From an uncultured Eubacteriales bacterium (lineage in GTDB: Bacteria; Bacillota; Clostridia; Oscillospirales; Oscillospiraceae), in the NCBI GenBank assembly GCA_900319465.1, contig ONOL01000005.1:27457-91456 (forward strand): a stretch of 64,000 nucleotides of DNA. The letters are read 5' to 3'. A program made the position numbers and the translations under genes. The number at the start of each line of letters is the position of its first letter. Position 1 is the stretch's first letter. This document shows positions 1-64,000 of this stretch, piece by piece. The notes under the pieces are model-generated. The model searched no databases. It was given only the letters and a program-made list of their open reading frames with translations, and was not told the origin of the DNA.

Positions 1-109
1 CATGCGCTACGGCAGCGCGGCGCTGATCCTGTCCATGGCGCTCGCGCTGATCGGCCTGCTGAGCTCCCTGGCGGAAGAAAAAACAACAAAAAGAAAAAAA
101 CGTTCTTGA
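1..109 (+). CDS. C-terminal end of a membrane protein (partial)
   Basis: An open frame enters from the left edge (codons in phase with base 2) and stops at TGA 107-109. The visible 35 residues are a hydrophobic segment rich in Ala, Leu and Ile followed by a Lys/Arg-rich tail (EEKTTKRKKRS), as expected for the last transmembrane helix and cytoplasmic end of an inner-membrane protein. The family cannot be told from this fragment. The stop codon overlaps the -35 box of the following tRNA promoter, so the two transcription units abut closely. Confidence 0.5.
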   Translation, partial: MRYGSAALILSMALALIGLLSSLAEEKTTKRKKRS

Positions 110-133
110 CAAACCGCATTTCTCTGCTATAAT
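106..133 (+). promoter_or_regulatory. Sigma-A promoter of tRNA-Leu
   Basis: Consensus TTGACA at 106-111 and TATAAT at 128-133 with a 16-bp spacer. It is followed by a 60-70 nt leader that contains a stem-loop (GGTGC 165-169 with GCACC 193-197, inner CGGCT/AGCCG) and then the tRNA. Confidence 0.85.
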
Positions 134-205
134 AGCTTTTGCCTTAAATGTGGCATGCCAATGAGGTGCAGGCGGCTTTCAATGGAGCCGAAGCACCGGC
201 TATTA

Positions 206-290
206 GCGAGAGTGCTGGAACAGGTAGACAGGCACGTTTGAGGGGCGTGTGTCAACCGACGTGGGAGTTCAAGTCTCCTCTCTCGCACCA
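206..290 (+). tRNA. tRNA-Leu (anticodon GAG)
   Basis: This is an 85-nt class II tRNA. The acceptor stem GCGAGAG (206-212) pairs with CTCTCGC before A-CCA (CCA encoded, 288-290). The anticodon stem CACGT/GCGTG holds loop TTGAGGG with anticodon GAG at 240-242, reading CUC/CUU leucine codons. The T-loop TTCAAGT and a long variable arm, typical of tRNA-Leu, are present. It has its own promoter and a terminator at 294-330. Confidence 0.95.
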
Positions 291-293
291 TTT

Positions 294-330
294 CGAGTGT
301 TCATAACAGATGTTATGAGCACTCGTTTTT
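294..330 (+). terminator. Rho-independent terminator after tRNA-Leu
   Basis: The stem CGAGTG plus TTCATAAC (294-307) pairs with GTTATGAG plus CACTCG (311-325) around a short loop and is followed by a T run at 326-330. Confidence 0.85.
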
Positions 331-550
331 CATCAAGTGGGTTATAAACACTCCGACCATGTTGTGGCACAAAAAAACACCAGAGCAAAATCCCCGAAAC
401 TTCAGCGGTTTCGAGGGTTTTTGTTGCCCATTTTTTGAATGGGAACCGAGAGATATCCAAAGCTGAATTTGAGGTACTGGGAGGACTCGAACCGATACGG
501 AGGCCTTCTCGGGATGGACTGAACTATTGAATGACTTGGGAACAACAAGG
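331..550. other. Non-coding stretch with a tRNA T-arm-like remnant
   Basis: No convincing gene is seen. Read on the minus strand, 478-494 gives GGTTCGAGTCCTCCCA, which has the form of a tRNA T-arm and acceptor 3' half, but no 5' half is nearby. A short minus-strand open frame across 269-460 runs antisense into tRNA-Leu and is not credible. The stretch may be a scar of an element once inserted next to tRNA-Leu. Confidence 0.35.
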
Positions 551-1090
551 TTAATATCTTTTATCCTTGTGTTCGTGAATTTTTTGACAGGTTGTCTTCA
601 ATATCAACCAAAGATTTAACAACAACCAAGCAAGGGACAAAATAAGTATTAGTAATATAAGAACTCGAAAAACATAATTAAGATAGTTCCAAAGACTTAC
701 AAACTCTGATGGTTTCTCATAATATCGCAGAATAATGTAGCAGTCGCTCTCTCCGGTTTCCCCATAATAATAATCTCTGTCGCTGCTCATTGCACCATTT
801 TGAAGGAATCCGATTTTTTCACTTAGGTCATTATTCTCTCTCACCCACACTTCTGCTTGCTCGTATGGGAGCGGACAGTGTACTGCTTTAACCCCATAAA
901 TATGTTCCCAGTTTGCATCTGACCAGTGTATATTCGTATGCTCTACGACTTTGGATCCCGGCGGCAGCTTCACATGTTCCAACGCAAAGTAGGGGCCAAT
1001 ACGCCACCAATTCCAGATAAGCAAGAAAACACCTAATACAAAGAGGACACAGAGTGCTTGAGAAAAATTAAAAATATATTTCTTTTTCAT
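551..1090 (-). CDS. Hypothetical two-helix membrane protein
   Basis: The 179-residue protein is not recognised. It has a Lys-rich start (MKKKYIF), one transmembrane helix at about residues 10-28, a 100-residue extracytoplasmic or cytoplasmic domain rich in Tyr, Trp and acidic residues, and a second long hydrophobic helix at about 138-165 before a charged tail. The ribosome site AGGAGGAG lies 5-6 nt before the ATG. Base composition is clearly more AT-rich than the flanking genes, which hints at recent acquisition. It is isolated, facing the tRNA-Leu unit. No function is proposed. Confidence 0.7.
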   Translation of the reverse strand: MKKKYIFNFSQALCVLFVLGVFLLIWNWWRIGPYFALEHVKLPPGSKVVEHTNIHWSDANWEHIYGVKAVHCPLPYEQAEVWVRENNDLSEKIGFLQNGAMSSDRDYYYGETGESDCYIILRYYEKPSEFVSLWNYLNYVFRVLILLILILSLAWLLLNLWLILKTTCQKIHEHKDKRY

Positions 1091-1223
1091 TTTCTCCTCC
1101 TATCCGTGCTTCCATGTTGTAATTATATCAGACAGCTCACCGTTGAACAAGCGAGTATCTTTTCCTCCCGCACCCGCCCCATATGTGTTCCTGCCTCTCT
1201 TCCGAAAGCGGTCAGCATCCTTC

Positions 1224-1252
1224 TTGTGCAGACGGCCGGCATATGGTAAGAT
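1224..1252 (+). promoter_or_regulatory. Promoter of the methyltransferase gene
   Basis: TTGTGC (1224-1229), 17-bp spacer, TAAGAT (1247-1252), 32 bp before the start codon. Confidence 0.55.
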
Positions 1253-1284
1253 GAACCTGCAAACATCTGTTCTGGGAGGGCGTC

Positions 1285-2067
1285 ATGGGCTATCTTGAGG
1301 ATTATTATAACAGCTACGACGAGGAAGGCCGGCTTCTGTCCCGACACGGGCAGGTCGAATACCTCACCACAATGAAATACATTCACGAGTATCTCTCCGG
1401 GATCGCGGAGCCAAGCGTTCTGGAGGTCGGCGCGGGAACGGGACGGTACAGCGTCACGCTTGCGCGGGAGGGCTACCGGGTGACCGCCGTGGAGCTGGTG
1501 ACGCACAACCTCGAGCTGCTCAGGGCCAAGCTCGACGGCTCCGAGCCGATCACCGTCCTGCAGGGCAACGCCATGGATCTCTCCGACCTGCCGGACGCCT
1601 CCTTCTCTTTGACGATGCTGCTCGGGCCGATGTATCACCTCTACACGCGCGAGGACAAGCGGAAGGCGCTCTCCGAGGCTGTGCGGGTCACGAAGACCGG
1701 CGGGATCCTTCTCGTCGCCTACTGCATGAACGAGCCGACCGTCATTCAGTACGTATTCGGGCTGAACCACCTGCGGGAAGTAATGGCGCTTGAGATGCTG
1801 ACGCCCGACTGGCACTGCCTCAGTGAGCCGAAGGATCTTTTCGAGCTGGTCCGGACCGAGGACATCGCTTCGCTGGACGCGGAGTTCCCGGTGGAGAGGC
1901 TCAAGCTCGTCGCCTCGGACGGCGCGACCAACTATAAACGGGAATTCATCGACGCGATGGACGACGAAACCTTCGGCAAGTGGATGGATTACCACTTTGC
2001 GACCTGCGAGCGGCAGGACCTGATCGGAGCCTCCCACCACACGCTGGACATCCTCAAAAAGAAGTGA
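1285..2067 (+). CDS. Class I SAM-dependent methyltransferase
   Basis: This 260-residue protein has a Rossmann-type SAM-binding core. Motif I (VLEVGAGTGRYS) is at residues 45-56, the acidic end of strand 2 is in TAVEL at about 67-71, and the post-core strand with KTGGILLVAYC is at about 136-146. The methyl acceptor is unknown; a small-molecule acceptor is as likely as a macromolecule. GGGAGGG lies 8 nt before the ATG. A single gene with its own promoter precedes the Mbeg1-like hydrolase, with about 105 bp between them. The fold assignment is firm, the substrate is not. Confidence 0.85.
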   Translation: MGYLEDYYNSYDEEGRLLSRHGQVEYLTTMKYIHEYLSGIAEPSVLEVGAGTGRYSVTLAREGYRVTAVELVTHNLELLRAKLDGSEPITVLQGNAMDLSDLPDASFSLTMLLGPMYHLYTREDKRKALSEAVRVTKTGGILLVAYCMNEPTVIQYVFGLNHLREVMALEMLTPDWHCLSEPKDLFELVRTEDIASLDAEFPVERLKLVASDGATNYKREFIDAMDDETFGKWMDYHFATCERQDLIGASHHTLDILKKK

Positions 2068-2113
2068 CCGTCCCCGTCCTTCCCTGCCGCCCGGTCCGGG
2101 AAGCCGGCGCCGC

Positions 2114-2142
2114 TTGTTTTCCCTGCCGGGATGTATTATACT
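2114..2142 (+). promoter_or_regulatory. Promoter of the Mbeg1-like gene
   Basis: TTGTTT (2114-2119), 17-bp spacer, TATACT (2137-2142), 30 bp before the ATG. Confidence 0.6.
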
Positions 2143-2172
2143 ATGGATCACAAATAGAGAGGGGCTGTTGTT

Positions 2173-3396
2173 ATGGATACCATACTGGATTACATTCGCT
2201 GGCGGGGTGACCTTCCCCTTTCCCATGACGGTCTGCGGGACGCGGACGCCCTCGTGCTGAGCCTGCTGACCTATCTTGATCTCAAGCCCATCTGGGAGGA
2301 GCGGCCGGAGCCTCTCCGGCTGCGCGATTGCCGGAAGATGATCGACGAGGGTACCGCGCGGATCCTGATCACGGGCTCCGGCTTCCACTACGAGGAGATC
2401 ATTGCCCAGGCCATCGCCTCCCGCCGCTTCGGCGAGCTTGTGATCAGCGATTACGTGGATCAGATCCGGGAGGACCCTCCGCTGCAGTTTTCGGCCATGT
2501 GCTTTCACGACGAGAGCGGCCTCTCTTTCATGGGCTTCCGCGGGACGGACGACACCCTTGCCGGGTGGAAAGAGGATTTCATGATCGGCTTTACCCGTAC
2601 CGAAGCGCAGGAGCTGGCGCTCCGCTACGCGGATGAGCATCTGCGGTCCGGTCGCCGCTGGTTCCTCGGCGGACACTCGAAAGGTGCGAACCTCGCCCTC
2701 TTTGCCGGATGCTATCTGTCTGACACGGTGCTGGAGCAGGTGGAGGGCTTTTATCTGCTGGACGGCCCCGGCCTCTGTCCGGAGGTCACGGACGTGAGCA
2801 ACGTCGAGCGCATTGACAGCCGCTGCCGCCGCATTATTCCCTCCTTCTCCGTCATCGGCAAGCTGTTCGAGCCTGCCGTCTCCGACACCCGCATCGTCCG
2901 CTCCACAGTCTCCGGCATCCTGCAGCACAGTCTGGCCTCCTGGGGCATTGACCACGGGGAGCTTGCCGTCTGCGAGGCGAACAACGCCGTCAGCCGCTGG
3001 ATCAGCGGCGCGGTCAGGGAATGGATCGGCAATATCTCGCAGGAAAACCGGGTCGTCTTTATCCGGGAGCTGTTCGACGCTCTGTCCTCCGGCGGCGCGC
3101 GCACTGTGGCGGATCTGGACAAGACGGGATACCTCGGTCGGGAGCAGATCCTGCGCCGCCTGCTGGAATCGAGCGATGTGACGCGCAAAATCATCGCCGA
3201 TCTGCCCGTGCAGGCAGTCGGCCAGTTCATCAGCGCCGCCTCGCACTTTGCCGGCGGCAAGCAGCGAATCGCTGCCGGCGGTCCCGAGGCCGCGCCCGAG
3301 GAGGAGGCAGAGACCGCGGAGCAGACCGAGCTTCCCTTCCTCGAGGACTCGCCCCTCCCCTTACGGGAGACTGCGGATAAAGAAACTGCCCTGTGA
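2173..3396 (+). CDS. Mbeg1-like (DUF2974) alpha/beta hydrolase
   Basis: The 407-residue cytosolic protein resembles the DUF2974/Mbeg1 family of lipase-fold proteins. The N-terminal half carries the family signature around LSHDGLRDADALVLSLL. The nucleophile elbow GGHSKGANLA is at about residues 166-175, giving a G-x-S-x-G serine at about 169. SFMGFRGTDDTLAGWKEDF at about 118-136 is the typical lead into the oxyanion region. The last 60 residues are Glu/Ala-rich and probably disordered. The physiological substrate is unknown; a lipase- or esterase-like activity is inferred from the fold. The stop codon lies inside the left arm of a terminator shared with the convergent transporter gene. Confidence 0.8.
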   Translation: MDTILDYIRWRGDLPLSHDGLRDADALVLSLLTYLDLKPIWEERPEPLRLRDCRKMIDEGTARILITGSGFHYEEIIAQAIASRRFGELVISDYVDQIREDPPLQFSAMCFHDESGLSFMGFRGTDDTLAGWKEDFMIGFTRTEAQELALRYADEHLRSGRRWFLGGHSKGANLALFAGCYLSDTVLEQVEGFYLLDGPGLCPEVTDVSNVERIDSRCRRIIPSFSVIGKLFEPAVSDTRIVRSTVSGILQHSLASWGIDHGELAVCEANNAVSRWISGAVREWIGNISQENRVVFIRELFDALSSGGARTVADLDKTGYLGREQILRRLLESSDVTRKIIADLPVQAVGQFISAASHFAGGKQRIAAGGPEAAPEEEAETAEQTELPFLEDSPLPLRETADKETAL

Positions 3397-3418
3397 CGCA
3401 TCACAGGGCAGTTTCTTT
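3379..3418. terminator. Bidirectional terminator between convergent genes
   Basis: A perfect 18-bp stem (3379-3396 with 3401-3418) with loop CGCA has an A run on the left and a T run on the right, so it can stop transcription from both sides. The left arm includes the last codons of the upstream gene. Confidence 0.85.
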
Positions 3419-3430
3419 ATCCGGAAGGGA

Positions 3431-4789
3431 TCAGGCCTTTTTTTCCGCCTTGAGCTGTTCGATCCTTCCGAGGATCCTCTTCTCGTTATACAGCAGGAAG
3501 AGGCTCGCGCCAAGCAGGCAGGTCGCGGTGGCGACCACGGCGGTGCTGCGGTAGCTTGCGGCGGTGCCGGCGACGGTCATGGAGGTAAAGACCACCATTG
3601 CGATCGCCTGTCCCATCTTGAACGCGAAGGTGCGGGCGGCAAAAAACATGCCGCTGCGGTCCTCGCCGCTCTCCAGGCGGCTCAGCTCCGCCACGTCGGC
3701 CACACAGGCCTGCGGCAGGATGCCGAGGATCGCCATCGGGACCGCCGCGCACACGGCGATCACAAAGCCCCAGACCAGCCCCTTGCCGCAGAGCGAGGTG
3801 ATAAGGAACACCGCGGCATAGGCGAAGAAGCCGGTGACGATCAGGCGCTTTTTGCCGAGCTTCGGCGCAAGCTTGTTGACCGCCGGATAGAGCAGCACGC
3901 TGATGAAGGTCATCGTGGCGGTCAGGACGAAGGTCCAGGTGTCCTCGATCTCCATGAGCTTGGTCTCATAGAAGGCAAGGCCCGTCTGGAACAGGGTGAG
4001 GGCGAAGAAGTAAATCACGTCGCTGTACACAAAGCGGCGGAACTGTCCGTTTTTAAAGGTTTTCAGCAGGGAGCGGAAGGCTTTGGTCTCGCTCGGTCTG
4101 CTGTCAATGTAGTCCCGCTCCTTGATGTAGAGGGAAGGGATCAGCATGGCGATGCAGGCCAGCGTCGCCATGACCGCCACCGCGAGGCGGATGGAGCCCG
4201 CCTGCCCCGCGAAGCCCTGCAGGAATCCCGCCAGGTTCGGCAGCATGAAGGAAATGCTCTGCCCGGCGATAAAGGTAAAGGAGATGAAGGTCGAAACGTT
4301 GATGCGGTGCTCCTGCGTGTCGCCGAGCTCGGCGATCAGCGCGTTGTAGGGTGTGCAGAAGATGGTCATGAACAGATAGAAGACCATCAGCATCGTGAAA
4401 AGCAGCACGTCGTTGACCACGATGCTGCCGGTTTGGGGAACCGTGAACAGGCCGATGGTCACCAGCGCGAAGGGAACGGCGATGGCCTTCATGAAGGGGA
4501 TGCGGCGTCCACCCTTGAAGTTGCTGCGGTCGGACCAGCCGGCGATCAGCGGGTCGGTCACGGCGTCGAAAACACGGCCGACGGCAAGGACCAGGCCGAA
4601 GAGCGTAAGCTTGAAGAGGATGGGGTTCTGGGTGATGCCGGAGGCGAAAATGCCGGTGTTGGGGTTCTGGGCGTCCGGGCTGCCGGTGTAGTAATACACC
4701 ATCCAGTTGGACACCACGCCGGACAGCAGGCTCCAGCCGAACTGCCCGACGGCGAAGATCCAAAGCAGCTTGTTCGTAATTTTTTTCAT
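3431..4789 (-). CDS. GPH-family (MFS) glycoside/hexuronide:cation symporter
   Basis: A 452-residue integral membrane protein with about 12 hydrophobic segments. The family signature GRVFDAVTDPLIAG, continuing into SDRSNFKGGRR, is at residues 71-96, the conserved loop of MelB/GPH symporters. Such proteins import di- or oligosaccharides or glucuronides with H+ or Na+. The ATG at 4789 was chosen because GGGAGAAG precedes it and the helix-1 context (MKKITNKLLW) begins there; an upstream in-frame ATG at 5059 would add 90 residues crossing the promoter. No glycosidase lies next to it, so the sugar cannot be guessed. Confidence 0.85.
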   Translation of the reverse strand: MKKITNKLLWIFAVGQFGWSLLSGVVSNWMVYYYTGSPDAQNPNTGIFASGITQNPILFKLTLFGLVLAVGRVFDAVTDPLIAGWSDRSNFKGGRRIPFMKAIAVPFALVTIGLFTVPQTGSIVVNDVLLFTMLMVFYLFMTIFCTPYNALIAELGDTQEHRINVSTFISFTFIAGQSISFMLPNLAGFLQGFAGQAGSIRLAVAVMATLACIAMLIPSLYIKERDYIDSRPSETKAFRSLLKTFKNGQFRRFVYSDVIYFFALTLFQTGLAFYETKLMEIEDTWTFVLTATMTFISVLLYPAVNKLAPKLGKKRLIVTGFFAYAAVFLITSLCGKGLVWGFVIAVCAAVPMAILGILPQACVADVAELSRLESGEDRSGMFFAARTFAFKMGQAIAMVVFTSMTVAGTAASYRSTAVVATATCLLGASLFLLYNEKRILGRIEQLKAEKKA

Positions 4790-4902
4790 TCTTGCTTCTC
4801 CCTTATTACTTCTTCCCCGGATATCATGACCACCGCGCAAACGCTTCGTCCTGCATTTTGACCCGAGGATCCGGAAGCCGCCGTTCGGAGCCGCGATGAT
4901 CA

Positions 4903-4916
4903 TTATCATATGATAA
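4903..4916 (-). promoter_or_regulatory. Palindromic operator at the symporter transcription start
   Basis: The perfect 14-bp palindrome TTATCATATGATAA lies directly downstream of the -10 box of the minus-strand promoter, where a repressor would block initiation. A sugar-responsive LacI, GntR or MarR-type repressor is plausible; none is encoded next to it. Confidence 0.5.
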
Positions 4917-4945
4917 AGTGTAATCGAAGTCGAGCAGAATGTCAA
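4917..4945 (-). promoter_or_regulatory. Promoter of the GPH symporter
   Basis: On the minus strand, TTGACA (4945-4940), 17-bp spacer and TACACT (4922-4917). The transcript would start within the palindrome at 4903-4916, about 120 nt before the ATG. Confidence 0.75.
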
Positions 4946-5027
4946 GGCAAGCCGTCCCCGGCCAGTATCGCCCCGGCCAGTATGGGGATCGGCCTGTCTC
5001 TTTTTACGGATTCCGGCATTTTTCTTC

Positions 5028-5056
5028 TTTACTTTTTTATCCAAGTGTGCTAAATT
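5028..5056 (+). promoter_or_regulatory. Candidate promoter of the Asn-rich secreted protein
   Basis: TTTACT (5028-5033), 17-bp spacer, TAAATT (5051-5056). The roughly 95-nt leader contains a hairpin (GCATAA with TTATGC). Confidence 0.45.
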
Positions 5057-5151
5057 CATAAATGCATAATCAGTGGTTTATGCGTTGGGAGGCCCGACCG
5101 ACCGCCAGCTTTTGTCTCTAGTATTTTCTTTTTGTATTAGGAGGTAACTGT

Positions 5152-6255
5152 ATGAAAAAAGCGCTTGCCATTCTTCTCGTTCTGGTTCTGTTCGCTTCTC
5201 TGAGCGTCACGGCATTTGCCGACCGCTATGTTGCGAATTATTTCAAGACCCCTGTCGGGTATGAGACCATGAACGACGCCAAGACTGTCGCCCGTCTGCA
5301 GCACAAGGATACCGGCGCTTACGGCGACACGATGTTCGCCTACTTTGACAGTCTGAAGGACGCGTTCGACAATCTGGCCTATACCGAACAGCACGATGAG
5401 ATCTACCTCTTTAAGTCTGACGACACCGATCTGAAGTTCCCCCTCTACGAGCTTGGCCAGGATTTCTATCTCGTGATCGAAAAGGACAGCAAAGTCGAAT
5501 ACACCGGCGAAGTTTCCGCCCAGCCCTACTTTGTTGTCGCCACCATTGAAGACTGCGCCGAAGAGATCAATCTTGATCCCGCGGTCTATGACGTGACGCA
5601 CTACATCGTCGTCGCTTACGCGCCCCCCGCCGGCGGCAACTACAACAACAACGGCGGCAGCAACGGCAACGGCAACAATAACGGCAATAACAGCAGCAAC
5701 AACAACAATAATAATAATAATAATAACAACAGCAACAATAATAACAATAATAATAACAACAATAACAACAATAACAACGACGACAACAAAGAGACCAAGC
5801 CCGCTTACACCGGCGAGCTCACCGTAGACAAGAATTTCTGGATCCTGCCCGGCAAGAACGTGAGCATCCGCTGGATGCTCCCCACCGGCCCCAACGAGGA
5901 CGGCAGCTATGACGCTCCGGGCCTTGCCATCACCTATGACAAGTTCGCGGACAACGGCACCATCGTCGTCGGCAATCCCGAGGTCGCCAACGAAAAGCCC
6001 ATCAGCGGCATCAACCAGGAGTTCCAGGACGGCGCCACCACCGTTGGCATCAGCGCCGGCACCTCTGAGGTCCCCGTTGAGCAGAAGCCCAGCGAAGTGG
6101 CTGTCGATGTGAACGACGGTCCCGAGCACACCGACGTGACCGTCGGCGGCGAGACCACCCCGGAGAATCCCATCCCCTTCTCCTTCCACCACAAGAACGA
6201 AACCGCTGATATGGTCCTCGGCATTCTGGGCGCCCTGCTCCAGAACCTCGGCTGA
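5152..6255 (+). CDS. Secreted protein with poly-Asn linker
   Basis: The 367-residue protein has a clear signal peptide (MKKALAILLVLVLFASLSV, cleavage likely after AFA at about residue 23). An N-terminal domain (about 24-160) leads to a linker of Asn with scattered Gly and Ser (about 162-212), then a C-terminal domain (about 215-350) rich in Asp, Pro and Thr with no anchor motif. The C-terminal 15 residues are hydrophobic (MVLGILGALLQNLG). Neither folded domain is recognised. AGGAGG lies 7 nt before the ATG and a strong terminator follows, so it is a single-gene unit. A role at the cell surface or in the medium is inferred only from the signal peptide and the two-domain linker layout. Confidence 0.8.
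   Translation: MKKALAILLVLVLFASLSVTAFADRYVANYFKTPVGYETMNDAKTVARLQHKDTGAYGDTMFAYFDSLKDAFDNLAYTEQHDEIYLFKSDDTDLKFPLYELGQDFYLVIEKDSKVEYTGEVSAQPYFVVATIEDCAEEINLDPAVYDVTHYIVVAYAPPAGGNYNNNGGSNGNGNNNGNNSSNNNNNNNNNNNSNNNNNNNNNNNNNNNDDNKETKPAYTGELTVDKNFWILPGKNVSIRWMLPTGPNEDGSYDAPGLAITYDKFADNGTIVVGNPEVANEKPISGINQEFQDGATTVGISAGTSEVPVEQKPSEVAVDVNDGPEHTDVTVGGETTPENPIPFSFHHKNETADMVLGILGALLQNLG
5635..5785 (+). repeat. AAY trinucleotide tract coding poly-Asn
   Basis: About 50 codons, nearly all AAC or AAT with a few GGC and AGC. The mixed AAC/AAT use shows selection for Asn rather than a pure DNA slippage run, although the AAT run near 5707-5726 could still slip. Confidence 0.9.
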
Positions 6256-6274
6256 TCTCAGCAAGGCTTTTCTT

Positions 6275-6306
6275 CCCGGATCGCTTCAAGCGATCCGGGT
6301 TTTTTT
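6275..6306 (+). terminator. Rho-independent terminator
   Basis: The 10-bp stem CCCGGATCGC/GCGATCCGGG with loop TTCAA is followed by seven T (6300-6306). Confidence 0.95.
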
Positions 6307-6465
6307 ACCCTTGCTCCCCGATTTCGTGCGTAATTTCTTGTGTTATGCGTGACATCAGGCAACAAGACCTTGTGTTTTTCGACAGCATACAACCGATTTC
6401 GTCGCTTTCACCATTTTCCGCCAAGGGCGCTCCAGAAATAAATATGCATTATTTACAAAAAGTTC

Positions 6466-6494
6466 TTGACTTCCTCTTGATCTTATGGTATACA
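6466..6494 (+). promoter_or_regulatory. Promoter of orphan structured RNA 1
   Basis: TTGACT (6466-6471), 17-bp spacer, TATACA (6489-6494). Confidence 0.75.
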
Positions 6495-6500
6495 TAAAGC

Positions 6501-6696
6501 AGGAGATGGGCGGCACCCATCGGTGTGATCGGCACCTTAACCCGTTGAGCAAGCCCAATTCACTTGCGGGCCAGCCGGAGGCATAGTATCCGGATGTTGT
6601 ACGGGCAACGCGTCATCCTACATAGTGTTGGCAACTAACCGATTTTGGAAACAGGCTGCATTCCGTTCTGCGGAAAGCGGCCTGTCTTCTTTTTTC
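6501..6696 (+). ncRNA. Orphan structured RNA (about 195 nt), class not assigned
   Basis: A strong promoter and an intrinsic terminator (stem 6652-6684, then a T-rich run to about 6697) define a transcript of about 195 nt without a credible reading frame. Several hairpins can be drawn: GATGGG/CCCATC, CCGGA/TCCGG, GTTG/CAAC and GCAAG/CTTGC. A long-range pairing ATCGGT (6519-6524) with ACCGAT (6638-6643) would close a multibranched fold. The next gene has its own promoter, so this is probably a free-standing small RNA and not a riboswitch. Length suits 6S RNA, but the expected single rod with a central bubble is not evident. No known riboswitch core was recognised. Confidence 0.6.
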
Positions 6697-6736
6697 TGCT
6701 GCGGAATCCGGAGCGCGTTCCCCTGCAATTCGCGGC

Positions 6737-6765
6737 TTGTGAAATCCCGCGCGCTCTGCTAAAAT
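6737..6765 (+). promoter_or_regulatory. Promoter of the DJ-1/reductase pair
   Basis: TTGTGA (6737-6742), 17-bp spacer, TAAAAT (6760-6765), 38 bp before the ATG. Confidence 0.6.
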
Positions 6766-6803
6766 AGACGAAAACAGACGAAAAAGAACCGGGAGGTCAT
6801 CTC

Positions 6804-7352
6804 ATGATCAGACTTGCTCTCATCCTTGCCGAAGGCTTTGAAGAGGTGGAGGCGCTCACGCCGGTGGATCTTCTGCGCCGCGCCGGGATCGGCTGCGACA
6901 TGGTTTCCCTCTCGGGAGGGGCCAGCGTCGTCGGCAGCCACGGCGTCGGGATCCTGGCGGACGCCGCGTGGGACGCGGCGGACTTCGGCGCTTATGACGG
7001 CGTGATCCTGCCCGGAGGGCTGCGCGGGACGCAGCGACTGCTGGCGGACGCGCGGGTGGAGGCGCTGCTTCAGCGCTATTTTGCAGAGGGAAAGCTCACC
7101 GCCGCGATCTGTGCGGCGCCGACAGTACTGGCGCAGGCGGGGCTGCTTGCGGGCAAGCGCGCCATCTGCTACCCCGGCATGGAGGACAGGCTTACAGGCG
7201 CCGTCGTCACCGCGGAGCGCGCGGTACGCGACGGCACGGTGATCACCAGCCGCGGCATGGGCACTTCGATCCCCTTCGGCCTGGCCCTCGTGGAATATTA
7301 TCTCGGCAAAGAAGCGGCGGACGCGCTCGCCGCCAAAATCGTATCCCGATAA
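6804..7352 (+). CDS. DJ-1/PfpI (ThiJ/YajL-like) family protein
   Basis: The 182-residue protein matches the DJ-1 subfamily in length and motifs: the Glu of the nucleophile elbow environment in EGFEEVEA (about residue 14) and the reactive cysteine C103 in AAICAAPTVL. Family members act in oxidative or carbonyl stress as glyoxalase/deglycase-like enzymes or chaperones, and which applies here cannot be read from the sequence. GGGAGG lies 7 nt before the ATG. It is followed after 12 bp by a flavodoxin-fold reductase, suggesting a two-gene redox or electrophile-stress unit. Confidence 0.9.
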   Translation: MIRLALILAEGFEEVEALTPVDLLRRAGIGCDMVSLSGGASVVGSHGVGILADAAWDAADFGAYDGVILPGGLRGTQRLLADARVEALLQRYFAEGKLTAAICAAPTVLAQAGLLAGKRAICYPGMEDRLTGAVVTAERAVRDGTVITSRGMGTSIPFGLALVEYYLGKEAADALAAKIVSR

Positions 7353-7364
7353 GGAGAGATCGCT

Positions 7365-7985
7365 ATGAAAGTATTATTGCTCAACGGCAGCCCCCACACC
7401 AACGGCAACACGGCGCTCGCGCTTGCGGAGCTGGAAAAGACCTTTGCCGCGTGCGGCGTGGAGGCCGAACTCATCCAGGTCGGCAGCAAGCCCCTGCGCG
7501 GCTGCCTGGCCTGCGACTACTGCTATGAACACGACAGATGCGTCATGGACGATCTCGTGAACGAGACTGCGCCGAAGTTTCTCGCGGCAGACGGCCTTGT
7601 CGTGGCAAGCCCCGTCTACTACGCCTCCGCAAACGCGACGCTGATCGCCTTTCTCGACCGGCTGTTTTACAGCACGGAGTTCATTGACAAGCGCATGAAG
7701 GTGGGCGCTTCGGTGGCGGTCTGCCGGCGCGGCGGCGCTTCCGCGACCTTTGATGAGCTTAACAAGTACTTCACGATCGCGGGCATGCCCGTCGCCGCGA
7801 GCCAGTACTGGAACAGCGTACACGGCCTCGAGCCCGGCGACGCGGCGCAGGACGCGGAGGGGCTGCAGACCATGCGCACGCTCGCGCGGAACATGAGCTT
7901 TCTGATGAAATCCATCGCGCTCGGCAAAGAGGCCTTCGGCCTCCCGGAGAAGGAAAAACGCGTCTCCACGCACTTTATCCGCTGA
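7365..7985 (+). CDS. NADPH-dependent FMN reductase / flavodoxin-fold oxidoreductase
   Basis: The 206-residue protein has the flavodoxin phosphate-binding loop GSPHTNGNT (residues 8-16). A cysteine set at C47, C50, C53 and C59 (CLACDYC...C) matches iron-sulfur-flavoprotein-like members of the NAD(P)H-dependent oxidoreductase family. The strand SPVYYASANATLIAFLDR at about residues 83-100 is typical of FMN contact. It probably transfers electrons from NAD(P)H through FMN, and possibly an Fe-S centre, to an unknown acceptor. GGAGAG precedes the ATG. It shares a transcript with the DJ-1 gene and ends at a bidirectional terminator. Confidence 0.85.
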   Translation: MKVLLLNGSPHTNGNTALALAELEKTFAACGVEAELIQVGSKPLRGCLACDYCYEHDRCVMDDLVNETAPKFLAADGLVVASPVYYASANATLIAFLDRLFYSTEFIDKRMKVGASVAVCRRGGASATFDELNKYFTIAGMPVAASQYWNSVHGLEPGDAAQDAEGLQTMRTLARNMSFLMKSIALGKEAFGLPEKEKRVSTHFIR

Positions 7986-8002
7986 ATTCATTGCAGAAAA
8001 GC

Positions 8003-8221
8003 AACGATTCCGTCCCCTTCCAGGGGGACGGAATCGTTACGCAGAAAAATGCTGTGAACCCTGTGTTCACAGCATTTTTTATACTCTTCTTCCATAAAAC
8101 GATTCCATCGTTTTATGCTCTGTGAGCCCAAAGGCTCACAGAGAAAGGCGCATTGCGCCTTTGAAGAAACCCTGCAATACCAATCTTGAGCAAAGCAGGT
8201 GCTTTGCTCAAGATTGGTATT
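8003..8221. repeat. Tandem stack of six perfect inverted repeats
   Basis: Between two convergent genes six different hairpins follow each other almost without spacers: 8003-8017/8024-8038 (15 bp), 8045-8059/8065-8079 (15 bp, A and T flanks), 8093-8103/8107-8117 (11 bp), 8118-8128/8133-8143 (11 bp), 8144-8151/8155-8162 (8 bp) and 8176-8196/8201-8221 (21 bp). All are perfectly paired but differ in sequence. The last ends in the stop codon of cinA. Only the second is a standard terminator. Confidence 0.95.
8045..8080. terminator. Bidirectional terminator of the convergent pair
   Basis: AAAAATGCTGTGAAC with GTTCACAGCATTTTT around loop CCTGT; A run before and T run after serve both strands. Confidence 0.85.
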
Positions 8222-9473
8222 ATACCTTCAGCCCTGTCAGATACCGGCGCATCATGTCGTAGACGTGGTTGCCCGCCATGCGGCGGATGAAGCTGCGGGT
8301 GCGCTTCGTACCGAGATGCAGCTCGCGCACGAAGGTCTCCCCTTCCACCGCCATCGACACAAAGACCGTTCCGACCTCATGCACGCCGTCGCCGTCCGGC
8401 CCGGCAAGCCCCGTAACGCCGACGCCGATATCCGCGCCGGTGAGGATGCGCACGCGCTCGGCCATCTCCTTTGCGACCAGGAAACTCACCGCGCCGTTCT
8501 CCTCGATCATAGCCGGATCAATGCCGAGAAGCTTCGCCTTGATCTCGTTGGTGTAGGTGACGCAGCCGCCCGCAAAAACGGCGCTCGCGCCGGGGATCTC
8601 GGTAATGCGCCGGGCGATGTCCCCGCCGGTGCAGCTCTCCGCCGCGGCAAAGGTCATGCCCCGCTCTTTGAGCAGCGGCAGCACGGCCTCCTCAATGCAC
8701 TCGATATCCATGCCGTATACGTACTCGCCGAGCCGCTCCTTCACCCGGGCGATGACGGGCGCCATCATGCTCTCCGCCTCTGCCTCGCTCCCGGCCTTGG
8801 CCGTGATCTGCAGCAGGCAGTCGCACTCCTTGGCGTAGGGGGCCATCGTCGGGTTCGTCATGGCGTTCATCTCGTCGGCGAACATGTCATCCACGCCGCT
8901 CTCGCCGATACCGAAGATGCGTACCGAATGGGAGACGATCTGCTCCTCCGAGAGCTTTTTCAGATACGGGATCGCATAGCGGCGGAACATGGGCAGGCAC
9001 TCGTTCGGCGGCCCGGGCATCATGACGACGATCTTCCCGTCTTTTTCAAAGGCGCAGCCGGGCGCGGTGCCCCAGTCGTTGTGAAACACCGTGCAGCCCT
9101 CCGGCAGCAGGGCCTGCGAAAAGTTGTTCCCGGTAAAGCCCCGCTCGGGGTGGATGCTATCGTAAAGCCCCCGCCGCTCCTCCGCGTTTTCCACCAGCTT
9201 CAGGCCAAAGCTCTCGGCGAGGATCTGCTTGGTCAGATCGTCGCAGGTGGGGCCGAGGCCGCCGGTCGTGATGATCACGTCGGCGCGCTGCCGCGCGATG
9301 CGGACGCATTCGGCGAGCCGCTGCGGGTTGTCCCCCACCACCGTGTGGTAGCGGACGTTGACGCCGATCTTTGAGAGCAGCTCGGAGAGATCCCGCGCGT
9401 CGGTGTTTGTGACGTGCCCGAGCAGCAGCTCCGTCCCGACGGACAGGATCTCGGTATCACAGCTTTTATTCAT
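8220..9473 (-). CDS. cinA: CinA, competence/damage-inducible protein (NMN deamidase type)
   Basis: The 417-residue protein has both CinA parts. The N-terminal MoaB/MogA-like domain carries EILSVGTELLLG (residues 8-19) and TTGGLGPTCDD. The C-terminal amidase domain carries AESCTGG and GVTGLAGPDG. Homologues hydrolyse nicotinamide mononucleotide or ADP-ribose-type pyridine-nucleotide by-products and are linked to competence. Start ATG 9473 was chosen over an in-frame codon at 9524 because it overlaps the thiI stop by 8 nt (ATGAATAA), a coupled start. It is the last gene of the thiI-cinA pair. Confidence 0.95.
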   Translation of the reverse strand: MNKSCDTEILSVGTELLLGHVTNTDARDLSELLSKIGVNVRYHTVVGDNPQRLAECVRIARQRADVIITTGGLGPTCDDLTKQILAESFGLKLVENAEERRGLYDSIHPERGFTGNNFSQALLPEGCTVFHNDWGTAPGCAFEKDGKIVVMMPGPPNECLPMFRRYAIPYLKKLSEEQIVSHSVRIFGIGESGVDDMFADEMNAMTNPTMAPYAKECDCLLQITAKAGSEAEAESMMAPVIARVKERLGEYVYGMDIECIEEAVLPLLKERGMTFAAAESCTGGDIARRITEIPGASAVFAGGCVTYTNEIKAKLLGIDPAMIEENGAVSFLVAKEMAERVRILTGADIGVGVTGLAGPDGDGVHEVGTVFVSMAVEGETFVRELHLGTKRTRSFIRRMAGNHVYDMMRRYLTGLKV

Positions 9474-10641
9474 GCTCCGCCGTGATCCTCTCAATGCCGC
9501 GGAAAGCCTCCTCCACCAGTGCATCCACTTCCAGCGCGCTCTCGGCGGCGGCGACCTCGCTCACCTTGGGACGCGTGCGGGGATGGCGCGGCGTAAAGAC
9601 CGTGCAGCAGTCCTCATAGGGCAGGATGGAGGTGTCGAAGGTGCCGATCTTGCGCGAGAGCTGCACGATCTCCTCCTTGTCCATACCGATCAGCGGCTGC
9701 AGCACCGGCAGCGAGAGCACCGCCTGCGTGGAGGCCATGGCCTCCATGGTCTGGCTCGCGACCTGGCCGAGGTTCTCGCCGGTGACGATGGCTTTGGCGT
9801 TCCACTCGTTGGCAATGCGCTCGGCGATGCGCATCATGAAGCGGCGCATGATGAGCGTGAAGTATTCCTCCGGGCATTTGTCCCGGATTTCCTCCTGGAT
9901 ATGGGTAAACGGCACCACTTCGAGGGTCATTTTTCCGCAGAAGCGGGTCAGGATCCGGGCAAGCTCCACCACTTTGTCCTTTGCCTGCTGTGAGGTGTAG
10001 GGGAAGGAGAAGAAGTGCACCGGGATGAGGCGCACGCCGCGCTTGGCGATCATGTAGCTGGAGACCGGGCTGTCGATGCCGCCGGAGAGCAGCGTCACCG
10101 CGACGCCGTTCGAGCCGACGGGCATGCCGCCCGCGCCGCTGACCGGCTGGGCGTGGACGTAAGCTGCGAGATCGCGCACCTCGATGTGCACCACGAGCTC
10201 CGGCTCATGCACGTCCACTGTGCAGTCCGGAAAAGCCTCCTGCAGCTCGCCGCCGACGTACTGGCTCAGCTCGATGCTGGTCATCGGGAAGCTCTTGTCG
10301 CTGCGCTTGCTCTCGACCTTGAAGCTCTTCGCGCGGCGCATATCCTCCGCGAGATAGCGGATGGCGAGCTGCGCGATCGCGCCTTTCTCCTTTTCGCAGG
10401 CGGCGGCGCGGCTGATCTTCACGATGCCGAACACGTCCTGCAGCGCCTCAAACGCGGCGTCGAGATCGGCCTCGCCGTTCTCCGGCTCCACATAGATCGT
10501 GGACTGCATACACGACACCTTGAATCTGCCCAGCCCCACAAGGCGGCGGCGGATGTTGCCCATCAGCTTCTGTTCAAAGCTCTTGCGGTTGAGACCCTTG
10601 AGCACGATCTCGCCCAGCTTGAGAAGGATTATATCGTTCAT
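9466..10641 (-). CDS. thiI: ThiI, tRNA 4-thiouridine synthase
   Basis: The 391-residue protein has a ferredoxin-like plus THUMP region (about 1-165) and a PP-loop ATPase domain with SGGIDSP at about 186-192. Length and the ending after the PP-loop domain show the short form without the C-terminal rhodanese domain, as in most Firmicutes. It adenylates U8 of tRNA for sulfur insertion and takes sulfur from a cysteine desulfurase. The ATG at 10641 fits the conserved start (MNDIILLKLGEI); a TTG two codons upstream is possible. The ribosome site is weak. Confidence 0.93.
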   Translation of the reverse strand: MNDIILLKLGEIVLKGLNRKSFEQKLMGNIRRRLVGLGRFKVSCMQSTIYVEPENGEADLDAAFEALQDVFGIVKISRAAACEKEKGAIAQLAIRYLAEDMRRAKSFKVESKRSDKSFPMTSIELSQYVGGELQEAFPDCTVDVHEPELVVHIEVRDLAAYVHAQPVSGAGGMPVGSNGVAVTLLSGGIDSPVSSYMIAKRGVRLIPVHFFSFPYTSQQAKDKVVELARILTRFCGKMTLEVVPFTHIQEEIRDKCPEEYFTLIMRRFMMRIAERIANEWNAKAIVTGENLGQVASQTMEAMASTQAVLSLPVLQPLIGMDKEEIVQLSRKIGTFDTSILPYEDCCTVFTPRHPRTRPKVSEVAAAESALEVDALVEEAFRGIERITAEHE

Positions 10642-10669
10642 TTTCAATCACCAAAAATTCTTCAGATTA

Positions 10670-10687
10670 TGCTCCCCTGCTAAGGGG
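10670..10687. repeat. Short GC-rich palindrome in thiI/comM gap
   Basis: GCTCCCCT with AGGGGAAGC around GCTA. Similar CCCC/GGGG mini-palindromes sit in the next two intergenic gaps (12232-12245 and 14158-14240). Confidence 0.5.
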
Positions 10688-10691
10688 AAGC

Positions 10692-12212
10692 TCAGTCCGT
10701 CCCGGAAAAATCGAAGGTCCTGTACTGGATCGCCTCGGCCAGATGCGCCGGGCCGATCTCCGCCGCGCCGTCCAGATCGGCGACGGTGCGCGCTACGCGC
10801 AGGATGCGGTCATAGCTGCGGGCGGAGAGCCCCATGCTCTCAAACGCGCCGCGCATCAGCGCCTCCCCTTCCGCGCTCAGCGCGCAGAAACGCCGGAGCG
10901 CCCTGCTGTCCATGCGGGCGTTTGCCATCGTACCGTCGCCCCCGAAGCGGCTGCGCTGGATCTCTCTTGCGGCATTGACGCGCTTTTTAATCTCCGCGGA
11001 GCTCTCTGCGGGCGTTTTGCGCCGCAGCTCGTCGTAATCCAGTGCCGGGACCTCTACGATCAGGTCGATGCGGTCCAAGAGCGGACCGGAGATACGGCTG
11101 TGGTAGCGTCGGATCTCCTGCGGTGTGCAGCGGCAGCGCCCGGAGGGGTGCCCATACCAGCCGCACTTGCAGGGGTTCATCGCGCACACGAGCATGAAGC
11201 GTGCCGGGAAGGTCACCGTGCCCGCCACACGCGAGACGGTCACCTGTCCGTCCTCCATGGGCTGGCGGAGCACTTCCAGCACGTCCGACCGGAATTCCGG
11301 GAGCTCGTCCAGAAAGAGGACCGCGTTATGCGCCAGGCTGATCTCGCCCGGCCGGGGGAAGCTGCCGCCGCCGGCCAGTGCCGTGGCGGAGACCGTGTGG
11401 TGCGGGGAGCGGAAGGGCCGCGTGGAGACGATGGGGCGGCTGCGGCTCGTGAGTCCGGCGACCGACCAGATCTCGGTAGACTGGATCATTTCCTCCCGGC
11501 TCATGTCGGGCAGGATACCGGGCAGACGCTTGGCCATCATGCTCTTGCCTGCGCCCGGCGGGCCGACGAGCAGGACGTTGTGCCCGCCCGCTGCGGCGAT
11601 CTCCAGCGCGCGCTTGACGTTCTCCTGCCCCTTCACGTCGGCAAAATCCGGAACGGGCGCGTCTTCGGCATGCACGTCCGGCGCCGGCGCCGGCGTGAGC
11701 TTCTCCTCGCCCTTCAGGTGCCGGATGAGCTGCGCCACCGTCTCGACCGGATAGACTGCCACGTTCTCGGCGAAGGCCGCCTCCGGCGCGTTCTCCGCCG
11801 GGACAAAGAGCTGTCTGATCCCGGCACGCTCGGCTGCGATGGCCATGGGCAGCGCCCCGGCGACAGGCCGAAGCTCCCCCGTGAGCGAGAGCTCGCCGAG
11901 AAAGCCGCAGTCCGAAGGGACGCCCCGGATCTCCCCGGAGGCGGCGAGGATACCGACGAGCATGGGCAGGTCATAGACCGTGCCCGCTTTTTTCTTGTCC
12001 GCCGGGGCAAGATTCACGGTCAGGCGGCTGACCGGGAAACGGTAGCCGTTGTTTTTGATGGCGGCGCGCACCCGCTCGCGGGATTCCTTGACCGCCGTAT
12101 CCGGCAGACCCACGACATCAAAGGCAGGCAGGCCGTTGGAAATGTTGACCTCCACCGAAACGGGAAAGCCGCCGATCCCGCTCACGCCGAAGGAGCTGAC
12201 CTTCGCGTACAT
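10692..12212 (-). CDS. YifB/ComM family Mg-chelatase-like AAA+ ATPase
   Basis: The 506-residue protein has the N-terminal ChlI-like/Lon-protease-fold part (MYAKVSSFGVSGIGGFPV... VVGLPDTAVKESRERV), Walker A GPPGAGKSMMAKRLPG at about 215-230, Walker B LFLDELPEF, and the cysteine-bearing insert CAMNPCKCGWYGHP. ComM in transformable bacteria is a helicase that helps branch migration during DNA uptake; in other species the role is unclear. GAGAGG precedes the ATG. It lies in a same-strand row with thiI-cinA, and cinA is also competence-linked, which may be meaningful. Confidence 0.9.
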   Translation of the reverse strand: MYAKVSSFGVSGIGGFPVSVEVNISNGLPAFDVVGLPDTAVKESRERVRAAIKNNGYRFPVSRLTVNLAPADKKKAGTVYDLPMLVGILAASGEIRGVPSDCGFLGELSLTGELRPVAGALPMAIAAERAGIRQLFVPAENAPEAAFAENVAVYPVETVAQLIRHLKGEEKLTPAPAPDVHAEDAPVPDFADVKGQENVKRALEIAAAGGHNVLLVGPPGAGKSMMAKRLPGILPDMSREEMIQSTEIWSVAGLTSRSRPIVSTRPFRSPHHTVSATALAGGGSFPRPGEISLAHNAVLFLDELPEFRSDVLEVLRQPMEDGQVTVSRVAGTVTFPARFMLVCAMNPCKCGWYGHPSGRCRCTPQEIRRYHSRISGPLLDRIDLIVEVPALDYDELRRKTPAESSAEIKKRVNAAREIQRSRFGGDGTMANARMDSRALRRFCALSAEGEALMRGAFESMGLSARSYDRILRVARTVADLDGAAEIGPAHLAEAIQYRTFDFSGTD

Positions 12213-12344
12213 ACAATCATCCTCTCAACTTTAGCCCCTTCCGGGGCGGCGCAAAGCGCCTGAAAGGTTTTGCCGGAACAGAAGAAGGGTCGGTGGGATG
12301 AATCCCTCCGGCCCTTCTGGACCATCCTCCAAAGAGGGAAGATC

Positions 12345-14129
12345 CTATTCTTCCACTTTGCCGACGACGGCGATGTGCAGCTCATCCAGCTGCTTCTGCG
12401 TGACCTCGGAGGGTGCGCCCATCATCACGTCCTGCGCGCTCTTGTTCATCGGGAAGGGAATGACCTCGCGGATCGAATCCTCACCCGCGAGCAGCATGAC
12501 CATGCGGTCCACGCCCGGGGCGATGCCGGCATGAGGAGGCGCGCCGTAGCAGAAGGCGTTATACATGGCGGGGAATTTCTTCTTCACGTCCTCCTCGCCG
12601 AGGCGGACCATCTCGAAGGCCTTGACCATGATCTCGGGGTCGTGGTTGCGCACCGCGCCGGAGGAGAGCTCCACGCCGTTGCACACGAGGTCGTACTGGT
12701 CGGCGGTGATGGTCAGCGGGTCGATCTCGCCGCGCTCGGCCTTCAGCAGCACCTCCAGCCCGCCCGAGGGCATGGAGAAGGGGTTGTGGCAGAACTCCAG
12801 CTCGCCGGACTCCTCGCCGATCTCGTACATCGGGAAATCGACGATCCAGCAGAACTCGTAGCGCTCCTTGTCCATGTGGCCGGGCACCGCCGCGCCGAGC
12901 ATCCTGCGCATGACGCCGGCGGTTTTGACGGCCTGATCGTGCGTGCCCGCGGCAAAGAGGATCAGGCAATCCTCAAGGCTGCCAAGCAGCTTCTCAAGAT
13001 CGCTGTACATCTTCTCGATATTCAGGAATTTAGCGACGCCTCCGACGAACTCGCCGTTTTCGACCTTCGTCCAGTAGGGCTTAGCGCCGGACTGCACTTC
13101 CACATCGGCGCAGAGCTTGTCGACCTGCTTGCGCGTCAGATTGGCGTGGGAGACGGCCACAGCCTTGACCGCAGCGGCCGAGGCAAAGGGGGCAAACTCC
13201 GTGTGCCTGACGGCCGCGGTGACGTCTTCGACCAGAAGGTCGATGCGCAGGTCGGGCTTGTCGGAGCCGTATTTCTCCATGGCCTCCAGATAGGGGATGC
13301 GCTTGAAGGGCGCGGAGGAGGCCACGTTATAAGTACCGTATTGGGCAAAGATCGGGGGCAGCACGTCCTCGAGCACGGCGAACACGTCGTCCTGCGTGGC
13401 GAAAGCCATCTCCATATCGAGCTGATAGAACTCGCCGGGGCTGCGGTCGCCGCGCGCGTCCTCATCGCGGAAGCAGGGGGCGATCTGGAAATAGCGGTCG
13501 AAGCCCGAGGTCATCAGCAGCTGCTTGAACTGCTGCGGCGCCTGCGGCAGCGCGTAGAACTTGCCGGGGTGCTTTCTCGCGGGCACGAGATAGTCGCGCG
13601 CGCCCTCGGGCGAGGAAGCGGTCAGGATCGGCGTGGTGATCTCGAGAAAGCCGTGCTCGGTCATCGCCTGGCGCAGCGCGGAGACCACCTTGCAGCGCAG
13701 GACGATGTTCTGCTTGACGGCGGGGTTTCTCAGATCCAGATAGCGGTATTTGAGGCGCTGGGCCTCGTCGGCCTCGCGGCTGCGGTTGATCTCAAAGGGC
13801 AGCTCGTTGTAGCGGCAGCGGCCGAGCACCTCGATCTTCTCGGGGACGACCTCGATATCGCCGGTCGCGAGTTTCGGGTTCTTGCTGGCGCGCTCGCGCA
13901 CGACGCCTTCGACGGAGATCGTGGATTCCTTGTTGATGGCCTTGACGGTCTTCATCATTTCCTCGTTCTCAACGACGACCTGCGTGGTGCCGTAGAAGTC
14001 GCGCACGACGACGAAGGCAAAGTTGCTGCCCACCTCGCGCACGTTCTCCATCCAGCCGACGATCTTGACCTTCTGCCCGACGTGCTCCATGCGGAGCTCG
14101 TTGCAGGTATGGGTACGGGACTGCATCAT
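12345..14129 (-). CDS. aspS: Aspartyl-tRNA synthetase
   Basis: This 594-residue class II synthetase has an N-terminal OB-fold anticodon domain (KVKIVGWMENVREVG at about 19-33), motif 2 around FRDEDARGDRSPGEFYQLDM, the bacterial GAD insertion (about 310-420) and motif 3 GIAPGVDRMVMLL near the C terminus. It charges tRNA-Asp; in organisms without AsnRS it can be the non-discriminating form that also charges tRNA-Asn, which cannot be decided here. GAGG lies 10 nt before ATG 14129; the ATG at 14126 is equally possible. It follows hisS with a 116-bp gap holding a REP-like palindrome. Confidence 0.95.
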   Translation of the reverse strand: MMQSRTHTCNELRMEHVGQKVKIVGWMENVREVGSNFAFVVVRDFYGTTQVVVENEEMMKTVKAINKESTISVEGVVRERASKNPKLATGDIEVVPEKIEVLGRCRYNELPFEINRSREADEAQRLKYRYLDLRNPAVKQNIVLRCKVVSALRQAMTEHGFLEITTPILTASSPEGARDYLVPARKHPGKFYALPQAPQQFKQLLMTSGFDRYFQIAPCFRDEDARGDRSPGEFYQLDMEMAFATQDDVFAVLEDVLPPIFAQYGTYNVASSAPFKRIPYLEAMEKYGSDKPDLRIDLLVEDVTAAVRHTEFAPFASAAAVKAVAVSHANLTRKQVDKLCADVEVQSGAKPYWTKVENGEFVGGVAKFLNIEKMYSDLEKLLGSLEDCLILFAAGTHDQAVKTAGVMRRMLGAAVPGHMDKERYEFCWIVDFPMYEIGEESGELEFCHNPFSMPSGGLEVLLKAERGEIDPLTITADQYDLVCNGVELSSGAVRNHDPEIMVKAFEMVRLGEEDVKKKFPAMYNAFCYGAPPHAGIAPGVDRMVMLLAGEDSIREVIPFPMNKSAQDVMMGAPSEVTQKQLDELHIAVVGKVEE

Positions 14130-14149
14130 TTCCAAATAACCTCGCTTTC

Positions 14150-14240
14150 TATGTAGGCTCCCCCTCCGGGGGAGCTGCCAGCCGCAAAGCTGACTGAAGG
14201 GGTCTCGCTTTCTTGATAGGCGCCCCTGTATAGGGGAAGC
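14150..14240. repeat. REP-like palindromic repeat between hisS and aspS
   Basis: GCTCCCCC/GGGGGAGC (14158-14175) is followed by a second small stem CAGC/GCTG and then another CCCCT/AGGGG pair near 14223-14239. It has the look of the interspersed GC palindromes common in gut Clostridia. It may modulate mRNA stability inside the hisS-aspS transcript. Confidence 0.5.
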
Positions 14241-14245
14241 ATATC

Positions 14246-15604
14246 TTATTTCTCCGAAATCACCGCCGCGCGGTTTCGCTCTTCCACGGCGGCTTTGATA
14301 TAGGCGGCAGCGTCGGCGGGCGTCATCTTTTTCTGCTCGCCGGAGGCCATGTTCTTGACGGAGACGACGCCCTCGCAGACCTCGTCCTCGCCGAGCAGGA
14401 CCGCGAAGGGCACGCCGATCTTGTCGGCATAACCGATCTTGGCCTTGAATTTTTTCTTTTCGCCGTAGAGCTGGGTGCGCACGCCGCCCTGGCGCAGCGC
14501 GGTCGCGGCAGCCACGGCCGGAGCAAGCTCCTCCGTCATCGGCAGCACCAGCGCGTCGCAGGGGGCGGTGACGATCTCGTCGGAGAGGAGCCCCTGCTCG
14601 CTGAGCACGTAGAACAGGCGGGTCAGGCCGATGGAGATGCCCACGCCGGGCAGCTGCTTGTCGGTGTAGTACTCCGCAAGATTGTCGTAGCGCCCGCCGG
14701 AGCAGACGGAACCGATCTCCGGGTGCTCGGTCATCTCGGTCTCGTACACGGTGCCGGTGTAGTAGTCGAGGCCGCGGGCAATGGTCAGGTCAATGGCAAA
14801 ATTCTCCTCCGGGACGCCGAAGTCCTTGAGATACTTCGTCACGACGATCAGCTCGTCAAGCCCCTGATCAAAGGTCCCGTCCATGCCGCGGTACATCTCC
14901 AGCCGCGCGACGACCTCCGCGTTCGTACCGCAGATGGCCATGAAGTCCAGCACGTTCTCGCTCTTGTCGGGCAGCATCTTCACCTCGTCGATGAGAAGCT
15001 GCTTGACCTTCTGCGGCCCGATCTTGTCAAGCTTGTCCACGGTGCGCATAATCTCTCCGGCCTTTTCGCTCATACCGTTCATGGCGTAGAAGCCGTTGAG
15101 GAGCTTGCGGTTGTTGACGCGGATCTTGAACTTTTTCAGCCCCAGGCGGGTGAAGGTGTCGTAGATGATCGCGGGGATCTCCGCTTCGTTGAGGATGTCG
15201 AGCTTCCCGTCGCCGATCACGTCGATATCCGCCTGATAGAACTCGCGGAAGCGGCCGCGCTGGGCGCGCTCGCCGCGGTAGACCTTGCCGATCTGGTAGC
15301 GGCGGAAGGGAAAGCTCAAGTCCCCGTAATGCCCGGCGACGTACTTCGCCAGCGGCACCGTCAGGTCGAAGCGCAGCGCAAGGTCGCTCTCGCCCTTCTG
15401 GAAGCGGTAGATCTGCTTCTCGGTCTCGCCGCCGCCCTTGGCCAGCAGCACCTCCGCCGACTCGATGATCGGGGTATCCAGCGGCGTGAAGCCGTAGAGG
15501 GAATAGGTATCGCGCAGGACGCTCATCATCCGCTCCATCTTCATCTGCTCCTTGGGGGGCAGCTCCAGGAAGCCGGAGAGCGTGCGCGGGGTAACTTTTG
15601 CCAT
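14246..15604 (-). CDS. hisS: Histidyl-tRNA synthetase
   Basis: This 452-residue class II synthetase has motif 2 (RYQIGKVYRGERAQRGRFRE, about 101-120), the histidine-binding signatures ARGLDYYTGTVYE (about 270-282) and GGRYDNL, and a C-terminal anticodon-binding domain (about 345-440). AAGGAG lies 8 nt before the ATG. The hisS-aspS order is conserved in Firmicutes. No T-box is visible in the short 77-bp upstream gap. Codon use is like its neighbours. Confidence 0.95.
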   Translation of the reverse strand: MAKVTPRTLSGFLELPPKEQMKMERMMSVLRDTYSLYGFTPLDTPIIESAEVLLAKGGGETEKQIYRFQKGESDLALRFDLTVPLAKYVAGHYGDLSFPFRRYQIGKVYRGERAQRGRFREFYQADIDVIGDGKLDILNEAEIPAIIYDTFTRLGLKKFKIRVNNRKLLNGFYAMNGMSEKAGEIMRTVDKLDKIGPQKVKQLLIDEVKMLPDKSENVLDFMAICGTNAEVVARLEMYRGMDGTFDQGLDELIVVTKYLKDFGVPEENFAIDLTIARGLDYYTGTVYETEMTEHPEIGSVCSGGRYDNLAEYYTDKQLPGVGISIGLTRLFYVLSEQGLLSDEIVTAPCDALVLPMTEELAPAVAAATALRQGGVRTQLYGEKKKFKAKIGYADKIGVPFAVLLGEDEVCEGVVSVKNMASGEQKKMTPADAAAYIKAAVEERNRAAVISEK

Positions 15605-15681
15605 AAATATAACTCCTTAAAATAACAGCATTTGGCGCGGCATTGACTGCCGCGCCGAAAATGCGAGGTCTCTTGTTTTGT

Positions 15682-16086
15682 TCAGCGTTTCTGGGGATTG
15701 ACGATGTTGCGCCAGTCGAGATCGCCGCGGCGCAGGCCCTGCACCAGAACCTCCGCGGTTGCCGCGTTGGTGGCGAAGGGGATCTGATACTGGTCGCAGA
15801 GGCGTTCGACCTTGTTGATGTCGTCAAAGCCCTTGGGGTTGGCCGGGTCGCAGAAAAAGAGCACCAGGTCGATCTCGTTGAAGGAGATCCTCGCGCCGAT
15901 CTGCTGCGCGCCGCCCTGATCCGCGTGAAGGTACAGGGTGATGGGCAGCCCCGTGGCTTCCGAAACGAGCTTGCCGGTTACATGGGTGGCGCAGAGAGAA
16001 TGTTCCGCGAGGATGCCGCAGTAGGCGATACAGAACTGGACCATCAATTCCTTCTTCCGATCATGTGCCATCAGTGCAATGTTCAA
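15682..16086 (-). CDS. Methylglyoxal synthase-like protein with altered active site
   Basis: The 134-residue protein aligns along its whole length with MgsA (AHD at 7-9, TNAATAEVL near 106-114). MgsA converts dihydroxyacetone phosphate to methylglyoxal. Key positions differ: the catalytic Asp of GGDQQ (D71 in E. coli) is Ala60 in GGAQQIG; the phosphate-binding TGTTG loop reads THVTG; LSGPMGG reads LHADQGG; and the His of the HDPD segment is lost (KGFDD). The start is TTG (16086), with AAGGAAGTG upstream. It follows the PBP2 gene region, where mgsA often lies. A non-catalytic or new-function homologue is inferred. Confidence 0.8.
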   Translation of the reverse strand: MNIALMAHDRKKELMVQFCIAYCGILAEHSLCATHVTGKLVSEATGLPITLYLHADQGGAQQIGARISFNEIDLVLFFCDPANPKGFDDINKVERLCDQYQIPFATNAATAEVLVQGLRRGDLDWRNIVNPQKR

Positions 16087-16212
16087 GCGCCGCTCACTTC
16101 CTTTATCCTTAATTTCATTATCAACTTATTATAAACCGAAAACTTTTCCCTTGCAACAATTAAAATAATTGAAACACAACTGCCCGCATACGGGATTTGA
16201 ATCGCAGCCGCG

Positions 16213-18342
16213 TTATTTCAGCAGCCCCATCTCCGGCTCGGAGGTGTCGCTGTAGCTCTTGATGTTGATGTAGGCGTCCATGACCTGACGGGCCATGAAC
16301 TGGGTGCTTGCGCCGGAAAGGCCGCGCTCCACGACGACCGCGATGGCCACCTCGGGATCGTCAAACGGCGCGTAGCACATGAAGATACCGTCGTTCGTGA
16401 TATGCTCGCCCTTCTGGGCGGTCCCGGTCTTGCCGGCCACGTCCCAGGCGCAGTCGGCCCACCACTTGGCGTTGGCCTCGTTGACGGACCAGTCATGAAG
16501 CACCAGGTGCATGCCCTCGTGCACCGCGTCCCAGTTCCATTCGTCGGACTGGACGACACTCAGCACCTCGGCCTCGCGCTCATAGAGCACCTGGCTGTAA
16601 TCGTAGCTGCGGATGGCCTTGAGGACAGAGGCGGAGTGGCGGTAGCCGGAGTTGGCAACGGTAGCGCAGTACTCGGCGATCTGCAGAGGCGAGAAGATGG
16701 AGTCGGACTGACCGATGGCCGCCTGCAGCGTGTCACCGATACGCCACGTGGTACCGGTATAATCGGAATGGTTGGCCGCGTTGGACATATTGCCGACGGT
16801 CTCCACCAGCTCGATGCCGGTCGGAACGCCGAGGCCGAAGGCGTGGGCGTAGGTGCCCATGTCGTCGATGCCGAGCTCGTGGCCGATGGTGTAGAAGAAG
16901 TAGTTGCAGGAGTCGCGCAGGGCGAAAGTGACGTTGTCCTCGCCGTGGGTCCAGTGCTCGTTGGGGTTGGAGCTTGCGCGCCAGATCCAGCATTCAGGCG
17001 CGTAGCCTTCCGCCGCGTAACGGGTGAAGACGCCTTCGCACTTGACCTTGAATTCGGTGTTGATGATGCCCTCGGTCAGGCAGGCCATGGCGACGCAGGG
17101 CTTGAAGGTGGAACCGGGGGCATAGGCGCCCATCAGCGCGCGGTTGAAGAGCGGCGCGTTGGGGGTCTCCAGAAGCTCGGCGTACTTCTCAATGATCGTG
17201 GACACGTCGAAGGTCGGCCAGCTCGCGATGGCGAGCGGCTCGCCGGTCTTGACGTTCACGACCACGATGGCGGCGCCGGTGATCTCGTCCTTCATGTCCG
17301 GGTCGTACTCGCCCGCGGCGGTACGCTCGGCGCGAAGCTGCGCGCGGTCGGCACGCATGATGTCGATGCCGTGGGCCAGGATCTTCTCGACCTGCTCCTG
17401 CAGGGCGATATCAATCGTCAGATAGACGTGGTGCCCGGGCTCCGGGTCTTTCAGATAGACCGTGGAGAGCACGGTGCCGGCGGCGTTGCGGTATTCGATC
17501 ACCTCGCCGTCCTTGCCGTGCAGGTCGGTCTCAAAGGCGTATTCGATGCCGTCCTTGCCCACCACCGCGTCGTTGGCGTAGTCGAGCAGGGAGTAGCGCT
17601 CGAACTCCTCCTGGGTCATCAGGCCGACGTAGCCGAGCAGATGGGCCGCGTATTCGGTGCCGTAGTCCCGGGTGAAGGCTCGCTCGACCTCGATGCCGGA
17701 GAGCTTGTTCTCCATGATGGAGGAAATGAGCGCCATGCTCGCGTCCTCGACGAACATGTACTCCGCGGTGTTGACCGCGTAGCGCACGTTGATCGAATAG
17801 CGGACGCCCGCGATGATGCGCATCTCCTCGGAGGTGTAGCTGTTGTCGATGTTATAGCGGGTGCGCATATAGCTGAGCAGCTCGACCGCCGTGGGGTTTT
17901 CCGGCAGGGATTTGGCCTTGTCCTTGAAATAGGCCTGCAGCATGGTGCGCTGGATCTCGGTCATGTTCTCGTTGAAGGTAAAGGGAGGCTCCATGCTGAT
18001 GGGAAGATCGTCCGTATAGGAGTCGCCGTAGCTCTGCACCATCTTCACCAGCTGCAGGATGATGCCGTTGGGATCGGGATTGGCAAAGAGCTTGGTCACG
18101 TCGATCTTCAGGTTGTAGCATTCCTTGTTGCTGACCAGGACGCGGCCGTAGCGGTCCAGGATATTGCCGCGCGCGGCGGTAACGGTGCGCTGGGTCTCGC
18201 TGATGGCGCTGGCCTGGTTGTAGTATTTCTCGCCTTCCACGATCTGCAGGTTATAAAGCCTGACCATGAAGATTGCGAGAATGACGATCAGCAGCACCGC
18301 GATGGCGGCGATGCGGCCGGTATGGATCAATTTTCTGCTCAT
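16213..18342 (-). CDS. mrdA: Penicillin-binding protein 2 (elongasome transpeptidase)
   Basis: The 709-residue class B PBP has one N-terminal transmembrane helix (about 9-28), the dimerisation domain starting TAARGNILDRYGRVL, and the transpeptidase motifs STFK (about 408), SCN (about 477) and KTGT (about 638). It cross-links peptidoglycan during lateral wall growth together with RodA and MreBCD. Start ATG 18342 has AAAGG at good distance; an upstream in-frame ATG at 18414 lacks one. It lies 37 bp after mreD in an maf-mreC-mreD-mrdA unit. Confidence 0.95.
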   Translation of the reverse strand: MSRKLIHTGRIAAIAVLLIVILAIFMVRLYNLQIVEGEKYYNQASAISETQRTVTAARGNILDRYGRVLVSNKECYNLKIDVTKLFANPDPNGIILQLVKMVQSYGDSYTDDLPISMEPPFTFNENMTEIQRTMLQAYFKDKAKSLPENPTAVELLSYMRTRYNIDNSYTSEEMRIIAGVRYSINVRYAVNTAEYMFVEDASMALISSIMENKLSGIEVERAFTRDYGTEYAAHLLGYVGLMTQEEFERYSLLDYANDAVVGKDGIEYAFETDLHGKDGEVIEYRNAAGTVLSTVYLKDPEPGHHVYLTIDIALQEQVEKILAHGIDIMRADRAQLRAERTAAGEYDPDMKDEITGAAIVVVNVKTGEPLAIASWPTFDVSTIIEKYAELLETPNAPLFNRALMGAYAPGSTFKPCVAMACLTEGIINTEFKVKCEGVFTRYAAEGYAPECWIWRASSNPNEHWTHGEDNVTFALRDSCNYFFYTIGHELGIDDMGTYAHAFGLGVPTGIELVETVGNMSNAANHSDYTGTTWRIGDTLQAAIGQSDSIFSPLQIAEYCATVANSGYRHSASVLKAIRSYDYSQVLYEREAEVLSVVQSDEWNWDAVHEGMHLVLHDWSVNEANAKWWADCAWDVAGKTGTAQKGEHITNDGIFMCYAPFDDPEVAIAVVVERGLSGASTQFMARQVMDAYINIKSYSDTSEPEMGLLK

Positions 18343-18379
18343 GCAATTGCCTTTCTGAAAACCGGAATCTGAAACGTTT

Positions 18380-18898
18380 TTACTCGATCCACCTCGCAGG
18401 CGGGAGGAAGGCAAGGATGGAGAAGGGCATGGACCAGAGCGTCTGCAGAACTACGGTGCGGAACATCACCGTCGAGAAGGTGTCCAACGCCACCGTGTGC
18501 ATCATCTGCACCAGCGCCGTGATCGCAAGCCCCAGCAGCGCAGCGCCCAGGAAGGCGAAGAAACGCCGGTTGATGAAATACGTGGAGATAAAGCCCGAGG
18601 CAAAGGCCAGAGCGGGAAACAGCACCGTGAAAAGGATCGTGTTCTCCACAAAGGCCATATCCGCGAAGATCCCCAGGACGAGACTGAACACCGCGCCCCA
18701 GGTCGCCCCCTCGAACATGCCGACCGCCACCGCCACCGCAGGCAGGATCATCGGGCAGACGCCCGCGATGCGAAGCTGGGTCAGCAGCATATTCTGCGTC
18801 AGCAGCGCCAGAAACAGGTACAGCGCGTACTGCAGCACCCGCCGTACCCGGATCTTGGAGAGGATCTCTCTGGCGATCAAATCCCTTAACTCGTTCAC
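18380..18898 (-). CDS. mreD: MreD, rod-shape membrane protein
   Basis: The 172-residue protein has about five hydrophobic helices and the MreD-like pattern (LLTQLRIAGVCPMILPAVAVAVGMFEG... LGIFADM). It links the MreB cytoskeleton and MreC to the peptidoglycan synthases. It starts 2 bp after the mreC stop, so the pair is translationally coupled. Homology is inferred from topology and position, since MreD proteins are poorly conserved. Confidence 0.85.
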   Translation of the reverse strand: MNELRDLIAREILSKIRVRRVLQYALYLFLALLTQNMLLTQLRIAGVCPMILPAVAVAVGMFEGATWGAVFSLVLGIFADMAFVENTILFTVLFPALAFASGFISTYFINRRFFAFLGAALLGLAITALVQMMHTVALDTFSTVMFRTVVLQTLWSMPFSILAFLPPARWIE

Positions 18899-18900
18899 TG

Positions 18901-19743
18901 TTACTCAACCACCTGAAAATCCTTGATGATGAAGACCTGCACCAGCGCGTCCAGATCGCACTGGGGCTTGACCACGCCGTACTCGATCTGGCCGCCGGCC
19001 TCGCTCTGGACGCTCGAGAGCGTACCGATGACGAGCCCGGCCGGGAACGCGCCGCCGGAGCCGGAGGTCAGCACCTCGTCGCCGGTAAAGATCTGCGCGC
19101 CGTCGGCAAGGAAGGTGAGCTTTGCGGTCTTCTCACGCATCAGGGCGTACTCGCCCACGACCATGCCGGAGCTGCCGTTGGCGCCCACGTAGGCGCCCAC
19201 GCTCATATCCACGTCGATGAGCGTGCTGACGGTCGCCCAAGTCGCGCCGAGCTCCGTCACCTGTCCGACCAGCGCGCCGTACTCGGTGATGACCGGGTCG
19301 TTGAGCTCGATGCCGTGGTTGGCGCCCTTGCTGATGGTAAAGGAGGACGACCAGTTTGAGGAGGACCAGAGCACCACCTTGGCCGACTCCAGAATGTAGT
19401 CGGTGTGCTTCTGGCGCAGGTAGAGCGCCTCGCGCAGCCTGACGTTCTCCTCCGAGGCCTCGATGCCGTCGCGGGCGGACTTCTGCGCGTCCGCGAGCTG
19501 GGCGCGGAGGGACTCGTTCTCCGCCATGAGCGAATCGTATTTATACAGATAGCCGTAGATACTGTTGAAGAGGTTGACCGTGGAGCTCAAAACCTTCTGC
19601 ATCGGCGCGCTCAGCACGCCGGTCGCGTTGTGCACGATCCCGATCTGCCCGTCGCGCGCGGCGTTGCCGACGCCGATGAGCAGCGCCACCGCCAGCACGA
19701 TCACGGCGATCCGGATCCCGTTTTTCTTCAGATACTCTTTCAA
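18901..19743 (-). CDS. mreC: MreC, rod-shape-determining protein
   Basis: A bitopic protein with a short cytoplasmic start (KEYLKKNGIR), one transmembrane helix, a coiled coil (about 60-100, YDSLMAENESLRAQLADAQK) and the two beta-barrel domains with GLVIGTLSSV near the C terminus. I prefer TTG 19743, which overlaps the maf stop (TTGA) with GGGAG upstream and gives 280 residues. An in-frame ATG at 19788 would add 15 residues inside maf. It scaffolds PBP2/RodA outside the membrane. Confidence 0.9.
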   Translation of the reverse strand: MKEYLKKNGIRIAVIVLAVALLIGVGNAARDGQIGIVHNATGVLSAPMQKVLSSTVNLFNSIYGYLYKYDSLMAENESLRAQLADAQKSARDGIEASEENVRLREALYLRQKHTDYILESAKVVLWSSSNWSSSFTISKGANHGIELNDPVITEYGALVGQVTELGATWATVSTLIDVDMSVGAYVGANGSSGMVVGEYALMREKTAKLTFLADGAQIFTGDEVLTSGSGGAFPAGLVIGTLSSVQSEAGGQIEYGVVKPQCDLDALVQVFIIKDFQVVE

Positions 19744-20312
19744 AGAAGTCCCACTCCCTGCTCTTTCAGCATTGCGTCCAGCCTGCACAGGGGCAGGCCC
19801 ATCACATTAAAAAAGTCGCCTTCGATCCCCCGCACAAACAGCGCGCCCAGGCCCTGCGCCCCATAGGCGCCGGCCTTGTCCATGGGTTCGCCGGTTTCGA
19901 TGTAGCGCCGGATCTCGTCCTCCGGGATATCCCGGAAATGCACGGCCGTGCATTCGCACGCCAGCCGCTCCACGCCGCCGCGCAGCACCGCCACGCCGGT
20001 GTAGACGTGGTGGGTGTTCCCGGAGAGGCTGCGCAGCATCGCCGCGGCCTCCTCGCGGGAATGGGGCTTTCCGAAGGGGCGGCCGTCAAACCAGACGATG
20101 GTATCCGCCGCAACGACGACGTCGTCCTCCCCCGCTGCGGCGGCCACTTCCTCCGCCTTTGCGGCGGCCAGCGCCGTCACCAGTTCCCGGGGTCCTGCCC
20201 CCTTCGGGGGATCCTCCTCCCCTTTCGCGGGGAGGATCCTCAGATTTTTCACGCCCAGCATCTCCATCAGCTCCTTGCGCCGCGGAGAACCGGAAGCAAG
20301 TATAAAATTCAT
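19740..20312 (-). CDS. maf: Maf-like nucleotide pyrophosphatase
   Basis: The 190-residue protein has the Maf signatures FILASGSPRRKELM (residues 3-16), VVAADTIVWFDG with the catalytic Asp, and GKPHSREEAAAMLR. Maf proteins hydrolyse (modified) pyrimidine nucleoside triphosphates and were first noted as septum-formation inhibitors. AAAGGAG precedes ATG 20312; an in-frame codon at 20366 has no such site. It heads the maf-mreC-mreD-mrdA operon, with its stop codon inside the mreC start. Confidence 0.93.
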   Translation of the reverse strand: MNFILASGSPRRKELMEMLGVKNLRILPAKGEEDPPKGAGPRELVTALAAAKAEEVAAAAGEDDVVVAADTIVWFDGRPFGKPHSREEAAAMLRSLSGNTHHVYTGVAVLRGGVERLACECTAVHFRDIPEDEIRRYIETGEPMDKAGAYGAQGLGALFVRGIEGDFFNVMGLPLCRLDAMLKEQGVGLL

Positions 20313-20390
20313 AGCACTCCTTTTCGGCCCGCCTTTGCGGGGCTTTCGCAGGCAAAGGGCGCGCAAGCGGCATAGGGGGGGCTTTCCCCC

Positions 20391-22472
20391 TTATTCCACG
20401 CCCCGGTAATACAGCCCTCTCGTCAGGATGTTGGGCCGGTAGTCGGAGAAACCGAGGTGGCCCTTGGCGACTTCGACGCACTCTCTCGCGCTCTCCGTGG
20501 AGAACAGCAGCCGCAGGCCCCACAGGCCGGTGCCGTAAAGATCGTCCTTTTTGTCCGCCAGATACAGCTTGTGCGCGTTGTAGATCACGGTGCGCTCGCC
20601 GGGCTCGGCGACCACCGGGAACACAGAGCCCATACGGTCGGCCAGCTCCCCGGGCAACGAGACGCTGCGGCCGGAGGTGTTTTTCAGCAGATTCTGATCC
20701 GAGACCATGACCGGCAGGCGGCCGTAGATGATGGCCTCGGTGTCGATGGGCTTGGGCATATCGCGGATCTGGCTCAGCCTCAGCTCGAAGGAGGCCGTCG
20801 CGGACAGGAAGCCCGCCTCCTGCAGCACTTCCATCGTATAGCCGTTGAAGGCGTTGAGGCCGAAATCGCCGCGCAGCCGGAAGCCGGCGCTGCGGGCGAG
20901 CGCGATCTGGCCGAGGTTTCCGACCAGCGCCTCGTTCACGCCGCGCGCAAAGAGCTTCTGCAGCGTTTCGTAGAGCGGGCGCAGCTCCTCGTCTGTGACC
21001 ACGCGGGGCAGCACCGCCACCGGCACCGCTCCCTGGTTGACGAAGGGAAGCACGCGTTCAAAATGCTCCGCCATCAGCGCGGCGGGTACGTACAGGTAAT
21101 CCGGCTTCAGCTCCGCCAGCTCCGTCGTGAGCTGCTCCTCGCTGCGCACCTGGAAGAGGATCTTCGGGTCGCCCAGCGGCACGCAGTTCTTCGGCGGCAG
21201 CGGCAGCGCCCCGTGTGCGCGCACGGGAGGCTTGGCCCGCTCCTCGGAGATCTGGGAAATCAGCTCCCGGCGCAGGCGGTTGATCTCCGCCGCGGGGAGG
21301 AACAGGCCGGGATCGGTCTTGGCGCGGTTCTCCACCACGCTGTACGGCGTGCCGCCGGTCTTGAACATCTGTTCGGTCAGATAGCCGTCGGTCAGGCCCT
21401 GGCGTCTCGCCCGCTCGGGCACCGCGCCGAAGGTCACGGCCTTGTGTCCCTCGTCGTCAAAGGCGATGGCCCGGATGGGCGTGCCCTTGGCGGCCACGGT
21501 ATAGAAATGCACCGGCACCCGGCGAAGCTCGCCGTCTGCATAGGCCTTGCGGGCGGTGGTAAAGATCGCCTCGTCCGCGCGGTCCTGCTCGGTGCGCATT
21601 CCCAGCATGTCCTGTTTGTCGCCGTTGAAATAGCCCTGCGTAAAGCCCTGGCGGGAGAAGGCCTGCTCGAGAAGCTGCATCTCCTCCTTCGTCGGCTTCC
21701 TGTGCTCCTTGAGCGCCTTGGCATAGATCCCGGTAACGATGGCGGTATACTCGGGCCGCTTCATGCGCCCCTCGATCTTCAGGCAGGCGACGCCCGCCTG
21801 CTCCAGCTCGTCGAGCCGGTCGACGAGGCAGTTGTCCTTCAGGGAGAGCGGGTGCTCCTCCTTGCTGCCGGTAAGCGTGTACTGCATGCGGCAGGGCTGG
21901 GCGCACATGCCCCGGTTGCCGCTGCGCCGCCCGATCATGGCGGACAGGTAGCACTGGCCGGAATGGCAGAAGCACAGCGCCCCGTGCACGAAGACCTCCG
22001 TCTCGATGGCGGCGCGGGAGGTGATGGCGCGGATCTGCTCCAGGCTCAGCTCCCTTGCGAGCACGGCGCGGGTAAGCCCCAGCTCCGCCGCGGCCTGGAC
22101 GCCCGCGAGATTGTGCAGACTCATCTGGGTGCTCGCGTGAAGCGGGATGTCCGGCAGGGCCTTTCGGATCGCCTTGATCAGTCCCAGATCCTGGATGATA
22201 ATGCCGTCAGCCCCCAGATCGGAGGCGAGGCCGGCCGCACGCACGGCGCTCTCGACCTCCCGGTCGTTGACGAGGGTGTTGAGCGTCACATAGACCTTGC
22301 AGCCGCGGATGCGGCAGTAGCGCACAGCTTTTTCAAATTCTTCGTCGGTAAAGTTTTTGGCGCCGCGCCGGGCGTTGAAATCGCCCATGCCGAGATATAC
22401 GGCGTCCGCTCCATTCTGCACGGCGGCGATAACGGCCTCGGGAGAGCCGGCCGGCGAAAGCAGCTCGATCAT
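20391..22472 (-). CDS. Peptidase U32 family protein (RNA hydroxylation type)
   Basis: The 693-residue protein starts with the U32 hallmark (IELLSPAGSPEAVIAAVQNG), followed by AVYLGMGDFNARRGAKNF. It carries the U32 core with its cysteine set: ALCFCHSGQCYLS, then RSGNRGMCAQPCR near residues 165-195, and KIEGRMKRPEY at about 230. A C-terminal DUF3656/collagenase-like domain (about 360-670) follows. Related RlhA and TrhP proteins are needed for hydroxylation of 23S rRNA or tRNA wobble uridine, so RNA modification is likelier than proteolysis. GGAGCG lies 6 nt before ATG 22472. It is transcribed divergently from dnaD. Confidence 0.9.
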   Translation of the reverse strand: MIELLSPAGSPEAVIAAVQNGADAVYLGMGDFNARRGAKNFTDEEFEKAVRYCRIRGCKVYVTLNTLVNDREVESAVRAAGLASDLGADGIIIQDLGLIKAIRKALPDIPLHASTQMSLHNLAGVQAAAELGLTRAVLARELSLEQIRAITSRAAIETEVFVHGALCFCHSGQCYLSAMIGRRSGNRGMCAQPCRMQYTLTGSKEEHPLSLKDNCLVDRLDELEQAGVACLKIEGRMKRPEYTAIVTGIYAKALKEHRKPTKEEMQLLEQAFSRQGFTQGYFNGDKQDMLGMRTEQDRADEAIFTTARKAYADGELRRVPVHFYTVAAKGTPIRAIAFDDEGHKAVTFGAVPERARRQGLTDGYLTEQMFKTGGTPYSVVENRAKTDPGLFLPAAEINRLRRELISQISEERAKPPVRAHGALPLPPKNCVPLGDPKILFQVRSEEQLTTELAELKPDYLYVPAALMAEHFERVLPFVNQGAVPVAVLPRVVTDEELRPLYETLQKLFARGVNEALVGNLGQIALARSAGFRLRGDFGLNAFNGYTMEVLQEAGFLSATASFELRLSQIRDMPKPIDTEAIIYGRLPVMVSDQNLLKNTSGRSVSLPGELADRMGSVFPVVAEPGERTVIYNAHKLYLADKKDDLYGTGLWGLRLLFSTESARECVEVAKGHLGFSDYRPNILTRGLYYRGVE

Positions 22473-22623
22473 CTCTTCGCTCCTTTTTGTCTTTTTCACA
22501 GCCGGAGCGCGTTCCGGCTCCGAGCGTCGGGATGGCCACACGGGCCGGGCCGCCCGTCCCCGGACGGCAGGAAAGCGGGAGGCGCCGCCCCGACGACGGC
22601 GTACTACCGCTATAATACAGGGT

Positions 22624-22653
22624 ATTATAACACACAGCTCCCTATTGCGACAA
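22624..22653 (-). promoter_or_regulatory. Promoter of the U32 gene
   Basis: Minus strand TTGTCG (22653-22648), 18-bp spacer, TATAAT (22629-22624). It interleaves with the divergent dnaD promoter. Confidence 0.55.
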
Positions 22654-22673
22654 GTCAATTTTGATGGTATAAT
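22645..22673 (+). promoter_or_regulatory. Promoter of dnaD-dnaC
   Basis: TTGCGA (22645-22650), 17-bp spacer, TATAAT (22668-22673). The -35 boxes of the two divergent promoters overlap, so their firing should exclude each other. Confidence 0.65.
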
Positions 22674-22721
22674 ACTTTTCGCTTGTAAAATATTTTTGAA
22701 TCTTGAGGCAAAGACAGGAAA

Positions 22722-23660
22722 ATGCAGGGAAGCAACGCAGAAAAAACCATCAGCGCCAGGGCTTTGGACAAGCTCGTCGCCGCCCATGACGGGGACGTGG
22801 CGCTGCTGTATCTCTACCGGCTGCAGAGCGGCAGCCGGGATCCGGAGCAGGCCGCCGAAGCCCTCTGCCGCACGATGCGGGAGATCGGAGAGGCGGAGGA
22901 AAAGCTGCGCCGGCTCGCGCTGCTGCCCGAGGACAGCCCGGAAGCGCAGGCTCCCGCGGCGGGGACGGCGCGGCGCGCGCTGCTCCCCCCGGCGGAGGAG
23001 CCGCCCGAGTACCTTGCGGAGGATGTGACGCGCCGCAGCCGTGAAGACCCCGCCTTCTCCGCGATCCTCGCCGAGGCCGCGCGGGTCATGGGGCGGAACC
23101 TCTCCAGCAACGACACCAAGGTGCTTTTCGGCGTGTACGACTATCTGGGGCTGCCGGCCGAGGTCGTCTTTATGCTGCTGAGCTACTGCGCCGAGCAGTT
23201 CAACGAGCGCTACGGCTCCAGCCGCCGCCCCAGCGCGAGGGCCATCGAAAAGCTCGCCTACGAGTGGGCGCGGCAGGAGATCCTGACCCTCGAGCAGGCG
23301 GAGAGCTACATCACCGCCCAGAAGGAACGGCGCGGCGAGACGGGCCGGATCAAGGCGCTTCTCAACATATACGGCCGGGAGCTCACGGCCACCGAGGAAA
23401 AATACATCGCGTCCTGGCTGGACATGGGCTTTCACGAGGAGGCCATCGCCATCGCCTACGACCGCACGCTGACCCAGACCAACGCCCTCAAATGGCCCTA
23501 TCTGAATAAGATCCTCCTGAGCTGGCACGAGAAGGGCCTGCACACGGCCAGGGAGATCGAGGAAAAGGACGGCCGGCGCCCGGCGCCCAGGCGCGGCGCG
23601 CAGGGCGAGCAGAAGCCTGTGGACATGGACGCGCTCAGAAAGATCATCGACAAGATTTAA
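22722..23660 (+). CDS. DnaD-domain replication protein
   Basis: The 312-residue protein has a divergent N-terminal winged-helix region (about 1-110) and two C-terminal helical DnaD-like (DDBH2-type) repeats: LSSNDTKVLFGVYDYLGLPAEVV (about 126-148, first) and ELTATEEKYIASWLDMGFHEEAI (about 220-242, second), each ending in the W/Y-x-YLNKIL-type helix (ALKWPYLNKILLSW). In Firmicutes DnaD helps DnaB/DnaI load the replicative helicase at oriC and at restart sites. Its partner helicase loader gene follows after 12 bp. Confidence 0.88.
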   Translation: MQGSNAEKTISARALDKLVAAHDGDVALLYLYRLQSGSRDPEQAAEALCRTMREIGEAEEKLRRLALLPEDSPEAQAPAAGTARRALLPPAEEPPEYLAEDVTRRSREDPAFSAILAEAARVMGRNLSSNDTKVLFGVYDYLGLPAEVVFMLLSYCAEQFNERYGSSRRPSARAIEKLAYEWARQEILTLEQAESYITAQKERRGETGRIKALLNIYGRELTATEEKYIASWLDMGFHEEAIAIAYDRTLTQTNALKWPYLNKILLSWHEKGLHTAREIEEKDGRRPAPRRGAQGEQKPVDMDALRKIIDKI

Positions 23661-23672
23661 GGGGAGATCTCA

Positions 23673-24668
23673 ATGCCCTACGACGGACAGCTTCTGGCCC
23701 GCGCCAGAGCGGAATTGGATAAAACCCGCGCGGAAAACGAGGCCGAGCATACGCGCAGGACGGCGCTGTGCTACGCCCGCATCCCGGAGCTCGGGCGGAT
23801 CGACGGCGAGATGCGCCGCCAGATGCGTGAGCTGCTGCAGCTTACGATCCGGCGCCCGGCGGATATGGCGGCGCAGATCGCCGCGCTCGAAAGGCAGAAT
23901 CTCGAATCCCAGGCAAGACGCGCGGAGCTGCTGGTGGAAAACGGGCTGCCCACGGACTACCTCGACGAGATCGTGAGCTGCCCCAAATGCCGCGATACCG
24001 GCAACGGCCCGCAGGGTCCCTGCGAGTGCCTCGACCGGCTGTACAACCGGGAGCTGACGAAGGAGCTGGGCGTGCTGCTGCGCAGCGGGGACGAGTGTTT
24101 TGAAAACTTCGATCTCTCGCTCTACCCGGACGTCTTCGACCCCGTGCGCCGCTGCGTGCCGCGGGAGCTCGCGGAGATCGCGCTGGTGAGCTGCCGGAAA
24201 TTTGCGGATAACTTCCCCGCAGTCGCCTCGAACCTGCTGCTGCAGGGCGCGCCGGGGCTGGGCAAGACCTACCTCTCCGCCTGTATCGCCCGGGTGGCGG
24301 CAAAGAAGGGCTGTTCGGTCTGCTACGATACCGCCGTCTCCGCCCTCGGCGCCTTTGAGCGGCAGAAATTTGCCCGCACGCCGGAGGAGCAGGAGCAGGC
24401 CGCGCGCCGGGTGGAGCGCATGCTCTCCTGCGATCTGATGATCCTGGACGACCTCGGCACCGAGATGGTCACGCCCATGTCCGTCAGCGCGCTCTATACA
24501 CTCGTCAACAGCCGCCTTGTCAGCGGAAAAAAGACCATCATCAGCACCAATTGCTCCGACGCGGAGCTTGAAAAGCTCTACGGAGGCCAGATCGCTTCGC
24601 GTCTGGCCGGGGAGTTCCTCTGCCTGCCCTTCGCGGGGGAGGACATCCGCCGTATGCGGCGCGGATGA
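23673..24668 (+). CDS. dnaC: DnaC/DnaI-type helicase loader ATPase
   Basis: The 331-residue AAA+ protein has an N-terminal helical domain with a zinc-finger-like cluster CPKC(R)DTG...CEC (about 104-122), Walker A GAPGLGKTYLS at about 191-201, Walker B LMILDDLGTE at about 254-263 and sensor 1 IISTNC. It loads DnaB-type replicative helicase onto DNA. GGGGAG precedes the ATG. With the upstream dnaD gene it forms a replication-initiation operon. Confidence 0.9.
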   Translation: MPYDGQLLARARAELDKTRAENEAEHTRRTALCYARIPELGRIDGEMRRQMRELLQLTIRRPADMAAQIAALERQNLESQARRAELLVENGLPTDYLDEIVSCPKCRDTGNGPQGPCECLDRLYNRELTKELGVLLRSGDECFENFDLSLYPDVFDPVRRCVPRELAEIALVSCRKFADNFPAVASNLLLQGAPGLGKTYLSACIARVAAKKGCSVCYDTAVSALGAFERQKFARTPEEQEQAARRVERMLSCDLMILDDLGTEMVTPMSVSALYTLVNSRLVSGKKTIISTNCSDAELEKLYGGQIASRLAGEFLCLPFAGEDIRRMRRG

Positions 24669-24714
24669 GCCGGCGGCCGTTTGGGCCCGTTCTTTGAAAA
24701 ACTTGACATTTTGC

Positions 24715-24743
24715 TTGTAATCCGTGCTTTCAGCCGTTATAAT
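24715..24743 (+). promoter_or_regulatory. Promoter of the E2-fold gene
   Basis: TTGTAA (24715-24720), 17-bp spacer, TATAAT (24738-24743), 45 bp before the ATG. Confidence 0.65.
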
Positions 24744-24788
24744 CAATCCGGTGCTTCAAAAATCAGAAACAAAAAGGGAGGGTTCCCT

Positions 24789-25667
24789 ATGGCCCAGAAC
24801 AGACGCCGCTTCGGCGACCGCAAGGAAGGCCGCCTGCTCCGCTCGCTGCCCGGCTTTGCCAAATTCATTCCCTTCATCATGCCCCAGCGCAACGACCGAT
24901 GCATCCACTATGAGGAGAGCTTCGAGATCACGCCGCTCGACCGCCGCCTCCGCGCGCTGCGCGTGGACGGTTACAAGGGCATCGGCATCCTGCACTTCCT
25001 CATTGCCGCCTATATCCGCTGCATCTCCATGCTGCCCGGCGTCAACCGCTTTGTAGTCGGCCGCCGCATCTACGCGAGGAACAACATTGAGATCGTCATG
25101 ACCGTCAAGCGCTCCATCAGCCTTGACGCGACCGAGACCACCATCAAGGTCCAGTTTGAGCCGACGGACACCATCTTCGACGTTTACCGCAAGATGAATG
25201 AGAAGATCGAGGAGATCAAGACGTCGAACGACAACAACAATACCGAGGACGTGGCGGATTTCTTCGCCCGCATGCCGCGTTTCCTGCTCCGCTTCGCGCT
25301 GGCCGTCATCCGCGTGCTGGACTATTTCGGATGGCTCCCCCAGTCCATCCTGGACGCGAGTCCCTTCCACGGCTCCATGATCATCACCGACCTCGGCTCC
25401 CTGCGCATCGGACCCGTGTACCACCATATCTACAACTTCGGCACGCTGCCGGTCTTTATCGCCTTCGGCGCGAAATACCACAAGTATGAGATCAACCGCA
25501 AGGGTCAGGTGGAGGACAACAAGTACATCGACACCAAGCTGGTTCTGGACGAGGGCATCGTGGACGGGCACTATTACGCCCAGCTCCTGCAGGCCTACCG
25601 CTATATGTTCCAGCACCCCGAGATCGTGGAGACCCCGCCGACCCGCGTCAACGAGGACATCTTCTGA
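24789..25667 (+). CDS. CAT/E2 acyltransferase-fold protein without the catalytic His
   Basis: The 292-residue protein resembles the catalytic domain of 2-oxoacid dehydrogenase E2 subunits and chloramphenicol acetyltransferase. It has no lipoyl or E1/E3-binding domain. The usual active-site segment (D)H-R-x-x-D-G near the C terminus is LDEGIVDGHYYA (about 252-263): Asp-Gly are kept but Glu-Gly replace His-Arg. GSMIITDLGSLRIGPVYHHIYNFGTLPVFIAFG at about 199-231 is the matching core. GGGAGGG precedes the ATG. Activity is doubtful; a binding or regulatory role or an alternative catalytic residue is possible. Confidence 0.75.
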   Translation: MAQNRRRFGDRKEGRLLRSLPGFAKFIPFIMPQRNDRCIHYEESFEITPLDRRLRALRVDGYKGIGILHFLIAAYIRCISMLPGVNRFVVGRRIYARNNIEIVMTVKRSISLDATETTIKVQFEPTDTIFDVYRKMNEKIEEIKTSNDNNNTEDVADFFARMPRFLLRFALAVIRVLDYFGWLPQSILDASPFHGSMIITDLGSLRIGPVYHHIYNFGTLPVFIAFGAKYHKYEINRKGQVEDNKYIDTKLVLDEGIVDGHYYAQLLQAYRYMFQHPEIVETPPTRVNEDIF

Positions 25668-25687
25668 GTCCCGGCACATAGCGAAAG

Positions 25688-25718
25688 AAAAACCTCCCGC
25701 CGTCGGCGGGAGGTTTTT
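25688..25718 (+). terminator. Rho-independent terminator
   Basis: AAAAACCTCCCGCC pairs with GGCGGGAGGTTTTT around GTC. Confidence 0.95.
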
Positions 25719-25860
25719 GGCTGTCGGGAAAGCCCTAACGAATTTATTATATGATGAAGTCCTTCTTCCTGTCAAGGCTTTCCCCGTCAATTTGACGGTT
25801 CTATCTGTTTTTTCAGCATCGCGCACAAGTTCTTTTTGTTAAGTTTGTACAGTATTGCTC

Positions 25861-25889
25861 TTGCTTTTCTCGGGTCGATTTGCTATATT
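25861..25889 (+). promoter_or_regulatory. Promoter of orphan structured RNA 2
   Basis: TTGCTT (25861-25866), 17-bp spacer, TATATT (25884-25889). Confidence 0.6.
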
Positions 25890-25895
25890 ATAGCC

Positions 25896-26187
25896 AGAAA
25901 GGGTGAGAACCCAATGTACATATAAGACCGGCCCAAAACAATATGGGCAAAGGCGAGCTGACCGGGATCAGGCAGCGGGAACGACGGCAAACAGCTTATC
26001 TCGCTTATGAGATCGGATCGATGGATCCTCCTTAAGTGCCATGACGGTGTCCCGACAATGACAGGCCAGCGAAAAATCTGAAGAAAGAGAGGTAACCAGG
26101 ATGTTAGATACCAAGAATTCGGAGAGCTAAGCCCTGATCGTGTGAGAAATTTGTGAGAGTCACGGTCAGGGCTTAGTTCTTTTTTTA
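25896..26187 (+). ncRNA. Orphan structured RNA (about 290 nt), class not assigned
   Basis: A promoter and a strong terminator (CTAAGCCCTGA 26127-26137 with TCAGGGCTTAG 26166-26176, inner CGTG/CACG, then a T run to 26187) define a transcript without a long reading frame in a 760-bp gap. Local hairpins include GGGT-GAGA-ACCC, a GNRA tetraloop near 25901, and GCCC/GGGC near 25935. An anti-Shine-Dalgarno-like CCTCCTT near 26028 could pair with GAGAGG at 26087-26092. The following gene lies 240 bp away with an unrelated start, so the RNA seems free-standing. I do not recognise the class. Confidence 0.6.
26101..26130 (+). other. Nine-codon mini reading frame inside orphan RNA 2
   Basis: ATG at 26101 is preceded by GAGAGG at 8-nt distance and opens a 9-residue frame (MLDTKNSES) whose TAA lies within the left arm of the terminator. 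It could be a leader peptide controlling the terminator, or chance. Confidence 0.25.
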
Positions 26188-26427
26188 TGGAAAAATGCCG
26201 GAGCAATCGCCCCGCACGGCTTGGCGGCGGCTTTCCTCCCGGCGCCGTCCCGAAATGCTGAAATACGCAATTGTTTCCTCCGACCTCTCCTCACTGGGTG
26301 AGAATCTGTCCATCCCCACACCTTGACCCCTCCGGCGTTTCCTTTTTTCCGTCCCGTTATGGGGCGTTTTTTGTTGCCATTTTCCGGAGAGTGGACTATA
26401 CTCTTCCTCAGAAACGGAGGCGGAAGC

Positions 26428-26814
26428 ATGGCTCTGGTACTTCTCTACAACATCAACGAGGACGCAAAACGGCAAAAGATCGGCCTTGCCGCATGGAAGC
26501 TCGGCATCGAGGCGCGCGTCGTCTCCCCCGCGGAGTACGCGCAGCCCATCGGCCTGCTGCTGGGGCTTCCGGGCTTCTCCCCCGTTGAAGAGGCCGCCGA
26601 GCCCTTCTCGGCGGAGATGCTGCTGATGCACGGCCTGTCCTCCGCGCAGTTTTCCGCCTTTCTCGACGCGCTGCGCCGCAGCCGCGCCGCCGTCGCGCTC
26701 AAGGCCGTGGCGACCGAGCACAACGTCGCCTGGTCCTCCGCCGCCCTCTGCCGCGAGCTTCAGCGGGAGCACGAGGCCATGCGCCGCGCGGGCGGGAGCG
26801 TACATAAAAAATAG
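26428..26814 (+). CDS. DUF3783 small protein
   Basis: The 128-residue protein starts at ATG 26428 after GGAGGCGG. The first half has a short alpha/beta pattern (LVLLYNINEDAKRQKIGLAAWKLGI). The second half matches DUF3783-type proteins (MLLMHGLSSAQFSAFLDALR... ALKAVATEHNVAWSSAALCRELQREHEAM). The family has no known function. A frame extending upstream to 26323 has no ribosome site. It is monocistronic, ended by a strong hairpin shared with the convergent aminotransferase gene. Confidence 0.75.
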   Translation: MALVLLYNINEDAKRQKIGLAAWKLGIEARVVSPAEYAQPIGLLLGLPGFSPVEEAAEPFSAEMLLMHGLSSAQFSAFLDALRRSRAAVALKAVATEHNVAWSSAALCRELQREHEAMRRAGGSVHKK

Positions 26815-26839
26815 CGCTTCCCCTGTGGAAGCGGGCAAA

Positions 26840-26880
26840 AAGGGATCGCCGCAGCTTTTTCGCTGCGGCGATCCCTTATT
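26840..26880. terminator. Terminator hairpin between convergent genes
   Basis: A 16-bp perfect stem (26840-26855 with 26862-26877) is flanked by A-rich sequence on the left and TTATTTT on the right, so it can act in both directions. Confidence 0.8.
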
Positions 26881-26884
26881 TTCC

Positions 26885-28162
26885 CTATTCCGCTTCCGCC
26901 GCGAGCTTTCGCAGCGCGGCGAGCTTCATGGCGGCGCAGAAGATCTGCATGGCCTGCTCGAGCTGCCCGACCGGAGGCAGCGTGGGCGCCACGCGGATAT
27001 TGCTGTCCTGCGGGTCCTTTCCGTAGGGATAGCTCGCGCCGGCCTTGGTGAGCGTGAGCCCCGCGTCGCGGCAGAGCCGCCAGGTCTCCATGGCCGTGCC
27101 GGGCAGAACGTTGACGCTGATAAAATAGCCGCCCACGGGCTTTTCCCAGGAGGCAATGCCCAGCGGCGCGATCTCACGCTCAAGCATCCCGAGCACGCAG
27201 GCAAACTTCGGCGCAAGGATCCCGGCGTGCTTCCTCATCAGCGCAAGCACCCCCTCCCTGTCCTTCAGGTACCGGACGTGGCGGAGCTGGTTGACCTTGT
27301 CGTAAGAGATGATCTGCACAGTCAGCAGCTTCACCATGCGCGCCAGGTTCTTCTCGCTGCAGGCAAAGCAGGACACGCCCGCGCCGGGGAAGGTGATCTT
27401 GGAGGTGGAGGCAAATTCAAAGACCATGTCGCCGTTTCCAACGCTCTCGCAGGCGGAGAGGATATCCGGAAAGGGGATAAAGTCCGTCGCGAACTCGTGC
27501 ACGCAGTAGGCGTTGTCCCACATGAGCAGGAAATCCTCCGCCGCGGGCTTCATGGCCGCGATGCGCCGTACCGTCTCCTCGCTGTAAACGATCCCGTCGG
27601 GGTTGGAAAACTTCGGCACGCACCACATACCCTTGACGGCCTCGTCGCGGATCAGCTCCTCCACCAGATCCATATCCGGCCCCTCCGGCGTCATGGGCAC
27701 GGTGACAAGCTCCATGCCGAAGCTCTCGGAGATCTTGAAATGCCGGTCGTATCCGGGCGCGGGACAGAGCCAGCGTACCTTTTCCGCCCGGCTCCAGGGT
27801 TCGCCGCGCACACCGCTTAGGAAGGCCGCGGCAATCACCTGATACATCAGCAGCAGCGACGCGTTTCCGCCCACGAAGACCTGCTCCGGCCTTACGCCGA
27901 GCAGATCGGCAAACAGCTTCCGGCAGGCGGGCAGCCCCTCCAGATTGCCGTAATTGCGCACGTCGATCCCGTCGCAGAGATAATCGCTGTCGCTCCTGAG
28001 AAGATCCATCATCGGGCTCACGAGGTCGAGCTGTTCCCTGCCGGGCTTGCCCCGGGCAATGTTCAGCGAAAGCCCGAGCTCCCTGAGCGCCTCATAGTCC
28101 GCTTCCGCGGCCGCGAGCGCCGCTTGCCGCTCGGTCTTCGACATCTGCGAATATGCTTTCAT
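26885..28162 (-). CDS. PLP-dependent aspartate aminotransferase (type Ic-like)
   Basis: The 425-residue fold-type I aminotransferase resembles the PF12897 (aspartate aminotransferase type 1c) group. Features are the N-terminal LSLNIARGKPGREQLDL, the PLP-lysine in FASTSKITFPGAG (Lys at about 254), WDNAYCVHE with the PLP-contact Asn/Tyr, and a C-terminal substrate Arg in NIRVAP. It probably moves amino groups between aspartate and 2-oxoglutarate. ATG 28162 with GGTGG upstream was preferred; a GTG three codons earlier is possible. It stands alone. Confidence 0.85.
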   Translation of the reverse strand: MKAYSQMSKTERQAALAAAEADYEALRELGLSLNIARGKPGREQLDLVSPMMDLLRSDSDYLCDGIDVRNYGNLEGLPACRKLFADLLGVRPEQVFVGGNASLLLMYQVIAAAFLSGVRGEPWSRAEKVRWLCPAPGYDRHFKISESFGMELVTVPMTPEGPDMDLVEELIRDEAVKGMWCVPKFSNPDGIVYSEETVRRIAAMKPAAEDFLLMWDNAYCVHEFATDFIPFPDILSACESVGNGDMVFEFASTSKITFPGAGVSCFACSEKNLARMVKLLTVQIISYDKVNQLRHVRYLKDREGVLALMRKHAGILAPKFACVLGMLEREIAPLGIASWEKPVGGYFISVNVLPGTAMETWRLCRDAGLTLTKAGASYPYGKDPQDSNIRVAPTLPPVGQLEQAMQIFCAAMKLAALRKLAAEAE

Positions 28163-28296
28163 ATTTTCCACCCTTTCCCCGGTACGATATGCAGGATTTC
28201 CGCATATTGGCGCATATTATAGCATAGGGTCCCCCGCTGTTCAAGTTTTCAAAGGCTCTTTTTCCGCGATCTTTTTCCGCGCCTTTTCTACCATAT

Positions 28297-28330
28297 GCCC
28301 CGGAGGGAGCATTTGCTCTCTCCGGGGCGA
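28297..28330. other. GC-rich hairpin between divergent units
   Basis: GCCCCGGAG pairs with CTCCGGGGC, with a further GAGC/GCTC inside. There is no T run on either strand, so it is a weak terminator at best for the VanX-like gene at 28386. Confidence 0.45.
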
Positions 28331-28385
28331 TCATTTGTCGGGTCAAAGGCGAAACGCTCTCCGGCGTTCCGACCCGCGCGCAGCA

Positions 28386-29630
28386 TCACGCTTCCTTGTA
28401 TTCCCAGACCGGATGGGCGTCCAGCTCGTCCAGCTTCAGATCGACCTGCATGGAGCCGCCGGCGCCCTCATACTGGAAGTGCCACCACTCGGTGGTCAGC
28501 AGCGTAAAGCCGCAGGAGAGCATGATGTTGGTCATATATTCCATGTTCTCCCGCACCACGTCGGACCACTGCTTGCTGTTGAAGCGGGCGGCGTCGTTGG
28601 AGAAGGTGTGCATGGGTGTGGGCATCACGAGCTCCTTGCCGGTCTTGAGGTCGATCAGGCTCATATCGATCGCCCGGCCGAGCTGGTGCCAGGAGTTGCC
28701 GTTATAGGGGTTGGCGATGAACCAGCCGTTCTGCACCGCGTCGTAGAGCTTGAACTGCGCAGATTTGGGGCGGTAGGCGTCGTAGACCTTGATGGTGTAG
28801 CCGTCGGCGCGGAAGATCTCGTAGGCCTGCCGGAGATGCGCCGCCGTGCTCTCCTCCATCATCGGGATGGGGGGATAGAGCGCCTCGCCGGTGATGTTGT
28901 TGCGCGAGGCGAACAGCAGCTCGAACTCCGCCTCCGGCAGGTACATCCGCAGATCCACCGCACCGTTGAGCGTGCGGTAGGCGCTGTCGCAGAAAAGCAC
29001 CTTCACCGGCGCATAGGCGAAGCGGCCGATGGGGAGCTTGCAGTAGTAGAAGTCCCCTTCCCTGCCGTAGACCGTCACCTGGCTGCCGGGGGAGAGCATG
29101 AAGACCGTTCTGGCTTCCTCCTCGGGGAGCGTGCGGCAGGCGACCTGCGCGCCGGCGCAGGTATAGAGCGGGCGGCTCTCAAATTCGAGAAAGCGTTCCC
29201 GGCCGAGCGCCTTGCTGAGGCGGGATGCGTCCCGTTTGGCTCTGAGATCCTCGTCCACCGGGTCGATCATCCAGGAGCTGACCCAGACCTCCATCCCGCC
29301 GGGCAGGCGGAGCAGCGTGTCTTCCCCGTCCTCGCGCAGGTATTCCGCCTGTACGCCGTCGGGGATCGCGCCGAGGAAAGCATCCTCCGGTTCGCCCGGA
29401 GCGGAATAGCAGTTGGTCATGCCCACGGTGGTCTCATAGAGCACCGCGTCGGGCGAGAACGTAGGGATCGGGCTCATCTCCGGCGTGGGCACGGGCGTCT
29501 CCGTCGGGACCACCGCGCCCGGCCCTTCCACACCGCAGCCGGAGAGCAGCGGAAGCAGGCTCGAAGCGGCCAGCCCCAGCGCCATAGCGGCGCCGCCGCG
29601 AAGAAATTCCCTTCTTGTGATCTCTTTCAT
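28386..29630 (-). CDS. VanX-like (M15) peptidase lipoprotein with Tat-type signal
   Basis: The 414-residue protein begins with a twin-arginine signal (TRREFLRGG, residues 4-12), a hydrophobic stretch and a lipobox ending in Cys at about 32 (LLSGC). After a Pro/Thr-rich linker (about 38-55) and two SH3-like segments (about 60-200), the C-terminal domain carries the M15 zinc motifs S-x-H-x-x-G-x-A-x-D (SWHQLGRAID at about 312-321) and E-x-x-H (EWWH at about 377-380). It probably cleaves D-Ala-D-Ala-type or stem-peptide bonds at the outer membrane face. A Tat signal on a lipoprotein is unusual in Clostridia. Confidence 0.85.
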   Translation of the reverse strand: MKEITRREFLRGGAAMALGLAASSLLPLLSGCGVEGPGAVVPTETPVPTPEMSPIPTFSPDAVLYETTVGMTNCYSAPGEPEDAFLGAIPDGVQAEYLREDGEDTLLRLPGGMEVWVSSWMIDPVDEDLRAKRDASRLSKALGRERFLEFESRPLYTCAGAQVACRTLPEEEARTVFMLSPGSQVTVYGREGDFYYCKLPIGRFAYAPVKVLFCDSAYRTLNGAVDLRMYLPEAEFELLFASRNNITGEALYPPIPMMEESTAAHLRQAYEIFRADGYTIKVYDAYRPKSAQFKLYDAVQNGWFIANPYNGNSWHQLGRAIDMSLIDLKTGKELVMPTPMHTFSNDAARFNSKQWSDVVRENMEYMTNIMLSCGFTLLTTEWWHFQYEGAGGSMQVDLKLDELDAHPVWEYKEA

Positions 29631-29702
29631 GCGCTTCTCCCCTCGTGCAGATCATCGGATGATCGGCGGTCCTGCCGGAAGGCCCGCTTTCCCTGGGCCG
29701 GT

Positions 29703-31196
29703 TCAGCCCTTGACGTAGGCCCAGTTTGCGATCTCCTCATAGCTGCGGTCGTAATAGTACAGATCTCCCTGCCCGGGATGGGCCATGGAGAGCTCGGTAT
29801 CGAAAATATGCGGCTCGCCGTTGCGCACGATCTCCACCCAGCCGTGGGGCATGACGTTCGAGCCCACATGGCCGGAGATCACGATGGCGTCCACGCCGAT
29901 GGCGCGCACCAGCATGCAGTAGGCCGAGGCGTAGCTGTAACAGTTGCCCTTGCCGGTGGCCAGCATATCGGTGGCCTCGTCCACGAGCCAGGGGGTCTCC
30001 CCCGCCTCGTAGGGCTCCCGGCGGACGTATTTGAAGTTGTCGCGCACATAGCGGTAGAGGGTGAGAAGTTCTTCCTCCTCGTCCATCCCCTCGACCAGAA
30101 CCTTATCCAGCGTTTCCGCCACCAGCGCATCCAGCTCGGGCGAGCCGGAGGTGTACCAGCCGTTCCGGTCGAAATAGAGGTTTCCGACCTCCGTATCCCG
30201 CAGGACGCGGCCGTCCGCGCCGATCCAGCTCAGGCGCCAGCCGATCATCCGCCTGCCCTCCTGCAGCTTCTCGGCGGGCGTACTGTCCGTCCAGAGCTCC
30301 CGGTCCTCATGCTTCTCGTATTCGTGGGGGATGCAGGCCTCGATCATATCCCAGTAGCCCTCCTCCGAGGGATAGAGATCCACCGGGCAGCCGACCTGCA
30401 GGATACGCGCGCCGGGTCTTTCCGCGCGTCCGGTGATGCGGTTGATGATACCGGCGGTCTCGGCCCGGGTCAGGATCTCGTCGGCGTTGGCCTTGACCTT
30501 TTTGCCGCTCTCGATCCAGCCCTGCTCCGCCGCCGTGCAGCAGGCGTCATAGAAAGGCTGCCCCGGCTCCAGATCGGCAAAGACGTATCCCTCCTTCGCC
30601 GCGGGGTACAGGGTCGCCAGCATTTCCAGCAGCTCGCCCCGGGTGATGGCCTCGTCCGGGTGCAGGCGGCTGCCGGAGATCACGCCCAGCTCCCGCAGCG
30701 CCGCGGCCGCCTTGGCGTATGGCGCTTTTTTGGCCACGTCCAGGAAGCTGCCGCTGCCGGAGGGTTTGCCCAGCAGGATATGCAGCATGGTCACCGCGTC
30801 GGAACGGAGCATCGGGTCCTGCGGGCGGTAGTACCCGTTCTCATCCGGGAAGAGGTAGACGGGATGCTCCTTCGTCTCGAGCGCAATGGCATAATCCGCC
30901 GCGTACCAGACGTCCTCGTGGACGGTGATGCTATCGCGCTTCTCGGTATTCCCCTGCTCGTCGCGCCAGCGCAGGAAGGTATATCCCTCGATCTCCTCCG
31001 GCACGAGGAGCGTATGTTCCTCGCCGAGGCGGACGCGCTCGATGCTCTCCCCATCCGGGGTCAGATAGTGCACCGTTGCCCAGCTCTTGCTCTTGTGATC
31101 GTGGTAGAGCCAGGCGCCAACGGCGCCGAGCACCACGGCGACAGCCAGCAGGACGAACAGGGTAACTTTCAGATAGATGCGGAAGCTTGTTTTCAT
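29703..31196 (-). CDS. Membrane-anchored transglutaminase-like protein with SLH-type repeats
   Basis: The 497-residue protein has one N-terminal transmembrane helix (about 9-29), a beta-rich InlB-repeat-like stretch (YLTPDGESIERVRLGEE... GYTFLRWRDEQGN), two or three S-layer-homology-like segments (about 115-275, RPQDPMLRSDAVTMLHILLG and ITRGELLEMLATLYP) and a C-terminal transglutaminase/protease-like domain. In the last domain the triad candidates are Cys in GKGNCYSYA (about 417), His in MPHGWVEI (about 451) and Asp in IFDTEL (about 465). It is exposed outside the cell. A role in wall attachment or peptide processing is inferred. It precedes the VanX-like lipoprotein gene on the same strand, with 72 bp between. 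Confidence 0.8.
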   Translation of the reverse strand: MKTSFRIYLKVTLFVLLAVAVVLGAVGAWLYHDHKSKSWATVHYLTPDGESIERVRLGEEHTLLVPEEIEGYTFLRWRDEQGNTEKRDSITVHEDVWYAADYAIALETKEHPVYLFPDENGYYRPQDPMLRSDAVTMLHILLGKPSGSGSFLDVAKKAPYAKAAAALRELGVISGSRLHPDEAITRGELLEMLATLYPAAKEGYVFADLEPGQPFYDACCTAAEQGWIESGKKVKANADEILTRAETAGIINRITGRAERPGARILQVGCPVDLYPSEEGYWDMIEACIPHEYEKHEDRELWTDSTPAEKLQEGRRMIGWRLSWIGADGRVLRDTEVGNLYFDRNGWYTSGSPELDALVAETLDKVLVEGMDEEEELLTLYRYVRDNFKYVRREPYEAGETPWLVDEATDMLATGKGNCYSYASAYCMLVRAIGVDAIVISGHVGSNVMPHGWVEIVRNGEPHIFDTELSMAHPGQGDLYYYDRSYEEIANWAYVKG

Positions 31197-31308
31197 AAGA
31201 AGGAACCGGTCCTTGTCAGGTTTCTATAACGGGATTGTCACAATATGATACTATACCATACCGTTCCCTCTTTTTCCAGCCCCTTCTTTGCGCTTTCGGC
31301 AGGGATCG

Positions 31309-31345
31309 GAAAAAGAAAAAGGGGATGTGATCATCTCACATCCCC
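31309..31345 (-). terminator. Terminator of the carbohydrate-binding protein gene
   Basis: The minus strand reads GGGGGATGTGA...TCACATCCCC (31345-31321), followed by TTTTTCTTTTT. Confidence 0.85.
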
Positions 31346-31433
31346 CAAAGCCTGTCAAAGCGATTCCGGCCGGTCGGATCGGATTTCGATTCCGCAGCTA
31401 TCGAGCCGCTCCTCCGCGTCTGCCGCCGTGTGC

Positions 31434-32609
31434 TCAGCCCCTGCGGCCGCCCATGCCGCCCCAGCCGCCGCGCATACCGCCCATGCCGCCGCCCATCATC
31501 TGGACGGGGATGGTGCTGACCTGCTGGCCGTTGCAACAGACCGTGCCGCCGGTGAAGGAGACGCTGCCGTCCACGTCAAAGCAGGAGTTGCCGGTGACGG
31601 AGATCGTCCCGCCGGTAATGCTCAGATCGCCGTTGGAATCCACGCCGTCGGTATCGCCGGCGCCCATGCTGATGCTGATCTCGCCGCCGTTCACCGTGAT
31701 GGAAGCCCGGTAGAAGGAGGACTTGTTGGCGGCGTTGACGCCGTCGTCGGAGGCCTGGATCGTTAACTCGCCGCCGTTGATGAGGACGCAGGTGCTCTCA
31801 ATGCCCTCGCTGGCGCTGATAGAGAAGGTGCCGCCGTCGATCTGGAGAAAGCTCACGGCGTGAAGGCCGTCGTCGGAGGCCCGGATCGTAAACTCGCCGC
31901 CGGAGATGAAGAGAAAGCCCTTGTCGGCCGCCTCGTTGTTGTCTGTGTGCAGTCCGTCCTTCCCGGCCGTCAGCACAAAGCTTCCGCCGGAGATGCGGAT
32001 GGAGTCCTTCCCTTCCAGCGCGTGGGAGGCGGCGTTGATCACGTAGCTGCCGCCGGTGACCTTCAGATCGTCTTTGGAGACGACGCCGTTGGCGGTGGAG
32101 TTCACGGTCAGCGCAGCGCTGCCGTTGAGCGTCAGATCGGCCTTCGAGTAGATCGCGCCGTCGGTTTTGGTCTCGCCGTCGCCGGTGAAGCTGCCCGTTA
32201 CGACGAGGCTGCTGTCAGAAACGGTCGTGACGAAAACCTTGTCCGCACTCCGGACGTAGATACAGGGGAAATCGCTGTTGAAGATGTTCACGCCGTCCAG
32301 CACCAGCTGTACCTTTGCGTCCGGCGCGTCTACAACGACGGTGCATTCCGAGGCGCTGCCGCTGATGACGTAGACGCCCTCCTCGGTGATCGTGAGGTTT
32401 TCCCCGTCGCTGACGGTGAGCGCTTTCGCCCCGCTCAGCTCCGGGCTCTGGTCCAGATCCCGCTCGGTGAAAAGCTCACCCGCGTCGACAAGGCTGTCGC
32501 TTGTGCCCGCCGCCATCGCCGTGGCGCCGAGAGAGGGAAGGAGCGCCGCGAACAGGCAGGCGACCAGCACCGGCGCGAGGATCTTGTATTTCCATTTGCT
32601 CTTTTTCAT
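31434..32609 (-). CDS. Secreted carbohydrate-binding (Cthe_2159/DUF4353-like) protein
   Basis: The 391-residue protein has a signal peptide (cleavage after AMA at about 33) and a right-handed beta-helix-like body. The body has repeated segments: GGEFTIRASDDGLHAVS, GGTFSISASEGIES, GGELTIQASDDGVNAAN and GGEISISMGAGDTDGVDSNG (about 235-340). These Asp/Asn-rich turns bind Ca2+ in the Clostridium thermocellum Cthe_2159 polygalacturonate- and cellulose-binding protein. The tail is Gly/Met/Arg-rich (GGGMGGMRGGWGGMGGRRG). It probably binds plant polysaccharide or calcium at the surface. It is monocistronic with its own terminator. Confidence 0.85.
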   Translation of the reverse strand: MKKSKWKYKILAPVLVACLFAALLPSLGATAMAAGTSDSLVDAGELFTERDLDQSPELSGAKALTVSDGENLTITEEGVYVISGSASECTVVVDAPDAKVQLVLDGVNIFNSDFPCIYVRSADKVFVTTVSDSSLVVTGSFTGDGETKTDGAIYSKADLTLNGSAALTVNSTANGVVSKDDLKVTGGSYVINAASHALEGKDSIRISGGSFVLTAGKDGLHTDNNEAADKGFLFISGGEFTIRASDDGLHAVSFLQIDGGTFSISASEGIESTCVLINGGELTIQASDDGVNAANKSSFYRASITVNGGEISISMGAGDTDGVDSNGDLSITGGTISVTGNSCFDVDGSVSFTGGTVCCNGQQVSTIPVQMMGGGMGGMRGGWGGMGGRRG

Positions 32610-32813
32610 GAGTTATTACCGTCCTTTCTGCTTTCGATGGTCCCATCTTAGCCGATAAACCTTAGGACGACCTTAAACTGTGAAAAGAAAATATGCCTTT
32701 CCTCCCGGACGGATTTCCGGACACGGCGCGGCGCAGAACAGGGACGCGCCGGCAGTTTCTGCCTGTCGTATATTCATATGCGATCCGTATTGTAATTATC
32801 ATATTATATGTAT

Positions 32814-32842
32814 TTCCTTTTTTATCTTTCCTGTGCTATGCT
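32814..32842 (+). promoter_or_regulatory. Possible promoter of the micropeptide pair
   Basis: TTCCTT (32814-32819), 17-bp spacer and an extended -10, TGC-TATGCT (32837-32842), 53 bp before the first micropeptide. The -35 match is weak. Confidence 0.4.
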
Positions 32843-32894
32843 TCAGCCGTGGTCAGGAAAGACCAACATCCGAAACGGAAAAGAGGCGTTGATC

Positions 32895-32957
32895 ATGAAG
32901 AAGCTGTCCAAGCTGGTGAAGGAATACTACGAGAGCTTTTCCCGCCGGGAGGGCTGA
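32895..32957 (+). CDS. Micropeptide 1 (20 aa), Lys/Tyr-rich amphipathic
   Basis: ATG 32895 to TGA 32955-32957 encodes 20 residues beginning MKKLSKLV and ending SRREG. GAGGCG lies about 7 nt upstream. The peptide is basic with an aromatic KEYYESF centre and could form an amphipathic helix. The case that it is real rests on a second gene 62 bp downstream with 17 of 20 identical residues, a similar reading-frame length and its own ribosome site. No signal peptide or double-glycine leader is present. Function unknown; it could be a regulatory, membrane-acting or signalling peptide. Confidence 0.65.
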   Translation: MKKLSKLVKEYYESFSRREG

Positions 32958-33019
32958 GCGCTTTTCCCTTTGAGAGGAAGCGCCAAAGCTGTCATGATTT
33001 TTGAAAAGGAGTGTTTTTC

Positions 33020-33085
33020 ATGAAAAAACTGTCTAAACTGTTCAAGGAGTACTACAAAAGCTTTTCCCATCGGGAGGGCGCCTGA
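33020..33085 (+). CDS. Micropeptide 2 (21 aa), paralogue of micropeptide 1
   Basis: ATG 33020 to TGA 33083-33085, with AAAAGGAGTG about 8 nt upstream, encodes 21 residues beginning MKKLSKLF and ending SHREGA. It differs from micropeptide 1 at V8F, E13K and R17H and by one extra Ala. The DNA differs at many third positions (AAG/AAA, TCC/TCT), so the peptide and not the DNA appears conserved. A small hairpin (32958-32983) separates the two genes and a longer one (33110-33154) follows. Confidence 0.7.
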   Translation: MKKLSKLFKEYYKSFSHREGA

Positions 33086-33109
33086 GCAGCATTCCATAAA
33101 AGGATAACA

Positions 33110-33154
33110 GGATCCGGGGGATCCTTCCACGTGCTCGGAAGGGTCCCCCGAATC
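33110..33154 (+). terminator. Terminator-like hairpin after the micropeptides
   Basis: GGATCCGGGGGATCCTTCC pairs imperfectly with GGAAGGGTCCCCCGAATCC. No T run follows, so it may stabilise the 3' end more than terminate. Confidence 0.5.
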
Positions 33155-33159
33155 CAATG

Positions 33160-33390
33160 GCCAGGATGGAGACAGGCCGCGAAAGAACGCCGTCGCAGAG
33201 AGCCGGGGCTGGTGGGAGCCCGGTACGGGCGCTTTCGCCCGGCAACACTCCGGAGCCGCGAACCCAAAGCGAGAGCAAGTAGGGGAGCCGTAAGCGCTGC
33301 GTTAAAGCGCAGGGGGCAGCCCCCCACGAGTGACCGCGCAGGCGGTAAGAAAGGTGGCACCGCGGACACGCAGCCGTCCGTCCTTTTGCA
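33160..33390 (+). promoter_or_regulatory. tRNA-Asn T-box leader of asnB
   Basis: The T-box sequence GAAAGGTGGCACCGCGG (33349-33365) is the antiterminator bulge that pairs with the uncharged tRNA CCA end. Upstream lies a stem I with AGAGAG and GGCTGGTGGGAG elements and, on its descending side, AACAC (33244-33248) before CTCCGGAG, giving specifier codon AAC (Asn). The terminator form pairs CGGAC (33363-33367) with GTCCG (33376-33380), followed by TCCTTTTG. Read-through when tRNA-Asn is uncharged would turn on the asparagine synthetase gene. Confidence 0.85.
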
Positions 33391-33495
33391 ATGGGTAAGA
33401 GCGTCTGAGCATCTGCCGGCTTCCCGGCCGGATCGCGCCGAAAGCCGACGCGAGATGCGCGCAGGCGACCGGTCTGATCATAGCCTTACCCCGGG
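33391..33495 (+). other. Second structured segment between T-box and asnB
   Basis: GGGTAAG (33393-33399) can pair with CTTACCC (33485-33491), enclosing GCATCT/AGATGC and GCCGG/CCGGC stems. It lies after the T-box terminator and before the ribosome site, giving asnB a leader much longer than T-box control needs. Confidence 0.45.
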
Positions 33496-33530
33496 GACAG
33501 GCTGCCATTTGATCCGGAGGTGTCTTTTTT

Positions 33531-35114
33531 ATGTGCTGTATCATGGGTTTTCAATCCAGGCTGTATACGCCGGAGCAGATCCGGCCCTTCTTTGACCGCA
33601 CCAAATCCCGCGGCCCCGACGATACGCGGATCGAGCCGATCCCGGGCGGACTCCTGTGCTTCCACAGGCTGGCCATCATGGGGCTCGACGAGCGGGGCAT
33701 GCAGCCCTTCTCCCGCGGCGCGGGCAAGGTCGTGTGCAACGGCGAGCTCTACGGCTGGCGCAAACAGCGCGAGGAGCTGGAAAAGCTGGGCTATTCCTTC
33801 ACGAGCGATTCCGACTGCGAGCTGCTGCTGCCGCTGTACGAGCAATTCGGGACTGGGATGTTCGCCCGGCTCGACGCCGAGTTTGCGCTGATCCTCTACG
33901 ACGGCGCGCAGGACCGCCTGATCGCGGCGCGCGACCCCATCGGGATCCGTCCGCTCTACTACGGCACCTTCTCCGACGGCAGCATCGCTTTCGCAAGCGA
34001 GGCGCAGAATCTTGAGGGGCTGTGCGATCGCATCCTCCCCTTCCCGCCCGGCCATTACTACGACGGCAGGGACTTTGTGCGCTACGCGGATCTGACGACA
34101 GTGGAGCGCTTTTGCGGCGACGATCTGGACACGGTCTGCCGCGGCATCCGGGAAAAGCTCATCGCCGGCGTGGAGAAGCGGCTGGACGCGGACGCGCCGC
34201 TGGGCTTTCTGCTCTCCGGCGGGCTGGACTCCAGCCTGGTCTGCGCCATTTCCGCCAAGCTCCTCGGCAGGAAGATCCGCACCTTTGCCATCGGGATGGA
34301 CCAGGACCCCATCGACCTGAAGTACGCGCAGATCGCAGCGGACTACATCGGCGCCGAGCACACCGCCTTCACGATGACGCGCGAAGACGTGCTCGCGGCG
34401 CTGGAGGACGTGGTGCGGCTGCTGGGCACATGGGACATCACCACCATCCGCGCGAGCCTCGGCATGTACCTCTGCTGCAAGGCGATCCACGAGAACACCG
34501 ACGTGCGCGTCCTGCTGACCGGCGAGATCTCCGACGAGCTTTTCGGCTACAAGTACACGGACTTCGCCCCCTCCGCCGAGGCCTTCCAGGCCGAGAGCAA
34601 GAAACGGATCGACGAGCTGCATATGTACGACGTGCTGCGGGCGGACCGCTGCATCTCCGTCAACTCTCTGGAGGCGCGCGTGCCCTTCGGGGATCTGGAT
34701 TTCGTGCGCTACGTGATGCGCATCGACCCGGAAAAGAAGCTCAACCGCTACCGCATGGGCAAATACCTGCTCCGACGCGCTTTTGAAAAGGATGAGATCC
34801 TGCCCCCGGAGATCCTCTGGCGGCAGAAGGCGGCTTTCTCCGATGCAGTCGGACACTCCATGGTCGACGACCTGAAGGCCTATGCCGAGACGGTTTACAG
34901 CGACGAAGCCTTCCGCGCGGGCTGCGCGAAGTACAGCTACTGCCCGCCCTTCACCAAGGAGAGCCTGCTGTACCGGGATCTCTTCGAGAAGTATTATCCC
35001 GGCCAGGCGGAAATGATCCGGGACTTCTGGATGCCCAACCGGGAGTGGGAGGGCTGCCGGGTCAACGATCCCTCCGCCCGCGTGCTGTCCAACTACGGCG
35101 CGAGCGGCGAATAA
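33531..35114 (+). CDS. asnB: Glutamine-hydrolysing asparagine synthetase B
   Basis: The 527-residue enzyme starts MCCIMGF, so Cys2 is the N-terminal nucleophile of the class II glutaminase domain (about 1-190, with RGPDDTR and ARDPIGIRPLYYG). The synthetase domain has the PP-loop SGGLDSS at about 229-235 and LLTGEISDELFGYKY. It makes asparagine from aspartate, glutamine and ATP. A tRNA-Asn T-box controls it. GGAGG lies 9-10 nt before the ATG. Lasso-peptide cyclases share the fold, but the catalytic Cys2 and the T-box argue for primary metabolism. Confidence 0.93.
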   Translation: MCCIMGFQSRLYTPEQIRPFFDRTKSRGPDDTRIEPIPGGLLCFHRLAIMGLDERGMQPFSRGAGKVVCNGELYGWRKQREELEKLGYSFTSDSDCELLLPLYEQFGTGMFARLDAEFALILYDGAQDRLIAARDPIGIRPLYYGTFSDGSIAFASEAQNLEGLCDRILPFPPGHYYDGRDFVRYADLTTVERFCGDDLDTVCRGIREKLIAGVEKRLDADAPLGFLLSGGLDSSLVCAISAKLLGRKIRTFAIGMDQDPIDLKYAQIAADYIGAEHTAFTMTREDVLAALEDVVRLLGTWDITTIRASLGMYLCCKAIHENTDVRVLLTGEISDELFGYKYTDFAPSAEAFQAESKKRIDELHMYDVLRADRCISVNSLEARVPFGDLDFVRYVMRIDPEKKLNRYRMGKYLLRRAFEKDEILPPEILWRQKAAFSDAVGHSMVDDLKAYAETVYSDEAFRAGCAKYSYCPPFTKESLLYRDLFEKYYPGQAEMIRDFWMPNREWEGCRVNDPSARVLSNYGASGE

Positions 35115-35133
35115 CCCCGCTTTGTGAAACACG

Positions 35134-35189
35134 ATCCCTTGTCCGAAGGATGGGAAACCCTTTTCCCATTCTATGGACAAGGGATTTTT
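35134..35189 (+). terminator. asnB terminator
   Basis: The outer stem ATCCCTTGTCC (35134-35144) pairs with GGACAAGGGAT (35175-35185), with inner ATGGGAA/TTCCCAT, then TTTTT. The right arm doubles as the -35 region of the next promoter. Confidence 0.9.
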
Positions 35190-35202
35190 CGTTTGTTATA
35201 AT
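35174..35202 (+). promoter_or_regulatory. Promoter of the double-glycine CW_7 operon
   Basis: TGGACA (35174-35179), 17-bp spacer, TATAAT (35197-35202). The -35 box lies inside the right arm of the asnB terminator. Confidence 0.75.
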
Positions 35203-35255
35203 GAATCCATCTGTAAAGGGCAGAAAACCAACAACCATTCAAGGAGGAAGATACC

Positions 35256-35597
35256 ATGAGCGAAATCATCAAAGCTGCACAGGCCCTCTCTGACGAGGAT
35301 CTCGGCGCCGTCGCCGGAGGCGTTACGAAAAACTATCTCGCGGCTCTGGACGTGATGGCCGGCAAGTACGGCAACGGCGAGGAGCGCAAGGCCCGTCTGG
35401 CCGCCGCCGGCTACGACTTCTGGGCCGTGCAGCATCTGGTGAACGGTCTTGCCAAGGGCTACGACCAGGTCGCCAGAGACGTCATCAACGGCAAATACGG
35501 CAACGACGTCGCCCGCATCAACGCCCTGACCGCCGCCGGCTACGACGCCAAGCTGGTGCAGGACATCGTCAACGGCATGCTGCTGAAGGATCGCTGA
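35256..35597 (+). CDS. Double-glycine-leader protein with two CW_7 cell-wall-binding repeats
   Basis: The 113-residue protein opens with a bacteriocin-type leader, LSDEDLGAVAGG at residues 11-22, with the cleavage point after Gly22. The 91-residue cargo is two CW_7 (Cpl-7 lysozyme type) repeats: AGKYGNGEERKARLAAAGYD with AVQHLVNGLA (about 34-65), and NGKYGNDVARINALTAAGYD with LVQDIVNGML (about 76-109). CW_7 modules bind the muramyl-dipeptide part of peptidoglycan. No catalytic domain is present. AAGGAGGAAG lies 6 nt before the ATG. A C39-type peptidase transporter would be expected to export it; none is in the window. It may be a wall-targeted bacteriocin, a wall-decorating protein or a lysin adaptor. 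Confidence 0.85.
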   Translation: MSEIIKAAQALSDEDLGAVAGGVTKNYLAALDVMAGKYGNGEERKARLAAAGYDFWAVQHLVNGLAKGYDQVARDVINGKYGNDVARINALTAAGYDAKLVQDIVNGMLLKDR

Positions 35598-35695
35598 GAG
35601 CAGCCGCCGCGCTCTCTTTCAGCGCATCGTGCCATCCAATTTCTCAGGGGGCCGGTTCCTTCCGAGCCTGCCCCGGAAGAAAGGAAACGATCAAT

Positions 35696-37375
35696 ATGAA
35701 GATGAATAAAATCCTCTGCCTGCTTCTGGTGCTGATCCTGGTTCTGTCTTTGGGCCAGAGCGCGTTTGCCTCCGGAAACGCCACCGTTCTGATCGAGCCG
35801 GTGAAAGAGGTCAAGCTGCTCACCGTCAAGGAAGCCGCCGACCAGCTCAAGCTGATCGCCTCGAACTTCAAGCAGCTCAAGCAGGACGACAGCTCCTTCG
35901 AGTGGAAATACGCCGTGACCGACCTCGATCATGACGGCCAGCTCGAGCTGGTGGCCGCAGCCATGCACCCGGAAGACCGTTCCACCAATTTCAAGGTCTT
36001 TGAGCTCAGCGAGAAGCTGGACCACTTCGTGTCCTGCAACGTCAAGCTCGAAGAGGGCGAATCCTTCCCCGACATCCTGTCCGACAACGCGGACGCCTAT
36101 TATAACGCCGAAAAAGATACCTGGTCCTATCTGTTCTTTGACAAGGTCATCCTCTCCGAGGACGAGGTCTATACCTCCAAGTGCGCCGTGACCCTGAAGG
36201 ACGAAGCCGTGAGCTACGAGTCTTTCGCCTTTGAGCACGCCGAGCGCATCGACGGTGTGTATCACGTCACCTATATGGATCCCGACGGCCTCCCCATCTC
36301 GCCGGAGAGCTATAACGCGGCAGGCGTCAACGCCTTCATCGACTGCGAAAAGAGCAACGTCAACTTCGACTGGGTCGACGTCGACAAATTCGACCAGAAG
36401 AGTGCGAGCGACAGCTACGCGATCTTCAACGGCGAGAAAGAACCCGAAAAGATCCTTCCGGTGATCCCGACTCCGAGCCCGGCGCCGTCCCCGGCCCCGA
36501 GTGCGAGCCCGAAGCCCTTCGTGCCGCCCGCCTATCTGCTGATCACGAAGAACCCGACCAACGAGAACCGGAAGCCCGGCAGCACCGCGCTGTTCGTAGC
36601 CGGCGCCAACGCCATCAACTCGCTGACCTGGACCTTCGTCTCCCCCAACGGCGGCGAATACAGCGTGCAGAGCTTCGCCTGGAACTTCCCCAACGCCCGC
36701 GTCAGCGGACAGTACAGCACCACCCTCAGCGTGGCCAACGTCTCGCCGGATATGAACCGCTGGGGCGTGTACTGCACCTTCTACTACAACAATCAGACCG
36801 CACGCACGAGCACGGCCTATATCAACATGATCAGCGATCCCACCCCGTCGCCCAAGCCGACGACCCCGCCGACGCCCGCGCCTACCGTGCCGCCCACTAC
36901 GGCCCCGACCGTGCCGCCCACCGCGGCGCCGACGGTACCGCCCACCGCAGACCCCGAGCCTACGCAGGAGCCGGAGCCCGAACCAACCGGAGATCCGGAG
37001 CCTGAACCCACCGGGGAAGCGGAGCCCGAACCGACCGGGGAGCCGACGCCCGAGCCCATTGATTTCGGTCTGACCGGCACCTATATCGCGGACCGTGCGA
37101 CCATGCGCATCACCGGCACGCCCGAGCAGTATTATATCAACATCAAATGGAGCAACAGCGCAACCGAGACCGTTGAGTGGAACTTCCACGGAACCTTTGA
37201 CTTCTATGGGAAGCTGGTTTACTCCGAAGGCATCAAGACCACCACGACCTACGACGAGGAAGGCGGCGCAACTTCCACTTCGGAATACTGCTCCGGTACG
37301 CTGGAATACTCCGCGGCCGGCGAATACATCGCCTGGAGCGAGGCGCCCAACAGGCGTTTCAACCGGGAAGAATGA
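35696..37375 (+). CDS. Large secreted protein with Pro/Thr linkers
   Basis: The 559-residue protein has a signal peptide (MKMNKILCLLLVLILVLSL, cleavage after AFA at about 26). An N-terminal domain (about 30-250) contains TDLDHDGQLELV, a Ca-binding or FG-GAP-like loop. A PSPAPSPAPSASP linker leads to an Ig-like domain (about 278-380, SLTWTFVSPNGGEYS... WGVYCTFYYNNQTA), then a long PT/EP linker (about 383-455) and a small beta domain (about 460-555). No sorting motif. It lies between the CW_7 and LysM double-glycine proteins, 98 bp after the first and 22 bp before the second, probably as one operon. Confidence 0.75.
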   Translation: MKMNKILCLLLVLILVLSLGQSAFASGNATVLIEPVKEVKLLTVKEAADQLKLIASNFKQLKQDDSSFEWKYAVTDLDHDGQLELVAAAMHPEDRSTNFKVFELSEKLDHFVSCNVKLEEGESFPDILSDNADAYYNAEKDTWSYLFFDKVILSEDEVYTSKCAVTLKDEAVSYESFAFEHAERIDGVYHVTYMDPDGLPISPESYNAAGVNAFIDCEKSNVNFDWVDVDKFDQKSASDSYAIFNGEKEPEKILPVIPTPSPAPSPAPSASPKPFVPPAYLLITKNPTNENRKPGSTALFVAGANAINSLTWTFVSPNGGEYSVQSFAWNFPNARVSGQYSTTLSVANVSPDMNRWGVYCTFYYNNQTARTSTAYINMISDPTPSPKPTTPPTPAPTVPPTTAPTVPPTAAPTVPPTADPEPTQEPEPEPTGDPEPEPTGEAEPEPTGEPTPEPIDFGLTGTYIADRATMRITGTPEQYYINIKWSNSATETVEWNFHGTFDFYGKLVYSEGIKTTTTYDEEGGATSTSEYCSGTLEYSAAGEYIAWSEAPNRRFNREE

Positions 37376-37397
37376 CCCTCGGTGAAAGGAGAACACC

Positions 37398-37592
37398 ATG
37401 ACAAATCTGAATGAGGAAGAATTGCAGGCAGTCAGCGGCGGCACCGAGATCCCCTATCTCGTAAAGCCCGGCGACACGATCGGCAAGTTGGCCAAACGCT
37501 TCCATTGCACGGAAGAGCAGATCTGCCGCTGGAACAAGATCCGGCTCACGGACCCGCTGCTCGTCGGACAGAAGCTGGTTCTCCGCTTCTGA
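37398..37592 (+). CDS. Double-glycine-leader LysM mini-protein
   Basis: The 64-residue protein has leader LNEEELQAVSGG (residues 4-15), a textbook double-glycine site. The cargo of 49 residues is essentially one LysM domain (YLVKPGDTIGKLAKRF, then CTEEQICRWNKI and DPLLVGQKLVLRF). LysM binds N-acetylglucosamine in peptidoglycan or chitin. There are two Cys (HCTEEQIC) that could form a disulfide outside the cell. AAAGGAG lies 7-8 nt before the ATG, and the gene starts 22 bp after the large secreted protein, so it is in the same operon. It is the second leader-plus-wall-binding fusion in 2.3 kb. Confidence 0.85.
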   Translation: MTNLNEEELQAVSGGTEIPYLVKPGDTIGKLAKRFHCTEEQICRWNKIRLTDPLLVGQKLVLRF

Positions 37593-37691
37593 GCAGCAAA
37601 AAAACCGATTACAGGATAAAGGCCGCCCACAAGGCGCGCTGTTTCCGCTTTCGCGTCCGCCCCCTCGCGGCGCGGTTTTCAAGCTTGCGGG

Positions 37692-37740
37692 AGAAGGGAC
37701 CGCTGCAAAACATTTGCAGCGATCCCTTCTCTTTTTTCTT
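37692..37740 (+). terminator. Terminator of the double-glycine operon
   Basis: AGAAGGGA plus CGCTGCAAA pairs with TTTGCAGCG plus TCCCTTCT (one mismatch), then CTTTTTTCTTT. Confidence 0.9.
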
Positions 37741-37838
37741 TGTCCTGCTCCGCCCGCGCTTTCCTTGTGGCTGCGGGCGGAGCTTTCTCTTTTTTCGCTT
37801 TCTCTTTTTTCGCGGGTGTCTTCCTTTGGCTTTCGCGA

Positions 37839-40151
37839 TCAGGCTTTCAGATGTCCGGGTGAATGTGCCCCGGCCTTCTTCTTCCTGCGCCTCTGTTCGA
37901 GCAGGGCGATGAGACCGCCGGTCCCGAACACCGTCAGTCCGAAGCCGGAAGCCGCCCGGCGCACGTTCGTCGGGATCGCCACGCCGCGGGTGTTGCGGAA
38001 GAACACCGTTGTATCATCCGTGATCTGTCCCTTTGCCGTCGGAGCGGCAGCCTGGTTCTCCATGGTGCTGCTTCCCACGCTGATATTGATCTCGGATCTG
38101 TAATCCTGCGGGGCTTCCGTGACCACGTAAGTGATACCGAACGGGAGCGTCACGCTCGTCGATTTCCTGTGGCCGAGCCGGAAGCTGTACTTGCCGTCCT
38201 CCAGCTTCGTCCACGCATCCGGTACGGAGTCGGGGTCATAGGCCTGATCGACGTCAAAGAACTGGATCGTGAAATCGAACACGTCTTTCTTGTTGCCCAT
38301 GTTGCCGTAGATACGCTTCATGATCTGCAGCTCAAAGCTCTCGACGCCTTTTCTCACGGTGTTGGTAAAGCGCAGCGTATCCTTTTCGGGATCCTCCACG
38401 GTGTAGCCGTATTCGTTCAGGCTGTAGAACACGGGCGTGGCTTCGAGGACGCCCTGACCGTTGTCGGCGAGGCTGACGACCAGCTTTTCCGTGTGCTCGT
38501 CGTAGATGATCTCCTCATCGGCCTCATTTCCGATCTCCACGATGGAATAGGTGTAGGTTTTTCCGCTGTCGGCAAGCGAATAGGCAAGCTCAAACTGCGC
38601 GCTGCCAAGGTTCACCTGTCCCTCGACGGGTTCGATATACACGGTCTTATCCGTGCCGTCGGTCCCTGTCATCCGGAAGGCAAACTGCCTGCTGGTGATC
38701 TCGCCGCCCTCAAGCTTCTTTTCGAGCGGAATGATAAGAGATCCGGTTGCGCTGTAGACATTCACAAAATTCACTTGCGATGTTTCCTTTGCCGTGATGC
38801 TTCCCTCTGCGTTTTCAGCGCTGATGAGTTCAAAGCCTTGCAGCTCCTGCTCACTGAGCTTATAGGTCGTTCCATGCGGCAAATTCGTGATGTAGACTGT
38901 CTGTCCCGCCTTGAGCTTAATCTCTCCACCGTCGGAAATCGCACCGTGATTCACACCCTCTGCAGAAACGCCGTCGAAAAGCGTCATCGCATATTCTCCC
39001 GTCAACGCGTTCCCTTCGGTATCCCGAAGACTCAGCGTGAAGGTAAAGAGTTGCTCAGCAATGCTTTCCGGTGCCTCAGGAACCGTTTTGGTCAGCTTCA
39101 GCATACCGGGTTCTCTGGAGTTGACGAAGATCGGCTCCGTCTCAGGGTAGCTGACGTCAGCGGACAAAGCCCCCTCCGCCTCACTGACCACGACCACGAC
39201 CGGCACGATCTTGTCATCGCAGACCGTTCCGTTCTTCTCCAGTTCTGAGAGCTCGTAGGTGTAAGTTCCGGCTGTGTAGAACCTCAAGCGGTCGTAAACG
39301 ATCGGAGCCGTATCATACCAGGGATTCTCCAAACCGTCGACCTGCTCTCGTTCGTCAAGCGCGCCGTTTGTGAGGATGACTTCCCCATTGGAAATGGTGG
39401 CTTCTGTCCCATCGGGGCGGCCGGTTTCTTTCAGCAGGAAGCTGAATTCGTTCTCTTCAATTGCCGCTCCCTTCAGCTTTTTGTGCACAGTGATCGTTGC
39501 CTGGGCGTTTGGCGCTTCCAGGACTTCGTTCGTGAAGAGCGCATTCTCTTCGTTTGTTTCGGAATCCGAATAGCTTACGGAATCCACGAACAGCCCGCCG
39601 TCTTCTTCGACAACGGTAACGGTGACCACCACGGCGTTCGAGGCATATCGCATCATCGGATCATCTCCGGGGATCTCACTGATCCTGTACCGGTACACAC
39701 CCGGGGTGATAAAAATCAGCTCATCGAAGCGAACCGGAGCGGTTCCGATCCATGGGTTAGCAGATATGGCGCCGGAATAGGTATCAATGACTTCTTCCTG
39801 CTCGTCCACCGCGCTGTTGACTGCCGTGTATTTCCCGACCATAGTCGGTCTTGCATGAATCGGACGGGAGATTTCCTCCATTTCAAACCGGAACTGCCCC
39901 TCCTGAATCTCGCCGCCCAGCAAAATCTTGTGGACAGTGATATACGCGGATGCGCCGTCAAGATCGTTGGTAAAGAGCGGGCCGTCGCTGTCATAGAGCA
40001 CAGTCGCCGTCAGCGCGCCTTCCGTCTCTTTGATGCGAACGACTACCGTTTCCCTGTGCGTATCGTAGTCGATCCGCGGATCCCGATCCTTTTCGTCCGG
40101 AATGATTTCGGAGACCTCAAATATGTAATCTCCCGGATAGAGGAATGTCAT
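37839..40151 (-). CDS. Pilin-like (FctA/Spy0128-type) multi-domain surface protein, 3' part of a split gene
   Basis: This 770-residue frame is five to six tandem beta domains of the Spy0128/FctA and Cna-B type: repeats of F-x-x-AGTYTYELSE-like strands such as FITPGVYRYRISEI and FYTAGTYTYELSEL, and NLPHGTTYKLSE. The C terminus has a sorting-like tail: IPTNV, a hydrophobic helix (GFGLTVFGTGGLIALL) and RRRKKK. IPTNV is an unusual variant of LPxTG/PTG motifs. The frame begins in the middle of an FctA strand (MTFLYPGDYIFEVSEI) and has no ribosome site of its own. It overlaps the upstream frame by 4 nt and is best read as its frameshifted continuation. Confidence 0.8.
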   Translation of the reverse strand: MTFLYPGDYIFEVSEIIPDEKDRDPRIDYDTHRETVVVRIKETEGALTATVLYDSDGPLFTNDLDGASAYITVHKILLGGEIQEGQFRFEMEEISRPIHARPTMVGKYTAVNSAVDEQEEVIDTYSGAISANPWIGTAPVRFDELIFITPGVYRYRISEIPGDDPMMRYASNAVVVTVTVVEEDGGLFVDSVSYSDSETNEENALFTNEVLEAPNAQATITVHKKLKGAAIEENEFSFLLKETGRPDGTEATISNGEVILTNGALDEREQVDGLENPWYDTAPIVYDRLRFYTAGTYTYELSELEKNGTVCDDKIVPVVVVVSEAEGALSADVSYPETEPIFVNSREPGMLKLTKTVPEAPESIAEQLFTFTLSLRDTEGNALTGEYAMTLFDGVSAEGVNHGAISDGGEIKLKAGQTVYITNLPHGTTYKLSEQELQGFELISAENAEGSITAKETSQVNFVNVYSATGSLIIPLEKKLEGGEITSRQFAFRMTGTDGTDKTVYIEPVEGQVNLGSAQFELAYSLADSGKTYTYSIVEIGNEADEEIIYDEHTEKLVVSLADNGQGVLEATPVFYSLNEYGYTVEDPEKDTLRFTNTVRKGVESFELQIMKRIYGNMGNKKDVFDFTIQFFDVDQAYDPDSVPDAWTKLEDGKYSFRLGHRKSTSVTLPFGITYVVTEAPQDYRSEINISVGSSTMENQAAAPTAKGQITDDTTVFFRNTRGVAIPTNVRRAASGFGLTVFGTGGLIALLEQRRRKKKAGAHSPGHLKA

Positions 40152-41104
40152 CTCGGCAAAGCTTCAGGCTCTTCACCATTTCCGTCAGGTTTTTCATCCT
40201 TAATCTGAGCGTCAGGCGATTCCGCAAGGTTTTCTCCCAGTTTGATCAGCACAAAGGGCGAAAAGCTCGCGCAGTCCAGTTCGATCGCGCAGGCCAGCTC
40301 ATCGACCTGGAAATCCATTTTCTGTGCCATTCCGTTGTGGATATGGTACAGGATAAAATCGCTGAACGCGTCGGCGTCAAGGCGGCTGTTCCACAGTTCG
40401 CGCAGTTTCTCGGATTCGAGACGAACCCTGACGTTTTCGGAAGAATTGCCGAAAACACCGATATCCACAGACATGACCGTGGAAAATGCACGCTTATATT
40501 CCGTTGAAACCGTGCTGCTGAGGCTCTCCGAAAGCGCCGCCTCCGCTGCCTCCGATACCTCGCTGACCGAAAGCTCCGCGCCCGCGCTCTGGCCGCAGAT
40601 CGTCACACGGATCCTGTTGGCTTCATCTCCGTCGAAGATGCTTCCCTCTTTGGGCTCATCAAACACCACAGCAGCGCTCGGAAGCTGCCCGTCCCCTTCC
40701 GGGGTGTCCGGCTGCGTCGGGAGCTGCCCGTCCCCCTCCGGGGCGTCCGGCTGCGTCGGGAGCTGCCCGTCCCCCTCCGGGGCGTCCGGCTGCGTCGGGA
40801 TCTGCCCGTCCCCCTCCGGGGCGCCCGGCTGCGTCGGGATCTGTCCGTCAACCTCCTGCTTCTCTCCGAGCCCATTGTCAGACTCGGACGAGGAAGTCGT
40901 ATTCAATGTCAAATCTCCGCTCGGTTCATTCCCGCTCTCGTTTGCGGGATTGGCCAGGGTCTCTCCCACTTCTTCGCTTGACGTCGTTTCCATCGCCCAG
41001 GCCCGCGCATAGTTATCCATGCCCGTGCAGCCGAGCAGCATCACCAGAGCCAGCAGCAGCGTGAATCCTCTTCTGCAAATCCCTGTCCTGTTCATTTTCC
41101 GCAT
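40148..41104 (-). CDS. 5' part of the split pilin-like surface protein gene
   Basis: The 318-residue frame has a lipoprotein-like signal (LLLALVMLLGC, Cys at about 26), a Ser/Thr/Asn-rich segment, a 13-residue tandem repeat (PEGDGQLPTQPDA-like, about 90-145) and a domain ending in ASFSPFVLI, a common lead-in to repeat domains in Firmicute adhesins. It ends EPEALPR-stop. Adding one T to the TTT at about 40159-40161 would give EPEAFAEMTFLYPG and join it to the next frame. A real frameshift, a phase-variable tract or a sequencing error are all possible. The ATG follows GAGGATGCGG. Confidence 0.75.
   Translation of the reverse strand: MRKMNRTGICRRGFTLLLALVMLLGCTGMDNYARAWAMETTSSEEVGETLANPANESGNEPSGDLTLNTTSSSESDNGLGEKQEVDGQIPTQPGAPEGDGQIPTQPDAPEGDGQLPTQPDAPEGDGQLPTQPDTPEGDGQLPSAAVVFDEPKEGSIFDGDEANRIRVTICGQSAGAELSVSEVSEAAEAALSESLSSTVSTEYKRAFSTVMSVDIGVFGNSSENVRVRLESEKLRELWNSRLDADAFSDFILYHIHNGMAQKMDFQVDELACAIELDCASFSPFVLIKLGENLAESPDAQIKDEKPDGNGEEPEALPR
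40681..40855 (-). repeat. 39-bp tandem repeat coding PEGDGQ(L/I)PTQPDA
   Basis: About 4.5 copies of a 39-bp unit (TGCCCGTCCCCCTCCGGGGC core on the plus strand) within the 5' part of the surface protein gene. The copies are nearly identical, so copy number is likely to vary between strains. Confidence 0.9.
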
Positions 41105-41291
41105 CCTCCCTGCTCTGTGAAAGTCGATTAATGATCATCACGATAGCCTGGCGAAATGCTTCAGCAATTCAACTTGCCGATTTCCATTTCTGAATAACAG
41201 CGTGACTGTCTTACAGAACGTATTTTCCACGTAAATGTCTCCGCCTCTCTTGTTTCCGGTTCAAGCACCTAACAAATTAAAATCCCAATTT

Positions 41292-41320
41292 AGTATACTT
41301 AATTACCTTTGAAAAGTCAA
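41292..41320 (-). promoter_or_regulatory. Promoter of the pilin-like surface protein
   Basis: Minus strand TTGACT (41320-41315), 17-bp spacer, TATACT (41297-41292), giving a 185-nt leader. Confidence 0.75.
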
Positions 41321-41950
41321 AAGAGTACACGAAAATAGTAAATTATTATATTGAAGATTGTGTGTTTACATAATTATATATTTTACCGGTTATCGTCTTC
41401 TAATGCTTTCCCACTTTGGCAGTCGCTTCCTTATAATTTCCTATATCATTCTCATTTCCCGGCTTTACAGAAGAATCCGTTTCGGAAATACGCCTCTGAA
41501 CACGGCAAAAGCCGCGAATGAATAAAAAACAATCCTAACCCATCTTCAAGCATTCGGATAAGGTTCGGATTGTAATCGTAAACGCTGCTGTGAAAGGATC
41601 GCCTGCGGGCAGGCCGGGGCGCGGCTCTGCTATACCCCCGGCATGGCAATCGCTCCTGCCGCCGTCGAATCCTGTGGGAATCGAAGATACAAAAAGATAT
41701 CCCGCTGATAGCGGGGTATCTTTTTTGGCAAAGGGCATGTACTTTGATACAATGAATCACTTTCGGATGAAGGTGATTCATTTTCCAAAATCAGATATAA
41801 AAAATGAATCAACATCGATTCTGGCACTCCGACAATTCGGCTTCTCATGATAGGACAACAATGACACGTCATATTTGTTTTCTCAGGGGAGTTTGAATCT
41901 TTCCTGTTCCGTTGGCTTAGTACGACTATTTTGATAGAATGGCAAGGGCT
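41321..41950. other. AT-rich gap with no supported gene
   Basis: The first 130 bp are strongly AT-rich. A strong plus-strand terminator is at 41696-41726 (GATATCCCGCT/AGCGGGGTATC, then six T), but no gene that would need it is left, so the upstream gene is probably lost. Short frames on both strands here have no ribosome sites or family features. Confidence 0.5.
41696..41726 (+). terminator. Orphan terminator
   Basis: An 11-bp stem with loop GAT and TTTTTT, not preceded by a recognisable gene on the plus strand. Confidence 0.8.
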
Positions 41951-42104
41951 TGGTGCACCAGAGATAATTCTCTGGTGCATTTTTCACTCTCCTTGGTGCA
42001 TTTCTGTTTTGTGGTGCATTTTGGGAGGGAACCTGGTGCATTGACCAAAATCGTGGTGCATTTGAAAAAATGTAGTGTAAATCGTAGGGCGTGGTGTAAA
42101 TTGA
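41951..42104. repeat. Iteron-like array of TGGTGCATTT repeats
   Basis: Copies begin at 41951, 41973, 41994, 42012, 42034 and 42054, with two degenerate copies (TAGTGTAAAT at 42073, TGGTGTAAAT at 42092). Spacing is 18-22 bp, about two helical turns, all in one orientation. The first copy is part of an inverted repeat TGCACCAGAG/CTCTGGTGCA. The layout is like multiple transposase-binding sites at an end of a Tn7/Mu-type element or initiator iterons. A minus-strand fragment with an excisionase-like helix (KAKDIARLLKLS, 42107-42142) abuts it. Confidence 0.8.
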
Positions 42105-42270
42105 ATACTAAGCTTTAATAGTCTTGCTATATCCTTCGCCTTCAGCACTCGCTCTATTGAAACGTTCTTGCTGTCGATTATATGCGTATCTTGATGGATG
42201 TTGACCCATCCTGTTTTCCCACTGGGATCGGTTCCTCCGGCGCTTTTTTCACGGAAAACCGAAAAAAAGC

Positions 42271-42285
42271 ATCCCCCCGGGGGGC
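42271..42285 (+). promoter_or_regulatory. C6-G6 palindromic operator, copy A (ECF operon)
   Basis: ATCCCCCCGGGGGGC lies directly before the -35 box (TTGTGG) of the ECF operon. Near-identical sites occur at 46768, 52656 and 52699. Confidence 0.75.
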
Positions 42286-42314
42286 TTGTGGGCGCACAAT
42301 TCATGCTCTATACT
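42286..42314 (+). promoter_or_regulatory. Promoter of the ECF transporter operon
   Basis: TTGTGG (42286-42291), 17-bp spacer, TATACT (42309-42314). The weak -35 box touches the operator. Confidence 0.7.
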
Positions 42315-42350
42315 TTGTCGTGGCAAAGTGAGAAAGGTGGGTATCAATCA

Positions 42351-43172
42351 TTGGCTTTCATCCGGGCGGAAAAGCTCATACATTCTTATGCTTTTGAGGG
42401 CAGTAAGCAGCGTTCTCTGGACGAGCTGTCACTGACGGTAGAGCGAGGAGAATTCCTGGCGATCCTTGGCCACAACGGCTGTGGGAAAACAACGCTGGCC
42501 CGCCATATCAACGCTCTTCTGGAGCTACAGGGCGGGGAGTTGACGATTGCCTCTCTGGACGCTAAAAACCGTGCTAATGTCTGGCGGATCCGCGAAAAGG
42601 TCGGTATGGTGTTCCAGAACCCGGACAATCAGTTCGTCTCCTCCATCATTGAGGAGGATCTGGCCTTCGGCCCGCGCAACTTTGGCGTGCCGGAGGAGGA
42701 GATTCCCGTTCGTATACAGACGGCGCTGGCTGCTGTGGGCATGAGCAGTTTCGAAAAACGCTCGCCCCATCTGCTCTCCGGCGGGCAAAAGCAGCGTATT
42801 GCCATCGCCGGCGTGCTCGCAGTGGATCCGGATATTATGATCTTCGACGAGGTGACAGCCATGCTCGATCCGGAGGGGCGGCGCGATGTGCTGAACACGA
42901 TCAAGCGCTTGCATGAGGACGGGAAAACGATCCTTATGATCTCGCACTACATTGAGGAAGCCGTGAACGCCGACCGGGTGGCGCTGATACACGATGGAAA
43001 ACTGCTCGCCGTCGGGACACCGCGGGAAATGCTGACGGATCTGGAACTGCTGCGGAGGACCGGACTGACCCCGCCGCTGCCGGTGCGGCTGTACCATGAC
43101 CTGAAAGCGCGGGGACGGGATTTGCCCTTCTGTCCGCTGACGGAGAGAGAACTGGTGGACGCCCTATGTTAG
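42351..43172 (+). CDS. ecfA1: ECF transporter ATPase (EcfA1-like)
   Basis: The 273-residue ABC ATPase has Walker A GHNGCGKTT (about 40-48), the Q-loop QNPDNQF, signature LSGGQKQR and Walker B IMIFDEVTAMLDP, all typical of EcfA. It powers uptake of a micronutrient through EcfT and the S component. I place the start at TTG 42351, which follows GAAAGGTGGG at good spacing and gives the usual short N terminus (AFIRAEKL). An upstream ATG at 42303 is possible. First gene of ecfA1-ecfA2-ecfT-S-methyltransferase under operator A. Confidence 0.9.
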   Translation: MAFIRAEKLIHSYAFEGSKQRSLDELSLTVERGEFLAILGHNGCGKTTLARHINALLELQGGELTIASLDAKNRANVWRIREKVGMVFQNPDNQFVSSIIEEDLAFGPRNFGVPEEEIPVRIQTALAAVGMSSFEKRSPHLLSGGQKQRIAIAGVLAVDPDIMIFDEVTAMLDPEGRRDVLNTIKRLHEDGKTILMISHYIEEAVNADRVALIHDGKLLAVGTPREMLTDLELLRRTGLTPPLPVRLYHDLKARGRDLPFCPLTERELVDALC

Positions 43173-44011
43173 AGTTGAGGGATTTGTCTTATACCTACGC
43201 GCCGGGAACCGCCTATGAAGCACAAGCGCTTGAAAAAGTTTCGCTTTGCGTACAAGCGGGCGAATTCGTCGGCATCATGGGGCGTACCGGCTGCGGAAAG
43301 TCCACCCTGATCCAGCTTGTCGCGGGGCTCATAACCCCGACCGGCGGACAGATCCTGTTGGACGGCGAGGACATCAACGACCGGCACTATGACCGAAATG
43401 TCCTGCGTCGAAAGGTCGGTGTGGTGTTCCAGTTCCCGGAGATCCAGCTGTTTGAAAAGACCGTTGCCCGAGATCTTGCCTTTGGTCTGAAGCAGTTTAA
43501 CTGGACGGCAGAGAAGAAAACAGCCTGCATACGCGAGGCGCTGGAGAGACTGGACTTCGATTATGACAGAATCAAAGACAAATCTCCCCTTGGTTTCTCC
43601 GGTGGGGAGAAGCGGCGGCTTGCCATCGCGGGCGTTCTGGCCGCAAGGCCGGAGATACTGATACTCGACGAACCCGTGGCAGGGCTCGATCCGCTGGGGC
43701 GTGATGCGTTTTTAAAGCTGTTGGACGAGCTCAACCGGGATGGCGTCACGATCCTGATGATCTCCCACAGCGCAGACGCGTTGGCCGAGCACGCAGGGCG
43801 CATCGTCGTGCTGAAGGACGGCCGCCTGCTGCGGGATGGGCCCACAGAGGTGGTGTTCTCAGACTGTGCAGGCTTGCAGGCAGAGGGCATCGGCGTGGGA
43901 CAGGTGCGAGAGGTGACAGAGCGGCTGCGCCGGCGTGGAGTGGAACTTCCGCTGAACACAGTCCGCTATGAGCAGCTTTTGGATGCGCTGGCGGGGAGGG
44001 AGAGTCTGTGA
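43166..44011 (+). CDS. ecfA2: ECF transporter ATPase (EcfA2-like)
   Basis: The 281-residue ABC ATPase has Walker A GRTGCGKST (about 38-46), QFPEIQLFEKTVARD (the EcfA2-type Q-loop), signature FSGGEKRR and Walker B ILILDEPVAGLDP. It forms the A-A' heterodimer with the preceding protein. It overlaps the first gene by 7 nt and the next by 4 nt, indicating coupled translation and fixed stoichiometry. Confidence 0.92.
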   Translation: MLELRDLSYTYAPGTAYEAQALEKVSLCVQAGEFVGIMGRTGCGKSTLIQLVAGLITPTGGQILLDGEDINDRHYDRNVLRRKVGVVFQFPEIQLFEKTVARDLAFGLKQFNWTAEKKTACIREALERLDFDYDRIKDKSPLGFSGGEKRRLAIAGVLAARPEILILDEPVAGLDPLGRDAFLKLLDELNRDGVTILMISHSADALAEHAGRIVVLKDGRLLRDGPTEVVFSDCAGLQAEGIGVGQVREVTERLRRRGVELPLNTVRYEQLLDALAGRESL

Positions 44012-44799
44012 ACCGACTTCCCGCCGGACTGTATCAGCCGGGCGATTCCCGGCTCCATCGGCTTGACGCGCTAAGCAAGATCCTGTGCCTGATCATCCTG
44101 CTCATCGCCGTAGTGAACACCACAACCATTCCCGGTTATGCCGTGCTGGCGCTACTGACCGGATTCTTGATTCGACTCTCGGGCATCCGACCCCCTGATG
44201 CGCTTCATTCTGCGACGCGGCTCGGCTGGTTTTTCCTGATCATTCTGCTGATGAATCTTTGCTTCTACGAGCCGGAACATCCCTGGTTCAGCTGGTGGAT
44301 CTTCCGTCCTTCAACCGAAGGACTGATGCAAGGCGTCAATGTAGTTGCGAGGGTATTTCTGCTGTTGGTGCTCAGCAATTTGCTGACCATTACCACGGCG
44401 CCGCTGGCAATGACCGAGGCCATGGAGCGCATACTCACGCCGCTGCGCATCCTTGGCGTGCCGACCGATCTCGTTGCAATGATCCTTTCGATTGCTATTC
44501 AGTTTATTCCTACGCTTCTGGAAGAGACCGACAACATCCGCAAGGCGCAGACAGCGCGCGGCGCGCGGTTCGACAGCAGAAAGCTGACAGAAAAGGCAAA
44601 TGCTGTGCTGTCCCTTGTGATACCGATCTTTCTGGCCGCGTTCAAGCGGGCAGATGAGTTAAGTCTCGCCATGGAAGCGCGGGGCTACCGTACCGATGTG
44701 AAGCGGAGCCGAAAAAAGTACGCGCCTTTACAGAGCCGCGATTGGCTGTCGATGGGCCTTTGCACTGCACTGGCGGTCGCGTACGTTGTCCTCAAGTAA
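44008..44799 (+). CDS. ecfT: ECF transporter transmembrane component EcfT
   Basis: The 263-residue protein has about five to six helices. The coupling-helix signatures with Ala-Arg-Gly are visible as AQTARGARFDS and AMEARGYR (about 188-200 and 224-231), which contact the ATPases. The start is GTG overlapping the ecfA2 stop (GTGA). It connects the ATPases to the S component encoded next. Confidence 0.92.
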   Translation: MNRLPAGLYQPGDSRLHRLDALSKILCLIILLIAVVNTTTIPGYAVLALLTGFLIRLSGIRPPDALHSATRLGWFFLIILLMNLCFYEPEHPWFSWWIFRPSTEGLMQGVNVVARVFLLLVLSNLLTITTAPLAMTEAMERILTPLRILGVPTDLVAMILSIAIQFIPTLLEETDNIRKAQTARGARFDSRKLTEKANAVLSLVIPIFLAAFKRADELSLAMEARGYRTDVKRSRKKYAPLQSRDWLSMGLCTALAVAYVVLK

Positions 44800-44848
44800 T
44801 TCCGCCGGAGCTCTCCGGCTGAAATAAAAACTTTAGGAGGAAAGAAAC

Positions 44849-45394
44849 ATGCAAAAGATGTCTACCGTAAAAAAGGCGATTATCACCGCCATCTGCATTG
44901 CCCTGTGCGTGGTGCTTCCTCAGGCCTTCCACGCCATTCCCCGGGCAGGCGCGATCTATCTGCCCATGCACATTCCCGTGCTGCTGTGCGGCCTGATCTG
45001 CGGCTGGCCCTTCGGCCTGCTGTGCGGCATCGCCGGACCGCTGCTCTCCAGTCTCTTTACCGGCATGCCTCCCGCCGCTGTGCTGCCCTCGATGGTGATC
45101 GAGTGCGCTGTGTACGGCTGTGCGGCCGGTCTGCTGATGAGCCTCGTGAAGACTAGGAACACCTATGCCGACCTCTATATCAGTCTGATCGGTGCCATGC
45201 TTTGCGGGCGCATCATTGCCGGTATCCTCCAGGCGCTGATTTTCTCCGCCGGTAACTATTCCATTGCCGCCTGGACCACCAGCTATTTTGTCACTGCTCT
45301 GCCCGGCATTATCATCCAGGTCGTTCTGCTTCCCAGCATCGTCTTTGCGCTGATGAAGGCCAGACTGATTCCCGAACGCTACCCCAAAGACTAA
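44849..45394 (+). CDS. ECF transporter substrate-binding S component, ligand unknown
   Basis: The 181-residue protein has six hydrophobic segments, an N-terminal stretch with A-x-x-x-A small-residue spacing (KKAIITAICIALCVVLPQA) for EcfT docking, and the S-component pattern MHIPVLLCGLICGWPFGLLCGIAGPLLSSLFTGMPP. It belongs to the PF12822-like ECF S proteins. It is not CbiM/NikM-like, which start with a metal-binding His. A vitamin, its precursor or a metal chelate is possible. It has its own ribosome site AGGAGG after a 49-bp gap. Confidence 0.85.
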   Translation: MQKMSTVKKAIITAICIALCVVLPQAFHAIPRAGAIYLPMHIPVLLCGLICGWPFGLLCGIAGPLLSSLFTGMPPAAVLPSMVIECAVYGCAAGLLMSLVKTRNTYADLYISLIGAMLCGRIIAGILQALIFSAGNYSIAAWTTSYFVTALPGIIIQVVLLPSIVFALMKARLIPERYPKD

Positions 45395-45397
45395 GCG

Positions 45398-45982
45398 ATG
45401 GATAAGCAGTCTGTTATAGAGTTCTTTGACCGCCTCGCCCCGCAATGGGACGCTGAGATGATTCGCTCCGACGAGATCATCGACATCATTCTGGATAATG
45501 CGGGTGTGAAGGAAGGGAAAGATGTCCTTGACGTGGCCTGCGGCACGGGCGTGCTGATCCCGGATTACCTCAAAAGAAATGCAGCTTCCGTCACGGCCAT
45601 CGACATCTCACCAAAAATGGCGGAACTGGCGAGGAAGAAATTCCCGCAGGAAAAGGTGGAAATACTCTGTGGAGACGTGGAGGAGACGGATTTCGACCGG
45701 CAGTTTGACTGTATTTTGGTTTACAACGCCTTCCCGCACTTTCCCGACCCGGAGCGACTGATTGTGAGGCTCACATCACTCATAAAGCCGGGCGGGATCG
45801 TTACGGTAGCCCACGGCATGAGCCGGGAGAAAATCGACGGTCACCATTCCGGTATGGCCAGCAAGGTCTCGCGCAGTCTTATGAGTGCAGAGGATCTGGC
45901 CGCGATCTTTTCCAGGGGACTAACAGTGACCACGGTGCTGTCCAATGATCGAATGTATCAAGTGGCAGGGAAAAAAGTGTGA
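45398..45982 (+). CDS. Class I SAM methyltransferase of the ECF operon
   Basis: The 194-residue UbiE-like methyltransferase has motif I VLDVACGTGVL (about 42-52), TAIDISPKM with the ribose-binding Asp (about 66-74) and LIKPGGIVTV. It starts 3 bp after the S component stop, so it is made with the transporter and may modify the imported ligand. Its body is not closely similar to the two methyltransferases of the neighbouring ABC operon. Confidence 0.85.
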   Translation: MDKQSVIEFFDRLAPQWDAEMIRSDEIIDIILDNAGVKEGKDVLDVACGTGVLIPDYLKRNAASVTAIDISPKMAELARKKFPQEKVEILCGDVEETDFDRQFDCILVYNAFPHFPDPERLIVRLTSLIKPGGIVTVAHGMSREKIDGHHSGMASKVSRSLMSAEDLAAIFSRGLTVTTVLSNDRMYQVAGKKV

Positions 45983-45996
45983 ATCGTTGATCCTGT

Positions 45997-46045
45997 GCAG
46001 ACAGGTACCTGGATATATGTTTTTCAGGTACCTGTCTGCTTTGCT
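45997..46045 (+). terminator. Terminator of the ECF operon
   Basis: A 15-bp perfect stem (GCAGACAGGTACCTG with its complement at 46025-46039) is followed by a short T-rich tail. Confidence 0.75.
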
Positions 46046-46107
46046 GTCTTATATACCCGACAAATCCAAGGATAACTCCACAAACCCGGGTCCAGCAAGG
46101 CGATCCG

Positions 46108-46728
46108 ATGATCAAGAGGATCCTGTGGCTCCTGTTAGTTGCCTGTTTCCTGACCGGATGCGCCTCTCAAACTGAGGTGCCGACTGTGGTATCGCAGAAA
46201 ACGCCCGTCCCAACTACGGAATCGACAGTGCAGCAGTTTAAGTCAGAGAGCCTGGCGGAAGCAACACCGGTATTGGAAGCAGCGCAGGCAGAGATAATTG
46301 AGGAGACTAAGCCAGTCATGAAGCTGAAGATCAATGACACAGTTGTTGAAGTCCTATGGGAAGATAACGAGTCGGTCGAGGCGCTTTTCAATCTCGTTTT
46401 GGCAGAGCCCCTTACGATCAGAATGTCGATGTACGGAGGTTTTGAGCAAGTCGGCTCGATTGGATCAAGCCTTCCGCGAAACGACGTACAGACAACGACT
46501 TCTGCCGGGGATATCGTGCTGTATTCCGGCAGCCAGATCGTCGTCTTCTACGGCTCCAACTCCTGGGCATGTGACTGTGATGGCTTAACTCTGCTTGGAG
46601 AAAATGAGGCCCTCCGTGTGACCGGCACGGAGGGCCTTAGCAAGAGAGATCTTTGGTATCCCTTGTGTCGGAGAGGTGAAAGAGACACATGGATTGAGGG
46701 AGATCCGGGATACCGTTCAAGCATCTGA
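46108..46728 (+). pseudogene. Cyclophilin-like lipoprotein with internal deletion and shifted C terminus
   Basis: The reading frame codes 206 residues with a lipobox (LTGC, Cys about 18), a Thr/Glu linker and a cyclophilin-like fold (PF18050 type: MYGGFEQVGSIGSSLPRNDVQTTT, GDIVLYSGSQIVVFYGSNSW, about 110-153). Family members continue after NSW through about 20 residues to a final GDVTVTLS-like strand. Here the sequence right after TCCTGG gives GHVTVMA-stop in the +1 frame (46565-46588), and a hairpin at 46606-46638 follows. So about 15-25 codons were deleted out of frame, and the last 50 residues of the present frame are read-through. Confidence 0.7.
46606..46638 (+). terminator. Hairpin after the ancestral stop of the cyclophilin-like gene
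   Basis: GAGGCCCTCCGTG with CACGGAGGGCCTT, loop TGACCGG, no T run. It lies inside the present open frame, which supports a shorter original gene. Confidence 0.6.
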
Positions 46729-46767
46729 TCTGATAACAGAATATCAGATTATTTTGAATGGCGGAAG

Positions 46768-46779
46768 CCCCCCCGGGGG
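46768..46779. promoter_or_regulatory. C-tract/G-tract palindrome, copy B
   Basis: Seven C then five G between convergent gene ends. On the minus strand it is followed by TTCCGC, 17 bp and TATTCT, the same layout as the other copies, yet no minus-strand gene lies downstream. Possibly a relic promoter. Confidence 0.45.
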
Positions 46780-46787
46780 ATAAAAAT

Positions 46788-47546
46788 TCAAAAAATCGCG
46801 TCCACCAGCCGTTTTGCGTAATCTGACTGCGGGCACAGGATCACCTCGTCGGGCATTCCCTGCTCTACGATCTTTCCGTCGTAGAGGACGACGACCCTGT
46901 CGCAGAACTGCTGTACCAGCGCCAGATTGTGACAGATAAAAAGATACGCGAGCTTCTTTTCCTTCTGAAGCTGCTGCAGCAGCTCGATGATCTGCTTCTG
47001 CACGGTCACGTCCAGCGCGGAGGTCGCCTCATCGAAGATGAGCACGCGCGGATCGCACATCAGCGCACGCGCGATCGCTGCGCGCTGGCACTGGCCACCG
47101 GAGACCTGGTGCGGATAGCGTTCGAGAAACTCGCCGGGCAGACCGCACTGCTCGAGCAGACTCCGCGCCTTCGCCTCACGCTCCGCCTTCGGCACGCCCT
47201 TATTGCGCAGGCTCTCGCAGATACCATCGCCCAGCGTGCGGCGGGGATCAAAGGAGCCGGCCGGTGACTGAAAGACCATCTGGATCTTCGCGTAGACCGG
47301 GATCAGCGCGCGCCCGGACAGCTTGGTGACATCCTGCCCGTCGATCTCGATCCGGCCGGTGGTCGGGTCGATCTGACGGGTGATCAGCTTGGCGATCGTG
47401 GACTTGCCGGAGCCGGATTCGCCCACGACGCCGAGGATCTCGCCGGGACAGACGGAGAAGCTCACGTGATCCACGGCGTAAAACTCGTTCTTTCCGGCGC
47501 GGGAGAAGACTTTGGAAAGGTCTGTGACCTTCAGGATCGGTTCCAT
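46788..47546 (-). CDS. ABC transporter ATPase, OppF/NikE type
   Basis: The 252-residue ATPase has Walker A GESGSGKST (about 41-49), Q-loop QSPAGSFDPR, signature VSGGQCQR and Walker B VLIFDEATSALD. It is the last gene of a six-gene nickel/peptide-type uptake operon (methyltransferase, two permeases, binding protein, two ATPases). It is shorter than many OppF proteins, which carry a C-terminal Fe-S extension; this length suits NikE-like members. Confidence 0.9.
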   Translation of the reverse strand: MEPILKVTDLSKVFSRAGKNEFYAVDHVSFSVCPGEILGVVGESGSGKSTIAKLITRQIDPTTGRIEIDGQDVTKLSGRALIPVYAKIQMVFQSPAGSFDPRRTLGDGICESLRNKGVPKAEREAKARSLLEQCGLPGEFLERYPHQVSGGQCQRAAIARALMCDPRVLIFDEATSALDVTVQKQIIELLQQLQKEKKLAYLFICHNLALVQQFCDRVVVLYDGKIVEQGMPDEVILCPQSDYAKRLVDAIF

Positions 47547-47553
47547 TTCTTTC

Positions 47554-48336
47554 TTACCCCCTCCGCAGTCTGGGTACCGCGCTCAGCAGCTTTTTGGTAT
47601 AGTCGTTCTGCGGTTTTTCCAGCACATCGCCAGCCTTGCCGTACTCCATCACATTCCCGTCCTGCAGGACGAGGATGCTGTCGGCCATGGCAGAGACGAC
47701 ACCGATGTCGTGCGTGACGATGATGATCGCCGTGCCGAACACCTCGCGGACGTTGAGCATCTCCTCCACGACCTGCCGCTGCACGGCCACGTCGAGCGCG
47801 GAGGTCGGCTCGTCCGCCATGAGGACAGTCGGGTTCATCAGCATGGCGATCGCAATGCCCGCGCGCTGGTTCATGCCGCCGGAGAGCTCAAAGGGATAGC
47901 TGCTCCAGACCCGCTCGCCGTCCTTGAAATTCAGTTTGTCGAGCAGCTCCATGGCCGTGGCCTTCGCCTCCGCGACGTCCACCTTTCGGTGCGCCGCAAG
48001 ACTCTCCACGATCTGCTCGCCGATCGTGCGGATCGGGCTGAGGGACGCGCCGCAGTCCTGGAAGATCATACCGATCTTCTCCCCGCAGATATGCCGCATC
48101 TCCGTGTCGCTGAGGTCTGGGAGATTCTTCCCCTCAAACCAGATATCGCCCTTCGTGACCATGCCGCTGCTGCCCAGCAGCCCCATGGCCGCCTTGATCA
48201 GTGTCGATTTGCCGGAGCCGGACTCACCAACCAGACCGAGAATCTCGCCCGGATGAAGCTGAAAGCTCACGTCGTGGACGACGGGATTGCCGTTGAAGGA
48301 GATCTCCACGTGCTGATAATCCAATAATACTGCCAT
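47554..48336 (-). CDS. ABC transporter ATPase, OppD/NikD type
   Basis: The 260-residue ATPase has Walker A GESGSGKST (about 38-46), Q-loop QDCGASLSPIRTIGEQ, signature LSGGMNQRAGIA and Walker B VLMADEPTSALD. It pairs with the OppF/NikE-type ATPase encoded 7 bp downstream. The gap to the upstream binding-protein gene holds a 12-bp hairpin that may attenuate ATPase expression. Confidence 0.9.
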   Translation of the reverse strand: MAVLLDYQHVEISFNGNPVVHDVSFQLHPGEILGLVGESGSGKSTLIKAAMGLLGSSGMVTKGDIWFEGKNLPDLSDTEMRHICGEKIGMIFQDCGASLSPIRTIGEQIVESLAAHRKVDVAEAKATAMELLDKLNFKDGERVWSSYPFELSGGMNQRAGIAIAMLMNPTVLMADEPTSALDVAVQRQVVEEMLNVREVFGTAIIIVTHDIGVVSAMADSILVLQDGNVMEYGKAGDVLEKPQNDYTKKLLSAVPRLRRG

Positions 48337-48354
48337 AGAAAAACCTCACAGGGA

Positions 48355-48382
48355 GCATGGGGCGGGAAAACCCGCCCCATGC
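48355..48382 (-). terminator. Attenuator hairpin between binding protein and ATPase genes
   Basis: GCATGGGGCGGG/CCCGCCCCATGC with loop TTTT on the minus strand; no T run. Likely lowers downstream expression or protects the upstream mRNA. Confidence 0.6.
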
Positions 48383-48397
48383 TTGTTTCCGCAAAGC

Positions 48398-49960
48398 TCA
48401 GTTGATATCCAGCGCCGCGGTCAGCTCGTAGAAGTCACAGGTGTGCGCTTCGAGACCGGTAACGCCCTTTTGCATGATCATGCTCATTCGCAGGAAGGAG
48501 CAGAAGATATAGGAATTGTCGTCCAGCAGCTCCTGCTGCATCTCAACGGCAATCTTGGCGCGTGCGGCCGGATCGAATGTGCCGCGGAGCTGAACGGCCA
48601 GCTTCTCCAGCCTGTCGCTGTGGTGGCCGCCGGAGTTCTTGATGGAGGCGTCCAGACAGTAGGTATCAAAGAAGTTGGCGGGGTCGCCCAGACCGGCGTT
48701 GACATTGGCGCTGACCCAGATGTCCCACTGGGTGGGATCCTTGCGGATGGAGTTGTGATCCTTCGTACTGTTGATCTGGACCTCGATGCCGATCTCCTTG
48801 AGCGTAGCCTGCGCGGACTCGGCCAGCAGCGGCAGCTCCTGACGGGACGGGTAGGTCAGCCAGCGGATGGACAGCTTCTGTCCGTCCTTCTCGCGGATGC
48901 CGTCGCCGTCCGTATCGACCCAGCCGGCCTGCTCCAGAACGGCCTTGGCCTGCGCGGGATCATAGGAGACCGTATTGACGCCCTGGCCGAAGGCAAAGCT
49001 GTCGGGGAAGGCGCCGGTCGCGGTATAGCCGTAGCCGTTGAGCAGAACATCGACAAAGCCCTGCTTGTTGATGCCCAGCGCGATCGCCTTACGGACCGCG
49101 GGATCGCTCATGATCGCGTAGCCGGGGTTTTCCACATGCAGGTTCACCATGCCCCAGAAGCAGCGGCTGGTCTGGATGCTGGTGAACTTGTAGTTGTCGT
49201 TCTCAAAGAGCGGATAGCTGGCGTAAGCCATGCCGTAAGCGGCGTCGATCTCGCCGGACTGCAGCGCCATGGCCAGCGTATCGCCGTCGGAAATGGTGCG
49301 GACGGTGATCTCGTCAATGTGGACCTCGCCGTCCCAGTAGTTGGTGTTCTTGACTAGACTCACGTGGTCGTCGGTCACGACCTCTGTGGCCACATACGGG
49401 CCGGTGCCGACCACGCAGCCGTTCTCGGGGATACCGACTTCCATGTCGATGATGCAGCCGTAGGCCTCGGAAAGATAGTTCATCAGAATGGGGTTGGGTT
49501 CGGAGGTGACGATGGTCAGCTTCTGGCCGTCCGCCTCCATGGAGGCGATCTTCAGGTTGTCCGCGGCGCGCTCGTGGACCTCGATGAGATGCTCGAGGCA
49601 GGCCTTGACCGCGGCCGCGTCGCACTTTTTGCCGTTGGAGAAGCAGACCGCATCCTTGATCATGATCTCCCAGCTCGTTTCGTTGATATTGGTCGCGCTC
49701 TCTGCCAGCCAGGGCTGCAGGGAGCCGTCGTCCGCGATCTTCATCAGCGTCTCGCCGACGCCGTAGCGAATGCAGGGCCAGCCCGAGTAGGCGTAATGGG
49801 GGTTGATATCCGGCTCTTCGTTCTCGGCGTTGAAGGTGGTGTCGCCGAAGACGAAGGTCTTCTTGCCGCCGGAGGCCGCGGGAGCGTTGGAGCCGCTTCC
49901 GCAGGCGGCCAGCCCGAGGACCATGCACAGAGCGAGGAGCAGTGCCAGAATCTTTTTCAT
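48398..49960 (-). CDS. Extracytoplasmic solute-binding lipoprotein (SBP family 5, NikA/DppA type)
   Basis: The 520-residue lipoprotein (LGLAACGSGS, Cys about 20) has the family 5 pattern: GETLMKIADDGSLQPWLAES, FSNGKKCDAAAVKACLEHL (shifted F-x-DGxPxTAxDV signature), GTGPYVATEVV, DPAVRKAIALGINK and YDPAQAKAVLEQAGW. Such proteins bind peptides, nickel-chelator complexes or opine metallophores. His pairs near LDASIKNSGGHHSDRL could contact a metal, but that is speculative. Confidence 0.9.
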   Translation of the reverse strand: MKKILALLLALCMVLGLAACGSGSNAPAASGGKKTFVFGDTTFNAENEEPDINPHYAYSGWPCIRYGVGETLMKIADDGSLQPWLAESATNINETSWEIMIKDAVCFSNGKKCDAAAVKACLEHLIEVHERAADNLKIASMEADGQKLTIVTSEPNPILMNYLSEAYGCIIDMEVGIPENGCVVGTGPYVATEVVTDDHVSLVKNTNYWDGEVHIDEITVRTISDGDTLAMALQSGEIDAAYGMAYASYPLFENDNYKFTSIQTSRCFWGMVNLHVENPGYAIMSDPAVRKAIALGINKQGFVDVLLNGYGYTATGAFPDSFAFGQGVNTVSYDPAQAKAVLEQAGWVDTDGDGIREKDGQKLSIRWLTYPSRQELPLLAESAQATLKEIGIEVQINSTKDHNSIRKDPTQWDIWVSANVNAGLGDPANFFDTYCLDASIKNSGGHHSDRLEKLAVQLRGTFDPAARAKIAVEMQQELLDDNSYIFCSFLRMSMIMQKGVTGLEAHTCDFYELTAALDIN

Positions 49961-50003
49961 CTTTGTCGTTCCTTTCTTTTATCTAAATAAATTAGATCGC
50001 AAA

Positions 50004-50861
50004 TCAGCGCGCCCGCGAGTTCTTCGGGTCCATATAGTCGCGCACCGTATCGCCCAGCAGATTGAAGATCACGACCGTCAGGAAAATCGCGAAGCCGGGG
50101 CTCAGCACCAGCCAGGGATAGGTCTGCAGCATACTTCGGCCTCCGCTCATCATGTTGCCCCACTCGGCCGTGGGCGGCTGCGCGCCAAGGCCGAGGAAGC
50201 TCAGTCCAGCCAGCTCCATCATCATCGTGCCGATGTCCAGCATCGCCGTGACAAGGATCGGGCCGAGGATATTCGGCAGGATGTGCCGCAGGATCATCTG
50301 CCCGGACGTGCTTCCGGAGAGCCGCGCCGCCGCCACGAAGGAGCTGTTTTTCAGCGCCAGCGTCTGGCTTCGCGCCACGCGCGCATATTTCGGCCAGCTG
50401 ATGACCGCCAGCGCGAGCACCGCGTTGCTGACGCCGCCTCCCAGCAGCGCCGCGATCGCCAGGGCGAAGACCAGGCCCGGGAAGGCCAGGCATACGTCCG
50501 AGATGCGCATCACGACCGAGTCTAGTGCGCCGCCGTAGTAGCCGCAGAGCGTTCCCACGACCGTGCCGAAGAGAGAGATCACACCGACCAGCGCCAGCGT
50601 GGCGAAGATACTGGTCTGCGCGCCGACCAGCACGCGGGAGAACAGATCCCGTCCGTAGCGGTCGGTGCCCATCCAGTGCTCGGGTGAGGGCGGCAGCATG
50701 GATCGGCTCAGATCCTGCGCGTAGGGATCATATGGGGCAATTTGATTGGCAAAGAGCGTCACCAGCAGCAGGATCGCCACCAGGATCAGGAAGAAGATCA
50801 AGCGGGTCTTGATGCCGCTTTTTTTCACTTTTTGAACGCGAACCGTCACCGTATCCTTCAT
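50004..50861 (-). CDS. ABC transporter permease, DppC/NikC type
   Basis: The 285-residue permease has about six helices, the N-terminal LAPPSPEHWMGTD-like entry (MLPPSPEHWMGTDRYGRDLFSR), and the EAA loop (ARLSGSTSGQMILRHILPNILGP, about 190-212). ATG 50861 was chosen because GGGAGGG precedes it and it overlaps the upstream permease stop (ATGA); a frame to 51029 lacks a site. Confidence 0.92.
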   Translation of the reverse strand: MKDTVTVRVQKVKKSGIKTRLIFFLILVAILLLVTLFANQIAPYDPYAQDLSRSMLPPSPEHWMGTDRYGRDLFSRVLVGAQTSIFATLALVGVISLFGTVVGTLCGYYGGALDSVVMRISDVCLAFPGLVFALAIAALLGGGVSNAVLALAVISWPKYARVARSQTLALKNSSFVAAARLSGSTSGQMILRHILPNILGPILVTAMLDIGTMMMELAGLSFLGLGAQPPTAEWGNMMSGGRSMLQTYPWLVLSPGFAIFLTVVIFNLLGDTVRDYMDPKNSRAR

Positions 50862-51802
50862 TGCTCGATCCCTCCCAGCCGGATCCGCGGATCCAGAAAG
50901 CGATAGCTCAGGTCGGTGATGAGGTTGAAGACCACATATATGATGGCCATCCACATGACGTAAGCCTGGATGATCGGATAGTCGCGCATATTGATGGCGT
51001 CCACCGCCATCTTCCCGACGCCGTCCCACATGAAGATCGACTCGACGATGGCCGTGCCGCCCAGCAGCGAGCCGATCGAGAGCGTCAGCAGCGTGATGAT
51101 CGTCACGAGCGAGGCTTTCATGACGCTCCTGATCATCGTGGTTGAAAACTTCACGCCTCTGGCTTTTGCGCCGAGCACGTAATCCTTACTCAGCTCGTCG
51201 AGCACCGTGGCGCGGACCTGGCGCAGATATTTGGCCGACATGGCGATGGCCAGCGTCAGCGCGGGCAGCGCCACGCTCTGCAGGCTCACGCCCCGGGAGA
51301 TGACCGGGAACCAGTTCAGCCGGATGGCAAAGAGATACATCAGCAGCAGCGAGACGAAAAAGTTCGGCAGCGAGTTACCGATAAAGCTCGCCGTGCGGAT
51401 CACATAGTCGGTCGCCCTGTTCTGCTTCACAGCCGACCAGATCCCCAGCGGGATCGATATGAGCACCGTCAGAAAAATGGAAACGAGCGTCAGCAGCAGC
51501 GTAGCCGGCAGCTTGGATACGAAGGTGGAAAAGACCGGCTTATTGGAGACGTAGGAGGTGCCCATGTCGCCGCGGAGCAGATTGCCGAGCCAGGTGAAGT
51601 ACTGCACCACGAAGGGCTTGTCCAAACCCAGTTCTTCTCTGGCCGAGTCGATCATTTCCTGCGAGACCGTGCCGCTGGTGTTCTCCATCTTCTGCTCGAC
51701 CACGTCGCTGCCCGCGATACGCATCATGCCATAGGAGAGGAAGGTAATCGCGAGCAGGATCGGGATCAGCTGCAGCAGCCGTTTGACTGCATAGTGTTTC
51801 AT
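50858..51802 (-). CDS. ABC transporter permease, DppB/NikB type
   Basis: The 314-residue permease starts MKHYAVKRLLQLIPILLAI, contains GLDKPFVVQYFTWLGNLLRGDMGTSY and the EAA-like loop DYVLGAKARGVKFSTTMIRSVMKASL. It forms the heterodimeric pore with the next gene product. The start overlaps the methyltransferase stop by 4 nt. Confidence 0.92.
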   Translation of the reverse strand: MKHYAVKRLLQLIPILLAITFLSYGMMRIAGSDVVEQKMENTSGTVSQEMIDSAREELGLDKPFVVQYFTWLGNLLRGDMGTSYVSNKPVFSTFVSKLPATLLLTLVSIFLTVLISIPLGIWSAVKQNRATDYVIRTASFIGNSLPNFFVSLLLMYLFAIRLNWFPVISRGVSLQSVALPALTLAIAMSAKYLRQVRATVLDELSKDYVLGAKARGVKFSTTMIRSVMKASLVTIITLLTLSIGSLLGGTAIVESIFMWDGVGKMAVDAINMRDYPIIQAYVMWMAIIYVVFNLITDLSYRFLDPRIRLGGIEQ

Positions 51803-52542
51803 GTTGCCGCCCCCTGTGCTTTGAAGGCTGCGATGGTAAAGATCGGCGTGGGGTTGAAGAACTCGTCGATCTCGGCATAGATGCGCCGATAGACGCCCAT
51901 GTCCACCGTGACGCGCTCGAAGCCCGCTTCGATGAGCAGCTGCACGTCCCATTGCGGGCGCGGTCCGTGATAAGCGCCGACCTCCATGGTGATGGCGTCG
52001 TTTTCTGCTCTCATATAGTCAGGCACCAGCTTGTGCGCGTGGTTTTCCGGCAGCTCGTGTTCTTCCTCATTCTCCAGCGCGGCGCTGTAATCCGCGTCAA
52101 AGTTGATGAGCACACCGCCGGGCTTTAAGAGCTTGTACCACTCCCGATAGGCCTTCTCGATATGCGGCAGCGTCCAGGTCAGATTGCGGGTCACCAGCAC
52201 GTCGAAGCTCTCCGGCTCAAATTCCGGCTCCTCCGCGTCCATGAGAAGGAAGCTGGCGTCCAGCCCCAGCACCGCGGCCATGTGCTCGGCGTGCTCGATC
52301 ATGTCCGCCGTCAGGTCGATCCCGGTCGCCTCATGGCCTTCGGCAGCCAGCAGGCAGGCGAAGAAGCCCGTCCCTGTCCCTATGTCCAGAACTCGCAGAA
52401 TTTTCCCCTGCGGCAGATACCTGCGAAATTCCGCAAGCCATCGATCCCGTTTTTCGCTGTCATATTCACGCAGACGCTGCGCCTCAAAGGCCTCCGCCCG
52501 GTGGGACCAGTAATGCGTCACGCGATGCTTGATCAGTTCCAT
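51799..52542 (-). CDS. Class I SAM methyltransferase heading the ABC operon
   Basis: The 247-residue protein has motif I VLDIGTGTGFFACLL (about 50-64), ATGIDLTADM and the segment TRNLTWTLPHIEKAYREWYKLLKPGGVLINFDAD. This segment is shared almost word for word with the divergent methyltransferase at 53699-54490 (RNLTW-LP, AY-EW, LKPGG, NFDA), so the two are paralogues. ATG 52542 with GAGGGAAAG was preferred; ATG 52572 also fits. It is cotranscribed with the transporter, which suggests a methylated ligand or a ligand made by methylation. Confidence 0.88.
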   Translation of the reverse strand: MELIKHRVTHYWSHRAEAFEAQRLREYDSEKRDRWLAEFRRYLPQGKILRVLDIGTGTGFFACLLAAEGHEATGIDLTADMIEHAEHMAAVLGLDASFLLMDAEEPEFEPESFDVLVTRNLTWTLPHIEKAYREWYKLLKPGGVLINFDADYSAALENEEEHELPENHAHKLVPDYMRAENDAITMEVGAYHGPRPQWDVQLLIEAGFERVTVDMGVYRRIYAEIDEFFNPTPIFTIAAFKAQGAAT

Positions 52543-52625
52543 GTGCTTTCCCTCTCTTGGTCTTTGGTCCATGCTCCCTCAAGCACTTGACCGCCCCATC
52601 ACCGGGATCGGCAGACCATACGGAA

Positions 52626-52667
52626 ATTATATATCTCCCTTTTTCTGCGCGTAAGCCCCCCGGGGGG
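52626..52667 (-). promoter_or_regulatory. Promoter and C6-G6 operator, copy C (ABC operon)
   Basis: On the minus strand the palindrome CCCCCCGGGGGG (52667-52656) is followed by C and -35 TTACGC (52654-52649), 17-bp spacer and TATAAT (52631-52626). Confidence 0.8.
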
Positions 52668-52696
52668 ATATAAAATGCAAAAACTTTGAACTTTTT

Positions 52697-52741
52697 ATCC
52701 CCCCTGGGGGGTTGTGAAGCAGCAAAAAAACGTGTTACTCT
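52697..52741 (+). promoter_or_regulatory. Promoter and C6-T-G6 operator, copy D (M14/methyltransferase operon)
   Basis: ATCCCCCCTGGGGGG (52697-52711) runs directly into -35 TTGTGA (52712-52717), then 17-18 bp and TTACTCT. It is 31 bp from the divergent copy C. Confidence 0.75.
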
Positions 52742-52770
52742 ACGTTTAAGATATATTACGGAGGATGGAA

Positions 52771-53718
52771 ATGGCCGTAAAAACCATCGCCGGGCATGAG
52801 CTGACGCCCGGCAAAACGGTAAAAGATCATATCCATGTGGAGGGCACCGAGCTGCACGTGCCCCATGTGCTGCTCTGCGGCAGGCGGCCGGGGTCGACGG
52901 TGCTGATCTCCGCGGGCATACACAACGCAGAGTACGTCGGCATCCAGGCGGCGATCGAGCTGTCCAACGAACTGGATGTGGACGAGCTGTGCGGCAGCGT
53001 CGTCATCCTGCCGCTCATCAACCGCTCCGGCTTTGAAAACCGCACCATGTCCCGCGTCTTTGAGGACGGAAAGAATCTCAACCGCGTCTTCCCCGGCGAT
53101 CGGAAGGGCAGCGAAGCCGATCGGCTCGCCGCCATGCTCTTTGAGGTGTTCATCCAAAAGGTGGACGCTTATATCGACCTTCACAGCGGCGACGGCTACG
53201 AGACTCTGATACCCTACGCCTACTACTTGGGCGACACCCCCGCCGAGGAGACAGCAAAGCGAATGGTTGCCTGCGTCAACACGAAGTACTATGTGCGCTC
53301 GCGCTGCCGCACGGGTGGGGCCTACAATCTGGCCTCCGTCCATGGCATCCCCAGCGTGCTCATCGAGCGCGGGCAGCTTTCTCTGTTCAGCCGGGAGGAG
53401 ATCGAGGCGGACAAGGCCGACGTGCGCAACATCCTGCGTGTCTTAAGCGTGCTGCCGGGCGAGGCGATCTCCTATCCCAAGACGCAGCTTTTGGAATACA
53501 GCGACGACGCGCCCTTTACCGGCTGCTGGTATCCCGAAAAGCAGCCCGGCGATCTCTTCCGCAAGGGCGATAAGCTGGGTGAGATCCGCGACTATTTCGG
53601 GCGCAGCCTGTTCACGGAGTTTGCACCGCAGGACGGGGTGCTGCTGCATCAGTGCGCCTCGCTGAACATTCTGGAGGAAGGGCCGATGGTGACTTACGGT
53701 GTCCCAATCAACGATTGA
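52771..53718 (+). CDS. M14-type deacylase (succinylglutamate desuccinylase/aspartoacylase-like)
   Basis: The 315-residue zinc hydrolase has the metal motif GIHNAEYVG (H-x-x-E, about 50-58) and the third ligand His in YIDLHSGDG (about 134-142). NLNRVFPGD (about 108-116) is the substrate-binding N-x-N-R-x-x-P-G element of AstE/AspA and related carboxypeptidases. It would hydrolyse an N-acyl or peptide-like amide on a small molecule. ATG 52771 has GGAGG at 6 nt; an ATG 6 nt earlier touches the site. Under operator D with a methyltransferase, it may process the transporter ligand. Confidence 0.85.
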   Translation: MAVKTIAGHELTPGKTVKDHIHVEGTELHVPHVLLCGRRPGSTVLISAGIHNAEYVGIQAAIELSNELDVDELCGSVVILPLINRSGFENRTMSRVFEDGKNLNRVFPGDRKGSEADRLAAMLFEVFIQKVDAYIDLHSGDGYETLIPYAYYLGDTPAEETAKRMVACVNTKYYVRSRCRTGGAYNLASVHGIPSVLIERGQLSLFSREEIEADKADVRNILRVLSVLPGEAISYPKTQLLEYSDDAPFTGCWYPEKQPGDLFRKGDKLGEIRDYFGRSLFTEFAPQDGVLLHQCASLNILEEGPMVTYGVPIND

Positions 53719-54490
53719 AGCTGAAAACAAAAGCTACTGGACCGGCCGCGCCTCCGGCTATTCGGAGGTCAACCAGTTGGAGCTTGCTACCGAGCAACGG
53801 CAAAAGTGGAGCGCCTGTCTCAAGGATGAGATCGCAAAGCAGTTTCCGAACAGAGCACCGCAGGAGCTGCGCGTACTGGAGGTCGGCACCGGGCCTGGCT
53901 TCTTTGCTATCCTTCTCTGTGAGCTGGGCCATGACGTGACTGCGATCGATCTCACGCCCGCCATGCTCAAAGAGGCAAAAAAGAACGCCGGCACCTTGGC
54001 CGGCGAGATCCAATGGATGGAGATGAACGCAGAGGCTCTGGGCTTTGCGGACGGGAGCTTTGACGTTGTGGTCAGCCGCAATCTCACTTGGAATCTTCCG
54101 CGCCCGGAACAGGCCTACGCCGAATGGGCGCGGGTGTTGAAGCCGGGCGGTCTGCTGCTGAACTTCGACGCCAACTGGTACGCCTATCTGTTTGACGATG
54201 CTGCTCGGCAGGCTTTTGACCGGGATCGAGCCAACAGCGCCAAGCAGGGCGTATGCGATCAGAACGTCGGAGAAAACTTCGATGTCATGGAGGACATCGC
54301 AAGACGTGTCCCGCTCTCCGGCATCCGTCGCCCGGACTGGGATCTGCGGCAGCTCTCGAAGCTCGGCCTTTCCGCCGAAGCGGACGAAACCGTCTGGCAG
54401 CGTGTCTGGTCGGAGGAGGAAAAGCTCAATTTCGCCTCCACGCCACTGTTTCTGGTAAGAGCTCAACGCGCTCCCATGATTCAACGTTAG
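53699..54490 (+). CDS. Class I SAM methyltransferase, paralogue of the ABC-operon enzyme
   Basis: The 263-residue protein has motif I VLEVGTGPGFFAILL (about 59-73), TAIDLTPAM and SRNLTWNLPRPEQAYAEWARVLKPGG. The start is GTG 53699, overlapping the M14 gene by 20 nt, so the two are translated together. Strong local identity with the methyltransferase at 51799-52542 indicates duplication, and the two copies are now placed in divergent operons that share operator-type sites. Confidence 0.85.
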   Translation: MSQSTIEAENKSYWTGRASGYSEVNQLELATEQRQKWSACLKDEIAKQFPNRAPQELRVLEVGTGPGFFAILLCELGHDVTAIDLTPAMLKEAKKNAGTLAGEIQWMEMNAEALGFADGSFDVVVSRNLTWNLPRPEQAYAEWARVLKPGGLLLNFDANWYAYLFDDAARQAFDRDRANSAKQGVCDQNVGENFDVMEDIARRVPLSGIRRPDWDLRQLSKLGLSAEADETVWQRVWSEEEKLNFASTPLFLVRAQRAPMIQR

Positions 54491-54528
54491 CCCATCATAG
54501 TTTAACGATTACCCATGATTTAACGATA

Positions 54529-54595
54529 GAAAAGCACAATATGCAGGGCAGAAGGCGGAATCGACCTGCAAACGCCACTACATATTGTGCTTTTC
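54529..54595 (+). terminator. Long-loop terminator of the M14/methyltransferase operon
   Basis: The 15-bp stem GAAAAGCACAATATG/CATATTGTGCTTTTC encloses a 37-nt loop that is itself partly paired (GGCGG/CGCC). TTTTC on the right arm can act as the U-tract. Confidence 0.6.
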
Positions 54596-54654
54596 TCTAT
54601 TCAAATGAACAACCCGCATTTCAAAAAGCCCGTCGTATCAAGGCTTTTCAGGCA

Positions 54655-54703
54655 TAAAAAAAACGAAACAGCAGATTGACCGATTGTATCAATCTACTGT
54701 TTC
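54655..54703 (-). terminator. Terminator of the tRNA-Met/tRNA-Glu unit
   Basis: GAAACAG plus AGATTGA pairs with TCAATCT plus CTGTTTC (54665-54703), followed on the minus strand by a run of eight T. Confidence 0.85.
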
Positions 54704-54708
54704 ATCTT

Positions 54709-54783
54709 TGGTGACCCGTACGGGACTCGAACCCATGTTACCGCCGTGAAAGGGCGGTGTCTTAACCACTTGACCAACGGGCC
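54709..54783 (-). tRNA. tRNA-Glu (anticodon TTC)
   Basis: 75 nt. Acceptor GGCCCGT/ACGGGTC, then A-CCA encoded; anticodon stem CCGCC/GGCGG with loop CTTTCAC, anticodon TTC; T-loop TTCGAGT. Cotranscribed with the upstream tRNA-Met. Confidence 0.95.
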
Positions 54784-54823
54784 TAAAGAAAGACGCAGCA
54801 GAGCTTCAATATGCTGCGCCTTT

Positions 54824-54900
54824 TGGTAGCGGCACCTGGATTCGAACCGGGGACACTGCGGGTATGAACCGCATGCTCTAGCCAACTGAGCTATGCCGCC
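54824..54900 (-). tRNA. tRNA-Met (anticodon CAT, elongator type)
   Basis: 77 nt. Acceptor GGCGGCA/TGCCGCT, then A-CCA; anticodon stem TGCGG/CCGCA with loop TTCATAC, anticodon CAT; T-loop TTCGAAT. The anticodon stem lacks the three G-C pairs of initiator tRNA, so elongator Met is likeliest; a lysidine-type tRNA-Ile is less likely. Confidence 0.9.
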
Positions 54901-54931
54901 ATATTGGGACTCCTTTTGGAGAACATGTAGG

Positions 54932-54960
54932 ATTTTAGCAGAGAACGCACCACTTGTCAA
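54932..54960 (-). promoter_or_regulatory. Promoter of tRNA-Met/tRNA-Glu
   Basis: Minus strand TTGACA (54960-54955), 17-bp spacer, TAAAAT (54937-54932). Confidence 0.85.
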
Positions 54961-55010
54961 CAGGTAATTTCAGTTTTTTCGATTTTTCCGGGAAAAGCGG
55001 AAATTCCCTC

Positions 55011-55039
55011 TTGAAATCTCCTGCAGGATATGTTATCAT
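55011..55039 (+). promoter_or_regulatory. Promoter of tRNA-Val
   Basis: TTGAAA (55011-55016), 17-bp spacer, TATCAT (55034-55039), just before the tRNA. Confidence 0.7.
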
Positions 55040-55050
55040 AAGCAGGCTTT

Positions 55051-55127
55051 GGAGGGTTAGCTCAGCTGGTTAGAGCGTCCGCCTCACACGCGGAAGGTCG
55101 ACGGTTCGAGTCCGCCACTCTCCACCA
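55051..55127 (+). tRNA. tRNA-Val (anticodon CAC)
   Basis: 77 nt. Acceptor GGAGGGT/ACTCTCC, then A-CCA; anticodon stem TCCGC/GCGGA with loop CTCACAC, anticodon CAC at 55085-55087; T-loop TTCGAGT. It borders the mobilisation module and is a possible integration target, although no second copy of its 3' end was seen to the right. Confidence 0.95.
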
Positions 55128-55134
55128 CACTTGA

Positions 55135-55182
55135 GAAATCCGAACTGCATTCCGGTAGGAGATGGGTTCGGATTTCTTGTTT
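55135..55182 (+). terminator. Terminator of tRNA-Val
   Basis: GAAATCCGAAC (55135-55145) pairs with GTTCGGATTTC (55166-55176), then TTGTTTTC. Confidence 0.8.
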
Positions 55183-55202
55183 TCATCAAGGACATCGGGA
55201 TG

Positions 55203-55245
55203 TAAAAAAGCGAGGCGCCGCCATTTCTGGCGACGCCTCGCTTTC
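55203..55245 (-). terminator. Terminator of the mobilisation module
   Basis: AGCGAGGCG...CGCCTCGCT with inner GCC/GGC; on the minus strand it is followed by TTTTTT (about 55209-55204). Confidence 0.8.
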
Positions 55246-55431
55246 TCATGCCTGCACTTCAATTTGCCGCTGTTCCCACTCTGCCATGTCCTGCTTTCCT
55301 TCATCGCTTTCGTAATAGCTCTGGATCATTGGCAGCAGGCAGCGCGCGATCCGCTCGATGGCGAAATCGGGGATATCCATGCCCGGACTTTTGGTTTCAA
55401 CCTCTTTTTCGGCCACGCTGTTCTTCTTCAT
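55246..55431 (-). CDS. Small acidic protein of mobile-element type (61 aa)
   Basis: The 61-residue protein (start MKKNSVAEKEVETKSPG) has a helical core IPDFAIERIARCLLPMIQSYY and an acidic end. Proteins of this size with an IARxxLPxIQxYxES-like core are often found next to recombinases and mobilisation genes in Clostridia; their function is unknown. No strong ribosome site is seen directly before the ATG. It is the last gene before the module terminator. Confidence 0.55.
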   Translation of the reverse strand: MKKNSVAEKEVETKSPGMDIPDFAIERIARCLLPMIQSYYESDEGKQDMAEWEQRQIEVQA

Positions 55432-55553
55432 ATTCAGTTTTCAAGGAACACCTGGATCTGTACCTTATCCTCCTTTCCGCGGCTGAGCCGCTTTTGTATT
55501 TCCCGCATGATCGCCTGCGGGAGTGGCGGTTGGTTTAATAAGGAAGTTTAAAA

Positions 55554-55583
55554 CATCTGTACGTCCGTACACATGTACAGATG
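55554..55583. other. Hairpin downstream of the relaxase gene
   Basis: CATCTGTAC pairs with GTACAGATG around a 12-nt loop (GTCCGTACACAT). It lies between mob and the 61-aa gene; no T run. Confidence 0.5.
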
Positions 55584-55643
55584 ATTTCTCCGTCATCAAT
55601 AGTTTCGGACAGCTTCAAAAGGGAATGACAAAAATGACCGCCC

Positions 55644-56990
55644 TTACCTGTCGTCCCGCCCGGACCGTTTGCGCGTCAGCTTCCGCTGCCGTTCCAGTTC
55701 AGCTTGCTCCGCTGCTCTGACCGCATCCCGCTCTCTTTCCACCGTAATCACGGCATCGACCTTCTCAGGCCCCAGCGCCCGTTTTACTCGAGACAGATCA
55801 GAGGCATCTTCTTGAAGTAAGGCTGTTTTTTCCTGCTCTTGCTCATACTTGCTTTTGAAATGATCTCGATCCCGTTCCGCTTTGCTGAGCTGTTTTTGCA
55901 GCTTTTCCAACTCCTTCTGCAGATCGATTATCTTCCGATACAGGCCTAGGAACTTATCCTTGAGCTTATGGATCAGCGGCATGATCTTCTTTTCGCGGAA
56001 GCTTTTCGCGCTCTCCAGCGGCGCGGGCTCCGGGATCAGATCCTCGAAGTAGCTGATGTTCTCCCGTGCGAACTTCACCGCATCCTGTACGACCGGGAGC
56101 GCAGCATTCAGCTTATCCTGTGCCTTTTCGGCCTGCTTTTCGAGATTGGCCAGCTCTTCTTTCTTTTGAAGCTCCTCCGACCCGAGTTGATCCACACTTT
56201 CAACCGCTTCGATCTTGGCCTCCGTGATTGCAGCGAGACGCTGCTGCTCCTGCTGAACCTTATACTCCGTGACGGAGAGATGCTGCGCGGTGCTGCCGCG
56301 CTCGCCGCGCTCGAAGTCCTCGAACCCGGCATCCCGCATGTGCTCAAAGAAGCGATCCTGCAGGAGACTGTAGGACTTGACCAGATGCGTTTTCCCATCC
56401 TCGTCCGTGACCTTCTGCGAGGCCCACTTCTTGGAATGGCTGATCTGATGGATGACCTCCTTGACCTTGCCCACCAACTCCGGGTCCTTACATCGCTTGG
56501 AGTAGCGGACTTCCTTTTCCACCACCGGCAGGGCTACGACATGAAGATGGTAGTGATAGACCGGATAGCCCAGCTGCTCGCTGACAGCGGTGTTGAGTTC
56601 GTCAGCGTGCATGACCGCGGAGACGATGTTCTCCGGGCCGTACTCTTTCTCAGCAAAACGGAAGACTTCTTCATAAAAGCACCGGGCATAGTCATAGCCG
56701 CCGTGCTCCTCAAAATAGGCGGTTTTCACGTCGAAGATCATCTCGTCGAAGACCTTGGCGTCCTGTTTCAGACCACGCAGGGAAACGGTCCCTTCTTCCA
56801 CCAAACGATCCAGATGCTGGCTGTAGGTCGGATCCTCACAGCTTTTGAAGTGGACGTTGCGGAGAGACTGGGAGAGATCGACGTTCATGTTTTCATAGTT
56901 CTGGTTTTTGCGCTCGATATGGCGCTCCGCCTTGCCAACGCCTGCCCGGGTATACTGCACCACGCGGGCGACGGCATAGTTTTTACTCAT
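55644..56990 (-). CDS. mobV: MOBV-family relaxase (Mob/Pre)
   Basis: The 448-residue protein has a relaxase domain in the first 200 residues, with motif 1-type NYENMNVDL (about 30-38), HADE (about 128-131) and the His cluster YHYHLHVVALPVV (about 145-157) of MOBV enzymes. A long coiled-coil C-terminal half (about 225-440) follows. MOBV relaxases nick oriT and lead the strand into a conjugation channel supplied in trans. GGAGG lies 8 nt before ATG 56990; a GTG three codons upstream is less likely. An oriT-like sequence lies 58-84 bp upstream. Confidence 0.9.
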   Translation of the reverse strand: MSKNYAVARVVQYTRAGVGKAERHIERKNQNYENMNVDLSQSLRNVHFKSCEDPTYSQHLDRLVEEGTVSLRGLKQDAKVFDEMIFDVKTAYFEEHGGYDYARCFYEEVFRFAEKEYGPENIVSAVMHADELNTAVSEQLGYPVYHYHLHVVALPVVEKEVRYSKRCKDPELVGKVKEVIHQISHSKKWASQKVTDEDGKTHLVKSYSLLQDRFFEHMRDAGFEDFERGERGSTAQHLSVTEYKVQQEQQRLAAITEAKIEAVESVDQLGSEELQKKEELANLEKQAEKAQDKLNAALPVVQDAVKFARENISYFEDLIPEPAPLESAKSFREKKIMPLIHKLKDKFLGLYRKIIDLQKELEKLQKQLSKAERDRDHFKSKYEQEQEKTALLQEDASDLSRVKRALGPEKVDAVITVERERDAVRAAEQAELERQRKLTRKRSGRDDR

Positions 56991-57047
56991 TGGTTTCACC
57001 TCCTTCCTGGTTGTTTACGGGCCGGGGACGCGTTCCACAGCTTTTTC

Positions 57048-57074
57048 AAAGTGTGTAACCCACTATGACACTTT
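57048..57074 (-). other. Candidate oriT (MOBV type)
   Basis: On the minus strand ATAGTGGGTTACACACTTT closely resembles the pMV158-type nick region (TAGTGTG/TTA followed by an ACTTT stretch). Inverted repeat AAAGTGT (57048-57054) with ACACTTT (57068-57074) flanks it. It lies just upstream of mobV, the usual place. The nick would be in GTGGG/TTA. Confidence 0.6.
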
Positions 57075-57235
57075 CAGCCCGAAGAGCTGCAAAGTGTCGT
57101 GGGCTCTGCCGAAGGCACAGGGGCAAAGCGTTTTCCCCTGTACCCCTTCGCCGGATCGCCGTCAGCTTCGCCTCACCGATCCGTGCTTTCAAATTGAAAG
57201 CAAACCTTCAACCGTGTGCTATCATTTTGAAAGCA

Positions 57236-57559
57236 TCAAAAGCTGTTGGCGAAATCCAGGATGTCGGCAGAGAGCTCCTCTGTCTCCACCGTGGATTCCG
57301 GACTTTCGCCCTCCGGAGAAACAAAAAGCCGCTGGGCACGCAGCTCCCGGCAGATCTCATCTGCCAGCGCGTGTACATCCAGCGGCGTTTCGTTTGCCTC
57401 CTGCGCCATCAGCTTTCGCAGACCTTCGATCAGAAAGGCGTTCATGGAGCGCGATTGATCCTCACTCTTATCATGCAGCCATTTCCAGATCTCCCGGTCT
57501 GTTTTACGGGAGAGATCGAAGCGGAGCAGGAACGTCTTCTCGTCCTTACGTCCCCTCAT
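57236..57559 (-). CDS. ParR-like DNA-binding partner of ParM
   Basis: The 107-residue protein has an N-terminal beta strand (KTFLLRFDLSRKTDREIW) then helices (SRSMNAFLIEGLRKLM), the ribbon-helix-helix layout of plasmid segregation adaptors, and an acidic C terminus. It overlaps the parM gene by 14 nt. By analogy it would bind a centromere-like site and cap ParM filaments. The site itself was not identified. Confidence 0.75.
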   Translation of the reverse strand: MRGRKDEKTFLLRFDLSRKTDREIWKWLHDKSEDQSRSMNAFLIEGLRKLMAQEANETPLDVHALADEICRELRAQRLFVSPEGESPESTVETEELSADILDFANSF

Positions 57560-58475
57560 AGCGTTTGAGATTGTTCAGCGCCAGCAGCTCGTAGCCCTTG
57601 GCCGTGGCGCAGATGTCCTCGATATACCGGACGCGATTTTCGCTGCCGTTCCAGAAGTGTTTAAGGATGCAGGCCCCGCCGCCCATGACGGTGAGCCGCA
57701 TGATCTCCGGGTTGAACTCATACTCACGCAGCTTGGCGATGATCGAATCCGAGTATTCCTCCGCGGCCTTCCGCATGACGACCGTGTACTTTTCCGGCAG
57801 ATCGGCGTTCCCTCTGCGCAGGAAGTCCTCACACACGTCGTAGGGCACGGCATGGCCGCTGACAGCCAGCAGCTCGTTGGACATGCGGATGATGCACTGC
57901 TCCACGCCCAGCTTGTCCGTGTAGCAGCGGCTGACCATGGGCTTGCCGTCCTTGAGCATCAGAGTGTTCATCGTGCCGTTCCCGATGTCCGCCAATACGT
58001 TCAGCCCTTTGAAATCGCCCAGGCGCTGGACGATCCCGGAGAAGCCCTGCGGGAAGACCTGCACGTCGTCGATCCGCACCAGATAGTCCTGCTCATGGTA
58101 GCGGAACTCAATCAGCTCGTTTCGCATGAGATAGCTGCGGAAGTTCTCTTTCTGCGGCCCGATCCACTGGATGGGCAGACCGACCGCCAGCACTGTCTCG
58201 CACTCCGTTATGTTCCGGAACTCCAGTTCCTTGGCGAGGGCCGCGACTGTCAGGATGTAGTAATCCTCATCTTGGCTCTTGTCACTGACGAAGCCCTTGT
58301 GCTCTTCTCCGACCACGTAATATTTTCTGCCGTAGTACAGCGCGTCGGCGGTCATGGGCGGTTCCGTGTCGTAGGCACGGACGCCCGAGCGAAAGACCAC
58401 GTGCCGGCATTTGATGTTGCCGAAGCCGTGGTCGATCCCGATGATTTCTTTTCCTTTGTAGTTGTACCTTTCCAT
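57546..58475 (-). CDS. parM: ParM/StbA-like plasmid segregation actin
   Basis: The 309-residue actin-like ATPase has phosphate-1 GIDHGFGNIK (about 13-22), phosphate-2 LADIGNGTMN (about 161-170) and the adenosine motif VMGGGA near 266. ParM filaments push plasmid copies apart. The start codon shares a base with the upstream primase stop (TAATG). Its presence shows plasmid ancestry of this module or plasmid-like maintenance of the element. Confidence 0.88.
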   Translation of the reverse strand: MERYNYKGKEIIGIDHGFGNIKCRHVVFRSGVRAYDTEPPMTADALYYGRKYYVVGEEHKGFVSDKSQDEDYYILTVAALAKELEFRNITECETVLAVGLPIQWIGPQKENFRSYLMRNELIEFRYHEQDYLVRIDDVQVFPQGFSGIVQRLGDFKGLNVLADIGNGTMNTLMLKDGKPMVSRCYTDKLGVEQCIIRMSNELLAVSGHAVPYDVCEDFLRRGNADLPEKYTVVMRKAAEEYSDSIIAKLREYEFNPEIMRLTVMGGGACILKHFWNGSENRVRYIEDICATAKGYELLALNNLKRYEGT

Positions 58476-59083
58476 TAAGTTTCCTCCATAATTTGATATT
58501 CGCTTGCGTTTTTTTCCTGGGTCAGCCGGGTCAAGCGTTCCTCCAGCTGATCCATTTTGCCGTCGGCCATGAGCCGCTCCACGGTGCGGATGCGCTGCTC
58601 CAGCGTACCGGCTGCCAGTACCGAGGCCATGTAGTCCATGGGCTCAATCATTTGGCAGGCCTCCACATAACGGTCATCCGGCTCGGCACTTTCGTCTCTC
58701 GGACGGTATCGGTTCTGCCATCGGATCAGCAGATTCAGATACTCGTCCAGCAGATGCTGACAGCGCAGCAAATCCGCTCGGAAGCGGTTCAGACTGCCGT
58801 CCGGCGGAGCTGTGGCCGGAACGTCCACGCCGAAATCCACCGCCAATTTGCTGGCCGCTTCATAGGGCCGCAGATCAAAAAGCTGCGCCGTCAGACTTAC
58901 CACGTCCCCACCCGCCCCGCAGCCGAAGCAATAGAAGTAGTCCTCGTTCAGCTTCAGGCTGGGCGTGTGGTCGTCGTGGAACGGGCAGCAGACCATCCCC
59001 GCGCGATTGGCACTCAGGCCGTAGCGCTCCGCCGCCAGGGGGATCGGCACGGCCTCCTTGACGGCTTCAAAAAGGTTTGCCAT
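58475..59083 (-). CDS. CHC2 zinc-finger primase-like protein (short)
   Basis: The 202-residue protein has the DnaG-type zinc finger: MVCCPFHDDHTPSLKL (Cys33, His36) and YCFGCGAGGDV (Cys52, Cys55). After about residue 85 it has only a helical tail and no Toprim/RNA-polymerase domain. Short CHC2 proteins of this kind are common on mobile elements of gut Clostridia. They may aid replication of the mobilised strand. GGAGG precedes ATG 59083 at 8 nt. First gene of the minus-strand operon primase-parM-parR-mobV. Confidence 0.85.
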   Translation of the reverse strand: MANLFEAVKEAVPIPLAAERYGLSANRAGMVCCPFHDDHTPSLKLNEDYFYCFGCGAGGDVVSLTAQLFDLRPYEAASKLAVDFGVDVPATAPPDGSLNRFRADLLRCQHLLDEYLNLLIRWQNRYRPRDESAEPDDRYVEACQMIEPMDYMASVLAAGTLEQRIRTVERLMADGKMDQLEERLTRLTQEKNASEYQIMEET

Positions 59084-59423
59084 AGGGTTCACCTCCTTTC
59101 ATCCGGTCAAAAAGTGAGACCAGTTTTTTAATTACGGGAATAGCAGCTTGCCGTTCTACCCTCGCTGTTTCCTGACAGGCAACCCTGCTCGGCGCTGTGC
59201 CGTCGCCCCTCACGGGACGCGCTCCCTTTTTCAAGATCTTGGCGGTTTATCTCAGCTCGGACGGTCATTTAATTTTCTGACCCTATCGTAGCAAGAAAAA
59301 CGGCCTCCTCCCGTATATCCAGGATGTAGGAAATCCGGGCGAAAACACAAAAGAATCCACGATCAAGGAAATGATGTGGTATAATACGAATATAAGAGTT
59401 TTCCGGCAAAGGAGAGAACAAAT
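59084..59423. other. Divergent control region of the mobile module
   Basis: 340 bp without a gene. It should hold the promoters of the primase operon and of the XRE regulator; TATAAT is at 59380-59385 for the latter. No clear iterons or centromere repeats were seen. Confidence 0.4.
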
Positions 59424-60245
59424 ATGTATGTAAAGCTGTCCGTTCCCGAGCGATTGAAGGATCTTCGCGTGGAACGCAGAATGAAGCTGGAAGAGCTTGC
59501 CAAAGCCACCGGTCTTTCCAAATCCGCGCTCGGCAGCTATGAGACCGACGACTATAAAGATATCAGCCCGTTCAGCATCGTGACGCTGGCGGAGTATTAC
59601 GGCGTCTCGACAGATTATTTATTGGGAGTCTCGGAAATGAAAAATCACCCAGACACAGACCTGGCCGGTCTGCATCTGAGTGATGACATGCTGAAGCTAT
59701 TGGCAAGCGGGAAGATCAACAACCGCCTGTTGTGTGAGATCGCCACGCATAAGGACTTTCAGCGCCTCATGGTGGATACGGAGATCTGCGTGGATCGGAT
59801 CGCTGCCATGCGGGTGCATGACATGAACGTCGTTCTGGCCGAGGCGAGGAAAACCGTCATGGAGAAGCATGATCCCGGTGAGAACGATCTGAACATGCGG
59901 ACGCTGGAGCTGGCGCAGATCGACGAAAACGAGTATTTCAGCCGGGTCGTGCACGAGGATCTGGATGGGATCATCCGGGATATCCGGGAGGCCCACATAA
60001 AGGACACGACCACCGCCGATGAGGTCAACCCCTCCGACACGGCACGGCAGGAGCTGGAGGCCGCCATGAGCTACGAGGGCAGCCCCGAGGAGCGCCAGGC
60101 CCGCGTGTTCTGCAAGCAGCTCGGGATCGACTACGACAAACTGACGAAGGACGAGTTCGTCAGCCTGATCAACATCTTAAAGAAATCCTCTCTCCTCAAA
60201 GGCCAGCCAAACAAGCGCGGGAAGAATAAGTCGAAAAAGAAGTAG
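59424..60245 (+). CDS. XRE-family regulator of the mobile module
   Basis: The 273-residue protein has an N-terminal helix-turn-helix (about 8-68: RLKDLRVERRMKLEELAKATGLSKSALGSYE, YYGVSTDYLLG) and a long helical, charged C-terminal region ending in a Lys-rich tail (NKRGKNKSKKK). It faces away from the primase-par-mob operon and probably represses it. AAAGGAGAG precedes the ATG. Confidence 0.85.
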   Translation: MYVKLSVPERLKDLRVERRMKLEELAKATGLSKSALGSYETDDYKDISPFSIVTLAEYYGVSTDYLLGVSEMKNHPDTDLAGLHLSDDMLKLLASGKINNRLLCEIATHKDFQRLMVDTEICVDRIAAMRVHDMNVVLAEARKTVMEKHDPGENDLNMRTLELAQIDENEYFSRVVHEDLDGIIRDIREAHIKDTTTADEVNPSDTARQELEAAMSYEGSPEERQARVFCKQLGIDYDKLTKDEFVSLINILKKSSLLKGQPNKRGKNKSKKK

Positions 60246-60253
60246 CATTATTC

Positions 60254-60296
60254 AACGCCTCTGTACCGATTGTGGTTCAGAGGCGTTATTGTTTTT
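60254..60296 (+). terminator. Terminator of the XRE gene
   Basis: AACGCCTCTG/CAGAGGCGTT with a 14-nt loop, then ATTGTTTTT. Confidence 0.85.
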
Positions 60297-60605
60297 CTGA
60301 TGAGGAAGCTGATTCTGACGTGCGTGGCAGTAAAATCTACTGCATAGCAGCTAAAGCAACGACGGAACTGAGGGAAAAGAACACATACGCCGGAACATAG
60401 GATTCGCCGTACGATCGGCGAGAATACCCGGCAAAGAAGAGAAGAATCGTACCTCCCAAATAACCCAATTGAAAGCGCCTCGTACAGGTTGTTTTTGAAT
60501 GCTCTTCATGGTATCATATACTGGCAGTTAAGGCTTGCCGGGAAGATGAAATCGGCTGACAACGGAAGCTGACACGAGCAGCTTCAGCGGAAAGGAGGGA
60601 CGCCC
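60297..60605. other. Gap before the two-component operon
   Basis: No gene is seen. A promoter lies at 60489-60517 and AAAGGAGGG precedes the kinase ATG. Confidence 0.5.
60489..60517 (+). promoter_or_regulatory. Promoter of the two-component operon
   Basis: TTGTTT (60489-60494), 17-bp spacer, TATCAT (60512-60517). Confidence 0.5.
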
Positions 60606-61868
60606 ATGACAATGAATATCAGCACACTGGCGGCGCTCTTTCCGCTGCTGCTTCTGCTGCTCGGCCTGACATTCACCGTCGTGATCGACCCGTATATCCG
60701 GCGGGAGCACAGGCACATCATGCTGCTCATCGCGGCGCTGTGCCTGACCCATATCGCACAGAATGTATGGGATTACGCCCTGACCGTCGGGCCTCCGCGG
60801 CAAACGCTCAGAACGATCATATCCATTTACGGATACTCTGTTCGGCCGGTCATTCTGATCCTGTTCCTCTACATTGTTCAGCCGACGGGAAAACGCCGGT
60901 ATTACTGGCTGCTCGCGGGGCTGAACGCGGCGGTCTATCTGTCCGCACTGTTTTCTCCTGTCAGCTTTTGGATCGATCAGGGGAACTATTACCACGGCGG
61001 TCCGCTTGCCCCTACCTGCCTTATCTCCAGCGCGATCCTGCTGATCTGCCTGCTTGTACGGACGCTCCGAAGCCGCAGGACCGCCGGAAAATGGGACGTC
61101 TGGATCCCGATCGCTGTGATCGTGATGATCGTCGTTTCAATAGCCTTCGATTACAATATAAAGGAAGGCCAGCAGCCGGTTTCCTTTCTGACCGTGGCCA
61201 TCATCATCGGCAGCGTGTTTTATTATATCTGGCTGCATCTGCAATTCGTCCGCGAGCACGAGAACGACCTGATGGCGTCGCAGCGCATCCGGATCATGAT
61301 GACACAGATCCAGCCGCACTTTCTGTTCAATGCCCTCAACACCATCCGCGCGCTGTACGCCAAGGATCCGCCTTTGGCGGACAGGACGCTGGAAGATTTC
61401 AGCGCTTATCTGCGGCAGAACCTGGAGTCGCTGAGCCAGACCGAGTTGGTTCCGGTCGCCAAGGAGCTGGAGCATACCCGGCTGTACGCCGAGATCGAAG
61501 CGATGCGATTTCCTAACATCCGCGTGGAATACGAAATCGAGGATGATAGCTTTACGATCCCCGCGCTGACGATCCAGCCTCTGGTGGAAAACGCGATCCG
61601 CCATGGGGTGCGCAGCCGGAAGGACGGTCTGGTGACCGTTTCTACATCCCGTGAGTCCGATTGTCACAGGGTCACGGTACAGGACAACGGCGTGGGTTTC
61701 GATGTAAAGCAACTGGCGGCCCTGGATGACTCTCACATCGGGTTCTGGAACGTAAAAGATCGTGTGGAGCAGATGTGCGGCGGCAAGATGATCCTGCAAA
61801 GCGAGATCGGAAAAGGCACCTGCGTTACGCTGCTGATCCCCGACAAAAAGAAGGAGCAGGGAAAATGA
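60606..61868 (+). CDS. LytS/AgrC-type membrane sensor histidine kinase
   Basis: The 420-residue protein has six to seven N-terminal transmembrane helices (about 5-210), typical of kinases sensing peptides or membrane-soluble signals. The His_kinase domain carries QIQPHFLFNALNTI (His at about 239), and the GHKL ATPase domain has QPLVENAIRHG (about 322-332), DNGVGFD and the short G-box SEIGKGT. It overlaps the response regulator gene by 4 nt. The signal is unknown; a processed double-glycine peptide encoded 1 kb downstream is an attractive candidate. Confidence 0.88.
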   Translation: MTMNISTLAALFPLLLLLLGLTFTVVIDPYIRREHRHIMLLIAALCLTHIAQNVWDYALTVGPPRQTLRTIISIYGYSVRPVILILFLYIVQPTGKRRYYWLLAGLNAAVYLSALFSPVSFWIDQGNYYHGGPLAPTCLISSAILLICLLVRTLRSRRTAGKWDVWIPIAVIVMIVVSIAFDYNIKEGQQPVSFLTVAIIIGSVFYYIWLHLQFVREHENDLMASQRIRIMMTQIQPHFLFNALNTIRALYAKDPPLADRTLEDFSAYLRQNLESLSQTELVPVAKELEHTRLYAEIEAMRFPNIRVEYEIEDDSFTIPALTIQPLVENAIRHGVRSRKDGLVTVSTSRESDCHRVTVQDNGVGFDVKQLAALDDSHIGFWNVKDRVEQMCGGKMILQSEIGKGTCVTLLIPDKKKEQGK

Positions 61869-62671
61869 AAGTGATCTGTGTGGACGACGAGCCCCTGGCC
61901 GTGGAATATACCCTTGGCCAGTGCGCACAGCTGCCGGAGATCAACGAGGCAAAGGGCTTTACCGACGCTGCTCTCGCGCTGGACTGGCTCCGTACTCATC
62001 CGGTGGAGCTCGCCCTGCTGGACATCAACATGCCTCAGGTCGACGGAATCACGCTGGCCGCCCGGATCAAGGAGCTGTATCCGCAGACGGCGATCGTATT
62101 TCTGACCGCCTATAAGGAATATGCTTTTGACGCCTATGCCGTTCACCCGTCGGGTTACCTGCTCAAGCCGGTCTCTCTGGAACGGATGGCATCCGAGCTG
62201 CGCTATGCGTGCGGCGGCTCCCATACGGCGGCGAGCGCGCATATCCGCGTTAAGACCTTCGGCTTTTTCGACGTCTATGTGGACGACCGGCCGATCAGCT
62301 TCAAGCTGTCGAAAAGCAAAGAGATCCTGGCATTTCTCGTGGATAAGCAGGGCTTGGGCGTCACGCGCGCCGAGCTGTTCGCGGCCGTGTGGGAGGATCG
62401 CGCGTATGACCGCAAGCAGCAAAAGCAGATCGACGTCTATATCCGATCGCTTCGGGAGACGCTGCGCCAATACGGCGCGGAGGAAATCATGGAGATGGAG
62501 AAGGGGATCCTTCGCGTCAAGCCGGACACCTTTGTCTGCGATGCTTACCTCTTTTACTCCGGCGACAGCGATACGATCAACGCCTACCGCGGCGAGTACA
62601 TGAGCTCCTATCCCTGGGCCAGCATGACGGAGGCGATCCTGTACTGGAAACAGCGAACAGACAGAATCTGA
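61865..62671 (+). CDS. Response regulator with SARP/OmpR-like winged-helix output
   Basis: The 268-residue protein has a receiver domain (1-115) with Asp7-Asp8, phospho-acceptor Asp53 (LLDINMP), Thr81 and Lys101 (LLKPV). Its output (about 125-268) is a Trans_reg_C/SARP-like winged helix plus short bacterial-transcriptional-activator tail: RVKTFGFFDVYVD, SKSKEILAFLVDKQGLGVTRAELFAAVW, IDVYIRSLRETLRQYG. LytS kinases usually pair with LytTR outputs, so this pairing is uncommon. The ATG overlaps the kinase stop (ATGA). Confidence 0.88.
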   Translation: MKVICVDDEPLAVEYTLGQCAQLPEINEAKGFTDAALALDWLRTHPVELALLDINMPQVDGITLAARIKELYPQTAIVFLTAYKEYAFDAYAVHPSGYLLKPVSLERMASELRYACGGSHTAASAHIRVKTFGFFDVYVDDRPISFKLSKSKEILAFLVDKQGLGVTRAELFAAVWEDRAYDRKQQKQIDVYIRSLRETLRQYGAEEIMEMEKGILRVKPDTFVCDAYLFYSGDSDTINAYRGEYMSSYPWASMTEAILYWKQRTDRI

Positions 62672-62687
62672 GATATAACAAAAATAT

Positions 62688-62732
62688 AAACCGCTCTTTT
62701 TCAAGTTTTTTTGAAAAAGAGCGGTTTTTCTT
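62688..62732 (+). terminator. Terminator of the two-component operon
   Basis: A 17-bp stem (62688-62704 with 62711-62727) is followed by TTTTTCTTT. Confidence 0.9.
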
Positions 62733-62763
62733 TGGACATTCTTTGGACAGCGCTTGCTACAAT
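62731..62763 (+). promoter_or_regulatory. SARP-type direct repeats and promoter of the third double-glycine gene
   Basis: TTTGGACA occurs at 62731-62738 and 62742-62749, an 11-bp period. The -10 box TACAAT (62758-62763) begins 8 bp after the second repeat. There is no good -35 box (GACATT at 17 bp), as expected for an activator-dependent promoter. Confidence 0.7.
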
Positions 62764-62837
62764 GAGCAGCAAGATGAAAAGAACGAACCTGTTCGGTTTA
62801 CATAACAACAAAGCAGCAGAAGAAAAGGAGAACAACA

Positions 62838-63122
62838 ATGGCAGATCACGGAGAAGTACGCACGTTAAACCCGGATCGGTTGGACCCGGTCAGCGGCGGC
62901 GCGGGCGCCCTCGGCGTGTACAGGCCGGGATTCCGGTATAAGAAAGAGTCGCTGCTGTTTTTCAAGGCATGTGTCGGCGAGGATGTTTATGCCGCAGCCA
63001 TGAACAGCGACGCCGGACGTGCGCATCACTACACGGTCGCAAGGGCTTTTCTGGATCAAGCGGATTGGGAAAAGTTCGTGTGGATCGAAGAACACGGCTC
63101 TTTGGATGGGTTCCCGGAGTGA
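62838..63122 (+). CDS. Double-glycine-leader peptide with unknown 73-aa cargo
   Basis: The 94-residue protein has leader LNPDRLDPVSGG (residues 10-21), giving a 73-residue product if cleaved. The product starts with a Gly/aromatic segment (AGALGVYRPGFRYKK), has one Cys (FKACVGEDVY) and helical stretches (AAAMNSDAGRAHHYTVARAFL), and matches no family I know. AAAGGAG lies 8 nt before the ATG. Its promoter carries the 11-bp repeats probably bound by the adjacent response regulator. It could be an exported peptide pheromone, a bacteriocin or a surface-binding protein. Confidence 0.75.
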   Translation: MADHGEVRTLNPDRLDPVSGGAGALGVYRPGFRYKKESLLFFKACVGEDVYAAAMNSDAGRAHHYTVARAFLDQADWEKFVWIEEHGSLDGFPE

Positions 63123-63137
63123 AAATGAGGCTGACAA

Positions 63138-64000
63138 ATGCTCGATAACGGACTCAATGGAAAGGCAACAGAAACCCCGCGTCAATATAATCTCGATCTC
63201 CTGAAAGCCGTGTCGATCATCGCCATGATCTTTTGTCATCCCGTGATCAGGCTTGGCATCCATCACGCCGGATATGAAAACGAGTTTGCGTTCTTCTTCG
63301 GGGACGTGGTCTTGGGGGATTATCTCGGCGTCGCCCATGCCTTCATGTTCGCCATGGGCGTGGGCATGGTATATTCGCGGAAAAACACGCCTGCCGATCT
63401 GATGCGTCGGGGTCTGCGGCTGTATCTGTTGGGCTATGCACTGAACTTCTGCCGATACGGGGTGTATGCCCTGGCCTACGGCATCATCAGCGGCGTGTTC
63501 GAGCCGGAAACGCTGGAGGCGCTGTTCGGCCCGGACATCCTGCAATTCGCGGGACTTGCGCTGCTGTTTACCGGCGTCTTCAAACGGCTGAAGCTCCGGG
63601 AATGGCATATGCTGGCAGTCGGCGTGGCGCTCTCGGTGATTGGAACGGCGGTTCCCTTTATCGACACGGGGAGCTTTGTGGGCAACTGGCTTCTTGGCCA
63701 CCTTATCTATACGACCTGGGAGGCCTCCTGCTTCGTGTTCTGCAACTGGTATGTCTTCGTGGCGGCGGGGCTGCTGTTTGGCGCGATCCTCCGTAAAACG
63801 GAGGATCGAGACCGCCTGTACAGGCTGCTCATGCTCGTCTCAAGCTGCGTCATGGCAGTGTATCTTGCTGCGACCATCCGCTTCGGCGTGCTGTTTCTCT
63901 GCCCGGATCGAGTGTATTACGCGCTGAGCCCTCTGGAGGCGGCGGGGCTTCTTTCCATCGACCTCACCCTGCTCTCGGCGTTTTATTTTCTACAGAAGCG
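63138..64000 (+). CDS. Integral-membrane acyltransferase (HGSNAT/acyltransferase-3-like), cut by window end
   Basis: ATG 63138 follows GAGG at 7 nt and 15 bp after the double-glycine gene. The visible 287 residues hold about eight to nine helices and begin RQYNLDLLKAVSIIAMIFCHP, the R-x-x-x-LD-x-x-(K/R)-x-x-x-I-x-x-M-x-x-x-H entry of membrane acyltransferases (DUF1624/heparan-alpha-glucosaminide acetyltransferase and acyltransferase-3 families). His in FCHP is the expected active residue. It may acylate a wall sugar, or serve immunity or modification for the adjacent peptide; both are inference. The 3' end lies beyond the window. Confidence 0.75.
   Translation, partial: MLDNGLNGKATETPRQYNLDLLKAVSIIAMIFCHPVIRLGIHHAGYENEFAFFFGDVVLGDYLGVAHAFMFAMGVGMVYSRKNTPADLMRRGLRLYLLGYALNFCRYGVYALAYGIISGVFEPETLEALFGPDILQFAGLALLFTGVFKRLKLREWHMLAVGVALSVIGTAVPFIDTGSFVGNWLLGHLIYTTWEASCFVFCNWYVFVAAGLLFGAILRKTEDRDRLYRLLMLVSSCVMAVYLAATIRFGVLFLCPDRVYYALSPLEAAGLLSIDLTLLSAFYFLQK

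Follow-up and report, generated by a model that had tools for sequence, protein, structure and literature searches.

Within the PF02583 family, E. coli RcnR and B. subtilis-type CsoR are metal-released repressors of efflux, and G/C-tract operators are known for the CsoR/RcnR family. The nickel sensor InrS of Synechocystis, a protein with C-H-C ligands, has been reported in a review to enhance the nik import genes besides repressing export (PMC7055735). NikR, which would govern uptake genes of the type described below, was reported in under half of the NikABCDE-bearing organisms, which points to further regulators (PMC2667541). Metal-responsive regulators also control small RNAs, among them NikS (H. 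pylori, NikR), s-SodF (S. coelicolor, Nur), RyhB and FsrA, and s-SodF is reported to act in nickel starvation (PMC9294342).

The palindrome described here probably marks a switch of nickel-/cobalt-type uptake genes in gut and rumen Clostridia that is read by a His-rich relative of InrS, a candidate nickel-uptake regulator for these bacteria. InrS is the nearest solved relative of this protein and has the same kind of metal ligands, whereas the His-rich N-terminal tail, the C6G6 operator fixed beside the -35 box and the combination of several uptake systems with a small RNA set the present system apart. The family and the G/C-tract operator are shared with E. coli RcnR and B. subtilis-type CsoR, but the linked genes are those of uptake. 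Compared with NikS, s-SodF, RyhB and FsrA, the RNA in the window has no Rfam match and its putative regulator belongs to another family. Among the top-listed open-licence papers (titles and abstract starts), none deals with the motif, the regulon or the RNA, and none in one such listing of 20 contains CCCCCCGGGGGG; the main text of a gut-metagenome study on the copper CsoR regulon (PMC4938975) does not contain the words nickel, cobalt or uptake.

Palindromes and uptake operons in the window

The window is the whole analyzed stretch of 64 kb, and its relevant features are as follows.

42273-42284, plus strand: C6G6 palindrome CCCCCCGGGGGG of the ECF operon, read directly in the sequence
42286-42291 and 42309-42314, plus strand: ECF promoter, following a C after the palindrome, with -35 TTGTGG, 17 nt and -10 TATACT
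42351-44799, plus strand: ECF module of two CbiO-type ATPases (TTG start near 42351; 43166-44011; PF00005 twice) and CbiQ (44008-44799; PF02361)
44849-45394, plus strand: ECF substrate-specific component (PF12822), apparently in the ECF operon
45398-45982, plus strand: SAM methyltransferase (Methyltransf_11), apparently in the ECF operon
46606-46733, minus strand: structured small RNA of ~130 nt, with a CAGATCAGATG leader, a three-way junction with CU-rich loops and an intrinsic terminator
46766-46761 and 46743-46738, minus strand: promoter at the fourth palindrome, CTTCCGC (-35 TTCCGC), 17 nt, -10 TATTCT
46768-46779, minus strand: fourth palindrome, C7G5 on the plus and C5G7 on the minus strand, driving the small RNA
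46788-51952, minus strand: nickel/oligopeptide-type ABC transporter with ATPases (46788-47546, 47554-48336), substrate-binding protein (SBP, 48398-49960) and permeases (50004-51029, 50858-51952)
51799-52572, minus strand: SAM methyltransferase gene opening the ABC operon, its start codon at 52572 or farther inside
52654-52649 and 52631-52626, minus strand: ABC promoter, following a C after the palindrome, with -35 TTACGC, 17 nt and -10 TATAAT
52656-52667, minus strand: C6G6 palindrome CCCCCCGGGGGG of the ABC operon, read directly
52699-52711, plus strand: C6-T-G6 palindrome CCCCCCTGGGGGG of the M14 operon, read directly
52712-52717, plus strand: -35 TTGTGA of the M14 promoter, abutting the palindrome, with a weaker -10, either TTACTC (52735-52740, spacer 17) or TACTCT (spacer 18)
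52771-53718, plus strand: AstE/AspA-type (M14-like) deacylase (PF24827)
53699-54490, plus strand: SAM methyltransferase, next after the deacylase in the M14 operon

Direct reading bears out the claim of the first-pass annotation that three palindromes lie 0-1 nt 5' of the -35 box of transport operons. The description of these as three divergent operons applies to the ABC and M14 operons, which diverge from each other, but not to the ECF operon, which is separate. The palindrome at 46768-46779 is additional to the three originally noticed, and its promoter geometry is like theirs. Exact C6G6 occurs twice in the window, whereas 100 shuffles averaged 0.01 and never contained two. The margin narrows when two mismatches are tolerated, to 18 overlapping matches compared with a shuffle mean of 6.75 and a maximum of 16.

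Nickel is the putative metal of the regulon. With 361.8 bits, the permease at 50858-51952 exceeds the cut-off of 350 set for NF045470, the NCBIfam model of a nickel ABC permease; the best model for the SBP of the ABC operon is a nickel SBP, yet its score of 312.7 bits is below the cut-off of 600, and the CbiM of the source genome scores under the NCBIfam cut-offs. Nickel enzymes were uninformative as proof of the metal: a lactate racemase domain was detected in 4 of 11 genomes and CODH over the cut-off in 1 of 15, with none in the source genome.

The motif in the source genome and beyond

In the source genome (1,997,602 bases, 88.5% complete), CCCCCNNGGGGG (C5NNG5) is found at seven distinct places, compared with none for the reversed control pattern. 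Promoter geometry is present at six of the seven (with a weak -10 at 52699), the seventh lying within a 564-aa open frame on C20, so that a random scatter unlinked to promoters, which the first-pass annotation had named as the outcome that would speak against it, is not what is seen. The six promoter-type places include those of cbiM and of a His-rich CsoR/RcnR-family gene, so that the motif and a gene of the suspected regulator family stand together in the source genome.

When named genomes were scanned, at least 116 further motif promoters were obtained. Among the matches listed, 77 of the 111 first genes with a called ORF are transporter parts; the first genes are CbiM in 46 cases, a methyltransferase in 16, Peripla_BP_2 in 13, SBP_bac_5 in 7, a BPD permease in 6, and the His-rich CsoR and FecCD in 5 each, and none of the 80 titles among these matches names a non-Bacillota organism. 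From the at least 116, 47 motif genomes with 48 loci were picked by hand (that is, non-randomly); C6G6 occurs 88 times in them, at least 48 of these by construction, against a single occurrence of the reversed control. Of the 197 genomes sampled from the order, 1 has the exact form ANC6G6NTT, namely the source genome itself; this form is therefore rare even within the order. Three genomes without an exact match (G111, G133 and G068) carry degenerate forms of the motif near csoR. Relaxed C5NNG5 was dropped as a marker in relatives because it is too noisy in GC-rich family members.

A His-rich CsoR/RcnR-family protein

The candidate reader in the source genome (G000:C29) matches PF02583 with 90.8 bits (curated cut-off 22.8) and the NCBIfam RcnR model with 36.9 bits (cut-off 138). 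By score, as opposed to a tree, the nearest solved chain is InrS 5fmn (95.8 bits, E 1.1e-26), followed by 6ahx (89.1) and CsoR 4m1p (67.6). The metal ligands C29, H54 and C58 are invariant in 18 aligned sequences, 42 of 45 clade sequences contain a loose C-H-C ligand pattern, and the N-terminal His-rich tail, which may supply the fourth nickel ligand expected of an InrS orthologue, has a median of 11 His (range 0-23, 45 sequences).

The His-rich clade, whose scores are bimodally distributed, is represented in 42 of the 47 motif genomes, compared with 10 of the 196 others in the order sample (Fisher 7e-32, with genomes treated as independent of kinship). Five of the 47 had been picked via a locus with the His-rich gene after the motif, and excluding these, the count is 37 of 42; the protein is missing from 5 of the 47. 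Two culturable relatives, Butyrivibrio sp. NC2007 (L055) and Pseudoflavonifractor sp. MSJ-37 (L061), have both motif and regulator. Of 54 His-rich genes, 16 are preceded by the motif or a variant at the -42 geometry and 38 are not, and G/C palindromes also precede this gene in some genomes without exact C6G6 there. In one case (L248), the motif is at the -42 geometry before its own His-rich gene, yet the -35 box is TTGAAA. NikR (PF08753) was not detected in the source genome, and the 48 genomes searched gave 1 borderline match of 23.7 bits (cut-off 22); being practically absent from the motif genomes, NikR was ruled out as the regulator. The proposal of one regulator for a nickel, cobalt or similar uptake regulon, narrowed to a single CsoR/RcnR-family protein of a nickel/cobalt-type regulon, is well supported at the sequence level by the co-occurrence of motif and clade, the motif before the CsoR gene and cbiM, and the ECF and nickel-type ABC operons.

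Sign of regulation and the small RNA

Among the matches listed, none of 114 motif promoters has a -35 box of the form TTGA.., compared with 31 of 100 promoter-like controls that have A as the fourth base; the spacer is 17 in 95 of 116, and a C precedes the -35 box in 98%. The operator, centered near -42 if the start site is taken to lie 7 nt after the -10 box, thus abuts a weak -35 box with a normal spacer, the layout of a class II type activator site. Three such operators are located 3' of a -10 box and are preceded by TTGACG, TTGACA and TTGACA, one of them before csoR and a P-type ATPase, a contrast that comprises three promoters.

On the sign of regulation, a point that the first-pass annotation leaves aside, we favor activation, for which InrS with the nik import genes offers a precedent. 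The account as a whole, in which an InrS-like apo-protein activates the uptake regulon and the small RNA from about -42, appears somewhat better than an even bet. The palindrome A-N-CCCCCC-GGGGGG-CTT would serve a regulon for metal uptake, most likely of nickel, as its operator, and a His-rich, InrS-like CsoR/RcnR-family member would read it. In metal-poor cells, the metal-free protein, placed near -42 beside the poor -35 box, would assist RNA polymerase and switch on ECF transporters for Ni/Co (cbiM), ABC transporters of the nickel type along with the associated methyltransferases and deacylase and, in some genomes only, the regulator's own gene and the small RNA; binding of metal would take the protein off the DNA and reduce uptake.

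The main rival keeps the regulator and reverses the sign: the metal-bound His-rich CsoR protein on C6G6 would block sigma region 4 at the -35 box and turn uptake off when metal is plentiful, a NikR-like logic in a CsoR fold. Uptake genes are usually controlled by co-repression, the palindrome abuts the -35 box, and in one genome (G054) a csoR-cbiQOMN uptake operon has a TTGACA promoter with the operator 3' of its -10 box, an arrangement that is a better fit to a metal-bound repressor. A plain repressor, however, needs neither the fixed position nor the non-consensus -35 box; G068, with a clade member before a P-type ATPase and the operator after the -10 box, has the layout of a metal-free repressor, and the operator gives up on its -35 side the AT flank that is present on both sides in L286. 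On balance, we consider this rival rather unlikely. Among the clade members in the sample, the G054 protein has the lowest score, and it is without the His-rich tail.

Another protein, for example, a CRP/FNR-type class II activator, might read C6G6, with the His-rich CsoR as just one more target, given that CRP/FNR activators bind near -42 and that the His-rich protein is missing from some motif genomes. The co-occurrence (42/47 vs 10/196), the G/C palindromes before the His-rich gene where exact C6G6 is lacking and the near absence of NikR, the one other regulator family searched for, make this quite improbable. Less probable by far is that no regulator is involved and that the palindromes arise by chance or belong to structural sequence such as terminators or repeats. 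Among 27 C6G6-type sites chosen without the promoter pattern, 7 resemble, by eye, repeats, hairpins, low-complexity or coding sequence, but TT follows at 0-1 nt in 20, with a -10-like hexamer in place at 19 of these compared with 319 of 2,924 TT positions taken at random from these loci; the excess over the reversed control and the uniform kind of downstream genes likewise argue against chance. If activation from -42 holds, placement is what lets this fold, familiar from repressors, activate, and a single type of operator would make a protein repress from behind the -10 box or activate from in front of the -35 box.

The RNA has its own motif promoter, a stable fold and a terminator, although in L345 the terminator is absent or out of place and in L346 no clear one is seen. 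Covariation is strong, with double changes in 18 of 29 pairs, compared with 7.9 in shuffles, across 12 sequences (L347, a second L345 match, L346 and L348 left out). The loops, which include CACCTCTC and CCCTCAA, resemble anti-Shine-Dalgarno sequences, and from these CU-rich loops around the three-way junction, we infer that the RNA probably blocks translation of dispensable metal-using proteins; it is a candidate nickel-sparing sRNA, predicted to act in trans, and would represent a new nickel-responsive sRNA family. More tentative than the regulon itself, and somewhat short of probable, is the stronger claim that a metal-free CsoR-fold sensor is a true class II activator of a nickel-starvation regulon in many Clostridia, with a new nickel-sparing sRNA family with anti-Shine-Dalgarno loops as one target; such a pair would be for nickel what Fur and RyhB are for iron, except that the transcription factor acts with the opposite sign.

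No Rfam family matched the RNA over its gathering threshold (best, flavi_FSE at 21.8, threshold 43), and the flavi_FSE and mir-557 matches, below gathering and on the opposite strand, were judged spurious. Matches at L349 (the detached terminator of L345) and at L350-L353 (about 20 bits) were set aside. The L344 copy of the RNA is without the motif, whereas the L348 copy is cut by the contig end, so that its promoter is not visible.

Palindrome-linked promoters in the window and its genome

The first-pass annotation had placed a CCCCCC-GGGGGG palindrome (hereafter C6G6), or its T-centred variant, next to the -35 box of three operons, and direct reading of the sequence at 42273, 52656 and 52699 confirms these positions; a fourth palindrome lies at 46768.

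42273, plus strand, ECF operon: exact C6G6 and one C, then a hexamer resembling a -35 and, at a spacing of 17 nt, the strong -10 TATACT
52656, minus strand, ABC operon: exact C6G6 and one C, then a hexamer resembling a -35 and, at a spacing of 17 nt, the strong -10 TATAAT
52699, plus strand, M14 operon: T-centred palindrome directly abutting TTGTGA, with a weaker -10
46768, minus strand, small RNA: fourth palindrome, with the same geometry as the other sites

Exact C6G6 occurs twice in the 64-kb window, compared with a mean of 0.01 in shuffled sequences. Across the 2.0-Mb assembly, CCCCCNNGGGGG matches seven places (0 for the reversed control), one of which falls within a long open frame; the promoter geometry is present at six of the seven, four of them inside the window. 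One site outside the window precedes CbiM (MHMADALLAP...), and one precedes the gene for a His-rich CsoR/RcnR-family protein of 115 aa. The second PF02583 protein of this genome resembles the copper CsoR type, and the motif is absent from the 400 nt upstream of its gene.

Upstream of the ECF promoter, spaced direct repeats (TGGTGCAT/TGGTGTAA) occupy positions 42000-42115, and CCCTCCGGGGCG occurs three times at 40734-40823, with a spacing of exactly 39 nt, possibly as a repeat inside a coding region. Three tRNA genes are located at 54712-55124 and, ~2.4 kb beyond them, an actin-like (ALP/MreB-like) protein is encoded on the minus strand (57546-58475); the segment 54712-58475 is possibly mobile or plasmid-derived.

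Distribution of the motif and the candidate regulator

Scanning a named genome collection with a pattern consisting of C6G6, TT and a -10 yielded at least 116 stretches (114 distinct). No organism outside Bacillota appears among the 80 titles listed, one of which reads only 'uncultured bacterium'; one locus (L040), which may come from the same species as the window, has a promoter identical to that at 52656. A first ORF was called at 111 of the 116 listed stretches, and 77 of these 111 first genes, among the matches listed, encode transporter parts. By cluster, again among the matches listed, the 111 comprise CbiM (46), SAM methyltransferase (16), Peripla_BP_2 (13), SBP_bac_5 (7), BPD permease (6), His-rich CsoR (5), FecCD (5), an unknown small protein (3) and singles (10), the last including three RNA sites (loci L016, L024 and L093) and some calls that resemble wrong frames. 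The Pfam scan covered representatives of most clusters and detected a PDGLE domain in that of CbiM. Downstream of the C6G6 promoter in loci L022, L069 and L099 is a small protein (~130 aa, MACFLVSATEAVVVTAIEKG...), the L022 copy of which has no Pfam match.

From the at least 116 loci, 48 (47 genomes) were taken further, hand-picked for variety and including all five listed loci with His-rich CsoR as the first gene. An unconstrained C6G6 search of the 47 genomes gave 88 sites, at least 48 of them by construction, versus one for the reversed control. From 18 motif genomes, 51 C6G6 sites were fetched; counting close variants, 27 sites failed the strict pattern, and 20 of these 27 have TT 0-1 nt past the palindrome. 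A -10-like hexamer (at least 4/6 matches to TATAAT, at 22-25 nt, better of two orientations) follows in 19 of the 20, compared with 319 of 2,924 TT positions drawn at random from these loci and scored in one orientation; by eye, the other seven sites resemble repeats, hairpins, low-complexity or coding sequence.

PF02583 proteins are encoded in 46 of the 48 motif genomes, the window's included, and the 82 extracted sequences form three groups, with a His-rich clade set apart by a clean score gap from what we take to be copper CsoR types and FrmR/CstR-like types. The His-rich clade is represented in 43 of the 48 motif genomes (42 of 47 without the window's own, and 37 of 42 after dropping G215, G227, G238, G239 and G241, genomes picked through that gene) and in 11 of the 197 genomes of an order-level sample, that is, 10 of 196 without the window's own. 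Fisher's test of 42/47 versus 10/196 gives 7e-32, a value corrected neither for kinship nor for the selection of genomes by hand; moreover, the motif genomes compared extend beyond the window's order. We consider the link between this regulator and the motif highly probable.

NikR is practically absent from the motif genomes; control of nickel transporters independent of NikR is noted as likely, with the regulator unnamed, in PMC2667541. The closest solved chain to the His-rich clade is the nickel sensor InrS, which, according to PMC7055735, enhances nickel import genes as well as repressing export. Given this kinship and one permease that passes the NCBIfam nickel model, sequence evidence points to nickel rather than cobalt as the probable metal; searches for nickel enzymes did not help in settling the matter. 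The genes behind the motif would form a CsoR/RcnR-family regulon in which the geometry of the operator is unusual and one member is an RNA that belongs to no described family; no earlier account of the motif or the RNA was found within the open-licence literature.

Promoter anatomy and the sign of regulation

At positions left free by the search pattern, the 114 distinct promoters among the matches listed have A at -2 in 94%, T (81%) or A (17%) at -1, and C after the palindrome in 98%; an A/T block sits 5-9 nt upstream in the listed promoters, and the spacer is 17 nt in 95 of 116. Their -35 elements read TTGCGG, TTCCGC, TTGCGC and similar, with none of the 114 starting with TTGA, whereas among 100 control promoter-like sequences without a G tract from the same loci, 31 carry A as the fourth base and TTGACA is seen seven times. 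With a conserved but poor -35 next to a fixed operator near -42, the listed promoters resemble those dependent on class II activators. The palindrome or a variant also takes the -42 geometry before 16 of 54 His-rich clade genes (for example, ATCCCCGGGAGGGGCTTGCG in genome G111 and ATCCCCCCATGGGGCTTGCA in locus L223); among these 16, L248 carries TTGAAA as its -35.

In three genomes, all from the order sample, an operator of this kind instead follows the -10, and the -35 is TTGACG (G141, csoR with an EamA transporter) or TTGACA (G054, csoR-cbiQOMN, and G068, csoR with a P-type ATPase). This contrast between operators before the -35 and after the -10 (n=3) is the best argument that operator position decides the sign of regulation, and we lean towards activation by the metal-free form of the regulator. 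A metal-bound repressor is the main alternative and, contrary to activation, the uptake operon of G054 looks repressed. The gene leading this cbiQOMN operon (L327), where the operator follows a consensus promoter, is csoR-like and lacks the His-rich tail; it is possibly a repressor-type offshoot.

A structured RNA behind the fourth palindrome

No protein gene was seen facing the site at 46768 (minus); a structured small RNA is located at 46606-46733 (minus), and the predicted folding energy of the window copy is -53.9 kcal/mol (z -6.0). Its homologues behind C6G6 promoters share CAGATCAGATG and a three-way junction, with a terminator in place in all but L016; no Rfam family matches the RNA. 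A covariance model built from seven sequences, searched with stricter filters that lose weak matches, finds the RNA in 11 of the 48 motif genomes; its matches in the order sample are the window's genome and, at a weak 29 bits, G052. Six of the complete copies were chosen independently of exact C6G6 (L337, L342, L343, L344, L346 and L347), and five carry a correctly placed palindrome variant (C5AG6 or C5AG7, C7G5, C5TG6), with none at the promoter position of L344; a seventh such copy (L348) is truncated by a contig end.

In the alignment of 12 sequences, 95% of cells pair, double changes affect 18 of 29 pairs (7.9 when shuffled, at most six in slid versions), and the covariation score is 0.424 versus 0.156; although the alignment is fitted to the model, changes within the stems are also evident before fitting, in the raw alignment. 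The first loop keeps CCCTCAA in 10 of 12 sequences, and CACCTCTC is present in 10 of 12, in nine of them in the second loop; the loop complements, GGAGAGGTGAAA and TTGAGGGAGA, resemble ribosome-binding sites. A nickel-sparing role is a tentative suggestion, with the odds slightly against it; a review table lists NikS and s-SodF as nickel-linked sRNAs (PMC9294342).

The RNA gene is antisense to the final ~40 codons of an ORF on the plus strand (46108-46728), the product of which resembles a lipoprotein carrying a cyclophilin-like domain; this domain ends before the overlap. In L347 (G221:C2, about 85082), three successive C/G palindromes and a shorter form of the RNA lie upstream of an ORF resembling the window's AstE/AspA-type gene at 52771. 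The 80-nt piece in L348 (G203:C70:36) is apparently letter-identical to the L337 copy from G223, perhaps reflecting a misplaced contig.
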